From Branchiostoma floridae (taxonomy: Eukaryota > Chordata > Leptocardii > Amphioxiformes > Branchiostomatidae): DNA of 64,000 nucleotides. The DNA lies in the NCBI RefSeq assembly GCF_000003815.2, contig NC_049979.1, positions 17,663,117 to 17,727,116 of the forward strand, read 5' to 3'. This document shows positions 1-64,000 of the stretch, piece after piece. The number at the start of each line of letters is the position of its first letter. Position 1 is the first letter of the stretch. The position numbers and the translations under genes are program-made. Below the pieces are notes generated by a model. It did not search any database. It was not told the origin of the DNA and saw only the letters and a program-made list of their open reading frames with translations.

Positions 1-3000
1 CAAGGGGAAGGTCGTGGACATGCTGGGGACGGACGCCGATGTTGTCTGTAGATGTCAGGTGAGGCGTGGGGACGAGGGGAGGGGAGGGCCAGAAAATTTA
101 TGGCGCTAAAACTTAATAACTAGAGATCGATACAGTTGTGAAGTACGATTTACTGCTCCAAACTTACATATCACGTGGCATGACCTATCCAGGAACATTT
201 CCTGTATGTTCGCATGGCATTATGCCAGCGGTCCGGCTCTGAGAGTCATCAGAAGAAAAAGTCGATCAACGTTTGATTAAATCTCTTCATGTGATAATTG
301 GACATTAGAGCTATATTTAGGGTCTTCATGCGTCTTTACCCCTCCAGTCTATCACCCTGCGTGTGAACGGAAACTGCGAACCGTGCTTGTGATTTTGAAA
401 TCAGTGTAACCTCAAACTGAGTCAAAGAGTACGGCAGTTAGTGCCCCCCTCCCATCTTTGACGTTTGTTATGAAAGCCATGCATAATTGTCATGTTCTAG
501 TGTATCTCAGTATGTGTTTGCATAACACGAAACCTGACCATCTGTATGGCTCTATTTGGGTCACCCAAAACAACCCAGATGTGATGTGTAGGTAGCATTA
601 AAGTAGACAGATATAGATGTTAAGGAAGGGAAACAATCCATATGTTTTTTTTACCTTTCTATGGTGGAGATGGCACGCATTGCATCGTGGTATCTATGCA
701 GTATCACTCACTCACTCATTCTCCGGTTTAACGTCTGTTGTTCCCCAGCCTGTGGGGGTTAGACGTATGATATTAATAAATAAATACCATATACACTAGT
801 CTACACACAGAAATACATCTACTAGTACAGAAGAAAGAAAGAACAGATGATCAAGCCAACTGTAACCAAGGAGGTTGCTGTAACTACAAACACAAGACAG
901 ACAACTAATCAGGACAACTGGAAGTGTTTAAGTTCCTGAGGATTTAATTTCGCGGTAGTAGTGGTTTTAAGTTCACGGTAGCACCATGCACTGTAGTCTC
1001 TTACTGTCATTGAAAAATGTTTGCAGTGGTTTTAAGTTTGCAGTGAAGCGGCCACCGCGAAAACCGCGAACATTGAATCACTTGAAAGTTTCTGCATTTA
1101 CAGTATTCTTCAAGCAGAAGTTGGGTCACAGAGATAGTAGTGGCCAAGATTTTTCCTGGCTTGCTCCCCTCACCTCTGCCTCAAAACATAACAGGGCTGG
1201 GCTCTCCTTTCAAAATATGTCTTTGGTACGCCGCCCTGTGTAGAATTAAAAATTGTTTTGCAAATCGCTTTATTGCACAGGATTATGCCCATCCAGTACA
1301 CTGGTCCGTGATGGCCCCATACTGCCCTCGCCACTGCCTTTCCACAAGTTTGACAGTGCATCATAATGACTTTGTTCACGTGATAATGAATATTTTTAGA
1401 GACATCAGAACATTGAATGGTTCTTAAGAATTACTCTGTGAGCTATGGTGAAAATGATGGAGCAGAAAACAGACTTGCAAGTGCATTTCTGTACACGCAT
1501 TCACTTGCTATTGTCAGACTGGAAGCTTATACAGTCGCGTGGGTAGAAACACCAAACTCCTGCCACAAACTTTCACCTAGTTACAAATTGGCTGTAATGT
1601 GTTAGAGATTTAGAGTGATTACACTTAAAGGCTTGATCTGTTCAATTTTGAGGCATAGGTGATGGGAGCGAGCCGGTAAAAATCCCTACGACTACTCCGC
1701 GGCCCATCCTCTGCTTGAAGAAAACAAATGCAAGACAGACATGCATACAACTTAGAGCAATACATGCATATTGGGGTAAATTCTGTTCTGTATACAAAGA
1801 TACTGCTCAGTTGTCAATGTATTGGCAAAGCACATTGTTTCTGTGCTTCAATTATCGAGCCAACACATCCACACACTCAGGAATCAGTCAGGATGCCTAA
1901 ATTCTATTGTTTCAGGGTGGTAACAATGCTGGCCATACTGTAGTTGTGGAGGGAACTGAGTATGACTTCCACCTGCTACCCAGTGGAATCATCAACGATA
2001 AAGCTATTTCAGTTATAGGTGAGTAGAAAAGAAGAACAACAGGAAATGTTCTGTATACTATGCTACGAGAAGACTGATGGATCATCTTATGTTGTACTAA
2101 GTAGATACAGTATTTGGTATGCAATGAGTATTTTGGAATGTCTTTCAGTGAACAGTTAAGGCACAGTTATGTCAATTATACAAGAGTATCAAAAGGGAAT
2201 AGCATCTGTGCTGTAATGACTACAGTACTTCAGTCTGTAATGTTAGTCTAAGTATAGATTGCTGTCAGGATTGCATTTGTGTATTTGTGCCCATATTCAC
2301 AGCAAAATTGAACAGTAACATTAAAATCTTCCAGTTTGTATTTGGGTCATCAGTTAAGCTGGCTGGTTTATTGCACATGACCCTGTATGTCAGCCATGAC
2401 CCTGTATGTCAGCCACAAATCCTTTCACTCCTGTCAGCCATTCCGACACAGCTATATTTGAGATCCCTCTGACGTCACTCAAGGTTTTAATTTCCATACG
2501 GAACCAATGAAAACATGCCACATTTCCAGGGGGGTGGCCATTTTGCTTTTCAAAATCAAATAACACTATGGTGATTCTCTGATTTTACACATACATATTT
2601 GAAATATCAATGCAAAAGACATTTTATTTTGTTATTTGCTATTGGATATGTGAATATTTCACAATCATTTCTCAGACTGTCACTATGATTTATAAAAGTA
2701 TAATTTTTGAAATCAAATAAGGTTTGTTGTACTTGAGGGTAAAGTTAGATAGTTGATGTATGAAATGATACATCAATTCTTATACAATTGAAACCACATT
2801 TACTGTCCTTAATATTTGTAGCCATGTTAAAGCTACAAAAGTATTCTGTGCCAATTATGCTAATAAACAAAATTATGCTGAAGTTTATTTTCAGGGTTAT
2901 GCCTGTTATACCAATGACATTAACAATTTTAACAAATTCCTTTGTATGTGAATGTGATTTAATCACCACCACTTTTAACTCCATCAGGAAATGGGGTGGT

Positions 3001-6000
3001 AATTCATCTTCCAGGACTGTTTGAAGAGGCTGGGAAAAATGAGGCCAAAGGTGAGACAACCAATTTGTTTATACAGGGGTCATCCTGTAGTTTTAGGGTT
3101 AGGATACAAACGTCCTACAGTTGTAGACGAAATTGTATGTGTTTTTTTACTTCCATGTTCTTCATTGTTCTGCTGTTAAATATGCTGTGTCTTATATTCC
3201 TGTGAAGATATCTTATTTTAGTCATACTCTTACTTAGTATCAGGCCTCTTCCTTACCATTGCTCTAAGACGTAACAAAGGATATTTGCCCAACAGCTGTT
3301 GAAACTATTCCAATCTCTGTCATATTGGTACACAGCACATTCTGGACTAAAATAGTTGTCAAGAAGTAGATCATAACATGTTCCAATAATATGGCTTCTA
3401 TGTCCTTGCCAGCAAGGGCAAACTGGTTCATAGGTCTACCATATTATTGTATATTTTTTCATGTCATCTTTTTTTTGCATTCCATTTTACAACTGTGTTT
3501 GTATCTAGCTAAGTTTTCTGCAGTCCTCCAAATTAAATTCAGAGATCTACTTAGTAAGTTTAGAAACCTTAGTTTTAGTAGTGCTAAATTTCTATGATAG
3601 TAAGAATATTAAGACTATTCAGTTTCATTCGACTTATGCCTGATTGATGTCTGAGTTATAACATGTATTAGTATTGGGGCAAACTTTTAAGCACATAACA
3701 AGCAATGAGACTCCAATGTTGTGAAAAGCATGGGATAAATTCTTCCCCAGTCACTGAACTGTTAGGTGTCATCTTATCACACAGCTTGTAACTTGTCAGT
3801 GGAATATGTCATGATTGATGTTCCGCTGCAGCTGCCCTGTATGTTTCTGAGAGCTGGTGACCTTTGAGCTGTGTGTTTGTGTGGGTGTGAAAAAGACTTT
3901 GGCTTATGCCTTTCTACATTTGATACCACAATATTTTGACATTTCATATTCAAAATATTTCATACTACCATGTAACATGTTCATGTGCTACACTGTATTT
4001 ATTAACTTGAGGCCAAGCAAGATTTACTTTCATGATCAGCAAATTCTGCTTTAGCCATTGTGAAACTTTTTCTAGAAAAAATCGATAGATAAAGCATTCA
4101 AGAACAAACAGTTAACACTGGATCTACATTTTCATGACTGTGTTGTACTACCTAAACATCAAAGGAATTATTGATGTAAGATTTCATGTCTAATTTTACT
4201 TTACTTTACTATACAAGAAACATGATTTTCCTATGCTCACCTAGCCTTTATCTTTATATGTAGATAGTGTACAGAATTTGATACCAATTGTATTTAATTG
4301 TGGGGGAGGGGGAGGGAGATCCAAATATACTGACTGATATTTTGACATCGTTACTTTCCTGTTGTTCCTCCAGGACTGATAGACTGGCAGGACCGTCTCA
4401 TCATCTCTGACAGGGCTCACCTTGGTAAGCCGACATTCCATTTCTTTAAAGATATACTTATATTCATTAATGATACAATATATCATACTTGTAAACAATG
4501 GAACATAATGAATTGTGTAGTTCTGTACTACTCAAAAAGTAGCGTAGGTTTGTTCATGTTCACTGTATGTGCCTTCCTTGCTTCTAATATGATACAACAT
4601 TGTGTATTTTCAGTTTTTGACTTCCACCAAGCTGTGGATGGACTTCAAGAGCTGGAGAAAGGAGGGAAAAGGTGATTAAATGAAGTAACTACTGGTCTGA
4701 GATTAAACTCACATATTAGATAGAAGACAACACCTGTTATCCTGTCACTGATTACTCCTCTTTGTTTCCTACAGCCTTGGCACTACCAAGAAAGGCATTG
4801 GTCCAACATACTCTTCCAAGGTAGGAATGTTTGTTGGCATCTTCATTGTTCAGACTTTGAATTCAAACAACTGTAGATCTATGTCCTTTTTTCACACCAT
4901 TGTACTATGATTTATCCTCTGATATTTTGACCATGGTAGTAGAACTACAACCTCATTACCACTATTCCCCATGTCCACAGGCAGCACGCAGTGGTCTCAG
5001 GGTCTGTGACTTGCTTGCTGACTTCAAGGTCTTCTCAGACAGGTAAAAGTGGCTAGCCTTTTACATGAAGAAAATAGAAAAGATATAAAACTTCATTCTT
5101 TCTTGAGGCTATACAGGACTCGAAATTCATTTTTGGGATTAGGTGCAATGGTGCACCCAGCTTAAAAAATTGGGTGCACCCAAAAAATTTTGGGTGCACC
5201 ACTTAAATTAAACTTTTTAAATTTGATTTAAAGTAATAATCTAATATCAAATTCTTAAACAAGTACCATGACAGATATTTTTATTATCTATCAAATGCTT
5301 AGATGTCAAGAATATGATGTATACTAGTATACATCATATAGTAGATATCTTTACATACATTAACCTAAGAAAATATTTGGGTGCACCCACAGAAAATAAT
5401 TGGGTGCACAGCTCCAATTTTGGGTGCACCTGGGTGCACATGCACCCAGTATTTCGAACCCTGCTATAGAATTTTAATTATGTCATGACTTGATTTGAAC
5501 CTTAATACAGGTAAGTAAATTTGATAATCAGTTGTATTTCTGTTCACAGGTTCAAGATGCTTGTGACGCAGTACGAGCGCATGTTTCCAAACCTTAAAGT
5601 GGACGTTGATAAGGAGCTGAAGCGTTATGAGGTGAAGAAATAGTCTGTGCCATCACTGCATTTTTGTTCATTCTTGTCCCATACCTCTGATTTTTGTTGG
5701 TTGAACATTGTTTGCAGTCACATATAATATAATGTCTATCTTCTAACTACGATATGCAATCTTTTGAACAACTGCAGGACCTGAAAGAAAGGGTCAGGCC
5801 CATGGTGAAGGATGTGGTGCACTTCCTGAACACACAGCTAGAGGGCCCACAAAAGAAACTTCTTGTGGAAGGAGCCAATGCAACCATGCTGGACATTGAC
5901 TTTGGTACAGACAGGATTGCTCAAGATTCATGATAATTGAATTTTCATAACCTTACTGAATCTGATAATGTCAATGTCTTGGACATGATTGTTGCCAGGG

Positions 6001-7683
6001 TGTTATGTCATTTTTAAGAAGGTTTGGACAATGCTTGGTGGTGTATTGTCCTGTAGGAACATATCCTTACGTGACATCATCCAACTGCACGGTGGGCGGA
6101 GTGCTGACAGGACTGGGCATCCCTCCCAGATGTATTGGAGAAGTGTATGGTGTGGCCAAGGCTTATACCACCAGGGTAGGAGATGGTGCCTTCCCAACGG
6201 AGCTGAACAATGTAAGAACTTGTGCTTCACTTTTATTTGCTCTTTTCTAGTTTGTTATTTCTATTTCCCTGCAAAGCAAAGCCAAACTTTTTTTTTGCAT
6301 ACCCCAAATGCTTTCACAAAGTAGAAAAATGTATATCAGCTTTGTCATTGTGTGTGTAGGAGCTAGGAGAGCTGCTACAAGAACGAGGCCATGAGTTTGG
6401 CGTGACCACCAAGAGGAAAAGAAGGTGTGGCTGGCTGGACCTGGTGCTGTTGAAATATGCTGACATGATAAATGGCTTCACAGCGTGAGTATGATCAACA
6501 CTTACCTTACCTAGTCCCAGTCTGATCAACACTGCAGGCTGGTTATAGTAAAACATTTACTTAAACTGCATGTTGTGGGATAGAATGAAGAACTGGAAGG
6601 GTTAGGTATGGTACCTGAAATATTTGAGTCTGTCAAGAACAATGATGGTGTAGTGCATATTTGTATTTGATGACTTCACCAAAAAAATACCAATTTTATT
6701 TTCATCATGGAGAAAGTTGAAGAGCCTTGATTGGTTCATATGTCCCAGTGATATACAAGATTGAGAAAAGAGCCAGATTGACAAGACTGTGTTAACAGAT
6801 GTTTGATGTTGTGCCCATAGTATTGCGCTAACCAAGCTGGACATTCTGGATGTCTTTGATGAACTCAAGATTGGTGTTGCCTACAAACTGGATGGCAAAA
6901 AGCTTCCCAACTTCCCAGGTGAGAACATATTCAAAATAAATAGCTTTCATTAAGCCTGTGTAACATTTAATAGTGTTCAAAGACAAACTCTTTTTGTGCT
7001 CGGTCAGCTTTAGAATGGCTAGATGCCTTCTAGGACATTTTTATTGAATGGACTAGTGGCTAAAAACAGGAATGATTGATTGGTCTTTAATTTTAAGGCA
7101 AACAGACGAGAGTCCATGCCATTCTGCCTGGTGATGACTTTTCAGTTGGTTGTTGTTGAGGTTTCCTACTGTTCTGTCCCCTCCAGCTAACCAGGAGATG
7201 CTGAAGCAGGTGGAGGTGGAGTACTGCACCATGCCGGGGTGGAAGACAAACACTGAGAACCTGCGCAGCTTCCATGACCTGCCTGAGAACGCACAGAAGT
7301 ATGTCAGGAAGATTGAAGAGGTTCTAGGAGTTCCAGGTCAGTATTCTCGCTTAGTCAATCTTCCTTATAGATGGTGTATGTAAGCTTGATAAAAGTAGAA
7401 ATAGGCTAAGGAATAGCTTTGCTTTCAATATTTTTATCTCAGAATATTGTTATTGATCACTATCCCATCCTTGTCAATAAACATTTGTATTGTCTTTGTC
7501 AGCAGCTTTGTAATACACACATGCTAGTTGGTCAGCCCTGGCTTTGTGCACTGAACAGCCAAACCCAATAAATAGATAATACATTTTTTATCAGATGAGA
7601 CACCGATTGATATCTTTTTTCCTTTTCCAGTGAGATGGATTGGTGTTGGCGCTGCCAGGGACTCCATCATCAAGATGTTTTAG
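1..7683 (+). CDS. ADSS: Adenylosuccinate synthase (5' part outside window), 14 exons
   Basis: Joins IMP and aspartate using GTP to make adenylosuccinate, the first committed step to AMP; cytosolic homodimer. Exons seen: 1-58, 1916-2018, 2988-3050, 4374-4424, 4614-4671, 4775-4820, 4981-5042, 5550-5631, 5778-5904, 6057-6211, 6360-6484, 6821-6918, 7187-7336, 7631-7683. All have AG/GT borders and the phases add up to 409 codons plus TAG. Family motifs in order: [33 protein letters not shown] (after the first intron), [58 protein letters not shown] and the C-terminal RDSIIKMF. Vertebrate enzymes have about 456 residues, so some 45 N-terminal residues, including the GDEGKG loop start, lie left of base 1. 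Vertebrates have two paralogues (ADSS1 and ADSS2); I cannot say which this matches better, and a lancelet would be expected to have one pro-orthologue. Confidence 0.96.
919..1105 (-). repeat. MITE-like repeat, CGCGAA-rich family, copy 1
   Basis: Lies in the first visible ADSS intron. It is rich in the words TTCGCGGT/ACCGCGAA and TTAAGTT. It ends at the right in TTTCTGCATTTACAGTA, the reverse complement of the left end of the copy at 10740-10898, so the two copies lie in opposite orientation. The left terminus is decayed and its border is approximate. No coding capacity is visible. Confidence 0.6.
2376..2413. repeat. 19-bp tandem duplication in ADSS intron
   Basis: The word CATGACCCTGTATGTCAGC occurs twice in direct succession (2376-2394 and 2395-2413). 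This is a recent slippage or duplication with no evident function. Confidence 0.9.
5109..5469. repeat. Inverted-repeat element with GGGTGCACCC clusters
   Basis: Lies in the ADSS intron between the exons ending at 5042 and starting at 5550. The ends form imperfect terminal inverted repeats of about 18 bp (CTATACAGGACTCGAAAT on the left; the reverse complement of the right end is CTATAGCAGGGTTCGAAAT). Just inside each end lie several copies of the self-complementary word GGTGCACC, mostly as TGGGTGCACCCA. The AT-rich middle holds a perfect 28-bp palindrome at 5312-5339. No ORF. A non-autonomous DNA element (MITE) is the likeliest reading. Confidence 0.65.
7437..7583 (+). repeat. LINE 3'-end-like repeat, copy 1
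   Basis: In the last ADSS intron. It matches 27970-28135 along most of its length: both share GAATATTGTTAT near the start, CATTTGTATTGT in the middle, and finish with GCTGAACAGCCAAAC or a close variant followed by AATAAATAGATAA. A shared 3' end running into a short A/T-rich tail repeat is typical of CR1-like non-LTR retrotransposon tails; family assignment is inference. Confidence 0.55.
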
Positions 7684-9615
7684 TAGGATTTGGGCCATGT
7701 CACGCTGCCTCTGCACCACAAGAACTTTACATGACTCATGCTGCTCCTCAGGAACTCTGGGATAGTTTGTGGTATAGCATAAATTGCAGTAGTCCAATGA
7801 AGAAGGATGGTGTTTTAGCCAAATGTAAGCAATTGCTGACAAGATGTAAACCTGATAATTCAAATTTAACCATGCCATAGAGTCACTTAACTACATGCAG
7901 AATCACTTCGGCACAGTCTTATGCCAGTATGATATCAATGGTATACGTCTTCAACTGTAAGGCAATGTAAGTCAATGAGAGTGTAATGCACTGTGATAAA
8001 AAATGTAGTTAGTGTAACATAGAAATATTGAAAACAGTAGTTGTCATCTGTAGTCCTTCCATTTGATATGCTTTTATAGATTGAAATGGAATCAGAAATA
8101 GAACACTGTACTTTCCTCTACACTTAAGGATTAAGGTTGAACTTGTGTACATGTAGGTCCCACACATGGAAACAGACACATGGTGTTGTGATGCTTCTAT
8201 TGTATCAGCCCTGCAAGTATAAGTGTGCTGTGAATTTGTTTAATACTTTACTTGTCTTCCTTATACACAAGTGGTGGTTAAGTGGCCAGGGAAATGAAAT
8301 TGCCCTCATGGTAAAAATGAAGGCTGGTCTTACTGCAGAGTACTGTATTTCAATGCAGAAATGGTGAACAGTGTATAAATCTCCTGCATAGGATAATGCC
8401 AGAAAGGTATCTATGGAAACACTAGTACAGGATTACGCTTTCCTCTCACTGAATAGCCCAAATTAGTTATTTCAAGAGGGAAACAGGTGGCTTGTGTGTT
8501 TTCTTCAGAATTCTCCTTCAAGAAAAGTTTTTTGGAAGTTTGATTGGTGGGTCATATTGCTACTTGGTACATCCGTAATGAAAAATTCAAATCTATTACT
8601 AAAATAAACAGGTAGTTATTGCATTATATTTGATGCCTTCTGGTAGCTGCTTTGGTCTACCTCAAGAGTTTGTGGTGTTTGGAATGTTGGAAAGAAGTAT
8701 TGTTTTAACTTGTGCCATATTGTATTGCTGTTCTCACTGCTGTGTTTGAAGGCAACTCCTGTGCAGAAAAACAATCAAAAATAGGCAAAGCAAAAGCCTA
8801 ATATTTTGAACAGATTGTTTGAAGTAAGTTCCTCAGCTTTTCTGGACAGAGAAAATTTAGGACAAAGACTAAGCAGCTTCCCTATATCCTTGCTGATAAC
8901 ATGCAAAAGTGATACAGATACCCTTAGTAACCATATAGCATGTAGATGTTTAAGATCTCTACCTGCAAGTTATACAGCTCATTTGGTGTTGCTGGATTTT
9001 GATACTTTCTTGCCATTGGCACAAAGAGTGTTGTTCTTTTAAGTACAATTTTGTGTCTTCTGTTCAAATGCAGCTATTTGTCTACATGATGACAACACCT
9101 TCCAGGTATGATAGGTTTCTGTTAACAACTGCTGTGGGAAGGGATGTATTGTCCTCAGCACTAAAAAATATGGCAGGAGTAATATTTAAGTTTTGTGTGT
9201 TGTGGAAGTTTAGCAGAACTTATTCCTGTTGTGCACCTGTCAATGTAAATAAACACAGATGGGAAGGATAGAATTGATATTCCACACAAGGGAAGCAAAT
9301 TAAGCCAAAGTGTTAAGAACAAGAACATTGCAAATTGAGTTCCATACAAACATCAACCTTTCTACAATCCCAAAGGTTATGATTTCACCTCGTGTTACAC
9401 ACTTTATAATCGGTCAGTGCAAATTTTAGTTTATGTCCTTATGGGTGGTTGTACACTGATAGGTGCATCAGTTGGGTAGTAAACAATAGTTTATACCAGA
9501 TGTAAACTAATGATGAGGATGATGTGTAAAATGTAAGGTGGTGTTGGTTTTACAATAGGTTAAAATATGTATCTTTTATCACAAGAATTACTATGGCAAA
9601 GCATGAAATAAATTT
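7684..9615 (+). other. ADSS 3' untranslated region and flank
   Basis: No further exon follows the TAG at 7681-7683. AATAAA poly(A) signals in the sense direction occur at 9248-9253 and 9607-9612, so the 3' UTR may be about 1.6-1.9 kb. Open frames in this stretch have no recognisable domains and I treat them as chance. Confidence 0.5.
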
Positions 9616-11254
9616 TGATTTGAAAATGTCATATAGTCCAAGTCTGTACTTCAACCTAAGGAATGTGCCCATCATTTTGAGGCCTGGACTTGTCCACAGT
9701 CAAATAAGCCAAAATGCTGCAGCTATAAAATTTCCACTACATCATTATTTGTATAATTGAACACAGTGACCCATGCCCTTACATCCATAGCCCTACTGAC
9801 GAATAGATGGAATCCTCAAATATACCGGTAGGTTGTAAAGTTTCTTGTGGATTTATATGTTTTCATCATTAATTTTGTAAATTAACTGCACATTGGTATA
9901 AGATACATCTAATTTTGTTAATCATTATATTAGTTTTAAAAACAAGCCGTCAACCCTTGCTTTAGATACTCAACTTACGTTCCAACAAAACGGCCCAAAG
10001 CAGTTCCAAACGAGGCACTAGAGGGTCAAAATTTGTATTACTTATACCCTGCCCAAGAGCTAGCACAACCATTACCACTTCTGGAACATTAGAATAATGT
10101 CAAACTCAGAAGCCCTGCTGCAGTACCATGGGAAGCTGCTGAAAGGTCAAATTATAAATTGAGCTTCATCTACTTAACATATGAGGATCCATCAACAGCT
10201 TCTCGAGTTATATGTCAACAGCCATTCCATCATAGCACAACTGAAAACAACCTTGGAGAAGGTAATTTGTTCTATAATATGTTGCAATTCAGCTTTGGAA
10301 GATTCATCAACATGAATTTAAACGGCACTGCCATGGTGCATGAGTCTGCATATAGAAGATTCTACTTTTCTACTGCTTTGACTGGATATGCAGCTTTTCA
10401 TTCATTTTAAGACTTAGCAGCCTTCCCCAGTTTTATATAAAAAAATAAAAGATGTGTATCAACTTCTTTTTACAGCATTCTAATAAATCTGTGAACATTT
10501 CTCATTGCCAGCACCTAATTTTAAAAATTTGGCTAAACTCTAATATAAACAAAGTCAACATTGCTATGGAAGAAAAAGACTAAGAAAGTATGTAGTTGGG
10601 CTGACACCCACAATTTATTCATTATTCAGCATGATTTCTGTCCCCAGGTTTGATAGGATAAAGGTTAGAAATAAATGGTCCACTTATTCTAAAATTTTTC
10701 ACCTCATGTAATGTTAATACAATTTCAAACTGTAATGTATACTGTAAATGCAGAAATGTTCACGGTGGATTAATGTTTTTCTATTATGATATTAGATTGC
10801 AGTCTATGGTGTTACCGCGAACTTAAATCCACCGCGAAAAGTCCTTTTTCCCGCTACCGCGAAATTAAATCCCCGCGAACTTAAATACATTTACAGTATT
10901 CTACTTTTTAAGTACATATACATTTACTTGTGGGTAAAGCATTGATGTATTCTCTTGGTGTCTTGGTATGTCTGCATGTGTTTCTGCAATTCTCAATACA
11001 TGTATACACAATTCAGTGTTGAATGCCCTTGATATATCTACATATGCTCTACAAAAATAATAATGTACCTGCCACAATACCTTAAACAACATCAGCACCA
11101 GCTAGTCTACAAAATCAAACCAATCAGTGGTCAGAAGACATATGCAAAACATTTGTTGGGTATCATTTTCCATTCCATTGTAGTAAAGAAGATGAGATAA
11201 GCATAGTTTGGTCAATATTCAGAGGCAGATGTGTAAATGTGAACCATGTAGTCA
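9616..11254. other. Convergent intergenic region ADSS / NAA40
   Basis: Holds the 3' flank of NAA40 (- strand) and the MITE at 10740-10898. The ORF at 10159-10410 (+) shows no domain, codon bias or splice support and is not called. Nothing else recognisable. Confidence 0.5.
10740..10898 (+). repeat. MITE-like repeat, CGCGAA-rich family, copy 2 (complete)
   Basis: A 159-bp element with perfect 11-bp terminal inverted repeats TACTGTAAATG (the right end reads CATTTACAGTA). The interior carries repeated ACCGCGAA and CCCGCGAAC words followed by TTAAAT. Shares these words and its left end with 919-1105 in opposite orientation. Confidence 0.7.
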
Positions 11255-14008
11255 TCAGTGGGGTTGGTTGCGTGAGCAGCCTGAGCCTGAGCAGCATTGG
11301 TCACCCTCCTGCTGTTTCTTGACTCCCAGAACTGTCTTCTTGCTGAGGATCTCATAGCAATACTCATCTGCCTCCATGGGGTCACACAGTCCGGGGTCTG
11401 TTTCATCCAGCTCAAACCTGTCAATCACAAAGCAAAAGTCACACTTAAAATAATTGTTGATGACTAAAACTCAAATTGCAGTTGTAAGACAGGATTGCGT
11501 TGTTCAGTATGACAAATATGGAGTATAGAAGTACATTTTAACTTCAATTCCACCAATCTTAAGAGACATTCATGCTTTTGTTGATTCTTCAAAGTATGTA
11601 ATTATAAAATTGGCTGGGTGGAATGAAGCCGACTATTACTCTGACTCTTTCAGATCAATACTGACTTTAGTGCCCTGAGGAAGAAGTCCCTGGATTCTGT
11701 GTTCATTTTGAAGACTGTGACCATCACCTTCAGCATTTGGGCCCTGAATAGCAAAAAGAAATAGTAAATATACACATACATCTAAAAGTATTTACATACA
11801 AAGAAGAAGAATGTTTTATATTGTGTAGTGAACAAAACTGCAAGTATTGTTATCTGCAAATTATGCCCAACTTACTTGTTAGCCAGGAGCTGTAAAATCT
11901 GCATCATGAACTTCCCAAGGCCTTTTCTTCGAGCTGTCTTGGTCAGCTGGATTTCATAGCTATCAAATAAAAATGGAAAAGCAGAATTATTACGGAGAAG
12001 GGAAGACATGTTTAAAATTCTATCTCAACTATAAGAATTGATATATGTTACATAACATTCTGTTTCACATCATCAATAAGGCTTTAGAAGGATGATAGCT
12101 GAGACATAATGATTTACAGGTTTTGACTTTTTCATTAAGTGGTGCTGTGATCANNNNNNNNNNNNNNNNNNNNNNNNNNNNNNNNNNNNNNNNNNNNNNN
12201 NNNNNNNNNNNNNNNNNNNNNNNNNNNNNNNNNNNNNNNNNNNNNNNNNNNNNTGAAGTGTGAGAAGGCAATGGGCTGGCCATCCTGGTCTCTGGCCACC
12301 AGGTACCAGGCCTTGTCTTCTGTCAGCTCCTCTTTTTTCAGACGATCATTCCAGCCCCAGTTACTCTCCTCATACCTGGCAAACACACACTTTGGTCACT
12401 GCTGTTATGTCATCATTACAACCATTATCATCAGAATCATCCTTTCTTCAATGTGTCTAAGTGTGCATATCTGTTAACTTTCAATGCAACTTTGGCTTTT
12501 ACTAGTACTTGGCAATACAAATAACATTTACATTTCAAGATATAAAAAAATTCAAAAAATTCTTGTGTCTGATGACCTACAATGTCTGCATGTTGTCCTT
12601 AGTAACGGAGAAGGCCCAGTCCACTGTGTCCTTGTCCAATTCAGCCACCTTTTTACACTCAATGGCCAGATTCAGCCTGTAAAACACCATTTGATTTTAA
12701 TTAGAACACAACATACTGAAATTACTTATACACATTTCTGGCCACACTAAATATCATGCAATTAAACAACGTAACAAGTTAGATCAAGGCCTATTCAAGG
12801 TAGAAGGTACAAATGTATAAAATACTTAACTGTACTGAGATACCTCCAGAGGTAAGTTCATTTTGAGTTCATGTATGTACTCACCCATTCCTTTCATATT
12901 TCTTGAATGGAGCCATTGTTGCCATTGGGTCTTCTTGCTACAAATGGAATGAAACAGCTTGCTCAGCTTAAGGACTTCCTACATTCAGAATCATGATTAA
13001 GGTCAAGCAAAAGCTAACCAATTGATTGAGTAATTCTAACAGCAATATAAACAAGAGAATTGGTCCAGTGAAACCCACTTCTGTCTTACCTTGTTTGCTG
13101 CCTCCACAAGAGTGAAGGAGGCTGCCAGCTTTGCCTGTTCCTGTAGAGAATTAAAAAAAAAATCAATTTCCAAAGGTATGTTATATGCGCAGAACTTTGT
13201 AATGTTACAAGATAACAAAAGCTCCTTTTTTTCTTTTTCATGCATTTAAAAACCTTGGCCTCAACAGAAGACATAGTAACTCTTGAACATGAAACTCACC
13301 TCCTTTCTCCTCTTCTTCTTTTCCTTTCCTTTATTTGATTTCCTCTGAAACAAAAAATAAATGTGAGTTTTAAACGTATTTGTGACTTGGTACTGTCTGT
13401 CCCTTTTACAAGCTAGAACAAACCTATCTTCAACCTCTTTTCTTCACCAGAAATAGTTCTTTTCAAAGGAAGATTAACCCTTCCATGTGTCTATAATATC
13501 CATATATAATATTGCAATTTCACCATATTTGATATCAATAATTGTGACCGACTTTGTTCAAGGCCTTTAACGTTACACATTGATCTATGACAGGGGCTAA
13601 TGGAAGGCTAGCCTGTCATTAAGAATCTTTCCCGCAATTAATAACAAGCTAATAATTAATTTGGTTTATAATAAACCAACTGGAAGTGTAAGTTGGTGAA
13701 GTCAACGTCAGCTCAAGGGAGGTTAACCTCATAATTTGATACCTACGTTAGTCAATAGTTCAATAAACGTTAGAGTTGTTTATAAACACACTGGTAAAGT
13801 GAAAGAAAATCTGTATTGAGCTTTTTCAGAACTCGATCGTGAAATTTTTATCATCTCTGATCCTGTGCCCCCCCCCCTCCCTCTGCCTGCCTCTTACTCG
13901 TCTGAACTGTACAAGAACACAACACCATTAAAGAAAAACCGCGACCAAATGAGAATCAGAATATAACAAACTGTTTCTTTGATATCACTATCGGAAACTT
14001 ACCCCCAT
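11255..14008 (-). CDS. NAA40: N-alpha-acetyltransferase 40 (NatD), interrupted by an assembly gap
   Basis: Acetylates the N-terminal serine of histones H4 and H2A; a GNAT-fold enzyme. Exons, in transcript order: 14008-14003 (MG only), 13344-13300, 13140-13090, 12937-12885, 12676-12581, 12375-12254 (runs into the gap), 11959-11876, 11743-11666, 11417-11255. The start [17 protein letters not shown] resembles the basic N terminus of NAA40. Diagnostic stretches are the [13 protein letters not shown] region, [28 protein letters not shown], and the acetyl-CoA loop [17 protein letters not shown] (Q/R-x-x-G-x-G/A type). About 12 residues between AFSHF and YEIQL fall in the N run. The estimated length is about 244 residues; human has 237. 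It ends [13 protein letters not shown], cysteine-rich like the vertebrate tail but different in sequence. Divergent from CATSPERG. Confidence 0.93.
12154..12253. other. Assembly gap of 100 N inside NAA40
   Basis: Exactly 100 N, the customary size for a gap of unknown length. It removes the 3' part of the NAA40 exon that starts at 12375 and its donor site. Confidence 0.99.
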
Positions 14009-14416
14009 TTTCGATCAGATATGAGCGTGGAAGACCTGCAAACTGGTTCGACCAGATACCAGGAGCACCTTTCTTTCCCGCGAAAAGTCTCAAATTGTTC
14101 AATCTCGCGAGATTTCACGAGGTTATGTTCCGACGGCATAGTTCATATTCCGAGATTGGGAGGTGATTTTATTGATGAATAAATGCCTTAATACCAACAA
14201 TAGAAAATAGTTGGAGTTAAATAGATAAACATGTGCTTAAAATAATATAGTTTTTCAATAATGAACTATAAAAACATGAATCAATTTTGCAAATGAACTT
14301 AAACAATAAACCTATTACCATATGAGAATCCCCCTCAGTGTAGTGTAAAGTTCCAGAAGTAGGGTTACTCGTGAAGGCTTATGGGATTGAATCTTCAGCC
14401 AGGCGGGAAGTTAAAA
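14009..14416. promoter_or_regulatory. Bidirectional promoter NAA40 / CATSPERG with TCTCGCGAGA
   Basis: The ATG of NAA40 (14008, - strand) and the preferred ATG of CATSPERG (14417, + strand) are about 410 bp apart and face away from each other. A perfect palindromic TCTCGCGAGA lies at 14103-14112, with CCCGCGAAAA just upstream. This motif is known from vertebrate CpG-type and bidirectional promoters and is bound by ZBTB33 (Kaiso)-type factors; its use here is inferred. No TATA box is evident for either gene. Confidence 0.65.
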
Positions 14417-17400
14417 ATGTCAAGCATGTTCCGAACGTTTGCCCTATGTTATTTTGTGTGCAACATTGTTTGTAGAACCATTTGTGCCTCAGACTTTAAG
14501 AAACTTCAATGGTGGGTAGATGAAATCCGATATAGTCACTTAGCGGAGAGCGTGGCTGTGCAGTCAAGTTCGCCTTTAGTTCCTGTTGGGAATGTTTGGA
14601 AAGACCTCGGTGTTCAAAATGTTGTCAGTGAACTTCAGGTAAGGCTAAGGTAAAATGGCACGGATAAAGTGTCGTTTTTGTAAGTGAAGAAAGGACAGGA
14701 TCTTAAAGCAAGCTGATTAGAATATCTAAATTGAGTCTTAATAGTTTTTGTTGGAGTTTCTCGATTAGGGTTGACATTTTTTTGCTGTATTATATTTTGT
14801 TTACTATCTAACTAATTTTCACATTTCATTCGTAATGATGATTTTTTTCTCATGCAGGATGACTATTCCTCATTTCCATATTGGTTGAGGATACAAGTGA
14901 AGCAGAATAACAAGGTAATCGTAATAACACTGAAGTGTTCCACGTCTCATCGGAAATGTACAAATATAATCTATGTAGTGATATATGAGGGTCTGCATGG
15001 GCAGTCTCGGCAACGATTTACGCTGAATTCAGAAGAACCCCCTACGTATTACGCTATAATGAAGATAAAAGACATAATGTGTTCCTGCGGTTCGTCATCT
15101 GAAACTGTTGCTCACTATCTGCCACACTGTCCTCTGTACCATTTTCCAACTTGCCCTTCCTTTCCGCAACTGCCCTTCCTTTCCTTGCCCTTCCTTCCTA
15201 CAAACTTACCAGAAATCACAAAATTCCATCCACAATGTCTCCAATTATATGCTATTGACCTACATATAGACCCATCACCCTATGGAATAACCAAAAAGAT
15301 AACCTTGGCAAAGGCAATAAATCTAAAAAATGTGAGTCTTAGCCTAGGTATTGGATAGCTGCAACAGTTGTAAGTTTACATAGAAACTGCAAAATCCTGA
15401 GTTTAACCAAATAAAGATACTGCCTTTATCCAATCAAACTGTTATTTTACTATTATAGAGGCTTACATGTGTATGACAACTAACTGTATGACAAAGTATT
15501 TCAATACCTGCACCCTCCATCTTGACAGGTTTCTCACAGTGCAGCTAGGTATCTTGCTCTACGTGGCATTACTCCAGTTGTAAGGTTCCTGCCCAGAGCA
15601 AGCCCCAGGGTGGACAACAGTTTACCCTCCGGCAGTATGGAGCTACATGGTGCACTCATTGATCAGGCTGGTATGACAGGAATGCAATTCATTGCTTCTA
15701 GATGTCACCACAGCATCTCATGTTTAGTGTCTTTCTGAAACTGTCATAGTAAGATTAATGTCCCATAAAAGCCATGTAACATGGATGCATATCTCTTTAC
15801 TTCACATCATTTTATGGTGAATATCATGTATCACTTAAGTGCCAAGGTACCAACAAAAAGCTAGACTGCCCTCCATACTGTTGTCAATCTGACCTTTCGA
15901 AAGACTGGGAAATTTGGGACCAACGATGTTGGGGGTATTTCTGGTATTGCTGCAATACAGGATGTTCTGTGATCAATCATCTCATCATGTTGGCCTATAT
16001 TATTGTTGCTTGTGTCATACAATGAACAACATAATTATTGTACTCGACACATTAGTTTGGACTTCAGTAGCTCTGCTTGAAATTTTATCCTCTAACTTTG
16101 TGTTTGTAACATCCTACTTTGATTTACCTCTCAGACTGGAAGGTGGACCATGATAACAGCAGCTGCTACTTTCTCTGTGAGCCAGCCTGGCTGGTGCCGT
16201 TACCTATGGACAACTATACCAGCTTACCAAGGGTGGAGGTGTTGGGCGGTGGAGATGCTGTTCTTATGAAAATGTTAAGGTAGTAGCACAACAACAAATT
16301 TAGCTTCAGTAAATCTAGAAAGTATCCAATAACTGACTGTCTCAACTCTTCGGGTGATCATTATATGATATTAATTCATCCTGTGACTGCAGAGCTATTT
16401 CTAAATTCTAGCTTCTAAAAACCCAGATGTCACAGTCTCTCTGTTATTTTGAACAGGTCAAAGATTCTACAACGTCATGCGACACTTTCTACTTTCAATT
16501 TCTCCCTTTTAAATTTATGTTTCTATTATATGTAGTTAATGGTGTGGAATATTTTTTGTTCTTGATCTAACTGGGTATAAATTACTTTTTTGATTATCTA
16601 CCCCACCTTCCATTATCCTTCCTTATTCACCCCTAATGAGCAACATGTTTCCTCAGTGAAGGTGTCCACATCCACCACTTCCACTCCCAGCTCCTGGAGT
16701 TTCCAGATGCCCTAGGAAACAAATCTGACCTGAGTGTCAGTGACCTTGCTACCTGGGATCCCTATCATGCTGTACACATCCCATTGTTGTCACCATCTAT
16801 CATAATGACAGGGTTTAGCAACTCAACCCTGGGTGTCTTCACATCAGATCAATTTGAAACACACAATGTCATCCAGGTACTGGTTATATAATCTACATGT
16901 ATGTTGATCTTGTTTTACTTTCCTTTGCAAAGATTCACAGATGCTGGAATGTGTTTGCATGTTGTCATTTTGACTATAACACAGAAGGAAATTTACATTT
17001 TCATATGACAGCAACACATTTTAATATGATTTTACAAATTTAATAGATCAGCTCCATTGGTATCTGATAGACTCTTTACTATCCAGTTTAGGATCCCAAG
17101 TAGACAAGAGACAAATCTGTGCTCAGGCTGGACTTCTGCACCACCTACCATCTTCAGTAACCTGATGTTTCCAGGCAGTTTCCTTCTGGCCACCTCTGCT
17201 GGGGTTGTTCAGTATCCTCTGGGGGAGTATGCTAACACAACTAAGTGTGTAAGTAAGCTGATTGGTCCAAGTGATCCTCTATCTGGAAGGTTCCAAGTGA
17301 TTGGGATTGGAGGTGAACCTGATAAAGGAGATGTTTTGGTGGCAGACATGACTGATTCCAAGTACCAGGCAATAGACTTTGTGGAATTAGTTGACCATAG

Positions 17401-20400
17401 GAACTTGTCTTACTGTGCTGTATTGGACAGGACTGGTGACTATTCAGCATGTACTTTAGTTGATGCTGCCATCAGTCCAGTGACCAACCAAACATTCCTT
17501 TTCTTGGTTCTAACAAATGACATGAATGCAGACAAACATTACCACGTAATGCAGTTCATTGGTGAGCCTGGTCAAGGCACATGGGAGGAACTGTCTGTTA
17601 TATCAGATAAGCTGCCACCTAAGTCACAGTTTGACCATTTCACATGGTTAACAAGTGATGTTCAGGACCAAGGACAGGACCAACTTACACTGACGGGCAT
17701 GTCCTTCTTGGGGATGGTGTCACAAGGCCTGTACCTGTGGGGCAGTGCTGTTTTGTACAGGTAAATCTACATGTTTATTGAAAATACTCAGTCTGTTTTA
17801 TTGTATATTACAGTGCACGATTGGTGCCTCAAATCAATGACACTATCACATTTGTGTGTTAGCCTGGGTATCAACCTCTTTAGCTACTATTGGCTTTATC
17901 TTTTTGCTTCTTTAGTGGGAAAGCAAGAAAAAGAGAATGCCAGTAGTAACTACGGAGAATGGCTAATGGGTGTGTCAAATGAGATCCTTGTTCTTGTCTC
18001 TCTCAGTGAAGATGCAGGAAGGACCTTGTGGTGGCTTCACACCTTCATGTCTAACTCTACTGTCACCCAGCTTGTACCGTCTGGAGATGGGGCTTTTGCC
18101 TTCCTCACCGATTCACAGGAGGTTATAGGTTTTATTACCTTTGTACAAGGCTAAATTTTAGCAGGGTGTTTCTTTGTGCACTTCATGTAGGTAATAGCAA
18201 CACAGTATTATCTTGAATGTTGATTCCCATGATTGTATATTTCTAAGATTGTAATTAAGACTGAAATATGCACTATATTGCTGATATTTATAATGTATGT
18301 CCAAATTTTGAAGTAAGAAAGTACAATATTTGTACTTTGAAATTTTTTTTCTCGTAAAATAAAGATTACAGAACGTTTGTATGTTACTTTACAACACCAC
18401 AACATAAAGACCCTTTTGATTATATTTCTATGCTGAGTTGAAAGAAGCCATATTTTCCTGACGAGCCTGTCTACCTGCTGTTGGCTTCTGTCCTTTCAGT
18501 TATGGTATGGGATGGCTGGCACCACTCGGCTCGTGAAGCTGAGACCCAGTGAGGGTTGGTCTTTGGCAGAGAGTTTTGGTGACCTGCAGATTCGCTGTCA
18601 CAACACCAGCACACTTGCCATATTCATGGATATCAATAGTGAACTCAGGGAGGTCTGTACTTCTTCTTTCTTAGATCATTTTTACATATAAATTTTTAGA
18701 TACGTGGACCAGTCTAAAAAATCATGAGAAACATTGTCAGCTCTTGGTTTTTTTTTGCAGTGTCAGTTTGCCCATAGCCTTTGTTTGAAGGTTAAGAGAA
18801 CCAGTTCACAAAGGCTTACTAGTGCCTGTTTCTCATGCAAACTAATGCATTGATAGAGGAGGCTGTTATTTGTTTTCTGTAAGGTCAGATGTATGTTAAA
18901 CACCATGTCTCCCTGCAGGTCCTGACCATAGTTACCAACAATAGTGTTCAGATATCCAGTCAGACCATCCCAGTCATAGACATTTTGCAGCATCAAACTT
19001 ACTTAACTGGAATTCAGAAAATGCGGACAGCTTTGGCAGGGTATGGATTCAATCAGAATATTAATTTAGAGGAGTTAATTTCTTTGGTTTATTTTTTGGA
19101 ATGTTTTATTCCCTGTCAGGATCAAAACAAGGGTCTCCTGTTTTTATACTGCTTCTCTTGGGATGACAATAATGTAATGGTTATTTTATTGCAGGCTAGA
19201 AAGTCAAGTTACTGAAAACCTTTGAAAGTTTCTGTTCAACAAAGCTTCATCACAAATTTTGAACTAACAGCTAACAATGTTCTGCCCCTGCTTCATGTAA
19301 TCCTGGATTCCATTGTTGACTTTCATGTTACGTTCTGTTTTTAACTTTGTCATAGAGCAAAGCAACATGGCAGGTTTTTGAATTGTGGATGCCAGGTTTT
19401 AACTACATGTATTATCATTTGCTAACATTTGGAAATCCTTGGCAACATACCTTGCAGAACGACAGATGTGGACAACTTCCCCGTCACCATTCCCCGCAGT
19501 TGCCCCTACTCCTTCATGCAGTTGGAAATACCAGACATCCAACACAACAGTGACATGAAAAAGTTTAACATCCGACCAGCACATATAAGTTATTCCCGAC
19601 CTGTTCATACGTCAGACTCCCTGGCTGTGTACTCTGGGATGGTACACTACATGACCCACTACAAACCACCTCAAGAATGGGTTAGTATGGAGGTACAATG
19701 TATTGGAATGGGCTGGAATTAATGATATATGGTATCAGCATACCAGGAGCATGATATCATGTCTTGCACGTCCAGTTTGTTTAATTATAGTTTTGGATTT
19801 CATACTCAAGTGCTTTTTTTAGCAGTACACAAATACACTAATTGTTCACGAATCATTTTCTATTTTGGAAAAAAAATGACGCAATTGTAACTCCTCCTCT
19901 GCTTCTGTGCATTAATTGCAGGCATACAGTCTTGCTGCTATTAATAATTTCCAGAACCTGCTGGCTGCTCATGAGAATGTGCAGGTATTAGTTCTTTCTT
20001 TTGTTGTTTAAACTGCAAGTGCTTTCAATACAAAAATTTTACTATGGCATAGTGTTACCTTTATTATGGCATTGTATTATAAACACATAATGTATAATTT
20101 GTTGGCAGGTCATTCAGAAAACAGACAGTATTTAGTTAACTTACCAGTTTTTGTTGCTGCTTGGTTCCTCATTAAGTGTAGGAAATTTAAACATTTATTT
20201 TGATGCATTACCATGTTCCTCTCTCCAGGATTACTATACATACATGTACTCAACACGGAACATAAAAGATGTGTTTCTCAGCCTGGAGGATTACCAGGAA
20301 GTAAGTGTTTGTTTTTTGCGCTATTGACTTAGTTTTGAGTGCTTAGATTCAATACATTTGTTTTTAAAATGTTGGAACACTTGCTATAGGAATCTTTTTA

Positions 20401-23400
20401 TTAATCTTAACCCTACAGCCGCACAGCAATGCCAGTGCCACACAATTTCCGCAGCATGTCTTCCTGGACACCAAAGCCTCCTTCATAGTCTACATCAGAA
20501 TGAATCTGCACCCTGCTCACCCCAAAGGTAATCAGTCTGTATTCTCTATACATGTACATCATCTATCATGTTGAACTTTACTTAAAAATGGACCCAATAG
20601 TCTTGTTTGATATGTTTTCCTGCTTGTTGCAGACACGGAGACATACGAGCACACATCCATGGATCATCTCCAGTTGTCAGTCTGGGTGTCTGAACCCACA
20701 CTCCTGGATGTCACCTCCAACAAGACAGTTTTCTACCATAACTCCTCTGTGCTCTATCAGGTAAGAAGGGGTTGAAGAACATTATTTGTCAAACTACAAA
20801 TACAAATTTATGCGTTCTTGATGTTGATGTTTCTGATCTGGGGACAAAAGACATTGCCCTGGTGAATGTTAGTTTAGTGCCTAAGACCATATCACAAATT
20901 AAAAAAGAATCTCCAATACACAGTTTCATGCAATATCCTGGCAAAGGAGTTTTTACAACAGCCATTAAAATATAGGACAAATGCTCAGCTGCCCCAGAAC
21001 ATTGGTAAATCTGTGTTGTAAATTCAAGATGCTGTCCGGTATGGTTACTACTTAAGTTATCGGGTAGCACTATTGATCAATCGTGTTTCAGTAAATAGAA
21101 CTGATGTGTCCTCCAGATTACTGTTGCAGACACAGGTGTGTACAAGCAGCAGCATCCTCCTGGAGAGAAGTTACAGGCTGTGTCTCTCCAAATGCAGGTT
21201 TGTTCACCAACCCAAGGCAGTGTTACATGCTGTGCTGTATGTAGTTGGCAAAATGCCCCATGTGTAGGCCCATTGCTGCACTACAGGGACAGTTCTGTTA
21301 ACTTGTGTGTGTTTTCAGCACCAAGGACAGGTATTGACAAAATGATTATTGCGGGAAGCCATCTTTTATTTCATCTTTGCATATTGTATCAGTTGACTTT
21401 TACATTACTGTTTACCATCTTGTCATTTACCTTCTTGTCATTACCTTCTTGTCATTCAAAATGGATACGACATTTCTTCCAATGTTGATCATTATGACAA
21501 CTTAGTTAAGTTTTCACACATGTTGTCTACAGCCTTGGAATGCACCCCTGAACTGTTTTCACCAGGAGAAAACACAGGTAACACACTGGAGAGGCAGCAT
21601 TATTAGCAATAAGCTATGTTCAAAGTGTGAAATTCTATGTTTGATAAGAGGTGTAAGTAAGTCATTTGTACAATTTATATTTGTTTATTATTATCATCAG
21701 TATTGCAAGGTAAATTACACCAGTTGAACTATATGGATGTAAGTTGATTTTATGTACCAGCATTTTGTATTTCTATTGCCAGTATAACTTGATATATTGA
21801 TATACATGTATTTGTTGTTTAGGGAGTGTTATCAACCAGAGTGATGCTGGGATGTCCCTTGTCAGTGAAGGTCCTGTTTGACTCAGCCACTTCCCTCCCA
21901 TACTCCATTACTAAGTACAGCTGTCGGCAGACTGATCCTGACATTCCCTGCTTCTACTTGAACAAAGGTGCATAAGCCATAGTTGATATCTATGGCACAT
22001 TAGCACCACACTACTGTTTTACCCTGATCTTATATAATGTATATGTAGAATACCAGTAATCTGTAAGCCATATGTTCTTTGAATGAGCTGTGTTGATTTG
22101 GCATCACCTGTTGATACTACAGACTGTTGATTTATCAGTGAACCCATCATTTTAAGAGCATACATTTACAGACCATATGATGAGCATCTATCATATTCAA
22201 CCAGGAGTAAGGATTAGATATAATCATCAGAAGTTTTAATGTTTGACATCTTTTTTTTTTTAGCCTTCAGACCATTCTTTAAGGTGAATGACCTTGTGAC
22301 AAGGACATCTGTTGAGTACAAGGGAAACTACACCCTACTGCTGATTGGTGGAGGATGGAATTCTCTCAGTAATGTTGAGATGTGGAGTCAGGAACAGGTT
22401 GAATTGTACAACCCTCACTTCAGGTAGATTCTGTGCTGTTAGGTTAGCTACTAATTAGTGTCAGCAATGAAAAGGCTTTAGAAACTTTACCGTGACTTTT
22501 ATTGGCCATTTTGGCATATCTAGAAAGTCATTATTATTCCTTTGTTGACAGGGAAGATGCTCCAGCCATGTGGTGGCCAGGGTCCAGTGTGCTAGCAACT
22601 GACAGGATTTTTAGCCAGAACCAAAATGTCATCAGGTCAGTTATTTTCCAATGAACCTTGTATTCCCTAGCTGTGGACTATACTATGTGCACAAAGGAAT
22701 ATCTATCCATTTTATGACAATGTGTTTGTGTGTAATTTTCTTGTTACAAATGCTTATAGAGTCTCTCCGTGGTGCTGAACTGTTGTCGCTACCAGGTTGC
22801 TGTGAGCCCAAATGTCAGGTCCAAACACTACCTATAAATAATGTATTGTGATTTGTTTGCATGATTTTACAATGTTTATCTTTGCCTCGATTATATTTGT
22901 TGTTCTCGTTTGGCAGCTGGATCTGGCCAATGGACTCTCCTTGGTGTCAACTGGTCCCAAACCTGGGAGCCGTACCTGAATACTACCTACTCTTCCGTTT
23001 TTCAAACAAGTATCCATATGCCCATTCTTATACATTGTTTCATCCCATGTTTGTTTTTTTCGTATATAATCATCATTCATATGGACCTGGATCATTACAA
23101 TTGTAGTTTAGTTATACCTGATTCTCACAATGTATTCCTAGATTATTGATGTACTCAAACTGAGTCAAAGTAGTATAGTAGCATAGCATATGGATATATT
23201 CAGTTTACTTCTATAGGCTGATTCTAACCTTTACCACACAACACTACCTCATGGAATTGCAGAACAGAGTACAAGTTAATTCTTTTCCTAATTTTAGTAC
23301 CTTGTATCAAAGTTTATGCTAATTGTGTGCAGTATTGCTTTGTGTATCATGCTTGATCTCTTTATTATTTATACAGGGGAGTTGACAGCTCCACCAACTG

Positions 23401-25274
23401 TGAGCACACCCTTCAGTTTTACATTCGTGTGTATGGAAATCCCGTCCACTACAGCTTCAAGATAGCCCTACTTTTTGTATGCTTTTTTCTTTCTTGTTCA
23501 CACATTTGATCAATATTATCTGTCACTTACCCTCTGCTTCAGAATTTATTTGGACCACTTATTTTTATGTATCTTTACTGTAATGCAAAACTGATGTATG
23601 GCCAATGTGTAATGTCCTAGTTACCCATAGTACACCACATGTTACCCATAGTATGCCACACAATGATTAACAGTCAAAAACTGCAGTAGCTAGTACATTT
23701 TTAATCGTTTTGTTCCTTGGGGTTAGGTTCTATTGACAGATTTCCATGTTTCTTCAAGAATCAGTATGGATAGATTATCTATGGCCTCTGTGCATTAATA
23801 ATTAGCTCTGTTATTGTTTCATACAGGCTACATTTGTATTTGGACTGCTGGCTGCAATTACATACTACCTCTGCCATCGCAATGATGCCAAGCTCTGGAA
23901 TAAGGTGGTACGACCAGTGACTGACAGGATGTACAATACCAAGACATACTTAAAGAGAAGATTAAGCATGGGTAAGAAGGGAAAATTGGTGCCTCCAACT
24001 GTCCAAGGAGGCTATATGAACCTCTTGGTGCCTCATTTTTTCCTAATTGACTTTTTTAATGCCATACCAATTTAATTATTGGTTCTCAGACTTTAAAAAA
24101 ATGGAGTGACAAGGTGAAAAAAAGAATCAACACATTTTGCAAAAAGTCTGGAGTGAAGATAATGGCTTTTATAACATAAAGTATGATAAGCCTTCAGCTT
24201 GAAAAAGTAAACAATCTGTAGCAGACAACCAACTTATCCCGGCACTTCTATCATGCAGATCATATAGCTATAGGAGGTGTAGCTGTTTGTTGGAACTTAT
24301 TAAAGTAAAGTATGTCACATTCACAGAAGCTTATAAAGCCACTTAAGCCAACTTGGTATACTGGAAAATCGAAAATTGTTTAGTGGCTTCAAAGTCGAAT
24401 TTTTGTCAGTTCAAAAAAAATAGTAGAGGGCAATTCAGAGAACCTAATCGATTTGGTATGGAATTAAAGAAGAAATTTACAAAAACTTACTGAGGAAAAA
24501 GGCTTTTAAAGTTTTGTTTGTAATAGTCTAATCTCCATGCTTTATTTGAATAAATAATCCACTGGTTGCAATGTGAAGTCTTTTTAATTCTCGCAATGTT
24601 ATGCAGTACTTGCACCACCAACATTTAATGCAGACAAAGCAGAGGGAGTGGAGAAGGAGGATGGGTTCCAATGGAGAGCTGATGAAGACCTGGACACATC
24701 AGAAGGTGGAGTGGAAGGTACAAGTTGTAAAAGTGTCTCTCAACACTGCAAACTGATCATACTCTGTCTAAGGCCATGTACATTGTACAGTATGTATTGT
24801 AGTATAAGAGCAATCAAAACGTAAGGACAAAGTCACTGTTTGGTAATTTTTCTACAATATAAGTTGAATCTCATCATTACACAGTACGGTGATATTCATA
24901 ACGCATAAATGTAACGTTGTTGAGTCAAGAGCATCTTGAAATATGCCTGCCATACTCAACGCTGGAAATGTGAAAAAATTATGCAAATGTGTCCATGATT
25001 TACTGTCAATCTGAATGGAGATTTTTAGATTCGGAATATTTGCATTTTTGACAGGAAAATTCCACAATACATTGAACCTTTCGGATTTTTAGCTGACTTT
25101 GATGGAGAGAGATGTTACCCTTTGCCAATTCTCTCTCGCCCTACAGAGCCTTTTACTACCCCAGTGGTGCCCATGCCTAACATCATAATCCAGTCCGGCA
25201 GTACAATGGATATGGAGCTGAGCCGTCGCCACAGGTTGGAACCACTGGACTTTACTCATCAGCACAAGACTTGA
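14417..25274 (+). CDS. CATSPERG: CatSper auxiliary subunit gamma, 24 exons
   Basis: Single-pass subunit of the CatSper sperm calcium channel, with a large extracellular part. Exons: 14417-14638, 14858-14914, 15529-15670, 16135-16279, 16657-16876, 17087-17760, 17884 (or 17863)-18121, 18500-18652, 18919-19040, 19458-19680, 19922-19984, 20229-20300, 20419-20527, 20633-20760, 21117-21197, 21533-21577, 21823-21967, 22264-22423, 22552-22635, 22917-23009, 23377-23476, 23827-23971, 24607-24717, 25093-25274. Phases close to 1237 residues; human has 1159. Features: signal peptide (FRTFALCYFVCNIV), DDYSSFPYWLRI, LRGITPVVRFLP, many N-x-S/T sites, C-terminal CEHTLQFYIRVYGNPVHY, one membrane span (ATFVFGLLAAITYYLCH plus the preceding ALLF) and a short cytosolic tail. 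An alternative in-frame ATG is at 14381; I prefer 14417 because it puts the signal peptide near the start. Gamma rather than delta/epsilon is judged from the N-terminal motifs by memory. Confidence 0.85.
14988..15142 (+). mobile_element. Decayed non-LTR retrotransposon fragment in CATSPERG intron 2
   Basis: An open stretch here encodes ...IMKIKDIMCSCGSSSETVAHYLPHCPLYH, a C-S-C ... H-x4-C zinc-knuckle pattern like the region after the reverse transcriptase domain in LINE ORF2 (zf-RVT). Only this piece is recognisable. It ends in a pyrimidine-rich run of CCCTTCCTTT-type repeats at about 15146-15200. Not part of CATSPERG: the upstream exon ends at 14914 with a good donor. Confidence 0.5.
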
Positions 25275-25518
25275 GACATTGTAAACTCTTTCATATTCTC
25301 TTTCTTCTACTGAACTACCTTTCTGCACTTTTTAAGTGCATTTTTGTACATAGACCTAATAGCCAAGAGGTTGCCATTATTTCTATAGATTAAGACAAAA
25401 ACCTGTAGAGGATTAAAGCTAATTTTATTGAGTGAGTAGAATAGCTCAATATTAATGGTCATAGTATGTTGTAAACTTGTATGTCAGGACATGTGAGTTC
25501 CATAGTGTGTAGCAGTTG
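25275..25518. terminator. Shared 3' region of CATSPERG and CATSPER1 with facing poly(A) signals
   Basis: Only 244 bp separate the two stop codons. On the + strand ATTAAA at 25412-25417 can serve CATSPERG; on the - strand AATAAA at 25429-25424 can serve CATSPER1. They are about 7 bp apart, so the mature 3' ends should abut or overlap. A second + strand AATAAA at 25716-25721 would extend the CATSPERG transcript across the last CATSPER1 exon. Confidence 0.6.
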
Positions 25519-28500
25519 TTACATGTCCTCCTCAACCTGCAATCAAAAAAACGCAGGATATAGTAGTATGTACAATATGTACAAAGTCATGTTAAGGTTT
25601 GTTATCTTTATCAATGAATAGTCTGGTAGTAATCAGTTGATTGGGCTTTTTGAATAATTGACCAAGTGTAAATGTATCATATTTGATAATTTTTGGGGCA
25701 TGGGGTTTGAAATGAAATAAAGCTAAGCCATGTATATACATTATGCATTAAAACATTCCCAGAGTTGTTTCAAATGTCAAAAGGTGAATTAAACTACATG
25801 AAAAACTAGGATCCATATGCAAGTCTACATGTTTTCTCATCAGGTGTTCTACCAGGCATGTATAGAGACAGTTAACTCACCACAAGCTCAATAAAGTTGT
25901 CCACAACGGTCATTTGGTTCTGCAGAATGTGGTTATTGTACTCTAAAGAGGCCAGCAGCTGGAAGGACCGAGTCATCAGTTCCTTCTCCCTGACAGTGCA
26001 AATACATACACATACTTTAGGATAGGACCTCTTACATTTACCAATGAAAAAGTAGATTCAAATTAACAAATCATACAACTCAGCAATAGATGTAGAAGCC
26101 TCTGAGAGGACAGCAAGAAATTATGAAAGTTCCTAACACGTTTACAATGAAGAATAATTTCTGGTGTGCAAAAGTAATGAAAGATTAGGTTGCCTGTACC
26201 TGGTTGTATAGCCTTCAGGATAATAGTTGTTGATTGTCTTTTTCTTGTGCAGATGCAGTACATCTTCCTCCTCACTTTCATCTGTATATATGGCAAACAT
26301 TCACTAGTGTCTACTCAACCTTAATTTAGGAGCATAACTATTGATTCCAGTATGAGACACAATCACATTTTACAATGCCTCCCGGTCATAATACCTGAAC
26401 GTTAACACATTTAATTCTTGCCTTACTGGTTATAGGCCACACTTCCATAACANNNNNNNNNNNNNNNNNNNNNNNNNNNNNNNNNNNNNNNNNNNNNNNN
26501 NNNNNNNNNNNNNNNNNNNNNNNNNNNNNNNNNNNNNNNNNNNNNNNNNNNNNNNNNNNNNNNNNNNNNNNNNNNNNNNNNNNNNNNNNNNNNNNNNNNN
26601 NNNNNNNNNNNNNNNNNNNNNNNNNNNNNNNNNNNNCCTACCATAACTTGATGACTCGTAGTCATCATACCAGTCGTCATCAGAGTCGTCATCATCAGCA
26701 GCACGCTGAAAGTGAAGTGGACCAGTGAGCAGCAGAGAAAAAAAATCATATGTAATTAGGACAACATAACATAGATGTAATTCTTGGGGTCATTTTAAAC
26801 TTATTTCTAATCAGATTCAATAATAGCTTGATCTTGCCAACTGACTACAACTATTGGTTGTAAGGGTATTCTGTACCCCTTACCTTATGTTTCTTCTTGT
26901 GCTTCCTCGCCTCTGCATGATCCTTAAGGGTCAGCTGAAAGTTGTCCACTAGCACAGCAACAAATAAGCTAAAAACAAACATTAGAAACAGTTTTACAAT
27001 ACATGATACAATACTCAGAAACAGATAGCCTAAAGCTCTGCATCGCTATGTTCCCCCTAGAAAAGCCCGTTTTAACAACCTTCTATCTTTTAAGTTTCAG
27101 AAAGGAGAAAAAGAATCTATGATGTACCTACTTGAGGAAGATGAAGTACTCCATGATGATGTAGAGGAACAGGTAGAGAAAGATGTGCCATTGCCCTGCA
27201 ATGTGAAAAATGCATTAACGTCGATATTGCAAAGGCACTCAATGCCTTTTTATCCATCAAATGTAAAGGAAAGCATTCTATGGCACACAATCACGCAGGC
27301 CAGCAGCCCGTATGAGATTCGAAGGGCGCCCGCCTGCCGCCCCGAGCCTTAGTAGGGCGCTAGGTCACTGCCGTAAAGTAGTCGTGGTGCGTCCGTGGGC
27401 GATGTCCTTGGTGCTGAACTTGGTGATTAAAAGATGGAGTTCATTTTATTATTTGCATTTTGGGGAAATTGTTAATATGTTGCCTTTCTAGATTTATTTT
27501 ATTTAGATGGCACCAAGGCATGCGCAGTTTACAGAGGGCATTCCAGGCACCAATGCTGATGTTGGTTGCCATAGTGCATACATATATTATACGGTGAAGT
27601 TGTACATCATTCACGGTTTACTGAAACGCTTACAATAGCGAAATCAGTCCATGATTCAACACGTTGTCGCAGCATGTTGCTGATATCGAACAATATGTGT
27701 ACTCTCCAAACCTGGGTCGTTGCTGACTGCATCACTGTAAATGTAGTACCAATCGTCCAACGTCAGCAGCTGGAATAGCGTGAACATGGCAATTGCCAAG
27801 TTGTCGAACCGACCATTCTCACGGTAAATGCCCGCGTACAGTCCCCGTCCAATCACTGCAAACATGTCTGGATTTGGGTCAAGTTAACAGTATGCAAGTC
27901 GGCACATAAAACAATTGCTAGATCAGCAAGTTATAATTATGTCTGGAAGATAGATTCTTTTTGTACTTTTTTTGTAGTTAGAATATTGTTATCGATAAGT
28001 GTCCTGTCATTGTCCAATTCCATTTGTATTGTGTCTATTTTCGTCAGCAGGGCTAGCCCTTTGTAATAGCCACAGGCTTGTTGGGTAGCCCTGGCTGTGC
28101 GTGCTGAACAGCCAAACCAATAAATAGATAAATAGAATATAGATATAGCGTCGTTAGTCTTTCACTATATTTATAAGCTAGCACGTACGGGTCAAGGAAA
28201 ATGTTAAGCCCTCCGAATTTATCTGACCTTAACATTTATTAGTTTACTTTATGGCACTGTGGAAACTTTGAAAGGATACACAAGAAGAGGGACATGAGGA
28301 GGAAGATGGCGCCCATGGACTGGATGGACTGTAAACATGTTGTCATGATCACTTGCAGGTTGCCCAGAAATCTAAAGACAAATTAAATTGTCCAACTTAA
28401 ACACAGTTACATGAAATATATTAATTCATTGTAGAACAATTGTTTATGATTTGTAGAGATTGAACCCTTGGATTCAGTTATAGTAATTCCAGTGCAAATC

Positions 28501-29599
28501 TAATGCTGATTTTGTCGAGGTTGAAATGTACCTGATAGCTCTCAGTGCCCTGAGCGCTCGGAAGATGCGGAAAAGACGGAAGATTTCCGCTGACTCTGTA
28601 CCTGATGTGGCACTGGATGGTGCACCACCTGTGTACAGATCCATGATGACGTCAATCAGGTTGAACATCACTATGATGAAATCTGTTGGAGGGAATTAAG
28701 ATAAAAGAAGAATCAGTAACAAGTCATTGAGAGTTGCTGTTATGCTGGTCTAGCCCGAGATGGCTAGAATTTATATGAGTATGTAAACTATCAATTCTTC
28801 ACAGACATCACGTCAAGAGTGCATTGTGCTAAAATGAAACGATGATTACGTGTTGTATCGACATAAATCCTTTTATTTTACTAACCTAAGTCATTCCAGC
28901 CTTCTTTGAAGTACGACCCTCGAAAGGCGTATAACTTCATGACGCACTCTATCATGTAGATACCGCTGAACAGCTGGTCCAGCACCATCAAAAAGGACCC
29001 TGCATGTACAAATTGTTGGTTAACCAGATACAAAATGTACGTATTCTACATGCTATGCTAGAATATGCTAGCGTGCATAATCTTTAAAACAGCTGACATA
29101 AAGTAACAATATGACAATACATGTATCACCAACCTGCGCCAACTTCTATCTCTTCAAAGGTCTGCACCACAAGCATAGTGGTGTTGAGAAGGATCACTAC
29201 AAGGATCATCCCGCCGAAGAAGTTCGAGTCCACCATGTCGTACACAGCTCTGCGGAGAGGGCTCGCATTCTTAAGCAGTTCTTCCTTCACCTTGTTCACC
29301 TTCTTGGCGGCACTCTTGGCCGATACCCCCGTGGTCTTACTATCTTCTTTCGTGACGACTTCCTGTACATGTAGCCGATTGGCGTGGTCTTGGGAATGCA
29401 CGCTGACACGTGTATCCATTTGGCTACCGAGGAACCGTTTAGCAGCACCAGGCCGAGAGATGGCTTCCGAGCTTGGTGCAAGGTCTGCAGTATGAGATGA
29501 GTGTTTCGATTTTGATGGGCCCCAATTAGGATCTGGTTGGGCCACGGATTTTCGTCTCTTTTTCTTCCGTTTGGGAAGGCTGGTTGATGATTCGTCCAT
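25519..29599 (-). CDS. CATSPER1: CatSper1-type sperm cation channel subunit, interrupted by an assembly gap
   Basis: One six-transmembrane pore subunit of the CatSper calcium channel in the sperm flagellum. Exons in transcript order: 29599-29134, 28999-28886, 28682-28532, 28371-28280, 27855-27712, 27195-27132, 26968-26884, 26705-26642, then 26452-26427 (upper end in the gap), 26281-26200, 25989-25881, 25536-25519. N terminus of about 115 residues, Lys/Ser-rich. S1 GGMILVVILLNTTMLVVQ; S3 DFIIVMFNLIDVIMDLY; S4 FRLFRIFRALRALRAIR with arginine every third residue; pore LLTLDDWYYIYSD carrying the CatSper T-x-D-x-W motif; S6 IIMEYFIFLNLFVAVLVDNFQ (in two exons). The cytosolic tail has acidic runs and ends FQLLASLEYNN...FIELVVEEDM. 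CatSper1 rather than 2-4 rests on the pore, S6 and tail as remembered. Tail-to-tail with CATSPERG. Confidence 0.87.
26453..26636. other. Assembly gap of 184 N inside CATSPER1
   Basis: Hides an intron and part of a coding exon of the CATSPER1 cytosolic tail. The same 7-base word CCATAAC lies close to both edges (26641-26647 and 26445-26451), which may reflect a local misassembly across two near-identical ends. The exon called at 26452-26427 is therefore uncertain. Confidence 0.95.
27970..28135 (+). repeat. LINE 3'-end-like repeat, copy 2
   Basis: In a CATSPER1 intron, antisense to that gene. Homologous to 7437-7583 in the same + orientation, ending GCTGAACAGCCAAACC followed by AATAAATAGATAAATAG. 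Probably a truncated non-LTR retrotransposon copy. Confidence 0.55.
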
Positions 29600-31148
29600 A
29601 TCAGTAGTCTCTATAGCTTTTGAAACACCTGACAGTGTTGATGATCTTCACCTGACCCTGGTACCGAGGACGACAAGAAAGGATTAAGTCAATGGAGTGG
29701 CATCGTAATACAGTCATGGAAAAGGTGTAAACATGTGTGTATCCCGTTACTATAGAACGACAATGTAGGTCATTGTCATTACGACAATGTCAATGACCCT
29801 GGTGATTCACTAAACCCAATATTTTGTTCTAGAACATGACAAACATTTGTACATATGGTTGATGGCGATGGAGAAAACCAAACAACTAACAGTCACATGC
29901 AGAAAGCCAGCACGAGTCTGAAGAAGAAATGCAGCACATGGGGGTCAAGAACGACTCAGATCTCCATAAACCAACTCGTGAGTGGTCACACGGAACTAAA
30001 CGCCTACAAAAACTGGATTGATCCCACGGAGACACCAAACTGTAGCACATGCGGTACAAGGGAAAATATAGACCATTACATGTATGAATGCCCAAAGTAC
30101 GAGAGCACCAGACAACATCTAATGAAAGAAATTGACAACATATATGAAGACTACGAAATCCCTCAACAAGAAAGAACAATGGATGTTGTATCCCTAGCAG
30201 GAATGCGAAGCGACCTGACAAACGAAGCAAACAAGAGGATGTATTTGGCGTTCGCCAAATACATAGAAGGCACGAGAAGGTTTGCCGAGCAGGTCTAAAA
30301 CATCCCAAACACGCATATGCAAAGTACCAGAGTACAAGCACCAGCGAGGTCAACAAATCTAAGAGCACCCAGCAGAAAAAGCACCGAGAGACCATGTCTA
30401 GCGGAGAAATAGACGTTGAACAAGGACAACAACAACAACAACATTGATGATAACGTTAGTAAACATACTACATATTCTTGTCCAGTGTATTGAAGAGCAT
30501 TAAACACATCGATGTCCACTTTGTTGTTAAAAGGAAGCCAAAGTGAAGCTTTTCAGCCTTATTTTCATGTTATTCAACTGCTAATCGCGAGCTCAGTCCA
30601 CCATTGCAAGGATCGTTACTAACGTTATACACCACAGTCTAGCCGTTACGACATTTATCCAACTGCATTACTATCGCAAATCACATACATAGTGTCTATA
30701 CTGCTGAAAAATATGTTCTTTAAAGATGTAACTGTACTCAAAATCTATGGAGTGATTGGGTGAAGTAAATGCATGGCATAATCAACACTTGATACCATGG
30801 CGAAACTCACACGTACAACTTTAACGTTACAACAAATATAGCCAGGAAGCAAACGAAATCTAGAATATCTAGTAGATAGACTTATTGAATGTAATGTTCG
30901 TCAACGATCTATCTTGAGGCCACTTTACGATCCATGCAAATGGTTTCCCAAAGGCTTTTCTTCATTTTCAAGTTTGTCTTTTTGGATGCCGCACAGGCCG
31001 GTGTCAAGAGTTTGAAGTGTGGCTTTCCATATACATGGACCAACTTGATGTTTCGTACAAGAATCCGAGGCTGTACTGTTAATCCTTGCGCGCCTGTGGA
31101 GTGATACAACCATTAGGAGCTAGTGACCGCTGTTTTGTCGTCTGCTAA
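29600..31148. other. 5' flank of CATSPER1 and intergenic region before NAPA
   Basis: Upstream of the CATSPER1 start codon. Apart from the retrotransposon piece at 29855-30445, I see no gene. Antisense frames over the retrotransposon (30395-29886 and others) are shadows. The true CATSPER1 promoter and any 5' non-coding exon could not be placed. Confidence 0.4.
29855..30445 (+). mobile_element. Non-LTR retrotransposon 3' end (zf-RVT region, CAA tail)
   Basis: An intact 147-codon frame (29855-30298) encodes the C-terminal end of a LINE ORF2. It holds NCSTCGTRENIDHYMYEC, a C-x2-C-x7-H-x4-C knuckle typical of the zf-RVT region behind reverse transcriptase, followed by KYESTRQHLMKEI. The reverse transcriptase and endonuclease domains are absent, so this is a 5'-truncated copy. 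It ends in repeated CAA units at about 30424-30445, a plausible 3' tail. Clade not assigned. It sits about 250 bp upstream of the CATSPER1 start, in the opposite direction. Confidence 0.75.
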
Positions 31149-31349
31149 TATAAATACCCCGGTGCATGCTGGTCAGGACATGACGTCATGTCCTCAGGTC
31201 AGGTGATTAGCTGAACTTTCATGGCGGACGACCTGACGTGTGCGCACTGAGAATATCACTGCAGAAATCAGAGATTCTCTATCTCCCACTCAACTTTCTG
31301 TCAAATCTCACACTTCTAAACGTATTGGTAAACCCTTGGGACGAATAAA
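31149..31349 (+). promoter_or_regulatory. NAPA promoter region: TATA-like box and CRE palindrome
   Basis: TATAAATA at 31149-31156 lies about 200 bp before the alpha-SNAP ATG. At 31175-31194 there is a perfect 20-bp palindrome centred on TGACGTCA, the consensus cAMP response element bound by CREB/ATF bZIP dimers. Whether the TATA-like word is used, and where transcription starts, cannot be seen from the sequence. Confidence 0.5.
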
Positions 31350-34300
31350 ATGGCAGCAAAAGAAGAAGAAGCCCAACAGCTGATGATCCAGGCCGAGAAG
31401 AAAGTGAAGTCGTCCCAGGGATTTTTCGGCTCCCTGTTTGGAGGGTGAGTTGGGATCGATCCTTGCTTTGGTGCATAGTGGGCGTGATCATTGCCTTCTG
31501 TTGTGTATTTGGCTTCATTTTAACAGCTAGGCTTCGGAGGTTTAGATTCTGCTAATGTGCGTTCTTTGTTTTGTATAGTGGCTCTTCCAAGCTGGAGGAC
31601 GCAGCTGACATGTACGTGCGGGCTGCCAACATGTTCAAAATGGCCAAGAAATGGAGCGGTGAGGTTCATGACAACGAAGCCTTCTCCCTCAATCAGTCAT
31701 GAAAGATTCATCTAAATTCATTTAAAATGTCACGATTTAATGAATACAGAGGTCATCTGACTGGTTATATCCTATATATAATCAGTCTAAGATCCTTTGG
31801 CATGCGAGGTTAGGTAGCAGAGAATTATGTCTGCTTTGTTTACCTCTAAATGACATGATGCTGTACAATCATGTACAGTCCTCCATACTCTAGTAAATTG
31901 ATTTGATGGCATACAGCAAGTATTGTCCTTTGACAGCAAAATTAATTACTTATGCAAAGTCTACCAAGTAGGGATTGGTTGCACAGGGTAGAAAATAATG
32001 ATGATATTAAGTTATGTCAAGGAACAAATAGCCATTCATTGTCGGTACAATGTAACGTTACATATAATATGATGTGGAATATCTGTTTTTGTCATGCATG
32101 AATGTAACTCCAGCCTATCAATGCACTCACTAATCAACAATGATATTTTCTTTCAATGTCAGCTGCTGGCAATGCCTTTTGCGAGGCAGCCAAACTTCAG
32201 ACCCAACTGAACAGCAAGCACGAGGCAGCCACATGTTTTGTGGATGCAGGGAACTGCTTCAAAAAGGCAGATCCTCAAGGTATGGAGAATTTTAAGTCTT
32301 ACATGTCTCTTACACGTGTTTGGTAGACTGGCTTTCAACTGAAGTTGAATTATATATAACCAACCATAATGGGGTGTGTACCTTGGTTTTTATTGTTAAC
32401 CTCACTGTCATTCCCTTCATTTCATATTATAGAGGCTGTCAACTGCATTTCCAGAGCTGTGGAAATATTTACTGACATGGTGAGTAAAGTGTTTTTGTAC
32501 CAGATTGGTGAAAATGATACTTCTGTTCCCTAAACTTCTAGGCTAACATTGGTGGTCTTTTTATAGCCACATGCACTGTTGTTTACATTTTGAGAATTTT
32601 TGTGGATGAATAACAACATTAGGAGCTTTTGGTAACTTCTAAATGTCACTTCATTACTATTTTTATGTCCAGGGTCGATTCACTATTGCTGCCAAGCACC
32701 ACATATCCATAGCTGAGATTTATGAGACAGAGATTGTGGATATTGACAAGGTTTGTGGCATTGATTTAATTGCTAATGAAGTTGTAACACTTTTAGAATG
32801 ATCTGTACACTGTGATCATATAGCAGACAGAATCCATTGATTTAATGGCTTTATTTGTTTAGTATCTGTTGTAATGTACAGTTCATCATACTTTGTGTCT
32901 CAAACATAAAGCAATTCTAACATACCTATAAAATGCTAATGACATTGGTAGTTGTAATCAGCAGTGATTGAAGGACATTTCATGGTGCTCTAATCTAATC
33001 CCTTCAAATCGATTTTCTAGTCTCAGACTCTTAGTACAGGAAACAGTCGTCATACCGTACCATACTTAAATTTGCAATGAGAAATTTTTCATTCACAATG
33101 TTGAAGTATCAAGTACTAGTATGCTTTGTAGCTGTAACAATCATCAGGTTAATTTCTTGTATCTTGAATTTGCTTGATTGTGAGCAAGGACGTTCTATAT
33201 AATGTCCTTGGTGGACACTTGCGAATGATGCTGGTAGGGATTCAAATACTTACAAGAAATTAAAAAGATGCCAAACAATCAGTTTTTCTTCTTTATTCCA
33301 GGCAATCTCCAACTATGAACAGGCGGCCGACTACTATAAGGGAGAAGAATCATCAAGGTGGGCCACAGATAATTTGTCCTTTAACATAACACTTTTTACA
33401 TAAGCATTTTTATCATAAACCAACTGACAACTTGCAAATTTAAATTAAAGCATGGTTCACTTGGCTGCAGATGTCATTCATATAGAATTTCCTAAACAAT
33501 AGTGTATTCAAATTTCGTAGTTAGGCAGCATGGCACATAGAAGGCACATCTCTCATGTATCTTTGATGGTAACTAAAGAGGATTAAAATAAGGACAGCAC
33601 CATAGGTGAATACTTTTTGTGATCCATTCTGACTCAAAACTCTAATGCAGGTAAAAGATAATCTCATAAGTTATAACATTACAGGTAAGTATATGCCAGG
33701 TATTTATTCCTGGTGAAATGTTGCATCATCCAAGTTCTGGTTTAATTTTTTATAGTGCAGCACTGTCGATGGAACATGACATTTCCCTTTCTTTGTTTTT
33801 CCATTTTCCCTCCTACTATCTTTCGAGGATTTCCTGACAAGAACTTGGAAGTTTGCATAAAGTAAACTGTATATAGCACCAAAGTGGTCATTAATAACTG
33901 AAAACACATCTGTTTCTGTTACCTCTGTCCATGCCATAACATCACATTTCATACATGGCTGTTTGTGTCATCTGTTCTTGCTACTGGTGTTCTGTAGTGA
34001 GTAGAACTGTTTACTGTGTTGTTTCCCCTGCTGTTCAATGGCTTCCGAAGACGAAGGTAATGAAAATGTTTTCGTCAGCAACCCTTCCATTTCTCATCAA
34101 TATTTAATCTGTAATGAAGGCTATAACTTTTAAACCACTAGAGTGTCTGGTATTGTCATACCAGAAAATATTTTATTCATGACCACTTTGTGAACAGATG
34201 TCATAGAGTCACTAATCCAGATCTCATGCAGTTTTCTCCTCGATTTATTTTGATTATGATCATCACTTACATGAAGTACATTTCAGTAGTTAGCTAAGAT

Positions 34301-36028
34301 GTGGAAGTTTCATTGCACATGACAAGTAATGAGAAAGCAAGGATAACACTCTGAACACAATGTTACCAACCGACTGTTCAACCATGAACTCGATGTTACC
34401 AACTAACAAAGAATAAACACTCAGACTGCATGTAACTCCTCTTCCTAATGACTATGTATATGTTAACTTTAGTCTTAAATACAGTGCTTTTATCTTTGTT
34501 TGTTCTAGGAGCTCCTTGATTTGTTGTGTTTATTGAAGTCACTCCCACTGAATATTGATACTGCACTACTGTTTTGATTTTGCCCTGGTCTAGGTACTAG
34601 TACTAGTATATATAAAGTGCTAGTGCGTTGTGATCCACACAATGCACAGTGAAGGCGTAGCATATGTTAAAAAGGAGGAGGATACTATTAATCAGAATTA
34701 AGTATTAGGCCAGAGACCTGAGTATTGTGCCTAAAGTACAAATATGCTGCCATTGTTACAATGATAGAAAGAGAAAGGCAGACAATGACAATCCTGTAAA
34801 TGTTCTTGTGTTTTAGCTCTGCGAACAAGTGTTTGTTGAAGGTGGCTCAGTATGCAGCCCAGCTTGAGCAATATCCCAAAGCCATAGAGATCTATGAACA
34901 GGTATGTTACATTGTGAGATTTGGTACATGGTAAGATCTAGAGTGATCTCTAATGTGTTATATCCTCATTGTACTAGACCAAGACCAAGCTTCACTTTGT
35001 CATTGTAGTACACCTGTAAATATTTCTTTCCTTTTTGTCAGTATGTATGCAGTTCAACTGTTTCCTGATTCAGGACTCTTAAGAAGATACAGCAAAACAT
35101 CCAGTGTGTAGACAGATTTTGAAACAAGAATTCAAGATACAAGCTAGTTCTTATTGCACATAATGAGTATTCCCCTTTCTTCAAAGGTTGCAGTGACAGC
35201 CATGGACAACAGCCTTCTCAAGTACAGTGCTAAGGAGTACTTCTTCAAGGCAGCTCTATGTCACTTGTGTGTTGACCTGCTTAATGCTCAGGTATGTACT
35301 TTATTGTAGTTAGGTGATAACATTGATATTATTGATATTCATTGGTTGAGTATGTCGGTTTCATAAGGTATTCAAGAACATGTTAATGCAAGTAGTTCTC
35401 AGGCATTGTTTGACTACTGCAGATTTTTCAGGTTTTATTACTCTGAAGGAACATGTTTTTGTTGTCTGTTTTTACAGCAAGCTGTACAGAAGTATGAAGA
35501 GATGTTTGCAGCTTTCTCAGATACTCGGGAATGTAAACTTCTAAAGGTAGGACAGTAATTTTGTCCCAAATAATATGTCTTTATTTACATATCTTCAGCA
35601 TTTATTAACATAATGTAGTAAAAACTGTTAAGTTGTGATTTTAAACTCTCTCTTCCTCTTGTTCTTGTAGACTTTGATGACAGCTCTGGAGGAGCAGAAT
35701 GCAGACATGTACACAGATGCTGTGAGTACAGCTTGTATCTTATTATCATTGTGAATCTTACAAACATTTAAGTGGGCAACTCCAGTACTATTCTGACTTG
35801 TCACTTTATTACATTTGAAAGGCTATGAATATACATGATGTGTGTGACATGTATGCAGTACATTTGTTGAGCACTTTCAAGAGAAACAAATAGCATACTC
35901 ACTGTACATATGTGCACCTCTTGCAGGTTAAGGACTATGACTCTATTTCTCGGCTGGACCAATGGCTGACAACAATGCTACTGAGGATCAAGAGAACTAT
36001 CTCAGGGGAGATGGAGGATTTACGATAA
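31350..36028 (+). CDS. NAPA: Alpha-SNAP (NSF attachment protein), 11 exons
   Basis: Adaptor that binds SNARE complexes and recruits the ATPase NSF to take them apart after membrane fusion. Exons: 31350-31444, 31579-31658, 32163-32279, 32433-32479, 32673-32750, 33302-33357, 34817-34901, 35187-35291, 35478-35546, 35671-35721, 35927-36028. Phases close to 294 residues; human alpha-SNAP has 295. Recognised by the membrane-binding loop FFGSLFGG, then [85 protein letters not shown], and the NSF-activating C terminus [15 protein letters not shown]...EDLR. The protein is an all-helical TPR-like solenoid. Vertebrates also have beta (NAPB) and gamma (NAPG); this is the alpha/beta type. AATAAA at 37245-37250 gives a 3' UTR of about 1.2 kb. 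Confidence 0.98.
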
Positions 36029-37265
36029 TTACTTCCTCATACGCAGATGTCATACTGCCCAAGGACACATTTGCTAGCAATATATAGCATATTTACCAAT
36101 ATGATCTGCCATCAGTTTTATGGATTGTAGCATCATCACGTTACATGTACTTTTTGTCCTGCAAGGAACAAATGGACAGATTGTCCATTATGTTCCATTG
36201 AAATACACATATATGTGCTTATGCAGAACTGTTGATCTTTCCATCCAGACAGGATTATTTCTTGCTGAAAATTAGCATGATAGATTAGTTTCAGATACAT
36301 GTAGGTAAATGTAAAATGTACTCAAGACGTAGTGCTATGACCATTACACATCCTTGTATATTGTCCTTACTATGTTTAGAATTGTTTTAATCAGTTTAAG
36401 ATAAATTTTGAATTTCTATCTTCAGAACTATTTATTTGGCCATCTGTCTTGCTCTTTGGTCAATGTACAACTGAAGTGTTGGTAAGGATTTTCACTTTTG
36501 TACATTTAATGTTCATTTCACAAGGATGATGTGATGAAAAATAAGTCACTTATTTTTTTTTAAGCTTCAGTAAGCTAAAATGGCTTCAGTAATTCCATAG
36601 ACCTGGCAAACATCCAACTGCATTTGGTTTTGTTGATTTCAAATTGAGTTTTGTAGATGTGATTTTATGGTTATCCAACATTTTCACTTTTTGTTTCGTC
36701 AGGCATATCTAATTCTAAGAAAATACTAATGCAACACCACTGCTTGAAGCCAATACCTAAACAGAAAATGTTTAGAATGCAGAAATTGTGGTATGTAATT
36801 GTAATTGTAGATGTTTAGCTTAGAGAATGAGAAAGCTGGCTCAAAAATATACTTGCTTCTCTAGAAAGGCGTTCAACAAGTACTGCTAAGGTACAGTAGC
36901 TTGCTGTTAGCTGTAGTTTGATACAGATGAATGTTGAACAAGGATTAATAGGCACAAAATCGATTGTTTACGTCACATCTAGTACTTGTAAGATATTGTA
37001 TTGTTGTTGTGTTTGTGCTGTAATGTTGTCTACTTGTATTACAAACCCTGTATTCTAAAAACCATGACTTGGGATATACTGGAAATTGCTCTCATTATAC
37101 CACAGAACTTAAAACCTTAGACAAGTAGTTAATTCAAAATTGTATTGAACTTCCTGTATAAACTATAGTAGAAGTAACTCGAGATATATTGTAAAGACAT
37201 TGTACAGAAAGAATCTGTCATGATACAAGATTATTGATGTTACAAATAAAGTGTTTGGAATATGG
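36029..37265 (+). other. NAPA 3' untranslated region with AATAAA
   Basis: From the TAA at 36026-36028 the stretch is AT-rich without exons. The sense poly(A) signal AATAAA at 37245-37250 is the best candidate 3' end. No protein or RNA gene is recognised. Confidence 0.6.
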
Positions 37266-39622
37266 AGGTCTTTAGGGATGAGGCGTGACCATATTTCGGG
37301 CAAAATTATATGATGTCTTTTGAATATCCACCTAAATTTCAACTACATGTGGTTTATTACTTTGCAGGCAACACCCAATATTGTTGTTAGGTAAGAGAGA
37401 AGGACAAAACATGGACAATTGAGCTGTGACCTGTGTGGGGGCCAACTTGCCCTGCTAAAAGTCAATTCTTTCTGATAGGTTCTGATAGGATACGATCCTC
37501 AACAAACATTTTGACCATGTCTGAAGATTTCATGGCATGAGGAACATGACCCACACAGTACAGATCACAGTTCACCCTTGCTTTTCTTGCCACTCACCTT
37601 CTGTGTTACAAAAGAATGATTGGAATTTAGTCACCACAATGACTGATATGTTGGTGAATATTGATGAAAGGCTTCGTATCATGTAATTGTGCCCCAGAAT
37701 TTGATTTATATTGATTACCCCTTCTACACACTTGACTACAAAAAATGATTTCATGGATCTGTTTGCTTCCAAAATTTTTCTCATTATGATATAGTATTGC
37801 TTTGTTGGATGTAGCACAAGTTGTTTTTATTTGTCACCAGTTTTGGTATTACTGAATTGCTACGATGCATTACAATACATATCTGAGGGCTTGCACAGTA
37901 CGCTTATGTGTCGTAATAAAACTGTCCATTCCTGATTACATTTTTGTACCTATTGTTGACAATAGACAAGTGCTATAACTTTTCTGGACCTGAAATTCTT
38001 TAGAATTTATGTCATAAAAACTTACTTTAAGAGCAAATTTAATTGACTTTCTTATCATATGGGAATTTCTCATTTCATGTGTAACCCACTTCAAGTATCG
38101 GACTTGAAAGATTTTTCCCTTTGTCCCCGATGAAAACTCGCAAATTTAGATTTGATTTGATCAAATTTAAATATTCTATATGAACATCGATATACAAGTA
38201 TGCTGATTTTGTGTGTCATCTGTTTCTCAAGATGACAGAATATCTATATTAGACGTGTCCTCCATACTCCAACATGACAATCAGGTATGGGTTTATTTAC
38301 AGTCAACGGGACAATAAATTCTGAGGGAATCTTGAGCCAGGTGGAACTATCAGGACAGTAACATTTCCAGGAAAATATCCTGATTTCTACATAACAGATT
38401 GTTATGTAAATCTCAGGATGTTGATTGACAGACATAACAGATTGTTTATTGCTAACAAACAAATGTCCTCTACATCCTTTTACAGAAACACTTTATTTCA
38501 AGATTGCAAGGTACATGTAAATGGTGATAGCTAAGCAGCATAACTAGTAACCTTGCGGAGAAGCAACTATGTACATGTATTACATGTTCAGATACATATT
38601 ATCAATATTGGAGACTGCTGTTCAATGTTCATGTGTATTCAGTGTAGTCAAGAAGTAAGCTGATGTTGCAGGCCTTGCAGTACTGTAACTACGCATCTCA
38701 TGAGAACAGCACTTAAACGTGTAACAATGTTGCTATATGACTTGCTTTGTGAATGGTAGGAAATGCCTCCTGGAGACAGATCCCCTATTTAGATTAGCTT
38801 ACAGTTATTTACACTGTACTGACTATATAATATTTACATGTACAATTTGCATGTTACAGTCCGGACATGATAACGATTTTCTCTGTTTACCCTAAAACCC
38901 CACTTGCTTTATTAACATAATGAAGCACATGCTCCAAAGCATAAATACTTAATTACAAAGCATCTGATGAGGCCACCAACAAATATACCACACAAAAGAG
39001 TGAGCCATTGGCATGTGTAATCAGCGATTCCATGATGACATGTTGAATAAACCTCTTTCCAATCAGTGTCCAGTTGGGCAAATAAACAAGTCCTTGGTCT
39101 GTCCCCTTACATACTTGTGTGCTATTGATCACCACACACAAACACTGCTTTTATACATCAAAAAGAGAGCTTAGCTTAAGAAAGCATACCATGGCCTAGT
39201 GTTGGCAGTGGCAACACCTGTCTTACTCATGTAGCTACAAGAAATGTAATATGACAATAACTGCACATACTGTGGTTGATGATATACACATACATGTATT
39301 TCCCACATGTGACATCACACTGCCAAGCACTTTTTACATGACTGGAATATATTGTAATATGCAAGTGGCTCATTTTCTGTTATTTTCCACACTACATAAT
39401 AATTATACTTAAATCTATCATGGACCAATATTAGAACATGTCTGGACACCTTGGATCATTGCACATTATTGAGATGTACAATATTTGTTGCTTTGTTTCC
39501 CAGGTTTATCTTCACTCATTATTGACACATATCATTTCCAGATATACTTTTATATGTGAGTAATTTATATAAAATCCAGCTTGATGTGTATATCTAATAC
39601 AGGATAGCAGACAAGTCTTTTT
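37266..39622. other. Convergent intergenic region NAPA / GOLGA5 3' flanks
   Basis: Probably the 3' UTR of GOLGA5 (- strand). Minus-strand AATAAA signals are readable at 38913-38908 and 38497-38492. Small open frames here have no domain and no splice context. Nothing else recognised. Confidence 0.45.
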
Positions 39623-42600
39623 TTATGGCTGGTCAGGGTGAGGCTGCTTTAAGTCTGAGTGGAACTGTTCACCTGTGTGGATCTCAGGTGTGTAGGTCAG
39701 CAGTACTATCATCACCCACAGGTGCAGCAACACCTGAGAAAAGGGCAACAGGTCATTCAAGAATTGTTCAAAGGTTCCTGGAAAAGTTTATTTTCAAAAG
39801 TTCTTTAAAAAATGGTCACTACATTCCTAGCATAATGTTTGGACAACACAATAAATGTTTACTGTGAAGGAGAAAGTAAAAACTCACCATGTACAAGATG
39901 ACAAAGAGCCTTGCTGTGGGATATCTTCTCAGGAAGACTCCAAGACGAATACTGCAGAGAGAGCAACAAAATTATACTAACAATTAACATGAAGGTAATG
40001 ACAACTGTCATTTTGTCTCTTGAGGTTCAAGAACATACACACGCTTCTGTGCCTACTTGTATATCTTCAAAGGATAGACTTACTATTACATTTTTCTATT
40101 GAATGATGAAAATTGTGTGGCATTATGTCATTCCAACCCAAGCAACTCCCAGTGAAGCTCTAACCTGAATTTGTCTATACTGTTGGCAGCCCTTTTGACT
40201 CTGTTGATGGGACTTGTGCCTGACGGGTCCACTTGTAAGAAAGGGGCAGAGCGGACTCGGGCACCTGCAAGAGGAACAGTGGCTACAACAAACAGTCTGA
40301 GTTATTTGCCCTAACTTTGGGATGGACCAATTCAAAACACAACTGAAAAGGCATTTGTTCCATCTGCCATCAGCACAAAAGGAAAGACAAGATTCTGGAG
40401 TGTTATATCTTAAAAGCACTTAAGCTAGTTCTTCAGCATACATATTTAACTGAAACATCAAGTAATTTCATAAGATGTAATAACCAAGAGCTGCTAAGTC
40501 ATGCTATGTTTCATATCGTTCTTTTCCTTTTCAAAAAAATTAAAATGTCAAAATAATGCAGAATACTTCTCACCATCCTCCTCATCCATCCCACCAACGA
40601 CAGTGTGGCCAGGATGTTTGCCTGCCAGAGGCTGGGCTGCTCGGTATTGTTGCTGCAGGAAAGATGATTGGTACATAATGTTGAGCATACCTGTAAGCTG
40701 TCTCACTTATCAGTTATCACTTCATGTGATACTCTAAGCAGAGGTATTTTTTCCATTGTGTCAACACCTGCCACTTCTAACCATCTTCACAACGACTCTC
40801 CAGCATTTTGTTGGTAAAAAAAGGTAGATGTAAATCTCTTGACAACTGACCTCTAGCCTTTCTAGCTGTAGCACCAGGGAATTCTTCTCTGTACTGAGGG
40901 CTTCCAGCATGGTCTGTTTCTGAATGAGGCTCTCCGTGAGGGAGTGCAGCCGCCCCTCCAGCTCACTCTGGGTTGTAGTGCTCATTGCCTTGGTTGTCAT
41001 CTGGTTCCTTAGCTTCTGAATCTCTTCTTCTCGGTCCTATTTTACAGTTGAAAAGAAGTGTTAAGTGGAACTGTCCCGAACTGAAGGTATGCTTAATGAT
41101 AATGTTCAGATGAAGCTATAAAAAGGAGTCACTATCAAAGTAACTTGATACCTTCAGTCTTGTTTGGAAGGTTGTTTTTTGTTTCACCATTTCTTCTTGG
41201 ATGTAACGCATTTCCTGTGTGAGGAAGCAAAGAAAAATGTTCAACAGCTGGTAATAGAGTACAAATGTGGTGGATATGCATCAGCATCAAAACAAATTAT
41301 TTATGCTAAACCTAACTCTTCATTGAGCATATCACAACACTTCAGAATGACACAACCTGGCAGGAATCCAGGTTAAGGTAAGTTGGCAAATGTCCTCTTA
41401 CTGTAAATAATGTACATGTAGTGAATAGTGCTAGACGTGATGCTACTGAAAGGTAGAGGAACTGCAAATCTGTAGTCCACACACCTGCTTCAGGCTGGCA
41501 AGTTCTGTCTCAGCATCTTCCCTCAGCTGTTTCTCCTGAGACATGTGGTCCTCAAGTTCTCTGATCTGGTGACGTGACATATCAATCTCTGACTGGAGCT
41601 GGGACTCTTGTTCCTAGGAGGTAAATATTTCTTAAGAGTCAGTAAATGCCTATAGTTGGGCAAAAAAAGGTAGCTTTCATACATGTAATAAACTTCAGAT
41701 GAACATAAAAAATTACATTAGAATTTCTTATGGCAATCACTGTTACTTTCTCACTGCTCCTTACCCCTCAGGTTTGAAGAAGCCAGACTTAACCAATCTC
41801 TACCCAGCAGAAGCATGACTATTAGTTATTGTACACTATCACACCTGTAGTTCCAGCCTGGCCTGGTCCAGCTGCATACTGAGGTGTTGGATATCTTCTC
41901 TCTGTAGGTCCCTCTCATGTCTCAGCTCCTCCAACTCCAGCCCCACACTAGCCCCTGCTCCTGCAGCTCCAGAATCCACTTCACTACCGCCTTGACGAAG
42001 ACTATTGATCAGCTTCTCCTTCGACTGGTGCAGAACCAAGGTTTCATATGTTTCAATGTTACTCTTACACTGACTCACCAATGCTAATATAAAATGTGCT
42101 GAAAGCATAACATTTTCACATATAAATAAGTGTCCAAGCTCTGAAAAACAAGAAACTGCTGCCCGTTAATCAACAAATTTTGCACATGCTCACTTACATT
42201 ATCACTGACTTTCCACTTGACCTTTAGCACACTATAGTTGCCATTTTCCCAATTCTCTATTGATTATGACTTTAGTCAGCAGGGAGAAGGGTAATCAGTG
42301 CTTTTTTAAGGAAAGTGCAGTGTATATCAATACAACTCTAACCTGTAGAATCCGTGTTGCCTTCTGCTTGTAATCTGACAGCTCCTGTCTGGCTGACTCT
42401 GCCGTGGCCTTAGCCTTCTCCATGTGTACAGTCAGATCTGATATCCTCTCTACAAGGTAATATGGCTCAGGAAAACTACATCTCATATATACATGACATA
42501 CTCAATATGTTGAGTTGGCTGTACTTTGTAGCATTATGTAACATGCTGTTAATCACATTCCTTATGCTGCAGGTCCTATAGCTACTGCATACAGACACAA

Positions 42601-45600
42601 TGAACTCCAGTGGGTTGCTTTACTGACTTCCTGTTTGAGCTCTAAATATCAAACTGTGATCAATGTAAGAAGGATACTCTTGTCGTCCTGGACCTGTTTC
42701 TGTGCAGATGTGAGAGACTCAGCCATACTGTGTCTGTCTGCCTCCAGCTTGTGTTGTCTTTCCATGGCCTCATTCTGGACAAGAAGCAAAGGTAAGTTGT
42801 CATACCTTAGAGCAGCTTACTGGGAAATTTGAAAATGTCTCTATCCTTGATACATCTGTTCAATGTAGGGGTATTTCTAGACTAAGCAAAACTCAGGAAT
42901 TCATCATGCTATATTAGACAGCAATCTACCTTACCACCTTAAACAGTTCTGACATTTGCATATAGTTAGTGCCTTCATAGCTACAAAGATCTGAGCAATC
43001 TGGGAAAACTCAGTAACACTACAAAAAAAGTTTTGCCAGACCTGAGCTATTTTGTAAGACTCCTGTTCTCTCTTCAGGGCAGCCTCTGCCTCATGCAGCT
43101 TCTCCCTCAGACTGTCCAATGCCTGGCTGTGGATCCCACTGGAATCACTATGGTCTCTCAGGATCCTACATTTAAGTGTGGGAAAGAACCATTCTTATTG
43201 TGCAACAGATTACAGCAAAGGAATCAATATAAACAGCAGATGCAAGTTCACCCTATATACTAAGTATAGTCACATACTGGTAGCTGACGCTAGATCATAC
43301 AAAGGTAACTTCTCACTGAATGAAACACAGCTACAGGAGTTGTATAAAGGCTGTCTGATGATAGCTACATGGTACATGAGCTACTCTCACCTGTCCTTCT
43401 CACTCTGCAGCTCTTCCACCATGGTCCTCTTGGCCTTGAGTTCCTGGTCAGCCTCGTCCAGCCTGACCTTCAGTACGGCCAGCTGGGCATCCTTGGTGGT
43501 GATGGCCTCCGTCAGGTCCTCCTCTCGTGACCGCAGCTCACGGATAATCCTGTCTGTCTGGGACGCCCCTGACGACATGGTGTCCAGTCGCTGTTTGGTA
43601 CGTGTCACTTCTGAAATGTTCAGCGGAAGTGATATATCTCACAACTTCAACATGTATTTATTCAATTATTTATCAAAATTCCCAACAATATGTACATTTT
43701 GTATAGTTGCTATATTACTAACCTCCATAATGTTGGACCAAATAGAAGTTATATTTGGATAATCCTTTTTTCTGTATTTTCCTCTTTAGTTTTATGATCA
43801 ATGACATTTTTAACGTCAACAAAAGGACAACAAAATCCAACCATCTTCACCTGCTTTCAATTGGAATTTTTTCCCCTTTCAATACAAAACCCTTCCCTTT
43901 AGTCATCACATTGTGTGATAAAGGTAACATGTGATGGTAGAAGGGAGACTACCACCCACCTTCCTGGGCAGCCTTGCACCTCTGGATGAGGGAGGTCATC
44001 TCCTGGTTCAGGGAGGCCACCTCTGACCTTAGCAGGTTGTTCTCCAGTGTCAAGGAGGATACCTGTACAGCGTGGCATACACATCTAAATCTGACCAACT
44101 GAAACAAGATTCTTGAACTAGTTTAACTGTAATATCAAACACAAAAATTGGAATCACCCAAATTTGTGACTGAACAGGTGAGTCCAATTTTTGTGTTGGA
44201 TATTACAATTGAACTATTTCAAGAATGACTTCTACCAACACAGATGAACTTTCAAGCTAAGATATAGCATTGCTTGCCACCCTTAAGCTTGTGGATACCA
44301 CACTAGAGTATTCTTGTGTCATAGTTTTCATCAACAAGGGAGAGAATAGTCCCTTTGAATCCTACCCGGTAACAGAGCTCAATGCCAACTTCAATATGCT
44401 GGGAACAAAAGTCCCACTATAGAAGCTATAATGTTGGTACCTGTTGTCTGAGAGGCTGGTCATCACTGGACTCACTGCTGGTTGGCAAGCCATCACTGCC
44501 ATCAGAACTACCATTTGTTGTAGGTTCGCTGGATGGGGGCTCACTGATGTCTGTCACAGTCTGGGACATTTCCCCTGAGTTTGCATGAGACAAGATTTAT
44601 GTGATGTTGTGCAATGCTAGTGTGTTTGTCTGCTCCTATTTGCACAGAAATGTTCTTTGTAATCAAGCACAACTCTTTTAGTGACAGACTAGTCACTAGT
44701 CACTAGCTCTTTAACCTTCTTTAATTTCAATCATTAGTTTACCACTAGCAAATACGATAATTTCATTTACCTTCAAAGTTGTTAAAACAGTTAAAGATGT
44801 TCCAATCTTAATGTAATACAATCCAATCTAGAATTTCTGCAGGTTGAGTTCAAAGTAAAGTGTTGAAAGTACACAAAGTTATATCAAGCCTTACACAGGG
44901 TCAGTTGGGGAAAACAGCTTTTTCAATAAAAATTTCACATCAATATAATGTTTATCACATACTTTCTGTACAGTTCATTTATTTGACTTCATTTAATAAG
45001 CAAAAGTTAACTAGGTGTTTATATTTTGTTCCATGTTGGAAAAAAGTACATGCAAATTTTTAAATGCTACTGTTCAGTACCAAATAAAATACTTTTGTAT
45101 ACACATCACAAATTGGAACATTTTGATTTAAAAGTTTTAAGTTAAGATTAATTCAAAAGTAACTTGTCGTAGCTTTTCATGTCCATTCCTTCTTTTACTT
45201 ATGCAAGTGGCAAAAAAATTGTTCTCTTTAAAGTTGACAATAACAATATTAGTGTAGTAACCTGGCATTTTGCTCTGCAACATTTGTGTGTAGATAGTTC
45301 TGACAAAAAGTTGCAATATTAAGTGTCTGTGATTAGTAAGAAGAAGCCTGCCACCATGCAACCTTGTCACCCAGGACTGCAAGAATGTCACACCTACCAC
45401 TCCCAGTCTGCTGCACAGAGGGGGTAGGCATCACATTCTCTGCAACAAAACCACATGGTTGGGCCATGGTGTGGGCATGGTTAGATTGCAGGAGAAGATT
45501 GCATTGCATTTAGATCTTTTAATGAGAGCAATGTTACTTATTTCTTTTAATCTGCAGCACAAGCAGTATAATAAAAAAAGTAGGTAGATTTGTATTTCTC

Positions 45601-46577
45601 CGTTTTTTGCTAGACATATGCAAGCGGTATCTATTTTTGTGCTAACAGTTCTACTGCATTTTGTATTTATTCAAATTTGTTATTTTAACTTAGTGATGTA
45701 TATAATCTCTGAACACATGGCAAAATCAAAATTTTCAAACTGGTTTAATCCTTGTTTATGAAGAGCAAACAAATATTCCCACAGCCTATTGCTAATTGGG
45801 GCATTAAGGTTGCTAAATGTGTAATGTTAGGCATCCCCAGGACGTGCTGAATCCTGTCTTCTTTGTATTGTGCACTGATATCTTTTTTATTTTCTTTAGC
45901 AAAACACCATGTTATGTTAGATTTGTACTGTATCTGTGTTGTAGTTTATGATTAGCAGATGAAAAGATATGTCTGTTCCACAGATGTCAAAGCCTTTGAT
46001 TTACTTCCAAAGGCAAAAAGATAAGATACCCACCCTTTGCCTCCACTGCCATGGAGCTGTACGATGTACTGCCTTCTGTGTATGCTGACACTGAGGAGGA
46101 ATCACTGGATTGTCTGGAGTGCTTCCCACCTGTGGAACTGGGCTCAGCGGCCCTTGTGACATCCCTTTTCTTCTCCGCTGCTGGAAAGGTGTTTGGGCTA
46201 TTAAGGAATTCAAAAAGTTTCTCATCTTCGTCCCTAGGTTTCTTCCTCCCATAAGCCCTCTGTGGGGAGCCCTGGGAGATTGTCCCTAGGCTGGGGACGC
46301 GGGGAATCCCGCTGGCTGTCCGAGGGCTGGACAGGCTCACCATACTTGCTGAGGTGTGCAGAGCCTGTGTCTCCATCCGGGGTGGTTCAGGAGGTCCGGG
46401 CCTCTCATACCTGGCCGTCTCCACATGGTGGCTCCTCTGCACCCCTGGGGCTGGCTGGCTGGGCACGGACTTCCCCGTCTCTCCCTCCCCCTCAGCCTGC
46501 AGGGCCTGGGCAGCAGTCTGGTCAACCTTATTCAGGAGTGCCTCAGCTTTACCAGCAAAGTCTGATATCCAAGACAT
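39623..46577 (-). CDS. GOLGA5: Golgin-84, 16 coding exons
   Basis: Tail-anchored Golgi coiled-coil tether for COPI vesicles within the Golgi stack. Exons in transcript order: 46577-46034, 45439-45398, 44574-44441, 44062-43960, 43610-43391, 43165-43042, 42774-42678, 42449-42343, 42024-41845, 41613-41485, 41214-41152, 41036-40851, 40652-40574, 40264-40165, 39951-39888, 39733-39623. Phases close to 760 residues; human has 731. Features: N-terminal MSWISDFAGKAEALLNKVDQ, a serine-rich disordered stretch, a long coiled coil (LTEAITTKDAQLAVLKVRLDEAD, KREQESYKIAQ, DYKQKATRILQ-SKEKLINSL, SLIQKQTMLEALSTEKNSL in pieces), then KRAANSIDKF, RLGVFLRRYPTARLFVILYM, and the anchor VLLHLWVMIVLLTYTPE. A 3' splice acceptor at 46598-46600 implies a separate 5' non-coding exon upstream. 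Shares its promoter region with DPH6. Confidence 0.97.
44110..44225. repeat. Short hairpin element in GOLGA5 intron
   Basis: Two arms of about 50 bp (44110-44159 and 44176-44225) are inverted copies with roughly six mismatches, both holding the word CAACACAAAAATTGGA or its one-base variant, around a loop of about 16 bp. Almost the whole element is stem. A tiny MITE is likely; when transcribed it would fold into a long hairpin. Confidence 0.75.
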
Positions 46578-46597
46578 GGCTGAGACTTCACCTCACC

Positions 46598-47361
46598 CTG
46601 CAATCAGAAATCACAATCAAGGCTCTGCAAGAGGATATACAGAATTAATGGAGTTCATTGGACAGGTTAAAAGAAACTTAGAAAATCCTTTGCTATCTGG
46701 TCTTGCGCCTACCCTATCCCCGCCCACCACAAATAGCTGAATCTGATGTAATCTAAGGTTATTTACTTCTTCTCACAGCACATAACGGGGGGTGCTGTAA
46801 ATAAATACTACCTATAATTTTGTAAACAATCACGTCCTTCTAGATCTTTGATTCTCCGAGCTTCTCTTCCTGTCACCAACAGAAAATTCTTAAATTTCAG
46901 ACATCCAAGAACAAGCTCATATCTAACATGATAATACCCAAACGACAACGAAAATACACGAAAACATCCAAAATATTTTGTCGAAAATCGAAAAGTGCGA
47001 ATCAGGAAGCCAGCTGGAGATTTATTTTCAGTCAGTGTGATAAAAGACGGCCAAGCCACGAAAAATGTATATCATCTTAATATCAAGATAAAAAATCTAC
47101 CTTGTACCTTTCAGTTGGTAATCAGCTACAGGGTTTTTAACACCTAGAAAGGGAAAGTTTGCTCGTACTTGGACTCTCCAGCGGACGAAAACATGGCGAC
47201 GTGTAAATCGTGACGTCAGAGTGAACTTCGAGCTTTCACCTTTGACATCAGCATGGCCGTCGACGAAAGACAGCGTGAAAGTTTGAAGAAGATATAAATT
47301 CTTGCCAGTCTACAGTCAATTTTACCCCCAATACCCACAAAAAAGAAAGGCATAGATAATA
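46598..47361. promoter_or_regulatory. Bidirectional promoter GOLGA5 / DPH6 with CRE site
   Basis: The start codons of the two divergent genes are 784 bp apart. A perfect CRE, TGACGTCA, lies at 47211-47218, with ACATGGCGACG about 20 bp to its left. The GOLGA5 5' non-coding exon must lie here; a possible minus-strand donor (GAAAG before GTACAAGG) is near 47115-47120, but this is weak. No TATA box is evident for DPH6. Confidence 0.55.
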
Positions 47362-50300
47362 ATGAGAGTCGTGGCATTGATCAGGTAAGTGCATGACTGT
47401 TATGAACGTTTTTTAAGGAAGGAGAAGGCAAAGCCCGCCTTTTTTGTGTGAAAAATCTGGTCTTAATCAAGAGCGCTTAATTAATCTGGTCTTAATTTAC
47501 GTTTACATCCAGGTTGTCAAAGATCCGAAGGATCCTAAAAGAACAGTGTAGCTTAGTTTTAATGGTTCAGAGATTTAAAGACAGTTTCTAAGACATTATG
47601 TTGACAAGTCCACGTGGAAGTTGACTGACAAAAGGTGGTGATTTGTTGTTGATTGTTACCCAGAAGACAAGCTGTAAATATTCTCATTCCGACCTTTATG
47701 CTATTTTCATGAACTTACAGTGGAGGTAAAGACAGCTGCTACAACATGATGCAGTGTGTAGCAGAAGGGCACCAGATAGTTGCTTTGGCAAACCTTCGGC
47801 CCCAGGGGAAAGGTGAGGTTGGCTCAGATTTTACTTCCAAATTATATTCATATGTTCACTGAATTCAAGAATTGAGTACTAGTAGTGGCTCTGGTAATTT
47901 TCAGTACAGCTACTCTTTAGCTACTACTACTGATACTTCAAATTGTAGAAGAGGCGAGGAAAAACAATCTTCTGGCTCCAAGGATTCAAAGCCGCACCAA
48001 CCCCAGACTGCCAGTGCCAGGTCACAAACCCAACGCCGCTAACCACTGTAACAGTGGGGTTCAAGCACCGCCAACCGACCATGCCAAATGCCTCTCAGGC
48101 TTTTGGCCGAATCGGTTGCGTGCTTTGTTTTGTGGGCTTGGATGCCCGGGTCCGGCGCGATAGGTGGCGGGTTCGAGCTTGGAGTAAGAACTGCTCTACT
48201 CGCCTCTAGCTCTAGTGCTCCACTAGTTCCCATCGCCGGCCCTGTGAGTAACAGGAGAGAGATGTGACACACAGGGATATCAAACTCGGAGGTTCGAGGA
48301 CAAATCTTGAAAAGAAAGGAGGAGTAGTGTAACAGTGGGGATCAAGTGCTGCCAAACAGACCACGGCAACAGCTCTGAGCTTTTGGCGTTGTGGTTTGCA
48401 CGTTGCATTTGTGATCTGGCTGCCCGGGTTCAGCGCAGATTCGAATCCCGGGAGTTGGGATATTGTTTTTTTCTGTAATTCTACTCCCTTGTTGTTTCAC
48501 AACTAGGCCAAAAGGTTGGACCATTTCGCATGGTCAGTTTGTTGGCAGTTGAACCCCACTGTTACAAAATCCACAATAATCTAACATGTACAAAGGACTT
48601 AAAATCTTACAACCCAAACTATAATTATTAAGAACTTGTTAGTTTATTATGTTATAGGCATGTCTGATGTCCTATTTTTGTTGAGAACACCTTTGATATT
48701 TGCTACATGTGAACTGAGAATCTCTGTCTCTTTTGCAGATGAGCTGGACAGCTACATGTTCCAGACAGTAGGCCATGATGCCATTGACCTGTATGCAGAG
48801 GCCATGAGCCTCCCCCTGTTCAGGCGTACCATCCAGGGAGGGTCCGTGCAGGTGGGTATGGACTACACTCCTACTGATGCAGATGAGGTGGAGGATCTAT
48901 TTCTCCTGCTTCAAGAAATAAAGGTTTGTTCTAGTATGTTTGGTAAGTTGTTGTTGTAGACTTATAGAAACCTTTGTTTTAGACATAAGAAACTTGATAA
49001 GAAAACCCTACTTGGAATTTTAATTCAAATAGTCTGTTATAAGTATAACTATTCTTATATTGGGGATGCCTGAATTTCAGTTATGATTTATATTGCTTTT
49101 GAATTTTAGTTTTGTATTGTTATGGTTTACATTGAAATCTTTGGTTATCATTTGAGTTTTATAATTCTCTTGGATGATTCCCCAAGTTTGTATTTTTTGT
49201 TTATAAATTTGAAAAACCCAATAAAAAGATTCTGAAAAAGAATTTGGAAACACACACACACACACATACAGACACAATAGTATGATATATAAGAGCTTGA
49301 AGCAACATTATACTTAAAAATGCAAATTACAGTTGATTGTATTTCTGCTTATTGCCATGGGTCAATGTAATGATAGTAGTATAATTATATGTACTAGATT
49401 TCCATTTCCAAATGAAAGCTCATCTGTGTTGGTAGAATCTATGTACTAGCTATGTACTAGGTTTAAAGTGAATATGCACCATAATCAATAAAGCATTTCT
49501 TATCATAAAAAGAAGCTTTAGATATGTTGTTACTTTGTTACAATAAAAAATCTGACTGCTGAGATGTTGTATGATGAGAACCAGTAGGTGATGATGCATG
49601 CAGTTTGAGATGGATAGCAGGGCCTCCTATCTACTCATTTAAGTATTGCAACAGCAGCACTGACAATATGATGTTTGCATGCATGGCCTGTTTACAGACC
49701 ATCAGTATAGGTCATATCTAATCTCACCTAATCTGCGCCATTTCTCTCTAGGAGGAAGTTGAGATTGAAGCTGTCTCTGTTGGAGCCATTCTGTCTGATT
49801 ACCAGAGAGTCAGGGTGGAGAATGTGTAAGATATGATCAAAACTGGTATTTCTGCAACTTGAATAGAATTTTTGATTTGATTAATTGTAGATTGTGGGAC
49901 TGGCATTTGGCCAGGCTTTTAAATCATTATGATAAATAAAAGGATTGATAGCCTTAAATCTTCACATTTAGCATCTTGTTCAGGATGACGTTTTGGTTTG
50001 TCATTAAAATGCGAAGATGTACCAGGGTTAAATAAAGGTTGAAAGAAAATAATGTACTGGTAACAGTATTATTCAATGAACAAAGACATTTGTATAACTT
50101 ATACATGCTTCTGATGTTGTTGAAAATCGAACTTGCAAATCATACCTCCAGTTTTGATTCCTGTCGCAAGGTAATCAAGCTAATATGTGCTTATGACATC
50201 ATAGTAAATATAGCAGCCAGTTCTGAACCTGGCGCTGTAGCTTGCCAAAAAAGTTCTTTTGAGAAGCAGAAAGTCAAACTTTAAGAAAACTTGCAACTGT

Positions 50301-53300
50301 GTGTACAGTACTTAAAGGGGCATTCCACTCCACACGGGAGTGTTATTTTCCGATAAATATTAATTTTAGGAAGTGATAACTGCATACTACTTCACATCAT
50401 ACGATAAAGTACCCAGTTGCTCCACATGCCTCAAAAGCATTCAGTCTTCTACTAAACTCCCCAAGTACCCTCTAATTGAATTAATCCTATGGCTGAATAC
50501 AATGCAAAACTTTTAGGTAAGGTTACAAAACTAATTTCAGGTTTGCTAAGAAATCTCGTCTTGTTCTTGTATTCTTTGCTATCTTATGAGCAATTTGCCT
50601 TCTCGGTGTGCTTAGTGTACCTCATTTCTTCCGAAAATACGTACGATAAACACAGTGTCTATGCGTATAGGGAATGTATGGGTAGGGTCTGCATGGGTTT
50701 AGTGAGTGTCATTATTGTACACATCACGTAATTCATCCCAAGGTGAATTCCACAAAATTCGGCTGATTATGTATTCATTGCCACATTATCTAGTGGAAAA
50801 CAAGACTCCCTTCTGGAGTGGAATGCCCCTTTAATGATGATTATGCTCTGTTTGCTTCATAAAAGAATTTTTGTAAGTGGCAGTACAAGGTTCTGAACTG
50901 GCTGTAGTGTTAGCCATGACGTTAGAGGCGGAAATTATCTTTATGTTATGGTGGCAGGAATCAAGAACCAGAAGTATGATTTATAAGATTCAATGTTCAA
51001 TAACATCAGAAGAGTGTATACTTTCTAGTGTTTTTTTTTCATTGGAATAACAATAATCATATATACTTTTTATCAGGAATTGTTGAATTTTTACTTTGAT
51101 TTTAGTGCCATTGGTGACATTAGCACTATATGTATACGATTAGTGTTGGTGATGAACTCCACAGCTGTGATCTCTCAGTTACTAAAAATTAAGATATTTC
51201 AAGAGCACTTAAACCCTATACACCCTTCTGCTTGATATATGTTTACATGTACATGTACACCATATTTGATACAGTGCTTTGTTCACTGAATGCACCTGTG
51301 TAACTTGTACAGCTGCTCCAGACTAGGCCTTACATCCCTTGGGTATTTATGGCGCAGAGATCAACAAGAGCTCCTTCAGGAGATGATTGATTCTCAGGTC
51401 CATGCAATCCTCATCAAGGTAGCAGCCCTTGGTAAGTAAATACATGGGCACTATTACTTAACCCATACCCTTTTATCCTCTGGTTCTCTAAATTGCTTGG
51501 TCCTATTTAGCTTCCTAATCAAGGCCACAATGTTGTGGACAATTGCCCCCTCCTGCACAGTATCAGATTCCATTTTGCTAACTTTTTCAGGTGTATAGTG
51601 AACTTTCCAGGAGTCCTTTTGATTGAAAGCGCTAGTAGTTGTGATATATAGTTTTGTCTGAATATTCTGACTGGGGGACCCAATAGAGTTTCTGAAACAA
51701 AGAGCAACAAGAAAGGAAATACAATAGAAAGGTATTGCCATTGGGATGATTGAGTGGGTATATGTGAATGGTGTGTGTAATATGGTTCAGAGGAACCTCT
51801 TGATACATGTACTTGAATGTGTTTTTTGTTTTATGCAGGACTGGACCCAGACAAGCATCTGGGGCTAACATTGCAGCAGATATATCCACACATGTTAAAG
51901 ATGGTGAGGGAGATGTCAAATGGTTATTTACTTGTATAGTTAAATAAAATGTGAAACAACTCCATTATCTGTTCATTTTGTAAGCCCGTTCCTTTAATTT
52001 TTGACTTTTTAAATTTCTATATCATGCCATATGTATTTATGGGTGGATAAAAATTGGTTTTGCTATAATGTGCTTGGTTATTCATTATGATATAATTCGA
52101 TGGTATTTGTAAATGACAAGATTGGAATTGAGACCACAAAATTTCTGTTCCCTCCAGAATAATGCAAGCAATATTTCCAGTGCTTGGTCAACTCCTTTCA
52201 GTCTTGGCAGAATTATGTTCTTTGATATAATTCATACATTTGGATGTATATTATCGTTAGACGATAGCTATCAGATGAATGCCATTATTTCCTTGGAGAC
52301 TGAAAGGCAGCATATATTTACATTACGTTGAACTTTTTCATTCCCAAATATCTCGATGGGCCCTCAGTGGATGCTGAAACAGGAAATTAAAGCAATCAAG
52401 ACAATCCTCTAGATGGCCTTTAACACTGTCAGATATGTCTGACTCAAGTAGCCATTAAAATGAGGCACGCAATTCCTCCATATTCACATTCTCAGAAGAC
52501 ATTTTGTTCTGAAACAAATTTGGGTCTAAGAGCTTGCATGCAATTGTGATTCATTAAACCTTCTAACAGAAAGTAGAGCTGCAGAACAAGCACTTTGTGA
52601 AATATTGATGATGTTAATTCATGATCGTACCAAAGGAATTCCAGTCATATGTCCCCCTCTTTTGACAAGAAGTTTGAGAAAAATCTGAAACAATTCCAGG
52701 CACTTTTATGACACAGGCATGGTGTGAAATCAATGAATTTGTGTGTGATTTTAAGCTGTTAAAGACATATCGTTTGGACCATTCCACTTCCAATGGAATT
52801 TGCAGCTCAAATTCTGCTGTGATTCAATGTATGTCAGATCAAATTTGCCTGTCTTAATTGGTCAGGCCTCAGATTTGGCACATTAACCTTTTCATAATGT
52901 ACATTACATTGTTATGGTCTTGGTAAATCATCCAGGTTCCAGGGCCAGGGAACCTCCAACATCTTCATTTGTACTTGGACAGAAAAAGGTCCAGGTACTG
53001 AATTTGGAATGACATGTTTTCACACAATGATGGGTTAACTCAGTCCTGACATACTTTGCAAAAGTGGTTTCAACACAGGACATTTGAGCATGTGTTCTTA
53101 TCTCAGTTTTTGTAATCTGAACTTCTAGAATGAAAAATATGGACTGAACATCTGTGGTGAGGGAGGAGAGTATGAGACATTCACCCTGGACTGTCCACTC
53201 TTCAGGAAGAAAATTGTCATGTAAGTAGACAAGACTTTTACTGAAAATACTATTAGATTCTTTCAAAGATTTCAACAGTCAAAGTTGATACTTTCTGTTA

Positions 53301-56300
53301 AAACATTCTTGTTTGTAGAGCGACTATGATTAATCGCCAGCCTCAGTCAGGCAGGCAGCACTAATTAGATGATACATCAGCAAAATTTAATCTTGTTAAG
53401 CATGTTCTTGTCATTATGGCATTTATGCAGGGAAATATTTCAATAGACAAGGAAGTTGTTCTTTACTTTTGGACTACATGAAAGTAGTATAACTTATTTC
53501 ACAGAGATTAACTAATTTTTGTGTTTGTGAAATGTGTTCCAGAGACTGTTCTGAGAAGGTGGTCCACTCAGCAGATCCTTTTGCCCCTGTTGCATACCTC
53601 AAATTTCCCAAGATGCATTTAGAAGAGAAGATCCAGGTAAAGGACTTTGATGGTCCAAGTTCAGTGTCATGGAGTCCTCACGTCTTACCATCGTGCACTC
53701 TGCTGGTCCAGTTCTGATTTGTCATTTTATGATGATTTGTCCATCCTTGGGGTGAGGAAATATACCCAAAGTCGATCAGGTTCTTGAGTCATTTGGAAGT
53801 CTTCCAACATTGGGTTGAACAAAAGGAACGAATTTAGATTCAGCCAAGGATGAAATAATGAGTCTCTTATATGTCAAGAGGTGCATTTGTTCAATAAAGA
53901 AAGCAATAACAGGGAAAGAAGTGTTACTCCTAATGGACACCATTCTAACACAATCTTTCGAAATGCATGCATGGCTATTATCTGCTGCTACAATAGCCTG
54001 GCAGCATTCAGACAGGATATGTCATGCATAAATGTAGGAACTTTGGGACTACTCAAAACTCTGCCAACTTCTCATGCAAAAGTGAATGTAATTTTCTGAT
54101 TGAGTATCGACAAATTGTTCTTTTATCTATTTATAAACTGCTTTGATGCCTTTTATGTTGAAAACTAGTCTTGACTTACTATAATATATGCCTCACTCAC
54201 TCAGGAAAACCCTGGAGAAATTTCCTCCAGTTTAACTGGTGTGTCAATAAGGACTGGGGAGGTGATGGTACAACAGGCCATCAGTGCAGTAAAGTTACAT
54301 GTTGATATAACAAGAAGGAATCAGCAAGAAACTACATGTACAAGACTAAGACCCTCCAATAAGAGAGGTTAGTTGTGTGGATCAAAATTCTAATTTTTTT
54401 GGCATGTGGTAAATGTAATGAAAGTCACATTTCTTTTGCATCTGTGAAGGCATTAGCTCTTTGATAGTATGGTTGCACAATGCTTCAGTGGTGTCAGTTT
54501 ATCAAGTACCCTTTGTGGAGTTCTGCACTTATAAATAATGTTTTTATACAATTCTTGTGCCTAACAATGTTTAGGATCCATATTACATTTCCTGTGATGG
54601 TTTTGAATGCATTTGACTTTAACTTGCCTGTCCTTCCCTATTCCACAGGTGTCCCCATGCAGGACATAGTTACTCTGAAGAAGACACATGGAGCCTATAC
54701 CTGGTTGTCTGTAGCTGTGTACAAGCCACAGGACATAAACAACAAGAGAACTACAGAGGACACAGCACAAGTCGCCATGGATACGATCAAAGGTTTTATA
54801 TTTCATTGTGCAATTCTTCGCTAGACATGGAGAGTTACAATGAGAGTTACTATGATACAATAACCGTATGTTGTTCTTTCAGATTCTTATTGTCTTATTT
54901 TTCTTTTTCTTTCAGACACTCTGGCTGGTAGTGGACTGTGTATGGCTGATATTGCACATGTACAGTTATATGTGGCAGACATGGCAGAGTTTGGCAAAGT
55001 CAACTCAAGATATAAACAATATTTTTCCATCAACCCACCCTCCAGGTGAGATTTAAAAAAAACTATATTATTGCACTTTTTGTCAATAAGAAGTGCTTAA
55101 GGGTGTTTTAGCGACATGTGACCTCAGTTTTGCATTCATATATTGTACTGTGCACAGTAAATCTATTGCACCCCCAGGTTGATTCAAGCCAGTTGATTGG
55201 TCAACACTCTGAGTGAGTAATTCTCCAGTAAATCCCAGTTAAAGTGTTGTGGGTAGAAGATGGGTCATTAAGCACCTTCTATGGTGGATTTTCAGATGGA
55301 CTCTTATTTCTTCAGATGGAACAGAGAAGTATAAACTATGGATGCAAATTACTAGTAGTTACCATTTACTTTCTAGTAGTAATAATTTATTATCATGTAT
55401 TTGTTTCTGTAAAACATTTGTTATGATGAACTGTCTGTGCACTTGAGAAATTAAAACACAGTATGCCATTATGCATACCATGCTGAAAACATTTCTTACA
55501 TAGAAATGAATCCTTGGTGCACAAGCACCAGTTTTCAGCCTTGGTTGTTGAATTTTGATGATCTAGGGAAGAATGATTCTAGAAGACATAATCATATATT
55601 ACTTGGTATTGAGGTTGATAGAACTGTCATCCCTGATTGTAACATGTGGTAGATATAAGGTGTCTGTACCCCACTTCTTCAAATAAAATGGCCATACAGG
55701 AGGATACAGTCCCATATTGACTACCCATTAAGGCTTAAGACTGATAGTTTCGGCTGCTTATGCCTTTTTCATTTCTCGCTTGCCCTTTTAGTACTTAAAG
55801 ACATGGCATTAAAGGATCAAAGGGCATTGCCACTCTCTGTTAAGCTGTTTCTACTGATGGATGATTTTGTTCCGGGTTTTGTCACTTCTATTCCATAAAA
55901 TTTGCTCTCACTCAACATGATGACATGTTAAAGAAATGCCATCAATCCCAGTAAGTCCAGCTGGGTTCAGAACCAGTGCTGTCTAATGATCAAAATGTGT
56001 CAGCTTTTATATCCATGCCTAACATCAAACTGTGAAGAGCACTTTTGGTGTAACAAATTGTGAGCTGTTAGAAATGGCCATTAACAGATATGTAGGTTGC
56101 TGGTGTTATATATCTTAAAAGCTTGCTTCCAGGCAAGGCTGGCATGTGGTAATGGTTAATCTGTTGTGGGTATTGGAAATACAAATGTGGGTAGTTCAGG
56201 GATCAAAAGTGGGTCCCCAGGCCTACCATTAGTCTTAAATGACAGGACAGTAGACAATCAAGCTGTAAAGAAGATTGGGCTTATAGTTTAGGAAGATTTG

Positions 56301-57127
56301 AAAAAATAACTTGCAAACGAACAGGATTAGTATTTTCATAGTATTTCAATCCATACACAGTATGTATTGAAATACTAGTACATTTTTTTGTTGCGTCTCT
56401 CACAGTGGTGCCTTGTTGTCAATAGGACTTCATCAACATCTTATGCATATACCACTTCAAAAATGATTTATTTTAGAATTTTTGGCCATTTTCAGACTAA
56501 TAATGTACATTTTTGGCTGATATGCCCTTGTGTGACCTAAAATTTGGTATGAGGGTGCATATGGCATGTGCCCACAGGACGTCATTCACACGTATGGTGT
56601 ATATCACTTCAAAATTGTTAAATTCGAATTTATGCCTTTGTTAGACTATACATGTATACGTGTGTGTATATGGAAATGAAAATGTGGTAACCTGCAAGAG
56701 TCCATTGTGCATAGGGTGTTCTCGGAGATTCCATTCTTATATGGGGTACAAATTAAAAAAGATTGTACATTGTATTTTGAAATGGATGATGATGCTTTGA
56801 TGGTCCATTTCTACAAAAGGTCGATATGGAAAAGTCCAATTTTGCATGGGGATGGAGGTGGATTGAAATATTTTGTATTTGCTTGTGAGCAGATGTCAGC
56901 TTTTCTAGTTTTACAGTATCTTTTGTTTTTTCATACCTGACCACAAACTTTTCTTCTTTACTAGGGTTTGTGTGGAAGGAGCGTTCCATGCATCAGGGAA
57001 ACTGGTCCAGTTGGACTGCTGTGTATGGAGGCAACAGACGGGAGGAGGGGAGAGAAGAACCATGCATGTTCAGGGTCTGTCCCACTGGGCTCCTGCTAAC
57101 ATTGGACCTTACAGCCAAGCTTCACAG
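47362..57127 (+). CDS. DPH6: Diphthine-ammonia ligase, long form with RidA-like domains (3' end outside window or not found)
   Basis: Performs the last step of diphthamide synthesis on elongation factor 2, amidating diphthine with ammonium and ATP. Exons: 47362-47384, 47721-47812, 48739-48923, 49752-49825, 51313-51431, 51839-51903, 53129-53220, 53543-53636, 54205-54367, 54649-54792, 54916-55045, 56965-57127; 448 codons, open at the 3' end in phase 0. The N-terminal ATP-pyrophosphatase domain has the PP motif [68 protein letters not shown] and [16 protein letters not shown]. After about residue 260 comes a RidA/YjgF-like module ([30 protein letters not shown]), then [17 protein letters not shown], the opening of a second RidA-like module. 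Human DPH6 stops after the first domain (267 residues); the long architecture is known from fungi and plants. The donor at 57128 leads into more than 6.8 kb with no exon I can find. Confidence 0.94.
47960..48565. repeat. Composite repeat: tRNA-derived units within 17-bp inverted ends
   Basis: In DPH6 intron 2. From 48048 to 48565 the ends are perfect 17-bp inverted repeats (GTAACAGTGGGGTTCAA at the left, its complement at 48549-48565). A third, slightly changed copy starts at 48329 in direct orientation, so the interior is a tandem of two related units about 281 bp apart. Each unit carries tRNA-like promoter words: a box-A-like stretch (TTTTGGCGTTGTGG in unit 2) and a box-B-like one (GATTCGAATCC in unit 2, GGTTCGAGCT in unit 1). 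Just left (47960-48047), the - strand has AGTGGTTAGCGG and TTTGAATCC, another tRNA-like pair. These look like tRNA-derived SINE material, not functional tRNAs. Confidence 0.6.
49250..49266. repeat. CA microsatellite in DPH6 intron
   Basis: A run of about eight CA units, followed by ATACAGACACA. Ordinary short tandem repeat. Confidence 0.9.
50312..50834. repeat. 523-bp inverted-repeat MITE bounded by TTAA
   Basis: In the DPH6 intron between exons 4 and 5. The left end reads TTAAAGGGGCATTCCACTCC and the right end is its exact complement (GGAGTGGAATGCCCCTTTAA), so the terminal inverted repeats are at least 20 bp and perfect. Each end includes TTAA. No transposase; the 80-codon frame at 50489-50731 has no domain. 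TTAA ends recall piggyBac-type target sites, but the CCY terminal bases usual in that superfamily are not present. Confidence 0.8.
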
Positions 57128-57189
57128 GTCAGAACTCACAACTGGTGGTAATAAAAGAAATAACTCAGCTCCTTCCATTTTTTTAGCAC

Positions 57190-59860
57190 TACTGTTCTTA
57201 GTACTATAAGGCTATCTATGCAATAATTACTTTTGATGCTAGCAGGCCGCCCACGCTGTAATCACCTTTGTCCTTGGTACTAAAAGGCCATCCATGCTGT
57301 GATCACCTTTGTCCTTGGTACTAGAAGGCCATCCATGCTGTGGTCACCCTTGTCCTTGATCATGGGAGCCTAAGCATTTACACGAACCCTTTGAAATTCG
57401 TACGAATATTATGTGATACGCACGAATCACTATGCGAAAGCGCACGAACCTCATGGAATCCGCACGAATCACTATGCGAAAACTCACGAATATTATGAGA
57501 TTCGCACAAATAACTATGTGATACACACGAACCTTATCAGATTTGCACGAACCTTATGCGAAATTGCCCAACCACTGCCGGGGTCACGTGATAGGAGGAG
57601 CGGGATTTTCAAGATGGCGGCTTCGATCGGCAGAGACGGAAAATACGATGTTACACGCCGAAATGAAGCAAAACAGTAGCTCACAGGCTATCAAATACGT
57701 CTTTGTTACGGTAAATGTCCATTCCATGCCTTGAATTTAAATATCACGGGTAGAAACGCTCAAAATCATACCTTCTCCCCGGCCGCCCTTTTTGCATAAG
57801 GTTCGTGCAAATCTCATAAGGTTCGTGTGTATCACATAGTGATTCGTGCGAATTTCATAATATTTGTGCGTTTTTGCATAGTGATTTGTGTGATTTTCAT
57901 GAGGTTCGTGTGTTTTCGCATAGTGATTCGTGTGTATCACATAATATTCGTACGAATTTCATAGGGTTCGTGCAAATGTTTAGGCACCCTTGTTGATGCT
58001 AGGGGGCCTTCCATGCTGTGATCACATTTGTCCTTGGTACTAGAAGGCTATCCATGCTGTGATCACATTTGTCCTTGGTGCTAGAAGGCCATCCATGCTG
58101 TGATCACCTTTGTCCTTGGTACTAGAAGGCCTTCCATACTGTGATCACATTTGTCCTTGGTGCTAGAAGGCCTTCCATACTGTGATCACCTTTGTCCTTG
58201 GTACTAGAAGGCCACCTATGCTGTGATCACCTTTGTCCTTGGTGCTAAGGCCATCCATGCTGTGATCACCTTTGCCCTTGGTGCTAGAAGGCCATCCATA
58301 CTGTGATCACCTTTGTCATTGGTGGTAGAAGGCCTTCCGTGCTGTGATCACCTTTGCCCTTGGTGGTAGAAGGCCTTCCATGCTGTGATCACCTTTGCCC
58401 TTGGTGCTAGATGGCCTTCCATGCTGTGATCACATTTGTCTTTGATGCTAGAAGGCTATCCATGCTGTGATCACCTTTGTCCTTGGTGCTAGAAGGCGGT
58501 CCATGCTGTGCTCACCATGCCCTTCATGATAGGAGGCCATCTATGCTGTGATCACATTTGTCTTTGATGCTAGAAGGCTATCCATGCTGTGATCACCTTT
58601 GTCCTTGGTGCTAGAAGGCGGTCCATGCTGTGCTCACCATGCCCTTCATGATAGGAGGCCATCTATGTAAAGATTATCCATCCATACAGTGGTCATTCTT
58701 GTCCTTGGTGCTAGATGATCATCTATCTTTAAAAATTCTCGTCCTTGGTGCTAAAAGGCCTTCCATGCTGTGATGGCCCATGCCCTTGGTGCTAGTAGGC
58801 CTTTCAATGCTGTAATGACCCATGTCCTTGGTGCTAGAAGGCCTTCCATGCTGTGATGGCCCATGTCCTTGGTGCTAGAGGGCCTTCAATGCTGTGATGA
58901 CCCATGTCCTTGGTGCTAGAGGGCCTTCCATGCTGTGATGGTCCATGTCCTTGGTGCTAGAGGGCCTTCAATGCTGTGATGATCCATGTCCTTGGTGCTA
59001 GAGGGCCTTCAATGCTGTGATGACCCATATCCTTGGTGCTAGAGGGCCTTCCATGCTGCTATGACCCATGTCCTTGGTGCTACAAGGCCATTGATGCTGT
59101 GCTCACCATTTTTGTCAGTGGCTATGATGCCTTCCATCATAGTACACTGTATCTCCCTTGTTCTCTCATCATGTCTCAGGTGTTCTTTAATAATGGTCCA
59201 GCTGTAAGGTATTTCACACCACTGTGTAGGGAACAGTGTTCAATACATACTTTATGGAGGTACATTTGTCAGTGGCTAAGCTGCCATTTGCCAGCCCAAC
59301 AACATTTAGTACTTTTAGACTGCCCACAAAAATGCTGTCTTGGCTGGAATGGGTATTGCATTTCATGGGCTTTCAAGGAACATGTCTTTTCTTTTGCCCT
59401 ACAAGTCATCATCTATATAGAGTCTGCATCTAAGGATATCAATTGGTTTAACATTTTCTTCATTCAAATGGAAAATTTTCTTTATGATGCCCATGGCTAA
59501 TATTTCTCTTAGCACTACATGATTTCTTATCACCCACACATTTTCAAATATTTTTTTATTCATGTTGTTTTATCAACAGTTTAATCAAATCACTTTTCCC
59601 ATAGGTTGAAGAATGTCATTATGTCCTTGTCCATAGTGCTAGAATGGTGTATCCACTCTTTGCCTTAATGTTACAAGGCCTTATATTTCATGATTACTAT
59701 AATTGTTAGTTACAGTAGGCAATCTATGATGTGATCAATCTTGATATAAATGCTAAAAGGCCACATGTGTTGTGAGCACCCATGGCCTTTGTGCCTAAAT
59801 GCCACAACTGTTATAATTACTTTTATCCTTAGTGTGCGTGTGTATGCATGTGTGTGCAGA
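57190..59860. repeat. 41-bp minisatellite array in DPH6 intron
   Basis: Begins about 60-100 bp after the exon 12 donor. The unit is 41 bp: CTTGGTGCTAGAAGGCC, then TTCCATGCTGTGATCACC, then TTTGTC. About 27 good units lie in 57990-59110, and some three to four decayed units in 57190-57363. The array is interrupted by the foldback element at 57364-57989. A block of three units is itself duplicated with a period of about 122 bp (58429 and 58551 onward). From about 58760, units carry a GATGGCCC or GATGACCC variant, showing local homogenisation. Faded units recur to about 59860. No ORF is conserved along the array. Confidence 0.9.
57364..57989. mobile_element. 626-bp foldback element with gene-like core, inserted in the minisatellite
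   Basis: Arms of about 200 bp (57364-57565 and 57790-57989) are inverted copies. Termini are GGGAGCCTAAGCATTT on the left and, complemented from the right, GGGTGCCTAAACATTT. Each arm is built of short tandem units such as CACGAATCACTATGCGAAA. The unique core (57566-57789) is GC-richer and has an E-box CACGTG at 57585-57590, then AAGATGGCGGC at 57611-57621, an exact YY1-type start-site motif, opening a 21-codon frame (57614-57679). No transposase is encoded. Clean target-site duplications are not evident because both flanks are minisatellite. Confidence 0.8.
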
Positions 59861-61141
59861 TGTATGGATGGGTTTCTGACCTACATATTAAAGGGGGTAA
59901 AGTCTGTGCATAGTCTTTGCTGTGCATAGTCGGAATTTAAATACTAGATTCATAGATTATCACTGATTACTGTTTTTACCACTGGTGCTCAGCAGCTAGT
60001 AAAGAAATATGCTCTTATTTTCTCATTTCGTGGTGATGTCATGTGGAGTCAATAACACAAGTTTCTTAATGTATTTGCCTGTGAGGAGAAAACCTCTCGG
60101 GGTCCTCTGACTTTGGTTAGTTGTAAACCTGCCTTGAGGGTAGAGAATATTGCCATCTGCATGTGTATAATAGAGTTCATCTAAAAAACAATCTGTCGGG
60201 AATAAGCCATTTGCGAATCATTTTCCTGTAAACCACCTCTCAACATAGAAATAATGTTACATGTCTACAGGGGATGATATGTAAATGCCTTTGTTATCTA
60301 ACGTATGGTCTTCCTATAGGCAATTTCATGGGTCATGTTGTAGCATGGCCAAAGTGATGGTAGCTCAGCTGGTGGGCATGTCATGGCAGTGAGGAGGAAC
60401 AAGAAGCAGTGTGAACACTGCATGCCGAACCAAGCCACTTACTACAGGGAACATTCATCAGGGTTCAGACTGTGGTCTCAGCCTGATAACATTTTAGTGC
60501 TTTAGGGAAGACCCACTAAAAGGGTGTGTCACAGCTAGGATGGGCTTCAAGCTTCAGTGGTTTCCTCTTATATCTGTCATTAGGGAATATGCAGCAAATA
60601 AATGCACTTTCTTGACTCATGGTTTTAGATACAAGAACAGCAAACTTCGAAGTTTTGATGCGTTTCAAAAGGACTCACTGGTCATGATTTGTCAGGCTTC
60701 ATGAATGTACAGATAGTGTAGAGTGTACTTGTCATGAACATAATGTCACCTCATGGTTGGCCTGTACTGACCTGGAATCAAATGATGCTCCATGCTTTGC
60801 TATCTTTAAATTCACTATATGGCTAGCAACATTATCTCTGGAGTGACCTAGTCAGTTAATCAGCTAATAGCTACTCCCATCCATTATTAGGATGTATCTG
60901 TTTCACTTCATGGCTTTCAGATTTTTCTGGATCCAATATCAAAAACGAAGCCCACTATGGTAGAGTAACTACATTGTTAAGATGGCTGACTAAAAATGAC
61001 TTAATTGTATACAAAAGTTAGAATTACAAACATTGTGGCTATTCCAGGTAACATTGCATGCAGTTCACTTTTGAAATGTATATCACGCACTATCATATTT
61101 CCCCCAGATTCACACCTAAGCCAGGTTCAATTCATGGTCCT

Positions 61142-61156
61142 TGTTGTTGTTGTTGT
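61142..61156. repeat. TTG microsatellite, possible retrotransposon tail
   Basis: Five TTG units. Both retrotransposon ends in this window carry CAA/TTG runs at their 3' end, so this may be the tail of a badly truncated minus-strand copy. No coding remnant is attached. Confidence 0.6.
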
Positions 61157-62469
61157 ATAACAATCCATGACATTTTTTATTATAGCTTACAGGAGTAATG
61201 ATAAAAGCCAAAGCCAGGACCAGTTAAGTGACTTTGCACTACCTTAGGCCAGAATCCAATATGTAACGGGCAAGACTTACCATTCAGATAGGAGTAATCA
61301 GTGATTGATGGAGCTGTAAAGAGTTAATGGAACGTGAGAGTGTCACGTATACACACTGATGGACCACTGATGGTATTACCTGAGAGAGGTCAAGTTCCTA
61401 ATGGGTAATTTCAAACCAACATAGTCAGGCCGTTCTCAGGTAACTACTTGGACTATGTGTGAAGAAGGAAGAAAAAACGAAGAAGGAAGGTCATAAGAGT
61501 AATGAGAGAAATCTAACACTTCCCAAATCAATTCTATATGCTTAAGTCACTTTAAAAGTGTGACATACTAACCTACTTTTCCTGGCATAAGCATAATCCT
61601 TCAAACATTGTAATTAAAGTGACAAAGCCTTTGAGTGCTGAAGTAATCTGGACTGGTGTTTTTGATGTGATGAAAGAAATCAATACAAGACACACATGTA
61701 ATTTGTGTTTCGTGATTTTGCAATTTCTGTTTTGGGAATCTCCCAGTTTTTCGACTAAATAAGATATAGTTATGTTACACATTATCAAAGCAATAACAAT
61801 GTTTTTTTCAAAGCCTGATTTGTTTAAAGCATTGTCTTACACTGTATTTTATCTACAAAATTTTATGATGCATTTGATCTGGCTCAATACTGTGTTCTAG
61901 CACTAGCAGTAGTTATGTTTATTGGTTTTACAAACTCTATGCAACATGTTATTAGCAAATCTGTGCTTATTGCCTGGGGCTTGTGGTCTGAATGACCTAG
62001 TTGACCAGACGAAAAAAGAGATGCAAAGGAGGATTATTTCTACTACTATTACCAGCCTCTATATACAGACTGCAGTGTTAACATATGATCCCTGCCAGAT
62101 TACCATTTCCTATGTAATCAGTGACCTTAAGTTTAACTAGGGACCATGTAACCTGGGCCATGTAACCCAGGGATGCCTTTCCCTCTCAGTCATAGTGACA
62201 CCAGATTGCTGGTCACTGAACATTGTGCACCTCTCAAACTGCTGCTTCACAGCTGTAACATCATAGGTGATTTAGAACTTTTAGACCAACTTATACTTCA
62301 GAATATGAATACTGGTAAAAGATGTATGGATAGGAACCCACTGAAAAACACCATGCTGTCAATCCTTGATTTGTAGATGCCATACATTTAGTTCTGTTAT
62401 GACCATTTCCCTCATAAAAAGACCCTGAGAGATAGAGAAACTCATCCTATACTTCTTTCAGATTGTGTT

Positions 62470-62880
62470 GTTGTTGACAATCTTACTTACATACATTACA
62501 TCTTCCCCAAGTAGGCTTTAGATTAGGGCCTGTCAGTTGAGAGCATCGTCTCTTCCACTCTTCTCGATCATGGAAGATCCCCTCCTCTTCCAGTCTAACT
62601 AGTCTGCCCAGTCTGTACTTTGTCAGTATCTCCTGTATGTTGTCCCTCCATCTCTTTCTGGGTCTACCTAAGGGGCGCTTGCCCTTTGGTTTGTACTGGA
62701 GAGCTATCTTTGGGATTCTTCCCTCGTCAATTCTTTCCACATGTCCTAGCCATCTTAGGGCTGCTCTTTCTATGTCTTGTTCTATTGACGTTATGCCTAA
62801 GGTTTCTCTGTTGACAATCTGTTTGCAGAATATTTCTTGTTTCTGCTTAGTGTTGTCCAATTATTTGTCTGATGTATAAT
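62470..62880 (-). mobile_element. Non-LTR retrotransposon ORF2 C-terminal fragment
   Basis: A 125-codon open frame (62860-62483) contains RAALRWLGHVERIDEGRIPK and GKRPLGRPRKRWRDNI, the well-known segment that ends many LINE-type reverse transcriptase polyproteins, followed by a cysteine-ended tail. Reverse transcriptase and endonuclease are absent. The element ends at about 62470 in CAACAACAACA on its own strand. 5'-truncated copy; clade not assigned. It differs in sequence from the element at 29855-30445. Confidence 0.8.
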
Positions 62881-64000
62881 GATTTACTTCATAATCATGT
62901 GTCTATGAAATGAATTCCAAAGCTTGATGAATGTACACTCAACAATGTTCCACTGTATGATTTTATCTCATGTAATATTTACTGTATAAAGACACATTTT
63001 ATACTGCCATCACTCAACTTTAGCAGCAGTTATGCCAGCAGCATTTTATGACTGCCTTGAAGGGCATTGAAGGTTATGAAAGTTATTCTGGTCAAACACT
63101 TGTCTCCTAAATTACATTAGATTATGATCTATGGGTAGGGCAGATTGAAACATCCTCCATCCATTATCCCACACTAAAGATGCACAGCTATCCTATAGGA
63201 TTGTCCCTGTTGTGTTGAACTTGCCTGGGAGCCATTTAGATGAGTGCTCCATCCAATGGTATTCTCACTAGCTTGTCAGATATCAACTATCAGAGCAGAC
63301 AGGAAAGTTACAAAGACAGAACCCAGGCTGGTGCTGAAGCAACTAATTAACAGGTTTATTTGGAGAGCCAGCAGGTTATATGTCACCTCTGAGACCATTA
63401 TAATCATATTATCTTAATCTGGGCATTGTTTCATGATTGGTTCAACATATTTGATGTTCAGGATTTCTTTCTGCAGTATTGTACCAGGTATACAAAACTG
63501 TAAATAAAACTAGACTATAAGTATACTGTTGATAGAGTTAGGTGTAATTTACCCTCAAAGAATTTAAAAAATTGTAACATGAATACCTCTTGTTACTTGA
63601 TTGATGACACACTAGCTATGTCCTTTGAATTTTTTGTTGTATTGGGAGATTAAACCATTGTCAGTATAGCGCTGATGTATGGTGGCCACTAAAGCAAGTA
63701 CCACAGTAATTACTTATGGCCCACATTCATTTCTCCAACTTTCAATGAAAGGTCACTTGAGGTCATCCCAGACAAGGATAACTGATGAGTAGCAGGCCTG
63801 TCCCTTGGGATGAATTGGTCCTTGTTGCCAGCTAAGATCATATGTCAATGTCCTTGGAATGTCCTCAGTACCTGCATGTCACATCATGCAGCAGATAAGA
63901 GTACAGGGTTCTGAAATGCACATGCAAGGACAAAACCTTTGAGAACTGATTGGAGCTAGCTGTGGTATGTTATGTTATGATTATTATCACCCCAAAACCG

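Follow-up and report, generated by a model that had tools for sequence, protein, structure and literature searches.

The genes CATSPERG (+ strand, positions 14417-25274) and CATSPER1 (- strand, 29599-25519) lie tail to tail, with no gene in between, in the stretch of Branchiostoma floridae DNA analysed here (the window, 64,000 nucleotides, C1:17663117-17727116). The pair is real and its members are correctly named: their stop codons are separated by 244 bp (25275..25518) with zero intervening genes, and Pfam and PDB comparisons agree with CATSPERG and CATSPER1, confirming the adjacency and the names proposed in the preliminary description of this DNA. Its placement of the two genes on different chromosomes in human and mouse agrees with the positions given in PMC5558725 for CATSPER1 (human 11q13.1, mouse 19A) and CATSPERG (human 19q13.2, mouse 7B1). 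We consider it probable that the human split results from shared chromosome ancestry followed by early vertebrate genome duplication and reciprocal loss. We read the immediate adjacency of the two genes as a local arrangement for which no function is demonstrable. The matches listed in the CatSper evolution, synteny and lancelet literature, a set with few of the subscription journals, include no published CATSPERG-CATSPER1 adjacency.

Identity and junction of the two genes

CATSPERG (14417..25274, +) has 24 predicted exons with GT/AG at the internal borders and ends at a TGA stop codon (25272-25274). Three of these exons are tentative: exon 2 (14858-15331) and the last two (24607-24820 and 25055-25274). 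The C-terminal (62.2 bits, cut-off 27.6), beta-propeller (53.6, cut-off 27) and Ig-like (49.3, cut-off 27) Pfam domains are all above threshold. A PDB search (E<=1) matched two sequences, both of CatSper gamma (E 1.8e-39 and 2.4e-39), and Pfam domains of CATSPERB or CATSPERD/E were absent at E<=0.1. The predicted product is nearer to the gamma subunit than to the beta, delta or epsilon subunits, sharing with known CatSper gamma three of four Pfam domains above cut-off and PDB matches to gamma only. It differs from it in the N-terminal domain (20.2 bits, under the cut-off of 27, with an uncertain exon 2 model) and in a retroelement-like stretch in the exon 2 frame. This stretch resembles retroelement debris by eye, had no match in Pfam, and the frame gave nothing in a protein search against plasmids. 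A whole-genome profile search with the CATSPERG beta-propeller yielded 0 matches although the gene sits in the window; exon-wise family searches therefore miss genes.

CATSPER1 (25519..29599, -) has 11 predicted exons, also with GT/AG internal borders. It carries the S4 segment RLFRIFRALRALRAIR, a TLDDW pore and a C-terminal tail aligning to mouse CatSper1, and Pfam finds a single Ion_trans domain (145 bits, residues 126-360). In the PDB search mouse CatSper1 (7eeb_A) gives one continuous alignment of 181.1 bits that covers residues 112-463. The best 60 of 149 matches, of which the lowest scores 82.1 bits, include no chain of CatSper2-4. Summed over the whole chain, voltage-gated calcium channels score higher (up to 266.8 bits), since each chain has four repeats; their best single repeat scores 83.6 bits among the 4 partial alignments listed. 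A query from S6 to the end scores 45.3 bits with CatSper1, 17.7 with CatSper4, 14.0 and 12.5 with CatSper2 and 11.5 with CatSper3 (best 60 of 66 matches). This longer query was needed to obtain the CatSper1 signal of the tail, the C-terminal 69 residues alone retrieving from PDB at E<=10 no CatSper and only optineurin (0.17 and 0.35). By these comparisons the channel is seemingly nearer to CatSper1 than to CatSper2, 3 or 4. It resembles CatSper1 in its single six-helix channel domain, S4 arginines, TLDDW pore and alignable C-terminal tail. The N-terminus of mammalian CatSper1 is histidine-rich, whereas that of the window gene has ~110 residues with no obvious histidine-rich stretch. Assignment of either gene to another CatSper subunit is ruled out by the Pfam domains, the PDB matches and the S6-to-end scores.

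The 244-bp interval contains facing predicted poly(A) signals whose starts are 17 bases apart, ATTAAA at 25412 (+) and AATAAA from 25429 (-). From their positions the predicted transcripts of CATSPERG and CATSPER1 probably abut at their 3' ends or overlap slightly.

It is very improbable that a scaffold or haplotype-merging misjoin brought the two genes together. The window has two runs of N, at 12154-12253 (100) and 26453-26636 (184), the latter within CATSPER1, and according to PMC7269912 two divergent haplotypes were merged in the published assembly of B. floridae, which favours an artefact if the assembly is the same. Against this, the junction at 25-26 kb, where the preliminary description had envisaged a possible misjoin, is inside a gap-free stretch of 14.2 kb (12254-26452) that contains CATSPERG in full as well as the tail exons of CATSPER1. 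The 184-N gap is located in an intron of CATSPER1 flanked by exons 26642-26705 and 26200-26281; exon phases match across it, and the mouse CatSper1 alignment spans it, including 66 of the 69 residues coded to its left. CATSPER1 also has one locus in the 513.4-Mb genome (431 contigs): 10 of 34 matches, the strongest ones, fall at C1:17688991-17692715; of the remaining 24 the highest-scoring, on C2, reaches 41.3 bits. A misjoin at 25-26 kb is accordingly unlikely.

Neighbouring genes and chromosome C1

The gene order in the window is ADSS(+), NAA40(-), CATSPERG(+), CATSPER1(-), NAPA(+), GOLGA5(-), DPH6(+). ADSS (adenylosuccinate synthetase, 1..7341; 81.7 and 54.0 bits) has its 5' end off the window edge and an approximate 3' end. 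NAA40 (N-alpha-acetyltransferase 40, 11258..14010) contains the 100-N gap; its right side is well supported by one 47-aa exon (E 7.5e-14) and its left side weakly, by an exon with NAA40 as sole match at E 0.55 and no Pfam match, while its remaining exons and start codon were read by eye. NAPA (alpha-SNAP, 31348..36030, end approximate) matches alpha-SNAP at E 1e-17. Of two exons tried for GOLGA5 (golgin-84, 39626..46570, ends approximate), one has a Golgin_A5 match of 92.2 bits and the second matches nothing. DPH6 (diphthine-ammonia ligase, 48603..64000, start approximate) was recognized mainly by eye, with matches under the cut-off (14.9 and 17.1 bits), and extends beyond the right edge of the window as far as a RidA-like domain, whose exons also score under the cut-off (18.0 bits). 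Pfam gave no family above cut-off for ten more open frames lying within 971-62860, ARAGORN (bacterial setting) detected no tRNA in the window, and a DNA search against phages returned nothing.

Several other genes were recognized in the 80 kb on either side of the window. They include a PAX gene (222 bits; PAX1/9 by eye), a nucleoside hydrolase (67 bits), a Na/Ca exchanger gene of SLC8A type with 3 domains above cut-off, among them Calx-beta and Na_Ca_ex_C, and a GALNT2-like exon (E 9.3e-21 to GALNT2, followed by GALNT1 at 0.00035). A short-chain dehydrogenase exon in the left flank (72.4 bits) is DHRS7-like by eye only, and the PDB search did not single out DHRS7. There are also two cyclic-nucleotide-gated (CNG) channel genes, the first identified by eye only. 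By eye they had been read as beta subunits, a reading rejected as the one exon tested of the second gene matches alpha subunits (12/12 matches to CNG channels, best CNGA1, E 1e-10).

Three families picked because their human relatives are known to us on the relevant segments were located on the 35.3 Mb of C1. RyR-domain matches are all on C1 (4/4, 27.68-27.72 Mb), the only RyR locus found in a whole-genome search, as are those of glycogen phosphorylase (15/15, 20.05-20.07 Mb), and 3 of the 4 SIX1_SD matches are at 25.63-25.77 Mb. We take RyR, SIX and phosphorylase, partly from general knowledge, to be markers of the linkage group CLGA.

The genome searches were not biased to C1: CATSPER1-like channels match C2, C3, C4, C17, C19 and others, and the 4 CATSPERB matches above cut-off are on C8. 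The sole CATSPERD/E C-terminal match is on C4, below cut-off (18.2 bits in one search, 20.8 for a cut-off of 27.4 in another), and is probably CATSPERE, which would not be near ADSS. The CATSPERD beta-propeller search gave 0 matches and is uninformative, its controls giving 0 too. With CATSPERB and probable CATSPERE located, no wider CatSper cluster was found in the window or on C1. An ancestral grouping of more CatSper genes was first thought likely since human CATSPERB (14q32.12) and CATSPERE (1q44, beside ADSS) are on matching segments; that CATSPERB is on C8 here and the probable CATSPERE gene on C4 speaks against it and indicates that CatSper genes do change chromosomes.

Separation of the pair in human

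The human relatives of the neighbours and markers fall on 11q13, 19q13, 14q, 15q14, 1q4, 2p and 20p, positions taken from cited work for the CatSper and homeobox genes and from general knowledge for most others. NAA40 is at 11q13.1, NAPA at 19q13.3, GOLGA5 at 14q32.12, ADSS1 at 14q32.33, DPH6 at 15q14 and GALNT2 at 1q42. RYR1-3 are at 19q13.2, 1q43 and 15q14, PYGM, PYGL and PYGB at 11q13.1, 14q22 and 20p11, SLC8A1-3 at 2p22, 19q13.3 and 14q24, and PAX9 and PAX1 at 14q13.3 and 20p11. To our knowledge the human relatives of the flanking CNG channel genes are not on these segments. The links of 11q13 and 1q4 to the set come from general knowledge. The grouping of 19q13, 14q, 15q14 and 2p follows a table of PMC2211742, which positions human SIX genes at 2p21, 14q23.1 and 19q13.32 and, for the human side only, OTX/CRX at 2p15, 14q22.3 and 19q13.32 and MEIS at 2p14, 15q14 and 19q13.32. 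Human CATSPERB is given at 14q32.12 (PMC5558725). ADSS and C1orf101, described as CatSper epsilon (PMC5362262), are within one human 1q44 deletion region (PMC6219057). In the comparison of Simakov et al. 2020 (PMC7269912) chicken chromosomes 3 and 5 carry pure CLGA blocks, one ancestral linkage group is in 1:1 correspondence with amphioxus BFL1, and genes have been extensively reordered within linkage groups. Chicken 5 matches the human CATSPERB region (PMC2572835).

The distribution of the neighbours over several human segments, with CATSPER1 and CATSPERG on separate ones, is as expected of one quadrupled chromosome. C1 probably descends from a single linkage group of ancestral chordates, most likely CLGA, that would have carried both genes and been quadrupled in early vertebrates. 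The copy leading to human 11q13 would have retained CATSPER1 and NAA40, the copy leading to 19q13 CATSPERG and NAPA, and the remaining neighbours would have been kept on 14q, 15q14 and 1q4. Reciprocal loss after duplication would thus separate the human pair, not necessarily with a break, and is the simplest account; we infer the human side and the sequence of losses. What is observed in its support is gene identity, gene order, the single CATSPER1 locus and the marker genes of C1. The suggestion of an ancestral linkage lost in vertebrates, made in the preliminary description, therefore holds at the chromosome scale, from neighbours and C1 markers, and a break by rearrangement is not required.

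As with CLGA and the paralogons of the two rounds of vertebrate genome duplication (2R; Simakov et al. 2020), human relatives of the neighbours in the window and of the C1 markers occupy a consistent set of segments, a set partly known to us from general background. CLGA describes chromosome content, not immediate adjacency, and CATSPERB on C8 misfits. Our confidence in the shared-chromosome account is slightly lowered by the misfit of the CNG neighbours and the weak support of the left half of NAA40.

Two positions argue against taking the shared chromosome as proof. CATSPERB is at the CLGA-type human segment 14q32.12, yet on C8 here, and CATSPERE shares human 1q44 with ADSS, yet its probable gene is on C4.

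Immediate adjacency

Among 9-13 channel genes in a genome of 22000-32000 genes, 0.002-0.007 adjacent pairs are expected, and a given pair on one chromosome of 1000-2000 genes has a chance of 0.001-0.002 of being adjacent. Since the pair was picked from a whole-genome scan, chance is a fair explanation, though the odds are low for a complex named beforehand.

A local inversion or transposition specific to the lancelet line, which happened to set the two genes side by side, has in our estimate about an even chance of being the cause. The low chance of adjacency for one pair is unremarkable over the many complexes of a genome scan, CATSPERB and probable CATSPERE are on other chromosomes, and the extensive shuffling of gene order within linkage groups described in PMC7269912 points the same way; against it, no direct evidence of a recent junction was found in this genome. 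Such a rearrangement is compatible with the shared-chromosome account of the human split.

We regard it as unlikely that CATSPERG and CATSPER1 form an old pair that selection has held together so that they are expressed jointly in testis, whether by a common chromatin domain, by coupling of their 3' ends or otherwise. Both products are subunits of one complex, and the 244-bp interval with facing poly(A) signals would suit such coupling. The tail-to-tail layout, however, leaves the two genes without a common promoter, and each promoter is opposite a housekeeping gene: the CATSPER1 start faces NAPA, and the CATSPERG start is head to head with that of NAA40 across ~410 bp (14011..14416). The latter interval has one TCTCGCGAGA palindrome (14103-14112; 1 match in 64 kb, 0/100 shuffles), which we take to be a core-promoter element. 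CATSPERB and probable CATSPERE, both other auxiliary genes located, are elsewhere, which argues against a functional cluster. Similarly doubtful is that the pair predates chordates, was kept by selection on the pore and auxiliary unit and was then split by reciprocal loss after 2R; if this were true, both channel genes would have become free to evolve separate regulation.

The duplication and reciprocal loss that we favour for the human split would provide a concrete and testable case in which copying and alternative loss dispersed the genes of one complex in vertebrates, with the chromosome unbroken. An ancient origin would make the adjacency of CATSPERG and CATSPER1 one of the rare cases in animals where genes of one complex have stayed side by side; otherwise the pair is a caution against inferring function from adjacency.

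Strand order and flanking channel genes

The seven consecutive genes at positions 1-53714 alternate strictly in strand (+ - + - + - +), and therefore each adjacent pair is either divergent (head to head) or convergent (tail to tail). Left of ADSS, the flanking stretches carry two neighbouring genes for cyclic-nucleotide-gated channels (L006:7401-7517 and L007:9522-9641) that probably form a tandem pair; the second is nearest to CNGA1 in the one exon compared.

The NAA40-CATSPERG interval and retroelement-like frames

A single TCTCGCGAGA palindrome lies at 14103-14112 between the head-to-head NAA40 and CATSPERG. This motif serves as a core-promoter element in housekeeping promoters that work in both directions, and the two genes may therefore have a promoter in common.

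The frame of CATSPERG exon 2 is uninterrupted at 14918-15331, across a stretch with a CxCG...H...C pattern resembling by eye the tail of a LINE reverse transcriptase. A Pfam search of this open stretch gave no match; the stretch could be a remnant within an intron, or else a fragment that has been exonised. Directly upstream of CATSPER1, a 152-codon open frame (29840-30295) has a weak Pfam hit to zf-RVT (16.3 bits, below the 27.5 cut-off) and is probably a retroelement tail. Another frame, on the minus strand at 62486-62860, is like a retroelement end by eye and had no match in Pfam.

CATSPERB and a probable CATSPERE on other chromosomes

A probable CATSPERE exon is found on C4 near 6.72 Mb (L019:1381-1599; 20.8 bits, below the 27.4 cut-off). 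Human CATSPERE and ADSS share a 1q44 region, according to PMC6219057 and PMC5362262, whereas in this lancelet ADSS and the probable CATSPERE gene are on different chromosomes. CATSPERB, placed in human at 14q32.12 in PMC5558725, is nevertheless located here on C8 near 15.55 Mb, with four matches above cut-off (stretches L017 and L018).
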